A DNA stretch of 25,864 nucleotides. Origin: a virus. Shown here piece by piece: positions 1 through 25,864 of this stretch (position 1 is its first letter; the number at the start of each line of letters is the position of its first letter). Location: positions 1-25,864 of the IMG/VR virus record IMGVR_UViG_3300042507_004054; one strand, written 5' to 3'. A model generated the notes under the pieces. That model did not search any database. It worked only from the letters and a program-made list of their open reading frames with translations, and was not told the origin of the DNA. The translations under genes were made by a program, and so were the position numbers.

Positions 1-1
1 A

Positions 2-325
2 TTGAGATACAAGGGAAATGCCCCATCGGAACAAGGGAATACGAGTAATCCAGAAACGACAGGGAGCTATCGCGGGGAGTTAAAAGACTGGGTTCCACAT
101 CTTATTGGGCAGACTCCAAACTCATCCAATGCCGAGACGGGAAAACCCGCCGCGTTCCGACTGAACCCGCTTTTTTCCCTCTGGTTGATGGGTTTTCCCC
201 CGCACGAATGGGCATCCTGCGCGGAGCTGGTAATGCCATCGTCCCGCAAGTCGCGGCGGAATTTGTCGCGGCCTACCTTGACTGTTTCCAAGAAGAATGG
301 ACCTGAGGAGGAATCGTGGATTTGA
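2..325 (+). CDS. DNA cytosine methyltransferase, C-terminal end (open at left edge)
   Basis: The reading frame is already open at base 2, so this is the 3' end of a gene that starts outside the window. The segment LNPLFSLWLMGFPPHEW (about 161-211) matches the 'LNP-x-F-x-x-WLMGFP' signature in the C-terminal part of phage C5-cytosine DNA methyltransferases, which transfer a methyl group from SAM to cytosine and usually protect phage DNA from restriction. After this motif the frame gives a Ser/Arg-rich tail (SSRKSRRNLSRPT) to the stop at 325. The typical closing motif of the family, GAGNAIVPQVAAEF, is instead encoded in frame 1 at 223-264 and stops at 306. A frame change therefore seems to separate the two conserved blocks. 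The frame-1 end also fits the next gene better, because a GAGGAGG site follows its stop directly. The family is fairly sure; which C-terminus is made is not. Confidence 0.6.
   Translation: MRYKGNAPSEQGNTSNPETTGSYRGELKDWVPHLIGQTPNSSNAETGKPAAFRLNPLFSLWLMGFPPHEWASCAELVMPSSRKSRRNLSRPTLTVSKKNGPEEESWI
305..313 (+). promoter_or_regulatory. Shine-Dalgarno-like site GAGGAGGAA
   Basis: A strong purine-rich match to the 16S rRNA tail directly after the frame-1 stop of the methyltransferase. Spacing to the ATG at 327 is about 13-15 bases, longer than ideal, so it may serve that start imperfectly. The alternative in-frame ATG at 297 lies upstream of it. Confidence 0.4.
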
Positions 326-326
326 C

Positions 327-611
327 ATGCCCCAGCACCCACACACCTGGGCCAAGAACGCCCGGTTCAAGCTCGCCTTCGCGCTGGGAGGCTGCTGCGT
401 CCAATGCGGCACAGCCAAAGACCTTGAGTTCGACTGCATCGAGCCGCAGGGGCACCGTCACCACACCCTCGGGTTCGTCAAACGCACGACCTTCTACCGC
501 AGGCAGCACAAGGAGGGCAATCTCCAGCTTCTCTGCGCCAAGTGCCACCGAAAGAAAACCAAAGCCGACCTTGTAAAAATTCAGGAAATGGAAGAAAATG
601 AACCCTTCTGA
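327..611 (+). CDS. HNH-type zinc-binding nuclease-like protein
   Basis: A 94-residue basic protein. It has a Cys pair at C24-x2-C27, a His-rich central stretch (GHRHHTLGF), and ends with GNLQLLCAKCHRKKTKAD, in which C70-x2-C73-H74 gives the second Cys pair and the last motif histidine. The 'N-LQ-LLC-x-x-CH-x-x-KT' ending is a hallmark of HNH endonucleases and their zinc fold. In phages, small HNH proteins next to terminase genes can help cut DNA during packaging, or act as homing nucleases. The position two genes upstream of the terminase fits the first role, but this is inference. ATG 327 was chosen because it follows the GAGGAGG site; ATG 297 would add ten residues. The final 14 bases overlap the next gene. 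Confidence 0.7.
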   Translation: MPQHPHTWAKNARFKLAFALGGCCVQCGTAKDLEFDCIEPQGHRHHTLGFVKRTTFYRRQHKEGNLQLLCAKCHRKKTKADLVKIQEMEENEPF

Positions 612-1107
612 AACTATGAGCAACAACCCCCAAGAAGGTATTGACTGGATTCCACACAACGGTGGGGCTTGCCCACTCAAGGATGAGGAGGTGAGTGTAT
701 GGGAGTACACGTTGAGGGGAGGAACGGTGGCAAAGGTTCACCTTAGACCTTCGGAATTTAAGTCATATTGGAGGCACGATAAGGAGGTTAACGACATCAT
801 CGCCTACCGAGTCTTGAAGTGGAAACTCGGTTTCGGCCCCCAAAAGCAACCCAACGGTACCCCGGTTGCTTCTCCGCTCACACGCCAGGAAGGCGGAAGC
901 CATTACAAGGACTGCAAGATGCAGCCAGTCGAGTTCATCCACGCCAACAAACTGAACTTCCTCGAAGGCTCGGTCGTGAAGCGCATCTGCCGCCACCGCC
1001 GCAAGAACGGTGCCGAGGACATCCGCAAGGCCATCCACGAACTTGAACTGATCCTGGCGCTGGAATACCCGGAGGGGACGACCCGCCACCCAAGCTGCCC
1101 TGACTGA
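598..1107 (+). CDS. DUF3310 domain phage protein (T7 gp1.7-like C-terminus)
   Basis: A 169-residue protein with two parts. Residues about 15-75 (IDWIPHNGGACPL ... YWRHDKEVNDIIAYR) match a short N-terminal module seen in many phage proteins, with W-x-P-H-x-GG-x-CP and a closing I-x-AYR. Residues about 100-160 (GGSHYKDCKMQPVEFI ... GAEDIRKAIHELELIL) match DUF3310, the domain related to T7 gp1.7, which is linked with nucleotide metabolism, although most members have no proven activity. The start at 598 has GGAAG five bases upstream; a second ATG at 616 lacks one. The DNA of the first half (about 600-800) is visibly less GC-rich than the second half, hinting at a joined module. Confidence 0.8.
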   Translation: MNPSETMSNNPQEGIDWIPHNGGACPLKDEEVSVWEYTLRGGTVAKVHLRPSEFKSYWRHDKEVNDIIAYRVLKWKLGFGPQKQPNGTPVASPLTRQEGGSHYKDCKMQPVEFIHANKLNFLEGSVVKRICRHRRKNGAEDIRKAIHELELILALEYPEGTTRHPSCPD

Positions 1108-1112
1108 TTGGG

Positions 1113-3035
1113 ATGAACATCACACGCACAGCTCGAAACGCCCGGCTCTTTCAGAATTTCACAAGGGTCAAGTACGGCGTTCCGTGGAAGCCCCTCATGT
1201 CCACGAAGGGGGACCCCATCGCCCCGAGGCCGGACTACCACATCGAGCGTGACATTCTCCGCAACTACGAGGCCCGAAGGCTCATTCCGAACAACCAGTT
1301 GAAGCCCTGGGAGGAGCACTTCAAGACCTTTGTCTCGCTCATCTGGGACGGCTCAAACACGAAGTACAGGTTCACCTGGAACCCCTACGCCGAACGCATC
1401 CTGGAGAACATCAGGAGCCATCGGTTCCTCGGGGTGTCCGGTCACGCTTCCTCCGGCAAGTCTCAGTTCGGGGCCATCTGGGCACTTGCCAACTTCCTCA
1501 TTGATCCTGAGAGCACAAAGGTGCTCGTCACCTCAACGTCTCTCAAGGAGTCCAGGATGCGCATCTGGGGCGTCATTGAGAAATACTGGGCGGAAGCCGA
1601 AAGCTACTTCAGCCAGTTCGGAGGAGGGATGCCAGGCAAGCTCGTCACATCGTCAGGCAGCATTGTAGGCACCATCAAGGGAAAGTCGGACGAACTCATC
1701 GGCCTTACTCTCGTTGCCGGGGGGAAGGGGAATGACGGGGATGCATCCACCAAGATTGGCTTCAAGGCCGGGAAGCTGATCCTGGTGGCGGACGAGCTTC
1801 CCCTCCTCACACCCAAGCTCTACGACGCCGCAACGAACTTGCTCTCCAATGACGGGTTCCAAATGATAGCAACAGGGAACCTGACATCAGTGTTCGATCC
1901 TTTCGGCCAATTCACTGAGCCGGAGAACGGTTGGGCCAGCATCACCGAGGAGGACATGGAGTGGCGCACGAAGATCGGGGGTTACTGCATCCGTTTTGAT
2001 GGTGAGAAATCTCCCAACGTCATTGCAGGCAGAGAGCTTTACAAAGGTCTGCTCACCCAGACGGGCTTGGACGAGATCCGTGCGAAGTTCGGCGAACGCT
2101 CTGCGGGTTACTACCGAATGGTCAAGTCATTCCCCTGCCCGACGGGGGCGATTGACACCATCTACTCCGAACCCGAGCTGGTGAGCCGACTGTGCGGCAA
2201 AGGCGACACCCCCTGGCTTCGCAAGCCGACGCCCATTGCCTTCCTTGACCCGTCCTTCTCCAAGGGAGGCGACGCCGCCGCAGCTAGTTTCGGGCTGATC
2301 GGTGACGCCCAGATCAACGGAGTCACCCTGCAAGTGCTCGAAAAGACGGACACCATTGACCTGATGATGAAGGTAGATGCCCAGCACAAGACGAAGGACC
2401 GCAACGAGCAGCTTGCCGACCTGTTCATCTTCGAGTGCGAGAAGCGCGGCATCGCCATCAGGGACAGGGGCGTTGACGCCACAGGGGGAGGCGACCCATT
2501 CGCTTCAATTCTGGCAATGAAGATGGGCCACGGCTTCCAACTTGTCAGCTTTGCCGGAGGAGCGTCGGACATGCCCGTGAGCGCCACGGACAAACGGAAG
2601 GGGAAAGACAGGTTTGTTAATCGTGTCTCGGAGCTTTGGTATGTCGGTAAAGACTTCGTATCTGGCGGACAGATTCGCGGCCTTGATCCAGCTACGATGC
2701 TGGAGCTATGCGCCCGTACGTATAAAGATGTAGGGAACAAGGTGTGCGTCGAGTCCAAGGAGGACATGAAGAAGCGAACAAGCGGACGCAGCCCCGACCG
2801 TGCCGACTCCTGGGTGGGGCTGATTGAAGTCGCCCGCAGGAATTACCGCTTCACGGCAGCCGCCAAAGCCAAGCCGCAGCAGCCAGCCAAGCCGAAGCCC
2901 TTTGACTGGTTCTCCGAAATTGAGAACCCCAGGAGGCCGGACTTCAGGGAGCAGTTCGTGGTCGGGGACGGATTTCACTCCCAGCAGCAGACATCCTGGG
3001 GAGAAGGGCTTGACAGTTCACCGAACATCTTCTAA
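1113..3035 (+). CDS. terL: Terminase large subunit
   Basis: The 640-residue motor of DNA packaging: an ATPase that pumps DNA into the prohead and a nuclease that cuts the concatemer. The Walker A motif is GHASSGKS with K116, and the Walker B motif is LILVADELP with D227-E228. The C-terminal RNase H-like nuclease has its acidic residues in IAFLDPSFSKGGDAA (D379), RGVDATGGGD (D455) and SPDRADSW (D562/D565). Both domains are complete. An N-terminal stretch of about 100 residues precedes the ATPase, and a Pro/Lys-rich tail of about 60 residues follows the nuclease. The start is five bases after the previous stop and has only a weak ribosome binding site. No small terminase is recognisable beside it. 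The glycan-related genes directly downstream are unusual neighbours for terL. Confidence 0.93.
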   Translation: MNITRTARNARLFQNFTRVKYGVPWKPLMSTKGDPIAPRPDYHIERDILRNYEARRLIPNNQLKPWEEHFKTFVSLIWDGSNTKYRFTWNPYAERILENIRSHRFLGVSGHASSGKSQFGAIWALANFLIDPESTKVLVTSTSLKESRMRIWGVIEKYWAEAESYFSQFGGGMPGKLVTSSGSIVGTIKGKSDELIGLTLVAGGKGNDGDASTKIGFKAGKLILVADELPLLTPKLYDAATNLLSNDGFQMIATGNLTSVFDPFGQFTEPENGWASITEEDMEWRTKIGGYCIRFDGEKSPNVIAGRELYKGLLTQTGLDEIRAKFGERSAGYYRMVKSFPCPTGAIDTIYSEPELVSRLCGKGDTPWLRKPTPIAFLDPSFSKGGDAAAASFGLIGDAQINGVTLQVLEKTDTIDLMMKVDAQHKTKDRNEQLADLFIFECEKRGIAIRDRGVDATGGGDPFASILAMKMGHGFQLVSFAGGASDMPVSATDKRKGKDRFVNRVSELWYVGKDFVSGGQIRGLDPATMLELCARTYKDVGNKVCVESKEDMKKRTSGRSPDRADSWVGLIEVARRNYRFTAAAKAKPQQPAKPKPFDWFSEIENPRRPDFREQFVVGDGFHSQQQTSWGEGLDSSPNIF

Positions 3036-3047
3036 TTACGGAAACGC

Positions 3048-3620
3048 ATGAACGAACAGTCCAAGTCGCACAACGCCCGTCTCCGCAACGGGGATTACAG
3101 GTTCCTCCGAGGCAACGTCCTCGACATCGGCTGCGGCCCTGATCCTATCAAGCTGCCACCCCCCGCCGTCGTGACAGGCTGGGACTTGAAGGACGGTGAC
3201 GCACAGTATCTCGCCACGCTGAAGGACGAGTCGTTCGACGCCGTGGTGTCCAGTCATTGCCTTGAGCACATGGTCTGCGTCGCCACGTCGCTCAAGAACT
3301 GGGCGAGGGTGCTCAAGACGGGGGGCTACATGTCCATCTCGGTGCCTTCCTGGCTCGCCTATGAAAGGTGCCAGTGGCCTTCCCGCTACAATGACGATCA
3401 CAAGGCGAGCTTCGACCTGATCGACCCTGTGGTGCGCCCCGACCACAACTTCTACACCATGCGCGACATGAGGCGCATCGGCCTGGAGTGCGGCCTCACT
3501 CTTGAAGACGCCCGCATGGAGATTGACAACTACGACCTCGCACGGACGTGGGACACGTCGTTCGACCAGACTCGCGGAAACGCCCTGGCGCAGGTGACAT
3601 TCGTTTTCTTCAAGGCATGA
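3048..3620 (+). CDS. SAM-dependent class I methyltransferase
   Basis: A 190-residue Methyltransf_11-like protein. Motif I is VLDIGCGPDP (D26, G28, G30), which binds SAM. FDAVVSSHCLEHM (from F63) is the usual post-strand-4 motif of small-molecule methyltransferases, and RVLKTGGYMSISVP follows as the strand 5 region. It lacks the NPPY/DPPY motif of DNA adenine methyltransferases and the Pro-Cys of C5 enzymes, so DNA is not the likely substrate. Because two glycosyltransferase genes follow, methylation of a sugar or another surface component is plausible (inference). GGAAA stands five bases before the ATG. The stop overlaps the next start as ATGA. Confidence 0.8.
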   Translation: MNEQSKSHNARLRNGDYRFLRGNVLDIGCGPDPIKLPPPAVVTGWDLKDGDAQYLATLKDESFDAVVSSHCLEHMVCVATSLKNWARVLKTGGYMSISVPSWLAYERCQWPSRYNDDHKASFDLIDPVVRPDHNFYTMRDMRRIGLECGLTLEDARMEIDNYDLARTWDTSFDQTRGNALAQVTFVFFKA

Positions 3621-5170
3621 GCAAGCTCACCCCCGTCGCCTTCCACTCCTTCAACCAGCGGCACCTCTACCACAGGCTGGCCGAGCATTGCCTTCAGCTT
3701 GACGGCACCAAGATCAAACTCGTTGAGGGGCCTGAGCCGAACGTCGGCTACCCTGCCGTGTGCAACGTCGCCTTCCGCACCGTGTGCGAAGCCATGAAGG
3801 GAAAGCCCTTCGTCTGGCTGGAGGCTGATTCAATTCCTACCAAAGCAGGGTGGCTTAAAGCCCTGGAGGAGGAATGGAGGGTGGCGCAGAGCTTTGGCAA
3901 GTCGGTGCTGTGGACATCCGACAACCACCCGCCGCATGACCTTTGCACGGGCATCGGCGTCTATGGGCCTGACGCCCTCTCCCTTGTCCCCGAGGGTCTG
4001 GCGGACGACGGCTTTGACGGTTACATCCTGAAGAACCACGCCGACAAGATCCACAAGACGCCGCTGATCCATCACGCCTACGGTCGCTACGACGACAAGG
4101 GTGACGTGACGCTCATCCGGCAGCCCGTTGTCCGTGAAGATGCCGTCATCTACCACAAGGATCAGTTCCAAGACCTGATCTCGGTTGAGCGGCACTTCGG
4201 CTCGTCCGGCGACTTCGGTGACATCATCTACCTGCTGCCCGTCATCCAGGCGAACGGCGGGGGCTACCTGTGGCTTTACGACCGCCCATGGACGAACCGC
4301 ATCAGCAACCGCTACCACGTCATTGAACCGCTGCTCGCAGCGCAGCCCTACATCAAGGCCGTGGCGCTGGGCAACGGTCGTGGGGTCCAGTTCGACATGG
4401 CGACCTTTCGCAAGGTGTATCGCCCCGACCAACCCCTTGTCACGTCGCAGTCTAACCACGGTCGTCTGACCTACGGGTTGAAAACCGCCAGGGGAGACAA
4501 GCCGTGGCTGACCGCCCTCGTGAACACCGACGCCCGTGGCCGTGTCGTCATCGCCCGCAGCCCCCGCTACCACAACAACCTGTTCCCCTGGAAGAAGGTC
4601 GTCGCCCACTACGGCAACGCGATCCTCTTCGTCGGCATGAAGGAGGAGCACGAATCCTTTTGCAGGCAGTTCGGCGTCAAGGTGGAGCACAGGGTCACGA
4701 AGGACTTCCTCGACCTTGCCGGACTGATCGCAGGCTCCGACCTGTTCATCGGCAACCAGTCCAGCCCTTACTCCGTCGCGGAGGGGTTGAAACATCCGCG
4801 CATCCTGGAGTGCTGCCTGCGTGTCCCCGACTGCATCTACCCGAACGGCGGTCAAATCTGCTTCGACGGGAACCTTGATTATTTCCCGGCAGGAGGAGGA
4901 AAACCCAGGACGGACATTGAGAAGCCCGCCAAGTTCAAGAAGGAGGCGTGGTATGTCTGCCCTCCCGGCAAGTGGCAGTATCCAGGGTTCCGTCCTCAAA
5001 ACGACCTCGCGGCCCTTGCGCAGATGGTGGCACGCGAGCAGGGTGTCAAGGCGTCCGACGTGAAGCAGGCCATCTACCAGCACAACTGCGAACGCCTGCC
5101 AGACTTCTTCACCGAACAGACCCCCGCCCTCTTTGAGAGGGTTCAGAAAGCAATCCGTAACGCACAATGA
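3617..5170 (+). CDS. Two-domain glycosyltransferase (GT-A-like plus GT9-like)
   Basis: A 517-residue protein starting at the ATGA overlap with the methyltransferase. Residues about 1-180 resemble a GT-A glycosyltransferase: PFVWLEADSIPTKAGW contains E69-A70-D71, in the place of the metal-binding DxD motif. Residues about 195-430 resemble GT9 heptosyltransferases (GT-B fold): SSGDFGDIIYLLPVI near residue 199 and DLFIGNQSSPYSVAEGL at 375-391, equivalent to the 'F-x-G-x-D-S-G-x-x-H-x-A' sugar-nucleotide loop. The Asp and His of that loop are not conserved, so donor binding or activity may differ. The last 100 residues match nothing I recognise. The product is presumably a cytoplasmic enzyme acting on a glycan of host surface or virion. 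The fold assignment is fairly good; substrates are unknown. Confidence 0.65.
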   Translation: MSKLTPVAFHSFNQRHLYHRLAEHCLQLDGTKIKLVEGPEPNVGYPAVCNVAFRTVCEAMKGKPFVWLEADSIPTKAGWLKALEEEWRVAQSFGKSVLWTSDNHPPHDLCTGIGVYGPDALSLVPEGLADDGFDGYILKNHADKIHKTPLIHHAYGRYDDKGDVTLIRQPVVREDAVIYHKDQFQDLISVERHFGSSGDFGDIIYLLPVIQANGGGYLWLYDRPWTNRISNRYHVIEPLLAAQPYIKAVALGNGRGVQFDMATFRKVYRPDQPLVTSQSNHGRLTYGLKTARGDKPWLTALVNTDARGRVVIARSPRYHNNLFPWKKVVAHYGNAILFVGMKEEHESFCRQFGVKVEHRVTKDFLDLAGLIAGSDLFIGNQSSPYSVAEGLKHPRILECCLRVPDCIYPNGGQICFDGNLDYFPAGGGKPRTDIEKPAKFKKEAWYVCPPGKWQYPGFRPQNDLAALAQMVAREQGVKASDVKQAIYQHNCERLPDFFTEQTPALFERVQKAIRNAQ

Positions 5171-6243
5171 TTATCGTCATCCCCATCGGCTCCACCAAGG
5201 AGCGTGAAACCCTGAAGCTGCTCACCGAGGCGATTGTCGCCCTCGGCCCCGTCAGCCAGCCTGTCCTGCTCGCCTCGGTGCCCTCCATGCTGCCGGATGC
5301 CGAAGCCGCCGCCAAGGCTTTGAAGGCCGTCTGCTCATCCGTGGAGGTGGTCAGCACCGAGAACGAGTTCGCCCATGGCTGGTTCAGGGGGCCGAACCGC
5401 ATGTTCCACTGGGTCGTCACGCACCTTGAGGAGAAGGACACCAACCAGCCGTTCCTGTGGCTTGAAGTGGACGCCTGCCCCCTTGTCAAAGGCTGGGCTT
5501 CAAAGCTGGAGAAGGCCTACGAGGACGCCGGGATGCCCCACTTCGGGTTCGTCCGTCCGACCAACCACAAGAACCCAGACGGCAGCATCTACACCAAGCC
5601 GGGGGACAACATGCTTCTGGGCGTGTCGATCTATCCGCCGCACATGCTCAAGAATCCATCTCTGGCTCCGCTGCTGCGCAACCTGTCCATTGAAAGCGAG
5701 AAGGCCCACGCCCCCTACCCGTGGGACATCTACTGCCGGTGGCAGTTTTTCAAGAGGGGCGTCCACTCCACGTTCCTGATCTACGACCGCTGGTGTACGG
5801 TGAAATATAAGCGTGATTTCGGAGCTTTAACCTGCGAACCGCATCCTGACTTCCCGACTGCCCAGGGTGGCGTCATCCCAGCAGGAACGCTGCTCGTCCA
5901 CGGGTGCAAGGACGACACGCTGCACCGGCTGGTCATTGCCGAGAACGCCGTCCCAACAGCCCCGGCGAAGCCTGTTCCACCCCCTCGTCCAGTCAAGATC
6001 AACGTAGTCCCTCCGGCCATCATCCAGCCGCACGAAGGCGGGGCGTCACGGTTCCACAAGATCGTTGACCCCTTGGAGAGGGTGAAGGCCGTCATCAAGG
6101 CCATGAACGACAACAAGATCCCTCCTCGGTTGACACAGGTCGCCAAGGCGGCGAAGCTCGACAAGGCGTTCGCCAAGGAAATCGTCCACAAGCTCGGCTA
6201 CGAAGTCGTGTCCTGGGGAAAACTCGTCACCTCTGAAATCTAA
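5167..6243 (+). CDS. GT-A-like glycosyltransferase with C-terminal extension
   Basis: A 358-residue protein, translationally coupled to the previous gene through ATGA. PFLWLEVDACPLVKGWASKL (E100-V101-D102) is clearly related to PFVWLEADSIPTKAGW of the upstream protein, and both continue with a similar stretch (NMLLGVSIYPPHML versus CTGIGVYGPDAL). The two GT-A-like domains are therefore probably paralogues. Residues up to about 255 form the enzyme-like part. A proline-rich linker (APAKPVPPPRPVKINVVPP) leads to a small basic, helical segment of about 55 residues (ERVKAVIKAMNDNKIPPRL ... KEIVHKLGYEVVSW) that resembles a helix-turn-helix or winged-helix unit. I do not know its role; it may bind nucleic acid or a partner. 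Confidence 0.6.
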   Translation: MIIVIPIGSTKERETLKLLTEAIVALGPVSQPVLLASVPSMLPDAEAAAKALKAVCSSVEVVSTENEFAHGWFRGPNRMFHWVVTHLEEKDTNQPFLWLEVDACPLVKGWASKLEKAYEDAGMPHFGFVRPTNHKNPDGSIYTKPGDNMLLGVSIYPPHMLKNPSLAPLLRNLSIESEKAHAPYPWDIYCRWQFFKRGVHSTFLIYDRWCTVKYKRDFGALTCEPHPDFPTAQGGVIPAGTLLVHGCKDDTLHRLVIAENAVPTAPAKPVPPPRPVKINVVPPAIIQPHEGGASRFHKIVDPLERVKAVIKAMNDNKIPPRLTQVAKAAKLDKAFAKEIVHKLGYEVVSWGKLVTSEI

Positions 6244-6482
6244 TGCACCAGTTCATCAAAGACCTTCAAGACAGCCCCAAAGTCCAGGCACGCCTTCGTC
6301 GTGACAAGGAGATTGAGGCTCGCACCCTTCACGTCGTCCAGGCGCTTCTCAACAGGCTTGACCCCATCCAGGGCGTCGGCAAGCTGGTGTTCCGCCTGAC
6401 CACCGAGAACGACGAGGTGATTGCCGAGGTGGGCATCCGTCGTGAGGATCAGCCCTCCCTCATCCAGCACCCAGGCTCGTAG
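6243..6482 (+). CDS. Hypothetical protein, 79 residues
   Basis: A small charged, mostly helical protein (MHQFIKDLQDSPKVQARLRR ...) with no family I recognise. Its ATG shares one base with the previous TAA (TAATG), a normal coupling arrangement, and it is the last gene of the plus-strand unit. The final 34 bases run antisense to the end of the minus-strand Cys-rich gene, so the C-terminus is constrained by two genes. The tight junction and absence of another candidate in the interval support a real gene. Confidence 0.55.
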   Translation: MHQFIKDLQDSPKVQARLRRDKEIEARTLHVVQALLNRLDPIQGVGKLVFRLTTENDEVIAEVGIRREDQPSLIQHPGS

Positions 6483-7036
6483 CCGGGCGTGATGCCTAGC
6501 TTCTCGTCAACCCGCTTGAGCACGTCCAGCGGGATTGAAGCCTTGGAGGCAAGGTCGCATCCGCAGGCGAGGCAGGACTTCCTGTACACGTCCTCGGCGC
6601 GGGGAACCTTCCTGCCACCCATCAGCTCGGTGATCTGCTTCGCCAGCCACCCGCACCCGCCACAACTGATCTGGCCTTTCTGAGGGCAGACGGCGCAGAT
6701 GTCCAGACGGCGGCGGTGCTCCTCCTCGCTCACCAGTTCCGAGCCCTTGCGAAGCTCGTTCATCGTCCCCATGAAGCGTTTGATGTCGCTGCCGGTGAAC
6801 CGCCTCTTGTTGGAGTAGTCCTCATCGACAGGGATCTTCGGGTTGGCTGCAATGACCGCCTGTTCAAGCTCGTCAACCCAGGTGGCCGGGAAGGGGATGT
6901 TGCAAGCCTCCCGGTGGTCGCGGACGCGCTTCACAAAGCCGTTCCAGTTCCAGTCCTGGATTTTGACGCCCGTCTCAGGCTGGACGTATGTCCACATCCC
7001 GGCGACGGGGTGGTTTTTGTTTCGGATGCGCTTCAT
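6449..7036 (-). CDS. Cys-rich, probable zinc-ribbon phage protein
   Basis: A 195-residue protein starting at the ATGA overlap with the giant gene, with GGAG just upstream; a longer start at 7081 lies inside that gene and is less likely. The N-terminal 60 residues (WTYVQPETGVKIQDWNW ... FVKRVRDHREACNIPFP) look like a short module that precedes zinc-ribbon segments in many phage and bacterial proteins. The C-terminal part has cysteines at 114, 117, 125, 128, 155, 158, 160 and 190, in the order CAVC, CGGC, CLACGC and GCW, enough for one or two zinc sites. It is the last gene of the late operon. The function is unknown; binding nucleic acid or assisting assembly are both open. Confidence 0.65.
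   Translation of the reverse strand: MKRIRNKNHPVAGMWTYVQPETGVKIQDWNWNGFVKRVRDHREACNIPFPATWVDELEQAVIAANPKIPVDEDYSNKRRFTGSDIKRFMGTMNELRKGSELVSEEEHRRRLDICAVCPQKGQISCGGCGWLAKQITELMGGRKVPRAEDVYRKSCLACGCDLASKASIPLDVLKRVDEKLGITPGYEPGCWMREG
6470..6487. terminator. Hairpin at the junction of converging genes
   Basis: CCC-A-GGCT, loop CGT, AGCC-GGG forms a seven-pair stem with one bulged A. It spans the stop codon of the 79-residue gene, exactly where the two transcription units meet. There is no T-run on either side, so this is not a classical intrinsic terminator. A bidirectional stop is possible but unproven. Confidence 0.25.
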
Positions 7037-10000
7037 TTTTCTCCGAGGAGTTCGTTCACCTTGTTGACCATGTTGTCCCAAGCCGTCTCATCCTTCTCGG
7101 CGCTTTTTCCCTGGAACGTGGTGCGAACACCCGTGACTCCGAGGCCCATGAGCAGAGCGGCGGTGGCGGGGTCGTCCTGCTGGGACCCCAGGATTTCAAA
7201 AAGCTGAGAAACCTGAAGGGGGATCGGGGCTTTGATGATCTCGCTCTTGATGTCCGTCTTGTTGCCAACAGGGTCTTTGCCAGCAAGCGCATTGATGATG
7301 GACGCCGTGGTAGGGGCGAGCTTGAACCGCAGGAACGAACCAATCAAAGAGTCGCCAGACATGGCCCCGTAACTCGGAGCACCTTTCAGCGGGGAATCCC
7401 TGAACAGGTCGAGCGGGCGGTCTCCTTCACGGAGGGGCTTGAGCTTGCCTTTTGCCGTGACGGTTTCCCCGGTCAGAAGCCTCGTCAGGAACACCAACGG
7501 CTGCTGGAAACCGCCGAGCAGGTCAATCCGGTTGTCATCGTAGCGCAGCTTGCCCGCGTCAGTGGCGCGGAAGTCCAGCTTGATCGGCTCATCATCCTCA
7601 TCCTGACCAAGGGACAGCAGGAGCATGGCGATATACACCCCGAAGATGTACTTGGCGTACTGTTCGGCAATCAAAACCCTAGTCTGAGGAGACGCCCTCC
7701 ACAAAGGGAGTCCGAGAGCCATCGCAAAGCGACTGATGCCGAACCTCGCGGCGAAGATGAACGTGTTCAGGAACGGAGCCGCCTGACTGAGGAGCTGATC
7801 TGCCTTCTTCATCTTGAACACCCCACGACCCGTGGCGTTGTTGATGAGGTTGGCGAGGGACTCAAGGTTCTCCTGCGTGGACTGCTGCGGGGGGCGGAAG
7901 ATGCTCCCTTTAACGAGGCTTTCCTTCAGCACCTTGTAAGAGGTGACGCGGATCACGTCGAGGAGCGTCTTATAGGCACGCTCCGAACCGCGAACAAGAC
8001 CGCCGCCGAGCAGCTTGGGCCACTTAGCCACAAGGCGGGTGGCGTATTGCTCCTCCATCTTGGACAAAGGGGCGTTTGGCCCTGCGTCCATCGCCAGATA
8101 CAGACCGACGCGCTTCAATTCGCCGTCTTGGTATTCAGGTGTGTTGCGGAGGCGTTCCTGAACCTCTTTCTCCCCTTCTTCGGTTCGCATGGCGCGAAGC
8201 ATGTCGGGGATGGCCTTCATGGCGATCCTCGGATTGCTGAACAGAATGAAGTTACCCTGGTTGGCAATGGCAGACAAGTCAGCGGTCGCCGTGATGACGC
8301 GCTGGAGGCTGAACAAATCACCGATGAAGTCGAACGCCTTGCGGAGGCTGGAACGGTTTTTCAACCTCTCCTGAAGCATGATGTCCGCCACACCCATCTT
8401 GGCGTCGTCGAGCCTCTTGAGTTCGGACGCCAGCGCGTCGTTGAACTTGCGGGCTTCCTTGACTTTCGGCTTGTAAGTCCCGTTGCGGAGCTTGTCGGCC
8501 ATGTCCTCGTAATACTTGGTGCGTGTCTCAAGGTATTTGCGGTCGCGCTTGAGCTGCTCCATCACGGGGTCTTTGGCAGCCTCGGCCTTCGCCCTACGCA
8601 GGTCGAACATGACGGAGCGAAGGGAATTACGCTCTGCGCGGAGGTTCCTCAGCTTGGCGTTTTCGGTGAATGAAGGCTCGCGCCTCTTGGCGTCAATCTC
8701 GCCCCTGTTGATACGGTCGTTCAGGTCATTGATCGACTTTTCGGCGGATGCGATGGCGGCGTCCAGGAGGTCTGCCTCGGACTTCGTTTTCTTACCGAAC
8801 CTCTGCTCTTTGACCTCGGCAAGGCGGTCACGAAGAACTTTCTGCCTCGCCTTCAGGCGGATGATCGTCGGGGTGTTCTCAGCCTTTTGAGCAGGCTGAG
8901 GATAGAAGTTCGGGTCTTGAAGCTCCTTGATCTCGGTCTCAAGGCCCTTGATGCTGCGTTCAAGAATCCTCTCGGCACGCTCGTTGATCTCGTCCTGGGT
9001 GAGGTAGGGCTCGCCCTCAATTTCCAGACGGAGTTCGTCCATCGCCTGCTTGAGTGCGTCACGCTCGTTGAGAAGAACCTGAATCTGCTCGTTGATGATC
9101 GGATCAGATTCAGGCTTGGTGATGTCCTTGTTCGCCAGCTTTTGACGAAGGGAGACAATCTCCTTGGCAATCGACTTCATCCGAGCCTTGGCCTTGTCCT
9201 GGAACGACGGCTGCTTCGGCGGGTCAATCTCGTCCAGTTTTGCGCGAAGCACCTTTGCCCGATTTTCAAGGTCGGCGGCTTCGACGTCACGGGTCACTTC
9301 CTTGGTGGACTTGGCGTCACGCTTCTTGGCGGCGATCTGCCTGTCAAGGTCCGCGATGCTGTTCCGCAGCCTGGACTTCACGATGTCGAGGGGCGTCTTG
9401 ACCGCCCGATTGCCTGAGGCCATCTCCAGGCCGTTCTCCTTCATCAGGCGATACAGCTCCTTCTGGGCCGCACGGACGGCATCGGTGGCGGCGTCGCGCT
9501 GCTTGCCCGCACGAAGGGGGGCAATTTTGCGCTGGGCGTCCTCGATCTTGGAGGCGTATTGGGCCAGGGTGCGAAGCTCACGCACCTTCTTGGCAATGTC
9601 GCCGCCAGAAGGGAACAGGGGCCTTCCGTAGCCGGAGAAGCGGTCACGAACTTGACGTTCGGTGACGTCGGGAATCTGCTTCTGAATCTCCTCCGTGACG
9701 GACTTCATCACGTCCTCGACCTTGGTCATCCCCTTCTGCACACGGTCACGCACCATGAGGTAGATGTCACGGGCGGTCACGTCGTCAAAGGTGGCGAAAA
9801 CCTTGTCCTCGTCGGCTTCTTCGACATCGGCTTCCTCGTCGGACTCAGCAGCCTCGGTTTCCTTGCCTTCAGCTATGATGCCCTTCAAGTTGCTGTCGTA
9901 GTACGCCTGCGACGCCTGACGAATTTCTTCGAGCTGGTCATCCGTGTACTCAGTGAACTCAGGGTTTTCACCCCGCATTTCAATCATCCATTGAGCAGCG

Positions 10001-13000
10001 TTGCGGACGCCCTCGGCAATTTTGATCGCCCCGAGAAGAACGTCGTCAAAGGCGTCCAGCAAGGCGTTGAACAGGAAAGGGTCAGCCATGACCTTTTTCC
10101 TTCTTTCGGCGCGACGAGCACGGATCTTTTCTTTCCAGATGGCGAGCGACGATTTCCCTCCCTTTCCTGCCTTGGATGCAACTTTGACAGCCTCTGATGC
10201 CTCTTTGTTGGCCCTCTCAACCGCCTGCAACTCCTTGACGAAATTGGCTTTCATGTAGGCCATCATGTTGTCGATGGTCTCCTGAAGCCTTGCGTTCTCC
10301 TCACGGGCGGAGCGGAGTTCTTCAATTTTCTTCTCGGCGTCCAGGATGGCCTCGCTCAAGGTTCCGAGCTTTTTGGTCTGCTCCTCGTTGGGGGAGACGC
10401 CACCTGACGCCTGACGGAATTTGCGAACCAGACCGTCCTTTGAGAAGTCCTGCTCGATCAGCACGCGCATCAAACGAAGGGCGCGGCCAACGTCGCTGAT
10501 TCCAAGGGGGAGAGCCTGCTGGGCATCGTCGTAACGTGCGACGGCCTTCTGATAGTTGTCCTGAAGGGCTTGATTCTTCGGGTCTGCCGAGGCGGCGTTG
10601 TCGGCCATGTCCACGGCATTGCGACGGTTGGCGATCTCGATGCCCAGGATGGCGATTTCAAGCGAGTTGAGCGACCTCGGACGGGTGTTCACCATGTCCA
10701 CAAGGGCGTCGCCAACCAAGGGGTCTTTCTCAAACTCCTGCATGGCGAGGTCATACATCTGATCGTCGCCAATCGCCTTCTGGATGGGCTGCGCGAGCGG
10801 AGGAAGGCCGAGGCGTTTGCGCTCCTCGTCCATCGCGGAACGGCGCAGATCAACGACCTCGGCGGGACTGGCTTTCCCGGTAGGGGTGACTTTCGGCGTC
10901 TCCTGTTTTGGCTCGGAACGAGCAAGCGGGGGAGCGGCGACAGGTGCATCCGCAGGAGCGGCAGGCGCAACCTCACCCAGCACCTCGTTCACCTTGCTGG
11001 CGTCGTCCATCCCGGCGAACTTGCCGTCGTCCATTTTCTCCGCAACGGCGTAGTCGCGCACAGCGTTGTAAGCTGATTTGAGGTAGGGACGGACAGCTTC
11101 ACCGAATTCTTCAACCATCCTGGCGGAGAAGTCGGCAAAACCTTTGACTCCACCTTCAATGTAGAACCCAGCCTGATACACCGCAGCCTGGAAAAGCTCG
11201 GCGTCAAAGATGGGGACGTTGGCCTGACCGAGCTTACGGCGAAGAACCTTGCTCGCTTCCTTGCTTCCTTCCACGGTGAACAAGGTGTTGGTTGAACCGA
11301 ACGAAGCAGGAAGAGGTTTGGCTTCAGGTGCTTTTTCGCCTCGGATGTCAGCCGTTTCGGTTTTGAATCGCTGGGAAAGTGGGATCACGTTGCCGGACTC
11401 GTCGTAGGTTACTGGGTCGGCGGATTTGAGTTGTGCGGGATCAAAAACGACAACTTCTTCTATTTCTCCATTTTCAGTTGCGGTGAAGGCTGAATCTTTG
11501 CGATGACGTTTCAGTATTTCCAAATCTTTATCAGTGACAAGTATTGGGAAGGATTTGCTTAACCCGTAAATCTCCCTTTGCTCCTGGGCAAAATCAGTTC
11601 CGCTTGCTCCAAAAATGCCAACGGGGTTTAGCATTTTTGCGTAAAGGCGAATGGTTTTCATCCTGGCCTCTGTTGCAGCGTATTTCTCTTTTGAGATTTT
11701 ACGCTCGTATTCCAGCGTGTGCGCAATGTTCGGGCCTTTGCCTCGCGCTTTTTTGTCGAGATACAACTTTTCCGGCTCTAGCCATACACCTTTACCGCTC
11801 CAACCTGCATCGCTGAATGGTCGTTTGTATCCACCCATTTTGAACACAGTAAAGTCGCGGAACGTATGATGAACAAGGGGCAACGATGTGTCGTAATTAG
11901 CCTTCTCCGCCGCCTCATCCGCCATGCGCTGCGCCTTGGCAGCAGCTTCTGGATTGCGCTTAACCCACGCTTCAAAAACAGCCTTTCGTTCGTTTTGGGG
12001 TGAGCTTTTTAGCAGTTGAATTAAACTGTCGTTTCCGTTGTCCCCAGCCTCAACGGCAGCTAGGTATTCGGCGTCTTTCTCCAAGAGCTTTTGAAACTCA
12101 TCGGCCTTGATGGCGTCGTCCATCCCTTCAAACTCGGCGATGTCGCGCACGCCGTTGTAGAGTCCCTTGATGTAGGGGCGGATGCCTTCACCAAACTCCT
12201 TCACCATGCTAGCGGAGAAGTCGGCGATGGAGCGGACGCCTCCTTCGATCAGGAAGCCAGCGTAGTTGGTGGCGGCGGCAAACAGCTCAGGGTCAAACGC
12301 TGGGGCGTTTGTCTGCCCCAGTTTGCGCTTGATGATCTTGCTGGCCTCCTCGGCCTTCTCCTTGGTGAAGATGGTGTTGGTGGAGCCGAACTCGGGTTCC
12401 GAAGGAGTGACAACATCTTCGGGCTTTTTACGCCTATACGTTTTCCAAGTTTTGTCTGTGGGCAACGCCCCGTAAACTTTGCCCCCCATGCGTACCTCGG
12501 CTTCAAATGCCAGCTCTTGAAGTCTCGAAGCGTTTTCTTGAAAAGCTACGGACAGCTTGTCAGTTTTTTTGAAAGTTTGGTCAGGCGTTTCATTTCCACG
12601 CCCTGCTGCGATCATCTCTTCAGTGATCTCGTCGCGCCGCTTACGCAGCTTATCCCTTTCCTTGTTAATCTGACTGTTAGTCAGAGTAGAAGCGTCTGGC
12701 AAAACTTTCTTCTTTTTCGCCAAAGCCGCCCCCGGTTCACCCCCAGGGACGGCCTTCTCAGCCCTTACTTCTTCACCTTCACGGCCCCGCTGTGAAGCTC
12801 CTTCTTGAGCTTCGCCTTCTGGGCGGGTTTGAGGGGGCTGGCCTTGGACAGGAGGAGGCCCACCTGCTTCTTCGACTTGGTTTTGGATGCTGGCATCTTG
12901 GGGTTTTGGGGTTGTGGTTTGGGGGGCCGTCTCGGGTGACGGCAAAGGTGCAGAAAAAGGTTTCGCAAAAGGATTTACCAGCTCAACAGAATAGCCCTCC

Positions 13001-14787
13001 AGAGGTATTTCGGAATATTCTCGTCCTTCAAATTCAACGGGAGGTGAAAACCCTATAACCCAAGAGCCTTTGACTTTTTTTACGGACGAAACCTCACGCT
13101 CATAAGGGCCATAAAAGGTCGTAAATCGAAAATTATCACCAGGCTCTACTTCCTTCGACAGATCAGCATACACTGGGGCTTCGGCTTTTACACGATCTTC
13201 ATTAGCCTGAGCTTCCGTCAAAAGGGCATTATACTGGCGAAACACAACCTTGTCGTCCTCCGACATGTTTTCGAGGAGCTTCTTGGGGATAGCTTCTCTC
13301 TTGTCATTAGCGGCTTGAAACAACTTTCTGATTTCAAAGAGCTTTTGTCCTATGTCTAGGTTGGTCATCCCTTCACCCTGCTCCGTCACCGCCTCCGGCG
13401 CAACAGGTTTTTCTGTTTCTGGAAGAGGTTTTACTTCCTCCGCAGCCCCCGTGACGACCGGAGCCTCTGCAATCGGTGGCTCTGCTGATACAGGCTGCTC
13501 GGGGGCGGCGGTTTGTGTCTCACCTTCGACGGGCAATTCGGCTTGCTGTTCACTGATGGGGGGTGTTTGAGAGACAACGGGCGTCAGTCCTGCTGCTTCA
13601 GGCTCAGCAGGCGCTTCTGGTGCCGGTGCTGGCGGTTGTTCTGACACCACGGGCAGGTCCCGTGATTCCGGCACGACTTGTCGAACGCCCGGCTCTGGCG
13701 ATACGGTTGCTTGCGGCTTCTGCTCATCAGGTGCGGCGGGGGCGATGGGTTCTTCCTTCAGCACCGCAGCGGTGGCTGGCAGCACGTCTGCATTGGCTTC
13801 GACAGCGGCGGTGACTTTCTTCTCCAGCTCGGTGAGAACGGTCGGGAGGGGCATCTTACCGGATTCAACGGTGACTGCCTCGGCGGCGGAGACGGGGGCT
13901 TCTTCTTTCTGAGAAGAAGGCAGCAGAGTGCCGATGCCTCCAACAACACCCCCCGCAACGCCCCCGAGGGCTGCGGCTTCACCAGCACCTTCAAGGATGC
14001 CAGGAGTCTCGATGCCTGCGGGTGCCAACAGCTTTGTGGCTATGTTGCCGCCGACCTGGGCCAAGGATTCTTCCCCAGCCTCGGTGCCGATGGCCTTCAC
14101 AACCCCGCCAGCGCCTTTTTCAAGAGTGTCTCCAAGGAGCTTCCGAACAGGGGCAAGTTCAGTTCCAAGGCCGAACGTGTATTTCTCGGTGAGTCTTTCA
14201 ATCGCCCCACCAAGCAGAGCGCGAGAGTAAGCCGACAGACCTTCCATGCCATACTGTTCGGCGGCCTGACCGCCTTCACGGGCACCACTCAGGAAGCCAG
14301 AACCAAGGAGCGTCCGTCCGGCAAGCTGAGTTCCAGCAGCGGCAGCTTCGGCAGCGCCAAGACCGCGAGCCACAGCAGCGCCTTTGCCGAGAGCGCCTGC
14401 AACACCACCTGTGCCTAGCATACCGATTGCCTGGCCGACAGCCCCAGCGGCTTTCTGGGAGAACTCTTGCTGGTAGGCCGGGTTGACAGGGAGCATCTTT
14501 TCGATGTCCCGCTCAATGTCCGCGCCCACTTCTTTCAGCCCTGGGCCGATGACAGGCTCGGCAAGATAGCCAACACCCCCGATTGCGCCGGGGATGATGG
14601 ACAACGCCCCTCGCCCTGCACTCGACAAAGCGCTGCTGACACGGCTTTGGCCTGTGTCCTCAACTTCCGCCGCCTGGGATTGAGCGACTTGCTGGTAGTA
14701 AAGGGCAAGCTGGCGTGCCCCTTCGACATCCCCCGCAGCATCGGCGTTCTTTAAAGCTGCTGCGATCTGGTCAAGGTTTGCTGTCAT
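7033..14787 (-). CDS. Giant polyvalent virion protein with ART-like segment
   Basis: A 2584-residue protein of the 'large polyvalent protein' type, normally carried in the virion and ejected with the DNA. Residues 1-35 (LKNADAAGDVEGARQLALYY) match a common N-terminal motif of such proteins. About 50-290 is Gly/Ala-rich with hydrophobic stretches; 290-470 is Pro/Glu-rich and probably disordered. Two copies of one module begin at F800 and F1163 (FGSTNTIFT / FGSTNTLFT). Between them, about 965-1135, lies an ADP-ribosyltransferase-like segment (YDTSLPLVHHTFRDFTVF ... EVVVFDPAQLKSADP). About 1330-2140 is long charged coiled coil. About 2140-2560 (RVITATADLSAIANQGNF, GSERAYKTLL, INNATGRGVF) resembles LPD38, a name given from memory. 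I looked for single-subunit RNA polymerase motifs as in N4 and found none. Start ATG is coupled by ATGA to the gene before. Confidence 0.8.
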   Translation of the reverse strand: MTANLDQIAAALKNADAAGDVEGARQLALYYQQVAQSQAAEVEDTGQSRVSSALSSAGRGALSIIPGAIGGVGYLAEPVIGPGLKEVGADIERDIEKMLPVNPAYQQEFSQKAAGAVGQAIGMLGTGGVAGALGKGAAVARGLGAAEAAAAGTQLAGRTLLGSGFLSGAREGGQAAEQYGMEGLSAYSRALLGGAIERLTEKYTFGLGTELAPVRKLLGDTLEKGAGGVVKAIGTEAGEESLAQVGGNIATKLLAPAGIETPGILEGAGEAAALGGVAGGVVGGIGTLLPSSQKEEAPVSAAEAVTVESGKMPLPTVLTELEKKVTAAVEANADVLPATAAVLKEEPIAPAAPDEQKPQATVSPEPGVRQVVPESRDLPVVSEQPPAPAPEAPAEPEAAGLTPVVSQTPPISEQQAELPVEGETQTAAPEQPVSAEPPIAEAPVVTGAAEEVKPLPETEKPVAPEAVTEQGEGMTNLDIGQKLFEIRKLFQAANDKREAIPKKLLENMSEDDKVVFRQYNALLTEAQANEDRVKAEAPVYADLSKEVEPGDNFRFTTFYGPYEREVSSVKKVKGSWVIGFSPPVEFEGREYSEIPLEGYSVELVNPFAKPFSAPLPSPETAPQTTTPKPQDASIQNQVEEAGGPPPVQGQPPQTRPEGEAQEGASQRGREGEEVRAEKAVPGGEPGAALAKKKKVLPDASTLTNSQINKERDKLRKRRDEITEEMIAAGRGNETPDQTFKKTDKLSVAFQENASRLQELAFEAEVRMGGKVYGALPTDKTWKTYRRKKPEDVVTPSEPEFGSTNTIFTKEKAEEASKIIKRKLGQTNAPAFDPELFAAATNYAGFLIEGGVRSIADFSASMVKEFGEGIRPYIKGLYNGVRDIAEFEGMDDAIKADEFQKLLEKDAEYLAAVEAGDNGNDSLIQLLKSSPQNERKAVFEAWVKRNPEAAAKAQRMADEAAEKANYDTSLPLVHHTFRDFTVFKMGGYKRPFSDAGWSGKGVWLEPEKLYLDKKARGKGPNIAHTLEYERKISKEKYAATEARMKTIRLYAKMLNPVGIFGASGTDFAQEQREIYGLSKSFPILVTDKDLEILKRHRKDSAFTATENGEIEEVVVFDPAQLKSADPVTYDESGNVIPLSQRFKTETADIRGEKAPEAKPLPASFGSTNTLFTVEGSKEASKVLRRKLGQANVPIFDAELFQAAVYQAGFYIEGGVKGFADFSARMVEEFGEAVRPYLKSAYNAVRDYAVAEKMDDGKFAGMDDASKVNEVLGEVAPAAPADAPVAAPPLARSEPKQETPKVTPTGKASPAEVVDLRRSAMDEERKRLGLPPLAQPIQKAIGDDQMYDLAMQEFEKDPLVGDALVDMVNTRPRSLNSLEIAILGIEIANRRNAVDMADNAASADPKNQALQDNYQKAVARYDDAQQALPLGISDVGRALRLMRVLIEQDFSKDGLVRKFRQASGGVSPNEEQTKKLGTLSEAILDAEKKIEELRSAREENARLQETIDNMMAYMKANFVKELQAVERANKEASEAVKVASKAGKGGKSSLAIWKEKIRARRAERRKKVMADPFLFNALLDAFDDVLLGAIKIAEGVRNAAQWMIEMRGENPEFTEYTDDQLEEIRQASQAYYDSNLKGIIAEGKETEAAESDEEADVEEADEDKVFATFDDVTARDIYLMVRDRVQKGMTKVEDVMKSVTEEIQKQIPDVTERQVRDRFSGYGRPLFPSGGDIAKKVRELRTLAQYASKIEDAQRKIAPLRAGKQRDAATDAVRAAQKELYRLMKENGLEMASGNRAVKTPLDIVKSRLRNSIADLDRQIAAKKRDAKSTKEVTRDVEAADLENRAKVLRAKLDEIDPPKQPSFQDKAKARMKSIAKEIVSLRQKLANKDITKPESDPIINEQIQVLLNERDALKQAMDELRLEIEGEPYLTQDEINERAERILERSIKGLETEIKELQDPNFYPQPAQKAENTPTIIRLKARQKVLRDRLAEVKEQRFGKKTKSEADLLDAAIASAEKSINDLNDRINRGEIDAKRREPSFTENAKLRNLRAERNSLRSVMFDLRRAKAEAAKDPVMEQLKRDRKYLETRTKYYEDMADKLRNGTYKPKVKEARKFNDALASELKRLDDAKMGVADIMLQERLKNRSSLRKAFDFIGDLFSLQRVITATADLSAIANQGNFILFSNPRIAMKAIPDMLRAMRTEEGEKEVQERLRNTPEYQDGELKRVGLYLAMDAGPNAPLSKMEEQYATRLVAKWPKLLGGGLVRGSERAYKTLLDVIRVTSYKVLKESLVKGSIFRPPQQSTQENLESLANLINNATGRGVFKMKKADQLLSQAAPFLNTFIFAARFGISRFAMALGLPLWRASPQTRVLIAEQYAKYIFGVYIAMLLLSLGQDEDDEPIKLDFRATDAGKLRYDDNRIDLLGGFQQPLVFLTRLLTGETVTAKGKLKPLREGDRPLDLFRDSPLKGAPSYGAMSGDSLIGSFLRFKLAPTTASIINALAGKDPVGNKTDIKSEIIKAPIPLQVSQLFEILGSQQDDPATAALLMGLGVTGVRTTFQGKSAEKDETAWDNMVNKVNELLGEK
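10986..11303 (-). repeat. Module copy 2 inside the giant gene
   Basis: Encodes FGSTNTLFT, KEASKVLRRKLGQ, GFYIEGGVKGFADFSARMV, AVRPYLKSAYNAVRD and GMDDA, parallel to copy 1. The two copies lie on either side of the ADP-ribosyltransferase-like segment, so duplication and insertion may have occurred together. Confidence 0.75.
11383..11895 (-). other. ADP-ribosyltransferase-like segment in AT-richer DNA
   Basis: Codes for residues about 965-1135 of the giant protein. The order is a His in a beta strand (LVHHTFRDFTVF), then GKGVWLEPEKLYL, then a NPVGIFG segment, then an acidic strand EIEEVVVFDPAQLKSAD. This order resembles ART-PolyVal domains of phage polyvalent proteins, which use an H-Y-E type triad to transfer ADP-ribose from NAD. 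The exact catalytic residues cannot be fixed by eye. Counting sixty-base lines at 11461, 11521 and 11641 gives 38-42% GC, clearly below the GC-rich flanks. Confidence 0.5.
12090..12391 (-). repeat. Module copy 1 inside the giant gene
   Basis: Encodes FGSTNTIFT, EEASKIIKRKLGQ, GFLIEGGVRSIADFSASMV, GIRPYIKGLYNGVRD and GMDDA. It matches copy 2 (10986-11303) residue by residue along most of its length. The block resembles a module repeated in other phage polyvalent proteins ('HIEAGARxFxxYAxAMxxDxGDxxxPYLKxxY'). Confidence 0.75.
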
Positions 14788-16136
14788 TTTTTGGGCAGGT
14801 ATTTCTCCAGCAGTTTAGTCACTCCCGGGTCAGCCGCAACTGTCGAAGATGCCTTCTTGCCCTTCAGGCGTTCTTTGGCCCAGACTTCCAGAAGCTCCTG
14901 ATTGGTGACATCCTGCGTTCCCCAACGCTCGTTCTCAGGTTCTGAGAACGCCACGTCAAAGGGGGACAGGCCGAGCTTCCGAAGGACGAACTCTTTGTAC
15001 CTCTCTGGGACGGCCCCGGCACCCGTGTCCACCAGTTGAGCCCCGGCTTCAATAGGCGCACCCTTGTTTTCCACGATGGCCTGCGCAACAACGTCCAAGT
15101 CCTCGGGGGCGTAGCCGCGAAGGATGTTCCTCTCGACGGTGTTTTTGGCCTGCGTCCAGGCTGAACCGATCTTCTGCTTGATCTCCTCATCCCGCGACTT
15201 GGCCGCCTGACGAGACGCACGCTGCTCGGGCATCAGAACTTCCTCGGTGACTTTCTCCTCGACAACAGGGGTGGTGGAGGCAGCAGCCGGAGGCGGTGCA
15301 GCGGCGGCTTCCTGCTGCGCCTTGAGGGCGGAGGCACGTTCTTCGGGACTGAGCATGCTGAGTCCGACCATCTGCTCATACTGGTTCCTCAGATTGACGA
15401 GTTCAGGGTATTTGTATTGGCCCTTCTTGTCCTTCTCAAAACCTGTATCCCCCTCCTCCACCTGATCCTTTTTGAGTTCGATCAGCTTCTCCATCCGACT
15501 GAGATGGCGGTCAATCTCCTGCGAGCCACGACCCGTCCCACCTTCTTTCTTGGCCTTGGTGATGCGGCTCGCCACGGCAACGGGGTCGAACATGCCGTTG
15601 ACCTGGAGGCTTTGATACTCCTCACGGGGAACGTCCGCCTCGGCAAGGGCGACGGCGTACTTGTCATTGTGCTCGTCCGCCCGGTAGGCTTCCCAGGCGT
15701 CGTTCGCGGACATGCCTTCCTGCAACATGCGCTGCTGGAACCGGGAGGCGTGGCGGGGGTCGGCAATCTTTTTCAGGAAGGCAGGCCCAAGAACCTCGTC
15801 AGACTGAGAAGGCGCGACCTGCTGACGGAACTGCCGATAATTGGACAGACCTTCAAGGCCCCCGCCAAACACCTGCGGGTTCCGCAGAAGCTCCTGATTC
15901 ATCTGCTCCTCCGTCATGCCTGGAGCCTGCCCAAGGATCTGATTGGCAATCTGCTCCGCCTGCTGCCTGCGCATCTCGGCCTCCTGCTGGCGCTGCATCT
16001 CCTCTTCCTGCTGGAGCATCACACGCGCAGCAGGCGAGAACATCGTGTTGGCCGATGACCCTGCGGTCTTGTTGAAATAGCTGGTGAGCGGCACGCTGCC
16101 GAAACCGAACATCTGCTGGGGGGTGGGTGCTGGCAT
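14784..16136 (-). CDS. Presumed virion protein, 450 residues
   Basis: No family recognised. The N-terminus (MPAPTPQQMFGFGSVPLTSY) is followed at about 38-65 by a Gln/Glu/Arg-rich stretch typical of coiled coil. The middle is charged and helical, including EIDRHLSRMEKLIELKKDQV, and an Ala/Pro-rich linker (AAAAPPPAAASTTP) lies near residue 285. The C-terminal third (NILRGYAPEDLDVVAQAIV ... ELLEVWAKERLKG) is again helical. GGAG stands about eight bases before the ATG and the stop overlaps the giant gene as ATGA. Coupling to a polyvalent internal protein suggests a companion in the ejected complex or tail tube, which is inference from position only. Confidence 0.65.
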   Translation of the reverse strand: MPAPTPQQMFGFGSVPLTSYFNKTAGSSANTMFSPAARVMLQQEEEMQRQQEAEMRRQQAEQIANQILGQAPGMTEEQMNQELLRNPQVFGGGLEGLSNYRQFRQQVAPSQSDEVLGPAFLKKIADPRHASRFQQRMLQEGMSANDAWEAYRADEHNDKYAVALAEADVPREEYQSLQVNGMFDPVAVASRITKAKKEGGTGRGSQEIDRHLSRMEKLIELKKDQVEEGDTGFEKDKKGQYKYPELVNLRNQYEQMVGLSMLSPEERASALKAQQEAAAAPPPAAASTTPVVEEKVTEEVLMPEQRASRQAAKSRDEEIKQKIGSAWTQAKNTVERNILRGYAPEDLDVVAQAIVENKGAPIEAGAQLVDTGAGAVPERYKEFVLRKLGLSPFDVAFSEPENERWGTQDVTNQELLEVWAKERLKGKKASSTVAADPGVTKLLEKYLPKK

Positions 16137-16138
16137 GG

Positions 16139-17092
16139 TCAGGCTCCGATATACGTTCCTTTGTCCCCCATCAAGCCGAGGGGGATGATGTTGAGGGAAA
16201 TTCGTGCTCCTCCTCGGGCAGCCTTGGCCTCCTGGTTGAGGTAGTTGAGCCCCGTCGTGAACGCGGCCTGGGCCATGTCAATCTGTCCTGCCTTCTCGTA
16301 GGCCAGAGCCTTCAACCCGTAGCGCAGGGCCGTCTGGTTGCCCGGGATCACCCAATCCGTCTCGTTGCGCAGAGGGACGAAACGGCGGTGGCAGATGAGC
16401 TGAATCGCCTCGTTGAGGACGCCCGTCTGGTAACGGCGGTAATGGGGGCGGGTTTCTCCCGGCCAGTAGGTGCTCAGAAGAACAGGCGTCCCGTCGTTGA
16501 TGACCGAGAGCGTCCACTGGGCAACAATCGTGCTAGCGGCCTGGATGCCTGTCACCTTGGAGAAAGTCTGTGACGTGGTGACGGTCGGGTTGGCCGTCGT
16601 GACGTTGATGCCAAGCGAGCCGTCGGAGGAGTAGATGTCGTTGCCGTTCTCGTCCTCACCGAACAGGCGGATGGTCTTGGCCGCGTCCGAAGCCGTGGTG
16701 ATCGTGATGCGCAGCGGGCCAGCGTCCACAATGTCAACCTGCGTGGGGAAACCGTCGCCAAGATCGACCATCACGCCCGTCCAGTTGTCGGCGTCGGGGA
16801 TCTCGCCGGGGCCGGATTCGGAGAACTCGTAGAACTGCGTGAAGATGGGGCGTGGCACCTTCTGATAGCGCATCACCAGCACAGATTGATACCAATAAGG
16901 CAGGGAGATGTAGTTCCTTCCGTCAACCGGCAGCGTCACCCTCGGCGTCGCACCCTTCCACTTCCCCGAGTTGATGTACCGCTCCACAACCTCGTTGAGG
17001 GCGGGCAGGAACAGGACCGAGTTGATGTCCGTCGCATCGACCTCGGTGTAAAGGGCGGTGCGGCAGTCTGCGACGGTGAGGCGGGTGTCCAT
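16139..17092 (-). CDS. Presumed virion structural (adaptor-like) protein, 317 residues
   Basis: A mixed alpha/beta protein. The first 80 residues (LTVADCRTALYTEVDATDIN, VERYINSGKWKG, ITLPYWYQSVLVMRY-like strand) resemble a recurrent phage structural protein whose NSGKWKG and LP-x-x-Y-x-S segments are characteristic in my memory; I cannot name a numbered family. The middle (about 115-215) is a beta-rich, Thr-rich domain. The C-terminal 80 residues are helical, containing LICHRRFVPLRNETDW and ALRYGLKALAYEKAGQIDMA. AGAAG lies shortly upstream of the ATG and only two bases separate its stop from the next gene. A neck, adaptor or tail tube role would fit the operon. Confidence 0.6.
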   Translation of the reverse strand: MDTRLTVADCRTALYTEVDATDINSVLFLPALNEVVERYINSGKWKGATPRVTLPVDGRNYISLPYWYQSVLVMRYQKVPRPIFTQFYEFSESGPGEIPDADNWTGVMVDLGDGFPTQVDIVDAGPLRITITTASDAAKTIRLFGEDENGNDIYSSDGSLGINVTTANPTVTTSQTFSKVTGIQAASTIVAQWTLSVINDGTPVLLSTYWPGETRPHYRRYQTGVLNEAIQLICHRRFVPLRNETDWVIPGNQTALRYGLKALAYEKAGQIDMAQAAFTTGLNYLNQEAKAARGGARISLNIIPLGLMGDKGTYIGA

Positions 17093-17362
17093 TTACTTCT
17101 TTCGGTTGCGCAGGATGCTGTTGATCTTCTCTTTCATGTCCTCGTCCTCCTGGACGGCAATTCCCGCGACGGCATCCGTGGCGTATTTGCCGTCGGGGCG
17201 CATGGTGCGGGTCTTGGGGTCGAGCTTGTGGGAGCCGATACGCTCGGGCATCCAGATGTTGTGACCAAAGGATTTGCCAGTGTTGACGTATTTCCTCGGC
17301 CCGAGGGTGCTCAGGGAGGAGAGGCGTTTGGACAGGCGGGCAATTTCTTCTTTGGTGGGCAT
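17093..17362 (-). CDS. Hypothetical protein, 89 residues
   Basis: A small basic protein (MPTKEEIARLSKRLSSLSTL ... INSILRNRKK) with no family I know. The stop abuts the next start without a gap and its own start is one base after the previous stop, so it sits inside a continuous operon. The segment KYVNTGKSFGHNIWMPERIG in the middle is distinctive and might aid a profile search. Confidence 0.6.
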   Translation of the reverse strand: MPTKEEIARLSKRLSSLSTLGPRKYVNTGKSFGHNIWMPERIGSHKLDPKTRTMRPDGKYATDAVAGIAVQEDEDMKEKINSILRNRKK

Positions 17363-17363
17363 G

Positions 17364-18269
17364 TCAGCGTTTGAGCAGAGGGTTCTTCATCGGGAACTTG
17401 GACATGTTCTTGTTCATCGCCGCGCTCATGGCCGGGGTGTCCTTCTGCGGCTGGAACCTGTCACCCGCACGGGCGATGCCGGGCTTGTTGGCAAGCCCTT
17501 GCAGCACCTCAGACGCAGGCTTGCCGTTGATGAGACCCTCCTTGCGTGGCGCGCCTGGAGGAAGGAACGTGGATGAACCGGAGCCGTACTTGCCAGAGAT
17601 GGAAACAGTGTCCCTTTTGCCAATCGGCGTCTCGCCGGAAGCCATGGACGCCTGCCTGCCGGGGGAGTACTCAACACCCATGCCCGAACGATAGGTCGTG
17701 GTCGGGATGTCCCCCGTCGCCTGACCGAGCATCCGTTTGGCGTCCACCTGCTCCTGAAGAGCGGCACGGTTCTGGGTTTTCTGCTGCTCGGTGACTCCCG
17801 TGAACCCAGGGCGATACGGCCCACGGTAGGCGGGCGTTTGGACCTCCTGGGAAGGAGACTGGCTCATGGCCTGATTGCGCTGGGATACGGCTGCACCGAA
17901 GCCTTCGAGGGCCTGACCGCTTTTGAAGAACCCTGGGTTCTGCTGATACATGCTCCCCAAAGGCTTGCCGAGGGACGAAAACTGACCGGGTTTGACCCCC
18001 CTCGTCATAGAGTTGATTTGCGACGAGGCGGAGGACATCAACCCCCCGAAATCCTGCGTCGGCATCAGGTTTCCAGACTCATCCGCCCGCATGCCTATCT
18101 GGTAAAGTCCCATGGCCGCCTCCTGCGGCGTAGGCTGGGCGTAAGTCGGCTCAAACGAGGGCATCTGAAAACCCTGGTTCTGGGAAAAACCGCGAATCTG
18201 GTTTCCGCCACGACGGGGTGCGTAGGGATTGCGAAACACCGGAGGACGGTAATCGTTGGGAGGAGGCAT
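17364..18269 (-). CDS. Low-complexity presumed virion protein, 301 residues
   Basis: Rich in Pro, Gly, Gln, Ser and Asn from end to end (MPPPNDYRPPVFRNPYAPRR, FSQNQGFQMPSFEPTYAQ, YRGPYRPGFTGV), with no predicted membrane segment and few hydrophobic blocks. It is therefore likely to be extended or disordered. Such proteins in phage structural operons can be linkers or tail accessory proteins, but no function can be read here. It is the first gene after one of the few real gaps (36 bases), which contains a promoter-like site. No ribosome binding site precedes the ATG, which fits a leaderless or very short-leader mRNA. Confidence 0.6.
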   Translation of the reverse strand: MPPPNDYRPPVFRNPYAPRRGGNQIRGFSQNQGFQMPSFEPTYAQPTPQEAAMGLYQIGMRADESGNLMPTQDFGGLMSSASSQINSMTRGVKPGQFSSLGKPLGSMYQQNPGFFKSGQALEGFGAAVSQRNQAMSQSPSQEVQTPAYRGPYRPGFTGVTEQQKTQNRAALQEQVDAKRMLGQATGDIPTTTYRSGMGVEYSPGRQASMASGETPIGKRDTVSISGKYGSGSSTFLPPGAPRKEGLINGKPASEVLQGLANKPGIARAGDRFQPQKDTPAMSAAMNKNMSKFPMKNPLLKR

Positions 18270-18273
18270 GGCT

Positions 18274-18299
18274 GGGGCGAATTTTAGTTGACACGCCCC
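18274..18299. repeat. Inverted repeat GGGGCG / CGCCCC
   Basis: Perfect six-base arms (18274-18279 and 18294-18299) separated by 14 AT-rich bases that include the candidate -10 box. It could be an operator, a weak hairpin, or chance in GC-rich DNA. Confidence 0.3.
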
Positions 18300-18309
18300 T
18301 CTACGTCAA
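18281..18309 (-). promoter_or_regulatory. Sigma70-like promoter candidate
   Basis: On the minus strand TTGACG (18309-18304), a 17-base spacer and TAAAAT (18286-18281) match five of six consensus bases in each box with ideal spacing. The -35 box overlaps the stop codon of the upstream gene. The expected transcription start lies only about five bases before the ATG at 18269, so the transcript would be nearly leaderless. Seen by eye, not tested. Confidence 0.4.
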
Positions 18310-18887
18310 AGCCTTTCCACGGAGACAATGCGTGCCGCGAAGATGCCTACTGAAGGGGGTGTAAGGAACAGAGGGGTTACATTTTGCCTGACGTTCACCT
18401 GGTACTGCCTTATAATCGGGGCGTACGACAAGTCGGAGTAGTCCCCTTCGGAGTAAAGCCCGATGGTGAGACGCAAGCCTCCGTAGTATATCTCCGGCCC
18501 TGTATCGTCGGAGTAGGGGTACCCATTTTCAGTAGATGTCATGCGCAGCCACAATGTCTTTGTGCGGACATAGTTTTCTGGCGGCCCTGAATCAATGATC
18601 TGAGTCCCCTCCCAGAAAAACGTCGGTAGTATAAGCCCGCTGCGGGTAAACAATGCCGCTGGCCTTTCAGGGGTGTCAAACCCGTCGGAAGACTGAATGC
18701 TGCCTTTCAAAAGGTATTCCCATGTCGGCTCAGGGGTGGATGTCGGCTCAACTTCAAAAGGGTCAATGCCAATCGCCTTGTCCAGCACGGTGACGTAATC
18801 ACTCGGTTTGGGGCGCAGGCCTTCGATCTTCTCTGCGATCATGGACGACACACGGGAACGCCACTGGAGGTACTGTTCATACTTCAT
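18306..18887 (-). CDS. Hypothetical virion-operon protein, 193 residues
   Basis: The start at 18887 (MKYEQYLQWRSRVSSMIAEK) was chosen over the upstream start at 18935 because GGAGGG precedes it and the longer form would run through the previous gene. After a helical N-terminus the protein becomes beta-rich and aromatic (TWEYLLKGSIQSSDGFDTP, TLWLRMTSTENGYPYSDD, GLRLTIGLYSEGDYSDLSY), resembling a small structural or tail-completion protein. I recognise no family. Its DNA is less GC-rich than its neighbours. It overlaps the previous gene by 11 bases. Confidence 0.6.
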   Translation of the reverse strand: MKYEQYLQWRSRVSSMIAEKIEGLRPKPSDYVTVLDKAIGIDPFEVEPTSTPEPTWEYLLKGSIQSSDGFDTPERPAALFTRSGLILPTFFWEGTQIIDSGPPENYVRTKTLWLRMTSTENGYPYSDDTGPEIYYGGLRLTIGLYSEGDYSDLSYAPIIRQYQVNVRQNVTPLFLTPPSVGIFAARIVSVERL

Positions 18888-19068
18888 CTTCGCCGCCCTC
18901 CTTTCTCCCGACCAGGGTGTTGAACCCCTGGACAATCAGCGTGCCGTCGTTCAGCGGTAGCCACTGGATGTCCCGCACAGCCTCCCAGATCATCTGGGGA
19001 AGCTCGCCAAGGCACGCCGCCGTCTGCTGCGGTGGCGTCATCTTGTTCCATTGTTCCTCAGAAATCAT
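18877..19068 (-). CDS. Small hypothetical protein, 63 residues
   Basis: Sequence MISEEQWNKMTPPQQTAACL followed by GELPQMIWEAVRDIQWLPL and an acidic end (EGGEDEV). The start overlaps the previous stop by 11 bases and the end overlaps the next start by 11 bases, so translation is probably coupled. There is no clear ribosome binding site. The position between fibre and structural genes suggests a virion or assembly accessory role, which is inference. Confidence 0.55.
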   Translation of the reverse strand: MISEEQWNKMTPPQQTAACLGELPQMIWEAVRDIQWLPLNDGTLIVQGFNTLVGRKEGGEDEV

Positions 19069-19252
19069 TGGTGGCGATGAGGGGTGAGGGGCCTGGCAGA
19101 ACGGTCACATCAGTCGAGGCAGGCAGGAACCGGAACAGGTCGAAGGCGTTGCGTATCACCTCCTCCGTCCTGTCCATCAGGGCGTCAAACTGAATGGGGT
19201 CATCCTGCTTTCCGAACAGGGCGTCCTCATGCTCTTCCTGCTGCTCGGTCAT
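19058..19252 (-). CDS. Small hypothetical protein, 64 residues
   Basis: A start at 19252 (MTEQQEEHEDALFGKQDDPI) gives the ATGA overlap with the fibre-like gene. The sequence is acidic and helical in the first 45 residues, then ends with FLPASTDVTVLPGPSPLI. A longer frame from 19417 exists but lies entirely within the fibre gene and reads as shadow sequence. Not recognised; tail-fibre assembly help is a possible but unsupported role. Confidence 0.55.
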   Translation of the reverse strand: MTEQQEEHEDALFGKQDDPIQFDALMDRTEEVIRNAFDLFRFLPASTDVTVLPGPSPLIATNDF

Positions 19253-22200
19253 GCGGTGAAGGTGGATGTTGCCCCGACGGTCGGGCTGGTGGCGTTCACT
19301 GCGTTGTAGATGACAGCCCGGTATTGATAGACCTGCCCGACCGTCAGCCCGCTCACCGTGGAGTTGAGCGTGACATTGGAGAAGCCCGAGGTGCTCTGCG
19401 TGGCGGAGGTGAGCCACGTTGTCGAGGCGGACAGCTTGTATTCAAAGTAGGCAACCGCCGTGTCGTGGTTCGCCTTGAACGTTCCGCTCAGGTTCCTCGC
19501 CCCGACGCCCGCCGAGGAGTTACTGCCCGTTGTGCAGGTGGGCAGGCCGACACCGTTGCCGTAGAGCAGGATGGTGTAGGGGTTCTTGGTTCCCGGCACC
19601 GTGGACGAGACGCTCAAGGTGACAGGTCCTCGCTGGTTGGTGCCAGTCGGCGTGAACCTCACTGTCATCGTGGTCGTGCCGCCTGCCGCAAGGGTGGCGG
19701 CGGGGGCGCTGGTGATGCTCCATTCCCCACCGACCGAGGCGGAGATGGATGAAAGCGAGGCATTGCCCGTGTTGCGCAGGGTGAACACCCTGTCTGTGTT
19801 CTGCCCGGGCAGCGTCCCAGGATAGGTGACAGTCCCTCCATCCGCAATCGTGGTGCCGACCGGGTATTCAATCGCCAGATCCGCCACGGGCAGGCTGGAG
19901 AAGGCGACCGTCTCCTCAATGAATGAGGACGAACCATTGTTGCGTCCGCAGGGAACCAAGGCGTATGCGGACAGAGTTCCTGAGATGGGGAGGGATATTC
20001 CAGACAATTCCCATCCCCCGTCAATCCGCGTCCCTTGACCGAGTGTGACCGCCGTGGCCGAGCCTGTCGGGTAGTAACGGAACACGACCTGGGTCGTCTC
20101 AGGCAGCGTTCCTCCCCGCAACCATTGGACGTGCGCGGCGCTGACCACCGAAAGCACGGATGATGTGGCATCATTGTCGTTGTAGAGGCGGGCAAGGTTT
20201 CGCGGGGTTCCCCCTGCAAATGTCATGCCACCGCCTCCTACAAGAACCTTGCCATCCGTCTGCACAGCGAGCCCTATCAGGGTGCCTGACGCATCTGCGA
20301 TAAACGTCCCATCTTCCGCCCCGTCATCCGCAAGCAAGCGGGTAAGCGCCCCCGATGAAGCCGACCGCAGCACAAGAACCTTGGTGTCCGTCTGAACTAT
20401 CGTGCTCAATCCCGTGGACGAGTTTGACGCCGGTACAAAACTTGAATCCAGTGATCCGTCCGTGTTCAAGCGCCGGACAGACGTCGAGGCGTTTGTCGTG
20501 GACACGATGATTTTTCCATCTGCTTGCACGGATATGGTTTGAACCTGCCCCGCAAGCGTAAGCGTGGGGGACGTGAATGACGTGTCAAGCGACCCGTCTG
20601 TGTTCAGACGGACGAGGTAGTACATTGAAGAGCTTCCGTTGACGTAGAAAAGTCCGCCGACGAGTATTTTGTTGTCCTCTTGAAGTGCTATGGAAAGAAC
20701 CACCCCGGTTGTGAAAACGGCGGAGAAAGCCGAGTCAAACGTGCCCGATGACGTCAGCCTTGCCAGATGGGTCGTTCTCCCCCCGATAGCCGTGACGCTT
20801 CCGCCGACATACACACTCCCGTCTGAGGCTGGAACAATGGCGTTGATCCCTGTTCCCGTGGTGCTCAGTGAAAAGGACGAATCCAACGTCCCGTCAGCAT
20901 TCAAACGTGCGATACGAGGCTTCGACACGCCGTGAACAGTGGTGAAAGTTCCCCCGATAAGCGTTTTTCCAGAAGCAAGCAGCGCGTAGCACCTGACGTC
21001 CGCGTTCGCTCCTGAACCTGCTCTCGGCTGAAGGACGGCGCTGCTGTTGAGCTTGGCGTAGCGACCGACAGCAACTGCATTCAAGGTGGTGAAGTTGCCA
21101 AAAGGATATGAGTTGTCCGAAGAATCCGTCGCCAATCCGTTTGCGGTGCTGTTCGCCACAGGCACCCAGGTGTCGTCCAGCGTGCCCGGTCCCGGAGTGG
21201 CTTCACCCGTGATCGTGAAGGTGAACGGGTCTTCGTCAGCATCATCATTGTTAATCGTCACCGTGGCGGTCTTGCTGCCGCTGGTGGTGGGGTCGAACAC
21301 AAGCTGGAACGTGACGGACTGCCCCGGGGCAACCGGCGTGGTAGGCTGGGCTGTCAAAGACCACTGGTTCGCATTCGTGCCCGATATTTGAACATGGTTC
21401 GGGCCGTTGGTCAGGTTCAGGTCGGCCAGACCGACGTTGGAGATTGCCACCGTGATCGGCGTCGTGGTGCCAACCTGCGTGTCGTCAAAGTCAACGGTGC
21501 TCACACCGTCCTCCAGCACCGTGCCGTTGACGGACACCTCGATCTCAGGGTCAACGCTGAAGGAGACGACGGTTTCCTGGATGCCTTCCGAATGCGAGTC
21601 GGTCGTATATGCACGTCCGCGCATAAGTCCTGAAGTCGTCAGGGTCGTGTCAGGCACGAAATCCCAGCCCCCGGCGATGGCGGTCAGGGTTCCTGGAACG
21701 TCCGTGTAGGTCGTGCCGCCGTCCGTGCTCACGGCGAACTCGACCGTCTGCGTCTCCTGCATGGAACCGCCCCGCAGCCAGCGAACGAGGTCGGCGGTGA
21801 TGACGGAGAGGGTGGAGTCGGCCTCATCATTGTAGAGACGGGCGATAAAATTCCTCGCCGTTCCGCCGACCGATGTGAACAGCCCACCAATGATCGTCTT
21901 TCCGTCGCCCTGATTGGCCGTTGCATAGACAAGGGCGTTGGAGTTCGGGTTGTAGGCATCCTCGACAACGAGGTCGGACTGGATGCGGGCGATGCGGTTC
22001 CTCGCCACTGACGCCACCTGCGTGAAAGCACCTGCGACAATCGCCTTCCCGTCCGTCTGCGCCATACCGACGTAGCTGTCGTTGTTGCCGTTGACAGGGG
22101 GATTGACCGCAACGCCGTCCTGGCCCACAACGACGAGGTTCGACCTCGGGTGCTCGTCATACTGCGTGAAGTCACCCCCGGCCATGAGGTTCCCGTTGGA

Positions 22201-22308
22201 GAGGACGGACACCCACCTGCCAGCCGCGTTCAGACCGTAGTCCGGGGCGAAGGAGGTGTCCGTGGTGCCGTCCGAGTTGAGGATGGCGATGCGGTTCGGG
22301 ATGCTCAT
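19249..22308 (-). CDS. Fibre-like delta-60 beta-propeller protein, 1019 residues
   Basis: A probable receptor-binding or fibre protein assembled from secreted-type domains. It starts without signal peptide or virion-anchor domain, inside a propeller: blades 1-3 (residues 1-160, for example NSDGTTDTSF, GKAIVAGAF, GKTIIGGLFTSVGG). Then come an ARLYND ... VRWLRGG module (160-250), a choice-of-anchor-D/Ig-like domain (252-365, ending DEDPFTFTITGEA), seven delta-60 blades (about 370-705), a second ARLYND ... VQWLRGG module (705-805), a second Ig-like domain (809-915) and an Fn3-like C-terminus (930-1019). Delta-60 (DUF5122) and anchor-D domains are known in extracellular proteins of Verrucomicrobia and others; their use in a phage virion is inferred from operon position. 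No ribosome binding site precedes the ATG. Confidence 0.75.
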   Translation of the reverse strand: MSIPNRIAILNSDGTTDTSFAPDYGLNAAGRWVSVLSNGNLMAGGDFTQYDEHPRSNLVVVGQDGVAVNPPVNGNNDSYVGMAQTDGKAIVAGAFTQVASVARNRIARIQSDLVVEDAYNPNSNALVYATANQGDGKTIIGGLFTSVGGTARNFIARLYNDEADSTLSVITADLVRWLRGGSMQETQTVEFAVSTDGGTTYTDVPGTLTAIAGGWDFVPDTTLTTSGLMRGRAYTTDSHSEGIQETVVSFSVDPEIEVSVNGTVLEDGVSTVDFDDTQVGTTTPITVAISNVGLADLNLTNGPNHVQISGTNANQWSLTAQPTTPVAPGQSVTFQLVFDPTTSGSKTATVTINNDDADEDPFTFTITGEATPGPGTLDDTWVPVANSTANGLATDSSDNSYPFGNFTTLNAVAVGRYAKLNSSAVLQPRAGSGANADVRCYALLASGKTLIGGTFTTVHGVSKPRIARLNADGTLDSSFSLSTTGTGINAIVPASDGSVYVGGSVTAIGGRTTHLARLTSSGTFDSAFSAVFTTGVVLSIALQEDNKILVGGLFYVNGSSSMYYLVRLNTDGSLDTSFTSPTLTLAGQVQTISVQADGKIIVSTTNASTSVRRLNTDGSLDSSFVPASNSSTGLSTIVQTDTKVLVLRSASSGALTRLLADDGAEDGTFIADASGTLIGLAVQTDGKVLVGGGGMTFAGGTPRNLARLYNDNDATSSVLSVVSAAHVQWLRGGTLPETTQVVFRYYPTGSATAVTLGQGTRIDGGWELSGISLPISGTLSAYALVPCGRNNGSSSFIEETVAFSSLPVADLAIEYPVGTTIADGGTVTYPGTLPGQNTDRVFTLRNTGNASLSSISASVGGEWSITSAPAATLAAGGTTTMTVRFTPTGTNQRGPVTLSVSSTVPGTKNPYTILLYGNGVGLPTCTTGSNSSAGVGARNLSGTFKANHDTAVAYFEYKLSASTTWLTSATQSTSGFSNVTLNSTVSGLTVGQVYQYRAVIYNAVNATSPTVGATSTFTA

Positions 22309-22317
22309 GTGACGGCT

Positions 22318-22345
22318 ATTTTAAGGCCTCACCGCAGACGGGCAA
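22318..22345 (-). promoter_or_regulatory. Weaker promoter candidate before the fibre-like gene
   Basis: TTGCCC (22345-22340), 16 bases, TAAAAT (22323-22318) on the minus strand. The -10 box is identical to that of the site at 18281-18309 and ends nine bases before the ATG at 22308. Again there is almost no room for a leader. Confidence 0.25.
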
Positions 22346-23249
22346 GCCATAAGTCAAACTCAGGGCAGCGGACTTCTCCGACGTGGTGGTAGGGCAGGAA
22401 GTGAGCGCCAAGGATGGCCGAGCAATACCTCCGCTGGGCTTCCAGGTTGTTCTGGTGCTCGAAAAAGTGCGTCAGACGGGACAGGTCGGAGGCGCATTCA
22501 AAGGTCGCTCCTGATCCCGTGAACGCCCCCGTGCCGAGGGTGGCGACGGGCAGACCGAGCAGGCAGGCCTCCGATGCGCAGGTGGAGTTGACCGTCACCA
22601 TGCCCGAGCACTGGGGGAGGAGTGTCTGGAAATCACCTGACAACGACCACTCGCAGCCATCCGGCGGAGGCAGATCCGCAAACTGCTCGCGCTCACGGGG
22701 ATGGGGGCGAATGAGCACCCCCCTGCTCCTGGGCAGGTGCTCCAGCACCTTGTTGATGGTGAACACCACCTTGTCCCCACGGGGGGACGCCGGGTATTCA
22801 AAGTTAATGTTGCAGTCCTTCCGGCATTGGAGCGTCACCAGAACAGGGCCGTCCGGGGTCCCCCCTGAAAAGGCATCCCACCCAAAATGCCTGCGGGCGA
22901 AATCGCCCAGGTCCACGTCATATGAGGAGTTCCAATGACCAGACACGCGCAGGTTCGACTGCGAGAAGAAGCCACGACTGTCAACGAACGCCCCCGCCTT
23001 CTGGCAAAGGAGGGAGTTCTCGATGTGGAGCACGTTGTTCCCCCAGTTCGTTGTCCAGGAGTGGGGCATCCGGCACTGCCATGTGATGACGTTCGCGGAG
23101 GACTTGAACGCCTCTTTGTAGCTCGCCGTGGACTGCGTGACGTTGTGCCATGCCACCTCCGCTCCTGCGGCTGCGCATCGCCCCTCGATCCAGGGCTTCA
23201 GGTCTGACTTGAGAACGATCTCGGTGACGAGGGCGGACACCTGTTTCAT
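22329..23249 (-). CDS. KpsC/KpsS-like capsule polysaccharide glycosyltransferase
   Basis: A 306-residue GT-B-like protein of the capsule-synthesis type (Capsule_synth). Diagnostic parts are VLVTLQCRKDCNINFEYP, GVLIRPHPREREQFADLP (the RPHPR motif) near residue 180, and MVTVNSTCASEACLLGLPVA with VATLGTGAFTG around 215-245, the usual 'NS-x-x-x-x-EA-L-x-G-x-PV-x-x-LG' donor-binding signature. KpsC and KpsS transfer Kdo residues in bacterial capsule linkers, but sugar specificity here is unknown. It overlaps the GT9 gene by four bases (ATGA). Placement between two fibre genes points to glycan modification of fibres or of the host surface. Confidence 0.72.
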   Translation of the reverse strand: MKQVSALVTEIVLKSDLKPWIEGRCAAAGAEVAWHNVTQSTASYKEAFKSSANVITWQCRMPHSWTTNWGNNVLHIENSLLCQKAGAFVDSRGFFSQSNLRVSGHWNSSYDVDLGDFARRHFGWDAFSGGTPDGPVLVTLQCRKDCNINFEYPASPRGDKVVFTINKVLEHLPRSRGVLIRPHPREREQFADLPPPDGCEWSLSGDFQTLLPQCSGMVTVNSTCASEACLLGLPVATLGTGAFTGSGATFECASDLSRLTHFFEHQNNLEAQRRYCSAILGAHFLPYHHVGEVRCPEFDLWLARLR

Positions 23250-23977
23250 AGGACGATCTTGAGGACTTCCCGAACAGCAAACGCCGGGTCACCCCATGCT
23301 CCTTCAATGTGGTGAACAAATCCGGATTTCTGAGCCTCCATTCTGCCATGGCATCCCTGCTTGTATGACTGCCCTGGGATGACCCCGACAGGCGACCCCC
23401 AAAGGACGATCAAAGGAACCCTGAGCAGGATGGCGAGATGCGCCAAACCGGAGTCCGTTGACACCACGAAGCGGGTTTTGAGCATGTGCGCGGCAATGTC
23501 TCGCAAATCCTCGACGATGGGGATGCCGCAGTCGAAGGACATATCAGCCTTGCCAACCGCCTTGATGGTCAATCCTGACGCCTGAAGGTCATGCGCCATG
23601 AGATTCCACCCTCCCCAGTCACGGTGACCGGAACTGTTCGGTTTCTTCCTTGGCACGGTCAGAACGTCCGTCCTGTCCGCCTGCCTGTCTGGAACCTGCA
23701 CGAAAAACCCTGGGGCCTCTTCGTACTCCCTGCTTATGCGGATGAATTCTGCCCCTGGATATGCACCTTTCAACGTCTCCACGACCGCCCGCTCACCGTG
23801 CCCGTCCAGACGCTCGTCAACATGCACAAAATCCGTGGCAGTCGGGAAAATAAACTCCCACGCCTCGGGGCAGCAGACCGTCAGCCTGTCGCATTTGATG
23901 GACGGCACCCTTCGAGCCTTGAAACTGATTACGTCCCCGAGGCAGAACCTCTCTGGAATCAGAACGACGTGCCTCAT
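23246..23977 (-). CDS. Glycosyltransferase family 9 (heptosyltransferase-like)
   Basis: A 243-residue protein, short for the family (commonly above 300). The N-terminal MRHVVLIPERFCLGDVISF matches the opening strand and 'GD' loop. TRFVVSTDSGLAHLAILLRV near residues 165-185 is a textbook GT9 donor loop with D-SG-x-x-H, followed by PLIVLWGSPVGVIPG. The key Asp and His are present, unlike in the two-domain protein at 3617. The reduced size suggests a trimmed acceptor-binding N-terminal domain. The ATG overlaps the stop of the Ser-Pro-ended fibre gene by four bases, so fibre and enzyme are made in step. Confidence 0.75.
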   Translation of the reverse strand: MRHVVLIPERFCLGDVISFKARRVPSIKCDRLTVCCPEAWEFIFPTATDFVHVDERLDGHGERAVVETLKGAYPGAEFIRISREYEEAPGFFVQVPDRQADRTDVLTVPRKKPNSSGHRDWGGWNLMAHDLQASGLTIKAVGKADMSFDCGIPIVEDLRDIAAHMLKTRFVVSTDSGLAHLAILLRVPLIVLWGSPVGVIPGQSYKQGCHGRMEAQKSGFVHHIEGAWGDPAFAVREVLKIVL

Positions 23978-25864
23978 GGCGTTGGCGACGGAGACGGGCT
24001 AGGTGAAGGGCTCGGGCTGGGAGACGGGGAAGGCGAAGGAGACGGAGAGGGACTTGGCGATGGAGTCGGCGTCGGGGTAGGACTTGGCGAGGGGCTTGGG
24101 CTAGGCGACGGGCTAGGTGACGGACTTGGGCTCGGAGAAGGCGAAGGACTTGGCGACGGACTCGGAGAAGGCGAAGGACTTGGCGACGGACTTGGCGACG
24201 GGGAAGGACTTGGCGACGGGGAAGGACTTGGCGACGGGGAAGGACTCGGGCTAGGAGAAGGTGTCGGACTCGGCGTGGGTGACGGGGTAGGTGAGGCATC
24301 GAACCAATCCCCCACCACAACAACCCTGCCATCATTCAAAATCTGGACGCCATAGACAGACCCCGGGCTGGCGACCGAACCGATCTCACTGGTGAAAGTG
24401 CCGTCCAGGGTGCCGTCGGTGTTCAAACGTGCCAGATACGCCTTGGCCCCTCCGCCGATGTTGAGGAAGTCACCCCCGACAATGACCTTGCCGTCGTCCT
24501 GGATGGCGAGGGCGTTCACATCACCATCCGCGTTCGGGTTGAACCCCGCGTCGATGGCACCCGTGTCATCCACCCGGGCGATGTAGTTCCTTGCGTTCCC
24601 TGCGACCGACGTGAACCCGCCGCCAAGGATGATGCTGCCGTCGTCCTGGATGGCGACACAGTTTACCGTGCTGTTGGTTCCAGGGTTGAACGTGGCATCC
24701 AGGGTGCCGTCGGTTTCAAGCCGGGCGATGTAGGCCCTGGAGCCACCGGCAATCGTGCCGAACTGACCGCCGACAACGGCCTTGCCATCGGGCTGAATCG
24801 CCACGGCGAACACCGCCCCGTCGGCGTTCGGATTGTAGGCCAGGTCAACGGCCCCCGGCGCTGTCGGGCTTTGGGAAACGCCCGTCAGATTGACCGTGAA
24901 GGGGTTCTCGTCGGCGTCCGTGCTGGTGATGGACAACGTGGCGGTGCGCGTGTCCGTGCTGCTGGAGTTCACCACCGGGTCAAAGGTGACGGTGAAATCC
25001 ACATACGCCCCTGCCGCAAGCTCAGTCACCGTGATTGGCACCGAGAACGTGTAGTCCTCAGCGTTTGACCCTGTGATGCTGCCCGCAATGCTGCGAAGCG
25101 TGGTGTTGCCGACATTACGCAGGCGAAACACCTTGTCCGCGCTGCCTGTGGTGACGGTGCCGAAGTTGATCGTGCTTGACCCGTCAACAAGGATGGTTCC
25201 GGCAGGTTGTTCGACCTGAATCTCGGGGGCGACCCCGATACCCGTCAAAACGATGTTGTATGGGCTGGATGGATCGTTTGACACGATCGGCAGTGTGGTC
25301 GTCTTGCTTCCAATGGACGTTGGGTTGAATTGAACGGTAAACTCAAACGTGCTGCCGGGAGAAAGCGTCGTCGGCATCGCACTGATCGTGAACATGCCGG
25401 AGTCCCCTCCACTAGGTATAGCCGAAAAATTTTGAAGGGTTTCAAGGCCAACGCTGTTGAGCGCCAAAGTCACCGAGATCGACGAACCCACTTCCGCAGA
25501 GCCTACGGCTAGGGTGTTGTTCGGCGGGCTTGAGGGGATTTCTTGACCGCCCTGCGTCACCAGAAGCTCAGGCGAAGGCTCCGCAAGGCAGATGCAGATG
25601 TTGGAGATGACTCCGCCACGGCTGACCCGTGCGTAGTAGACCTGCCCTCTCACCGCGCCAATTACTGGAGTGCTGGTGCCCGTCACCGTGAGGTTCTGGT
25701 ATCCTGTCAGGAAGTTCCCAGCGAACGTCGGGTCAGTGGACACGTCGAGCTTGATCGTGCCTGCGGGCACCGTGCTCGCAATCGCCCACGTCAGGGTGAA
25801 CGTCGTAGAGGTCGCCGATGTCTGACGAAGGGTGATGCCCGTAGCCACGCCCGTCGTGCTGGGG
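23974..25864 (-). CDS. Fibre-like protein with Ser-Pro tail (5' end outside window)
   Basis: The frame is open through the right edge. A GTG at 25848 exists, but the codons above it continue a beta domain, so the true start is probably upstream. Counting from 25848: Fn3-like domain (1-88, ending VYYARVSRGG), choice-of-anchor-D/Ig-like domain (92-205), a second one (208-325, ending DENPFTVNLTGVS), four delta-60 blades (about 330-517: GKAVVGGQF, GSIILGGGFTSVAG, GKVIVGGDF, GRVVVVGDWFDA), then 53 Ser/Thr-Pro pairs to the stop. No C-terminal tip or trimerisation domain is present, odd for a fibre. Location upstream of the late genes suggests virion attachment through the missing N-terminus (inference). 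Confidence 0.7.
   Translation of the reverse strand, partial: PSTTGVATGITLRQTSATSTTFTLTWAIASTVPAGTIKLDVSTDPTFAGNFLTGYQNLTVTGTSTPVIGAVRGQVYYARVSRGGVISNICICLAEPSPELLVTQGGQEIPSSPPNNTLAVGSAEVGSSISVTLALNSVGLETLQNFSAIPSGGDSGMFTISAMPTTLSPGSTFEFTVQFNPTSIGSKTTTLPIVSNDPSSPYNIVLTGIGVAPEIQVEQPAGTILVDGSSTINFGTVTTGSADKVFRLRNVGNTTLRSIAGSITGSNAEDYTFSVPITVTELAAGAYVDFTVTFDPVVNSSSTDTRTATLSITSTDADENPFTVNLTGVSQSPTAPGAVDLAYNPNADGAVFAVAIQPDGKAVVGGQFGTIAGGSRAYIARLETDGTLDATFNPGTNSTVNCVAIQDDGSIILGGGFTSVAGNARNYIARVDDTGAIDAGFNPNADGDVNALAIQDDGKVIVGGDFLNIGGGAKAYLARLNTDGTLDGTFTSEIGSVASPGSVYGVQILNDGRVVVVGDWFDASPTPSPTPSPTPSPSPSPSPSPSPSPSPSPSPSPSPSPSPSPSPSPSPSPSPSPSPSPSPSPSPSPSPSPSPTPTPTPSPSPSPSPSPSPSPSPSPSPSPSPSPTP
23977..24294 (-). 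repeat. Hexanucleotide tract coding 53 Ser/Thr-Pro dipeptides
   Basis: Exactly 106 codons of [Ser or Thr]-Pro end the fibre-like gene and stop directly at TGA. The six-base unit, with larger repeated blocks, is prone to length change by slippage. Every gain or loss of one unit keeps the frame, so the tail length could vary between particles' genomes without breaking the gene. Confidence 0.95.

What the first reader, a model, noticed from the sequence alone, without database searches (positions are those of the whole stretch)
10986..12391. ART-like segment flanked by a duplicated module in AT-richer DNA
Two copies of the same module, about 100 residues each, bracket an ADP-ribosyltransferase-like region. 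The DNA between them drops to about 40% GC in lines I counted, against GC-rich flanks. This looks like recent acquisition of a toxin-like or host-modifying activity into a virion protein that enters the cell with the DNA.
Basis: partly seen in the sequence, partly recalled or inferred. Interest (0 to 1): 0.7.

Follow-up and report, generated by a model that had tools for sequence, protein, structure and literature searches.

The report
Swappable enzyme cassette in phage polyprotein
Inside a giant phage protein sits an exchangeable plug-in segment that carries a predicted ADP-ribosyltransferase; near-identical end sequences appear to let unrelated phages swap such segments, which would be a fast way to change the tools a phage may inject into a bacterium.

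Summary
Polyprotein P0001 (2584 aa, minus strand 7033-14787) has two ~100-aa modules (57-60% identical) bracketing an AT-rich (45% GC) ART-like segment. The close relative L075 shows the empty site: one module, no ART. The window carries 1,113 extra nucleotides (cassette plus module 2) between 22-bp imperfect direct repeats.

The module is not the general bracket. The real unit is residues 904-1149: a conserved GC-rich leader, a variable AT-rich core, and a conserved GC-rich tail. The window's core occurs, 78-81% identical, in four otherwise unrelated phage polyproteins. Conversely, six pairs of related polyproteins carry different cores, switched at leader and tail. At least 48 core families use these handles, and 46 of 47 measured are AT-richer than their own ORF. 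At least three cores are not ART-PolyVal by profile.

The window core is an ART domain related to ART-PolyVal (PF18760): below Pfam's cut-off itself, but its 78% relative passes; the AlphaFold model matches viral ART-PolyVal structures; H973, W1002 and D1098 occupy the catalytic positions.

Cassette exchange is shown by comparison. Virion ejection, catalysis and target are inferred. Whether the window gained or L075 lost the insert is open. New variant of the known polyvalent-protein theme.

The parts
7033..14787 (-). Polyvalent-type phage polyprotein P0001, 2584 aa
   Evidence: Open frame; C-terminal 684 aa 97% identical to L075
12097..12390 (-). Module copy 1 (residues 800-897), the resident copy
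   Evidence: 84% identical to the single module of L075; related modules in DarB-like/structural polyproteins of phages
10992..12104 (-). 1,113-nt segment present in the window and absent from L075: linker, ART cassette, module copy 2
   Evidence: W/L075 comparison
12105..12126 (-). Left 22-bp direct repeat GGGATGGACGACGCCATCAAGG at the end of module 1
10992..11013 (-). Right 22-bp direct repeat GGGATGGACGACGCCAGCAAGG at the end of module 2; L075 has a single copy
11899..12078 (-). Cassette leader (5' handle), residues 904-963, DAEYLAAVEAGD...AQRMADEAAEKANY
   Evidence: DNA 86-89% identical to leaders in L003, L007, L008, whose flanks are unrelated; 66 viral loci carry a leader relative
11434..11898 (-). 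Variable core with predicted ADP-ribosyltransferase domain, residues 964-1118
   Evidence: PF18760 E 1.8e-4 to 3.7e-4; AlphaFold pLDDT 82.6, pTM 0.79; Foldseek matches to viral ART-PolyVal models
11341..11433 (-). Cassette tail (3' handle), residues 1119-1149, KSADPVTYDESGNVIPLSQRF
   Evidence: DNA 90% identical to L007 over 24 codons while the cores differ; alignments of swap pairs resume here
11869..11871 (-). H973, predicted strand-1 catalytic histidine
   Evidence: H in 44 of 46 cores
11782..11784 (-). W1002, position of the catalytic tyrosine (W 13, F 13, Y 12 of 46)
11494..11496 (-). D1098, predicted strand-5 catalytic aspartate (D in 33 of 46)
10981..11301 (-). Module copy 2 (residues 1163-1269), only in the window
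   Evidence: 62% identical to the L075 module against 84% for copy 1
12397..12767 (-). Variable slot B: non-homologous to L075; GC 0.485
12950..13364 (-). Variable slot A: non-homologous to L075; GC 0.46

Best explanation
The segment is an exchangeable effector cassette in a phage polyvalent protein. The cassette has three parts: a GC-rich conserved leader (about 60 residues in the full-length form, about 30 in the short form), an AT-rich variable core, and a GC-rich conserved tail ending in DPVTYDxxGNVIPLSQRF. Leader and tail DNA are alike enough between unrelated phages to serve as homology arms, so recombination in them replaces the core in frame without touching the rest of the polyprotein (shown by comparison; the recombinase is inferred). 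In the window lineage the slot lies between two copies of a DarB-polyprotein module. The 1,113-nt difference from L075 has module ends (22-bp repeats) at both sides, so it was gained, or in L075 lost, by recombination between module ends. The core is an ART domain of the ART-PolyVal type with H973, W1002 and D1098. Most likely the polyprotein is packaged, enters the host with the DNA, and the ART domain uses NAD+ to modify a host target, possibly a defence component (inferred). Rapid core exchange would then change this activity between phages.
For: Same core, different surroundings: the window core recurs at 78-81% identity in L003/L009, L004, L005 and L006/L066, with no flank homology in the 900 nt either side. 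Same surroundings, different core: L006/L014 (flanks 100% and 99.8% over ~900 nt), L003/L008 (96-98% upstream), L003/L023 (97% upstream), L052/L058 (90%/90%), L030/L064 and L036/L071, each with alignment ending in the leader and resuming in the tail. Empty site in L075. Between W and L003, synonymous codons match 40/52 in the leader but 45/122 in the core (p 1.2e-6), so leader and core have different histories. Fourfold sites in the handles agree 0.50 between loci against 0.27 expected. GC3 is 0.74 in the leader, 0.45 in the core and 0.75 in the tail; 46 of 47 core families lie below their own ORF in GC, by 8.6 points on average. ART: 41 of 46 cores match PF18760; the 78% relative L009 passes the Pfam cut-off; model pLDDT 82.6 and Foldseek E 1.4e-11 to an ART-PolyVal protein.
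Against: The window core alone is below Pfam's gathering score (22.7 against 31.2 bits). Matches to solved ART structures are weak (best E 0.014, TM about 0.35). The strand-2 tyrosine is a tryptophan. Handles may be shared because they are parts of the same protein unit rather than for recombination. Sequences are metagenome contigs; reads were not available to exclude chimeric assembly. Polarity of the W/L075 difference is unknown. No direct evidence for packaging or NAD+ chemistry.
Confidence: 0.78

Rival explanations
1. Leader and tail are simply the conserved edges of one old protein domain family (ART plus linkers). Cores differ because ART domains evolve fast, with no cassette exchange.
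For: Most cores (41 of 46) are ART-PolyVal relatives, and QIKSADP belongs to the last strand and helix region of the fold.
Against: L006 and L014 share 99.8-100% identical flanks but carry unrelated cores (ART against a weakly ParB-like sequence), which fast divergence cannot give. Leader and core of W/L003 differ in synonymous divergence. Non-ART-PolyVal cores L040 and L074 use the same handles.
Confidence: 0.1
2. The arrangement module-ART-module is ancestral and L075 lost the cassette and module 2 by recombination between module copies; nothing was newly acquired in the window.
For: Such a deletion between the 22-bp repeats would leave exactly the junction seen in L075.
Against: The core is far below the ORF in GC, which suggests foreign origin, though not when. 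L075's single module follows copy 1 along nearly its whole length, which a crossover at the module ends would also give, so this does not decide. No outgroup was found.
Confidence: 0.35
3. The junctions are chimeric metagenome assemblies joined at conserved handles.
For: All carriers are metagenome contigs, and the handles are repeated sequences.
Against: Swap-pair handles carry several mismatches, whereas assembler joins need exact k-mers; identical cassettes with identical flanks occur in independent metagenomes (L012/L013, L015/L016, L023/L024). The window core is only about 69% identical in DNA to its relative in L003.
Confidence: 0.04
4. The ART-like core is catalytically dead and serves as a structural or binding spacer.
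For: Y is replaced by W at the strand-2 position; weak match to solved ART structures.
Against: H973 and D1098 are kept in all aligned members of this core family; cores with W at this position pass Pfam's cut-off for ART-PolyVal (L037, L048, L050).
Confidence: 0.2

Closest known systems
Polyvalent proteins of phages and conjugative elements (Iyer et al. 2017, PMC5512222)
   Same: Very large multidomain phage protein with an ART domain; mosaic domain content; predicted to be packaged and delivered into the host.
   Different: That paper, in the sections read, reports mosaicism (Helicobacter jhp1044) and possible cassettes (Verrucomicrobium kinase locus), but not the conserved leader/tail handles, the GC step at them, or swaps between near-identical polyproteins.
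ART-PolyVal domain (Pfam PF18760)
   Same: Profile match over positions 38-134 of 140; H and D positions; viral ART-PolyVal models are the best fold matches.
   Different: Window core below the gathering score; W in place of Y; N-terminal part unmatched by the profile.
Polymorphic toxins with exchangeable C-terminal toxin domains
   Same: A constant carrier with exchangeable effector domains joined at a conserved boundary (general knowledge; mentioned in PMC5512222).
   Different: Here the effector is internal, so two handles are needed, and the carrier is a probable virion protein.
T4 Alt, a head-packaged ADP-ribosyltransferase
   Same: Proposed mode of use: injected ART that modifies host proteins (described in PMC5512222).
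   Different: Alt has an R-S-E active site and is not part of a polyvalent protein.

Membership tests
ART-PolyVal (PF18760) | Curated gathering score (31.2 bits) | tested here: not met
   Window core 22.7 bits; its 78% relative L009 reaches 33.9, L066 30.2
ART-PolyVal (PF18760) | ART fold | tested here: met
   AlphaFold pLDDT 82.6, pTM 0.79; Foldseek to viral ART-PolyVal proteins E 1.4e-11; solved ARTs only weakly
ART-PolyVal (PF18760) | H-Y-D active site (PMC5512222) | tested here: inconclusive
   H973 and D1098 present; W1002 at the Y position; W also in L037, L048, L050, which pass the cut-off
ART-PolyVal (PF18760) | NAD+-dependent ADP-ribosyl transfer | not testable with these tools
   Needs biochemistry
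Polyvalent protein | Large multidomain protein of a phage or conjugative element | tested here: met
   2584 aa on a virus record with terminase large subunit at 1113-3035
Polyvalent protein | Encoded among virion genes, packaged and delivered | tested here: inconclusive
   In L007 the polyprotein gene follows tail and internal virion protein genes; window neighbours have homologues next to other polyproteins; packaging not tested
Polyvalent protein | Several distinct effector or LPD domains recognised by profile | tested here: inconclusive
   Only the ART match in Pfam is meaningful; a DarB-type module by PHROGs

The most novel reading that the evidence does not exclude
Leader and tail are a dedicated recombination platform: a domain-level cassette system working inside a single reading frame, with a shared pool of AT-rich effector cores that move between unrelated phages through two GC-rich handles and can stand in tandem (three in L047), perhaps driven by phage-encoded annealing recombinases.
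Probability: 0.3. Interest if true: 0.8.

Novelty: new variant of a known kind. Interest (0 to 1): 0.58.

Why it matters
If right, the handles are a search key: any sequence between them is a candidate effector, so dozens of unknown domains can be collected without prior homology. It also gives natural experiments (L006/L014, L003/L008/L023) in which related phage polyproteins differ by their effector, making the question of what these domains do in early infection testable. It would help explain how phage polyvalent proteins become so mosaic.

Tried and rejected
tblastn of the cassette, the leader and the C-terminal half against 50,697 phage records gave nothing, so isolates could not be compared. 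Sequence search of solved structures with the core profile: no hit. Search for relatives of module 2 and of slot B in viral contigs: none. More relatives of the window polyprotein to fix polarity: only L075. Genome contigs: only one distant relative, in an Anaerolineae MAG contig. AlphaFold of the module: pLDDT 54.8, helical, too poor for a fold search. Idea that the modules are the general bracket of the ART unit: rejected, as no other cassette locus has the module. Idea that module 2 is a recent duplicate of module 1: rejected, as the copies are only about 60% identical while copy 1 is 84% identical to L075. Pfam on slots A and B of both phages: nothing significant. Literature: three further searches for cassette swapping in phage polyproteins gave no description of it.

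Full report
The observation. The window is an IMG/VR virus record. A 7,755-nt gene on the minus strand encodes a 2584-aa protein. Residues 800-897 and 1163-1269 are two copies of one module, 57-60% identical (score 320 against a shuffle maximum of 49). Between them lies an AT-rich segment; its core (residues 964-1118) has 45.4% GC, against 62% in the N-terminal and 58.5% in the C-terminal part. No window of equal length elsewhere in the gene is as low.

The empty site. A search with the C-terminal part found one close relative, L075 (96% identical there). L075 has a single module that follows window copy 1 and then runs straight into the sequence that follows window copy 2. The window therefore has 1,113 extra nucleotides, or L075 lacks them. 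They comprise a linker, the ART segment and module 2, and are bounded by a 22-bp direct repeat with one mismatch (GGGATGGACGACGCCA[T/G]CAAGG); L075 has one copy. Copy 2 is not a young duplicate of copy 1. Two further stretches upstream (12397-12767 and 12950-13364) are unrelated between the two phages, and they are the other two GC dips of the gene. Gain or loss cannot be decided without an outgroup.

The mobile unit is smaller than the bracket. Residues 904-1149 occur at 76-79% identity in L003, L004, L005 and L006, inside polyproteins with no flank homology to the window's or to each other's at that site. L007 and L008 share the leader DNA (86-89%) and the tail DNA (77-89%) but have different cores. 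A search with the leader gave 66 loci, and 62 contigs hold an exact match to a degenerate leader pattern. The cores between leader and tail form 48 families at 60% identity. Some proteins hold two or three cassettes in a row (L047 has three).

Natural swaps. Pairs with related flanks but different cores are L006/L014, L003/L008, L003/L023, L052/L058, L030/L064 and L036/L071. In each, the alignment stops in the leader and resumes in the tail. In L006/L014 about 900 nt on each side are 100% and 99.8% identical, while one core is the window-type ART and the other is weakly ParB-like (phrog_18056, E 0.008). Two other cores, L040 and L074, match a phrog annotated 'ParB C-terminal domain' (E 4.5e-23 and 1.1e-21). 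The handles are therefore not tied to ART cores.

DNA evidence for separate histories. Between the window and L003, codons for the same amino acid are identical in 40 of 52 cases in the leader but 45 of 122 in the core (Fisher p 1.2e-6). Across loci with different cores, fourfold sites in the handles agree in 50% of comparisons against 27% expected from the codon usage of the same ORFs; some of these loci share ancestry, so this figure is indicative. GC3 is 0.74 in the leader, 0.45 in the core and 0.75 in the tail. Of 47 core families, 46 have lower GC than the rest of their ORF (mean -8.6 points, Wilcoxon p 7e-14), and in 28 of 48 the core is the lowest-GC stretch of its ORF.

What the core is. 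Pfam's ART-PolyVal matches the window core at E 1.8e-4, below the curated cut-off. The 78% identical core of L009 passes it (33.9 bits), and 41 of 46 aligned cores match the family at E up to 0.01. AlphaFold on the 46-sequence alignment gives pLDDT 82.6 and pTM 0.79. Foldseek finds viral ART-PolyVal proteins (best E 1.4e-11). Among solved structures the best are ART proteins (MbcT toxin, PARP4, tankyrases), but weakly (E from 0.014). H973 and D1098 fit the H and D of the H-Y-D active site described for these domains (PMC5512222). The Y position holds W1002, as in several cores that pass the Pfam cut-off. I call it an ART domain related to ART-PolyVal; formal membership of the window sequence itself misses the Pfam score.

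Function. In L007 the polyprotein gene lies downstream of tail and internal virion protein genes. The gene just upstream of the window polyprotein has homologues just upstream of the L003 and L005 polyproteins. The module occurs in very large phage proteins annotated as structural or DarB-like antirestriction. Together with published argument on polyvalent proteins and T4 Alt this makes packaging and ejection likely, but it is inference. The target of the ART is unknown.

Known and new. Mosaic polyvalent proteins and ART domains in them are known. In the papers searched I found no account of conserved leader/tail handles with a GC step, or of core swaps between near-identical polyproteins. Only open-licence papers could be searched. 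I therefore rate this a new variant of a known kind.

Noticed in passing
12397-12767 and 12950-13364: Two more low-GC slots in the same gene where window and L075 carry unrelated sequences of similar length; no Pfam match in either.
   Followed up: partly
L047 (leaders at residues 1084, 1236, 1430), also L032, L033, L059, L061, L086, L092, L117: Two or three handle-bounded cassettes within one polyprotein.
   Followed up: partly
L040:6043-6615, L074:2740-3309: Handle-bounded cores matching phrog_2579 (annotated ParB C-terminal domain) rather than ART-PolyVal; fold unknown.
   Followed up: partly
L039, L041, L046 cores: Handle-bounded cores without a significant match in Pfam or PHROGs: candidate unknown effectors.
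   Followed up: no
19249-22308 and 23974-25848, minus strand: Two large proteins that both carry DUF5122 beta-propeller repeats and ASH/HYDIN-type Ig domains; possibly adsorption proteins.
   Followed up: no
L077 (6,991-bp contig of an Anaerolineae MAG): A distant cassette relative with two tails in a contig binned to a bacterial genome; prophage or contaminant.
   Followed up: no
1113-3035, plus strand: Terminase large subunit by PHROGs (phrog_2, E 1.4e-11); the record is probably a partial tailed-phage genome.
   Followed up: partly

Follow-up and report, generated by a model that had tools for sequence, protein, structure and literature searches.

A conserved split propeller in phage fibre genes hosts an exchangeable, probably glycan-bearing tail cassette

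Sec13 and Seh1 are incomplete propellers that are completed by the domain-invasion blade of Nup145C, Sec31 or Nup85 (PMC8907234). In designed propellers, the 2+2 blade is the least stable closure, and it is rare in nature (PMC8458387). Propellers also occur in the receptor-binding proteins of phages, including phi11 RBP (five blades), PRD1 P2 and phiKZ gp131C (seven blades) (PMC4901313). The virions of some mycobacteriophages are glycosylated, with C-terminal glycans on virion proteins that act as a shield (Freeman et al. 2023, cited in PMC12619734); to our knowledge, these virions have no Ser/Thr/Pro tail module.

The locus described here belongs to a 25,864-base virus record, the whole of which is called the window below. 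Its two fibre genes had been proposed, from the sequence alone, to be one long protein split inside a seven-blade propeller. The coordinates and gene order of that original prediction for positions 19249-25864 held when compared with the ORFs and the sequence (Table 1). Its finding is confirmed and turns out to be larger: a propeller whose conserved split is shown hosts a tail cassette whose exchange is also shown, and the docking of the two halves and the glycosylation of the tail are inferred. DUF5122/delta-60 repeats (PF17164) are present in tandem in both fibres (E 8e-60 and 9e-34; 199 and 116 bits, cut-off 27), and Pfam also finds HYDIN-type Ig domains in both. The homologues of the upstream fibre have an extra anchor of about 440 aa beyond the truncated 5' end of the window gene. 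Elsewhere in the window, positions 1113-3035 (+) match the terminase large subunit (PHROG 2), and a 2584-aa ORF at 7033-14787, matched in PHROG by DarB-like antirestriction proteins and endolysins, is likely to encode a giant injected or internal virion protein. Two long ORFs of 540 and 445 aa overlap on opposite strands (3548-5170 (+) and 3830-5167 (-)), and probably just one of them is a gene.

Table 1. Features of the split fibre locus, in positions of the window
Feature	Position (strand)	Basis and remarks
Upstream fibre gene	23974..25864 (-)	5' end runs off the contig
Two HYDIN/ASH-type Ig domains before the split propeller	24856..25530 (-)	PF15780, PF22544; boundaries approximate
Upstream half-propeller	24298..24849 (-)	D strand for closure, blades 1-3 complete, first part of blade 4 (strands A and B); repeat HMM, AF2 strands
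Ser/Pro/Thr tail	23977..24294 (-)	106 aa, 100% S/T/P; low confidence in AF2
Cassette gene 1, GT9-like glycosyltransferase	23246..23977 (-)	PF01075, 23.3 bits vs cut-off 22
Cassette gene 2, capsule-synthesis-type glycosyltransferase (Capsule_synth)	22329..23249 (-)	PF05159, 33.5 bits vs cut-off 20
Downstream fibre gene	19249..22308 (-)	1019 aa; without anchor
Downstream half-propeller	21820..22308 (-)	Second part of blade 4 (strands C and D), blades 5-6 complete, strands A to C of blade 7; repeat HMM, AF2
WLRGG module after the split propeller	21559..21819 (-)	Sequence, as after bacterial propellers; boundaries approximate
HYDIN-type Ig between the two propellers	21199..21546 (-)	PF22544, residues 270-368; boundaries approximate
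Second propeller, intact, seven blades	20164..21183 (-)	Pfam, AF2, repeat HMM
Second WLRGG module	19894..20163 (-)	Sequence; boundaries approximate
C-terminal Ig and FN3-like beta domains	19252..19881 (-)	AF2, weak Pfam

A precise and conserved split

Scans of viral contigs retrieved nine relatives with an identical junction (L005, L009, L010, L013, L015, L016, L021, L030 and L056), coming from at least eight metagenomes. In these relatives the upstream protein ends in V[VI]G.W[FSY]D (the half-propeller of the window ends in VVVVGDWFD), followed by a tail of about 90-150 residues, and the downstream protein, whose gene always carries a start codon of its own, begins with M(S)IP.(R/S)IA..NS[DN]GTTD. 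The identities of the upstream and downstream halves are correlated across phages (Mantel r 0.86, p 1e-4), and purifying selection acts on both (dN/dS 0.03-0.15). The split is a real and precise one, and it is conserved; since nine relatives from this range of metagenomes are broken in the same loop, an artefact and a recent insertion are both ruled out. Relatives in which the two genes were unrelated and never fused would have refuted the original prediction, and none of the nine is of this kind, as all of them carry the same split at the same loop. The proposal that an insertion split a fibre is thus supported in a modified form, the insertion being old and common to the whole clade. No intact extra copy of the propeller was found in the six records of 46-66 kb, which hold just the two halves.

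The position of the break was studied with a 50-position repeat HMM built from bacterial proteins alone. In all ten phages, the upstream half is made up of three full repeats followed by the A and B strands of a fourth, and the first match of the downstream half begins at position 30-31 of 50, which corresponds to strand C (E 1e-5 in the window). Two repeats follow in the downstream halves, and then a last one that breaks off at position 37-41. Seven repeats, of which the last is cut at 36-40, make up the intact units of an Opitutae protein (L101) and of another phage fibre (L191). Because the repeat positions of the two halves are complementary and match those of the intact units, the two genes tile one seven-blade unit cut within blade 4. 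All that the halves lack between them is about eight residues of the loop, and their combined length (185 + ~175 = 360 residues) compares with mostly 350-365 residues in unsplit bacterial units, counted from the closing strand to the WLRGG module. According to the strand bookkeeping (HMM and AF2), each chain is without strands which the other supplies: the first propeller is not a closed single-chain unit of seven repeats (3.5 + 3.5 in two chains), and the second propeller of the downstream chain is. The blade count of the original prediction (four plus three) was therefore right in its total of seven but not in its division, as the break falls within blade 4, between strands B and C. The intact seven-blade propeller that it placed in the downstream protein held (AF2, repeat HMM); the shared minus-strand frame that it reported is true in the window but incidental, both halves being in one frame in only 5 of the 10 phages.

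Unsplit versions of this architecture exist outside the clade. The order Ig, seven-blade propeller and WLRGG is common in bacterial proteins, mostly from Verrucomicrobiota, and one of them (L124) contains four such units of seven repeats each. The best matches among the Verrucomicrobiota delta-60/HYDIN-Ig proteins are 43-50% identical to the upstream half. The search for an unsplit homologue in phages, which had been suggested as a check of the split, found none among the ten phages of the clade. It did find an unsplit seven-repeat fibre in a different phage, where L191:3474-5699 encodes a DUF5122 propeller in one chain with no cassette visible. In L022, L025, L026, L095 and L099, which are more distant members of the phage group, the related anchor belongs to a single propeller-less fibre. 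Isolated phages yielded no match to the 317-aa structural protein, the fibre anchor or the L199 GT2, and the lack of a match for the first of these makes the clade appear uncultured; near-DNA matches to cultured phages were rejected, as they are short stretches in unrelated baseplate genes. A search for the 317-aa protein in 388 genomes (the phylum of an Opitutae genome) returned just two weak matches (E 3e-12 and 7e-4) and, since neither of them adjoins a propeller fibre, the host is not established.

The tail and its enzyme genes

Throughout the clade, the break is filled by a Ser/Thr/Pro tail of 90-150 residues and two to three sugar-enzyme genes. The Ser-Pro tail and two glycosyltransferase genes of the original prediction held in the window, where the enzymes are a GT9 and a capsule type. 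The gap contains a FkbM methyltransferase protein and a GT2 in L005 and L021, two GT2 in L009, a GT2, a methyltransferase-like gene and another GT2 in L056, a small enzyme (a methyltransferase where recognised) and a GT2 in L015, L016 and L030, and a GT8 with a methyltransferase/sialyltransferase-like fusion in L010 and L013. Across cassettes, the enzymes thus comprise GT2, GT8, GT9, GT29-like, FkbM and other methyltransferases; the phage-encoded glycosyltransferases (GT9, Capsule_synth, GT2, GT8 and GT29-like) are above or near the cut-off. No relative of the 306-aa window enzyme was found among the viral contigs. The S/T/P content of the tails ranges from 68 to 100%, and the window tail uses all six Ser and all four Pro codons. 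Because these codons are diverse, the tail is kept as protein, and the possibility that it is a young DNA repeat was rejected. The enzyme genes start within a few bases of the tail stop codon, often overlapping it; in the window, ATGA overlaps link the upstream fibre stop to cassette gene 1 and cassette gene 1 to cassette gene 2. In L010 (3726-4338) and L013 (5301-5912), about 610 bases without a conserved ORF separate the last enzyme gene from the downstream fibre gene, so translational coupling is not universal. This gap was considered as a decayed GT2, for which tblastn gave no match.

The cassette is exchanged as a block between near-identical phages. Between L010 and L009, identity is 89% as far as base 1495, where the half-propeller has its last codon, and no similarity is seen from there to 4345, the downstream start. 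The flanks of L005 and L030 are 92-93% identical, the tail end and the first enzyme gene are unalike, and similarity resumes at the GT2 start. The four phage pairs that have the same first enzyme gene all share the tail type (4/4, permutation p 0.002), and the members of these pairs are not neighbours on the fibre trees, except for L010 joining L013 on the downstream tree. Since the tail type goes with the first enzyme against the fibre trees, the tail belongs to the enzymes and not to the fibre. What was first described as a filler of the break is thus better seen as a cassette, found in other places too and swapped as one unit.

The halves themselves can also change partners. The trees of the upstream and downstream halves disagree for L010, whose upstream half groups with L009 and whose downstream half and cassette group with L013. 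A natural recombination near the tail swapped one propeller half in this phage, and the conflict between its half trees suggests that partners are exchangeable between related phages.

Cassette-type GT2 genes are widespread. A sense-strand S/T/P run is present within 3.5 kb upstream in 14 of 41 non-redundant loci of this type, compared with 4 of 252 background windows (Fisher p 3e-10, or 8e-6 without the split clade); at the same 41 loci, no run was found in antisense (0/41) or downstream (0). The enzymes are genetically tied to a hydroxyl-rich tail. Short Ser/Thr/Pro-tailed proteins also stand directly before sugar-enzyme genes of the same kinds at L199:4082-4750, L200:4322-4834 and L201 ~4965-5430, the last of them with a TTEEP tail before a relative of the L015 enzyme. 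These three contigs have no propeller, and their tail-enzyme packages sit upstream of conserved structural genes in the same stretch.

Docking of the halves and alternative readings

The complementation of the halves was approached by structure prediction. In a linked AF2 model, the in-frame read-through of the window served as a long disordered linker, with stops read as residues; this is a device, and no read-through is claimed. Both halves are ordered in this model (pLDDT mostly 72-96) and form seven A-B-C strand sets; strand C of blade 4 is formed where the downstream half starts (residues 854-857, pLDDT ~81). The pTM is 0.44 with two thirds of the chain disordered; around 0.3 would be expected for two undocked halves, a value that is only a rough estimate. 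When the downstream protein is predicted alone, residues 1-30 have a pLDDT of 55-68 and strand C is missing, residues 31-170 have fair confidence and the second propeller has its seven strand sets. Foldseek aligned about one half of the linked model at a time, the linker blocking one alignment across both. Self-contained propellers in each protein would have refuted the original prediction, and this is not what is seen for the N-terminal propeller, where strand C needs the presence of the upstream half to be ordered. The models favour complementation, though there is no structure of the complex and the closure of the ring is inferred from strand assignment, pLDDT and pTM. The earlier suggestion that the halves refold as a complemented propeller is thus supported, their physical joining remaining a prediction. 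It seems likely that they dock in trans into one propeller, an inference with indirect AF2 support.

Taken as a whole, the reading in which two chains complement into one propeller and show an exchangeable, probably glycosylated tail is preferred, if by a modest margin. The conserved split, the strand complementarity, the selection on both halves, the block swapping and the tail-enzyme association on which it rests are shown; the following steps are proposed. An ancestral single-chain fibre (anchor, Ig, Ig, propeller, module, Ig, propeller, module) would now be made of two chains. The upstream chain would anchor the fibre; it would contribute blades 1-3, the D strand that closes the ring and the first two strands (A-B) of blade 4, whose other two (C-D) would come from the downstream chain together with blades 5-6 and the A-C strands of blade 7. 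Because neither half closes alone, they would complement into one seven-bladed ring in which blade 4 is shared 2+2 between the chains and blade 7 is closed 3+1, and the downstream fibre would be held on the virion through this shared ring. As 2+2 blades are the least stable closure in designs (PMC8458387), one formed between two chains would need special stabilisation, and the conservation of so rare a closure deserves attention. The free tail would project from blade 4 at its broken B-C loop, and the adjacent glycosyl- and methyltransferases would build a glycan on it as it is made. The split of the chain would let the phage change the tail and its matching enzymes in one recombination step, leaving the fibre undisturbed. 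The composition of the tail, its adjacency to the enzyme genes, the co-swapping and the recurrence are the grounds for inferring its glycosylation, which is moderately likely; a glycan has so far not been observed. A role in host contact or shielding is likewise inferred. In a bolder reading, as likely to be wrong as right, the hydroxyl-rich tail and its own sugar and methyl transferases would form a portable mucin-like display module, for which the propeller broken within a blade is a permanent docking site, and the type of glycan would be exchangeable in one recombination with the fibre intact.

The alternative that survives best concerns the enzymes. It remains possible that they target the host surface or other glycans instead (superinfection exclusion, receptor masking) and that the tail serves merely as a flexible spacer or as a hot spot for recombination. 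There are known cases of phage glycosyltransferases that modify the host serotype and DNA (reviewed in PMC12619734), recombination can be mediated by the low-complexity DNA of the tail, and the swap between L005 and L030 begins within the tail. Nevertheless, the tail type tracks the enzyme and not the backbone, distant phages with a different protein body carry sense-strand S/T/P runs upstream of GT2, the enzyme genes begin at or a few bases from the tail stop codon, and the tail codons are diverse.

A second alternative is an old gene fission after which the proteins no longer meet, each half being stabilised separately (for example, by self-pairing) in different places of the virion. Designed and lectin propeller fragments can indeed self-assemble (PMC8458387, PMC4735018), and the downstream halves alone keep fair AF2 confidence over residues 31-170. 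Yet the halves are exactly complementary (D+ABCDx3+AB and CD+ABCDx2+ABC) and not self-matching: two upstream halves together would miss strand C and have a surplus D. Since the boundary is also kept in 10/10 phages, AF2 leaves strand C unordered unless the upstream half is included, and the downstream protein has no anchor of its own, this scenario is unlikely.

It is less likely still that the halves are joined at translation into one continuous protein by frameshift, stop read-through or ribosome bypass. The halves of the window are in the same frame, but this is so in only 5/10 phages, and the intervening 1.7 kb of the window holds 19 in-frame stops, on which grounds read-through and frameshift were rejected; moreover, the enzyme genes are ORFs themselves, overlapping by ATGA, and the downstream gene has its own start codon everywhere. 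Finally, although the tails are of low complexity and two contigs (L076 and L082) end within the tail, a misassembly at a low-complexity repeat and the recent disruption of a gene by an insertion are all but excluded by the same junctions in ten phages from at least eight metagenomes and by the purifying selection on both halves.

Comparison with known systems

No paper describing a split phage propeller or a tail-plus-enzyme module was found in the literature searched, the coverage of which was partial. If the preferred reading of two complementing chains is true, this would be a natural propeller built from two unlike half-rings sharing a 2+2 blade, the closure worst tolerated in designs, and swapping a glycan-bearing tail together with its decorating enzymes would be a new route to variation of the virion surface in phages. 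The Verrucomicrobiota delta-60/HYDIN-Ig proteins (e.g. L101 and L124) share the order of Ig, seven-blade DUF5122 propeller and WLRGG with the phage pair, but they are unsplit, cellular and without a cassette. Like phi11 RBP, PRD1 P2 and phiKZ gp131C, the phage fibre has a propeller in a host-contact protein; those proteins are nevertheless single chains of other propeller families, with no tail or enzyme cassette. The glycans of mycobacteriophages are found on the capsid and tail tube, and no split propeller is involved. In Sec13 and Seh1 the ring is also closed by a second polypeptide, there in a stable complex. However, they receive one missing blade, whereas the phage ring would be made of two equal halves with one 2+2 blade and a gene cassette in the gap, and no sequence kinship between them is claimed. 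The fragments of tachylectin-2, Pizza and Cake (PMC4735018, PMC8458387) are likewise part-propellers that assemble into full rings, but they are laboratory homo-oligomers of repeats, while the phage case concerns natural, unlike halves kept by selection.
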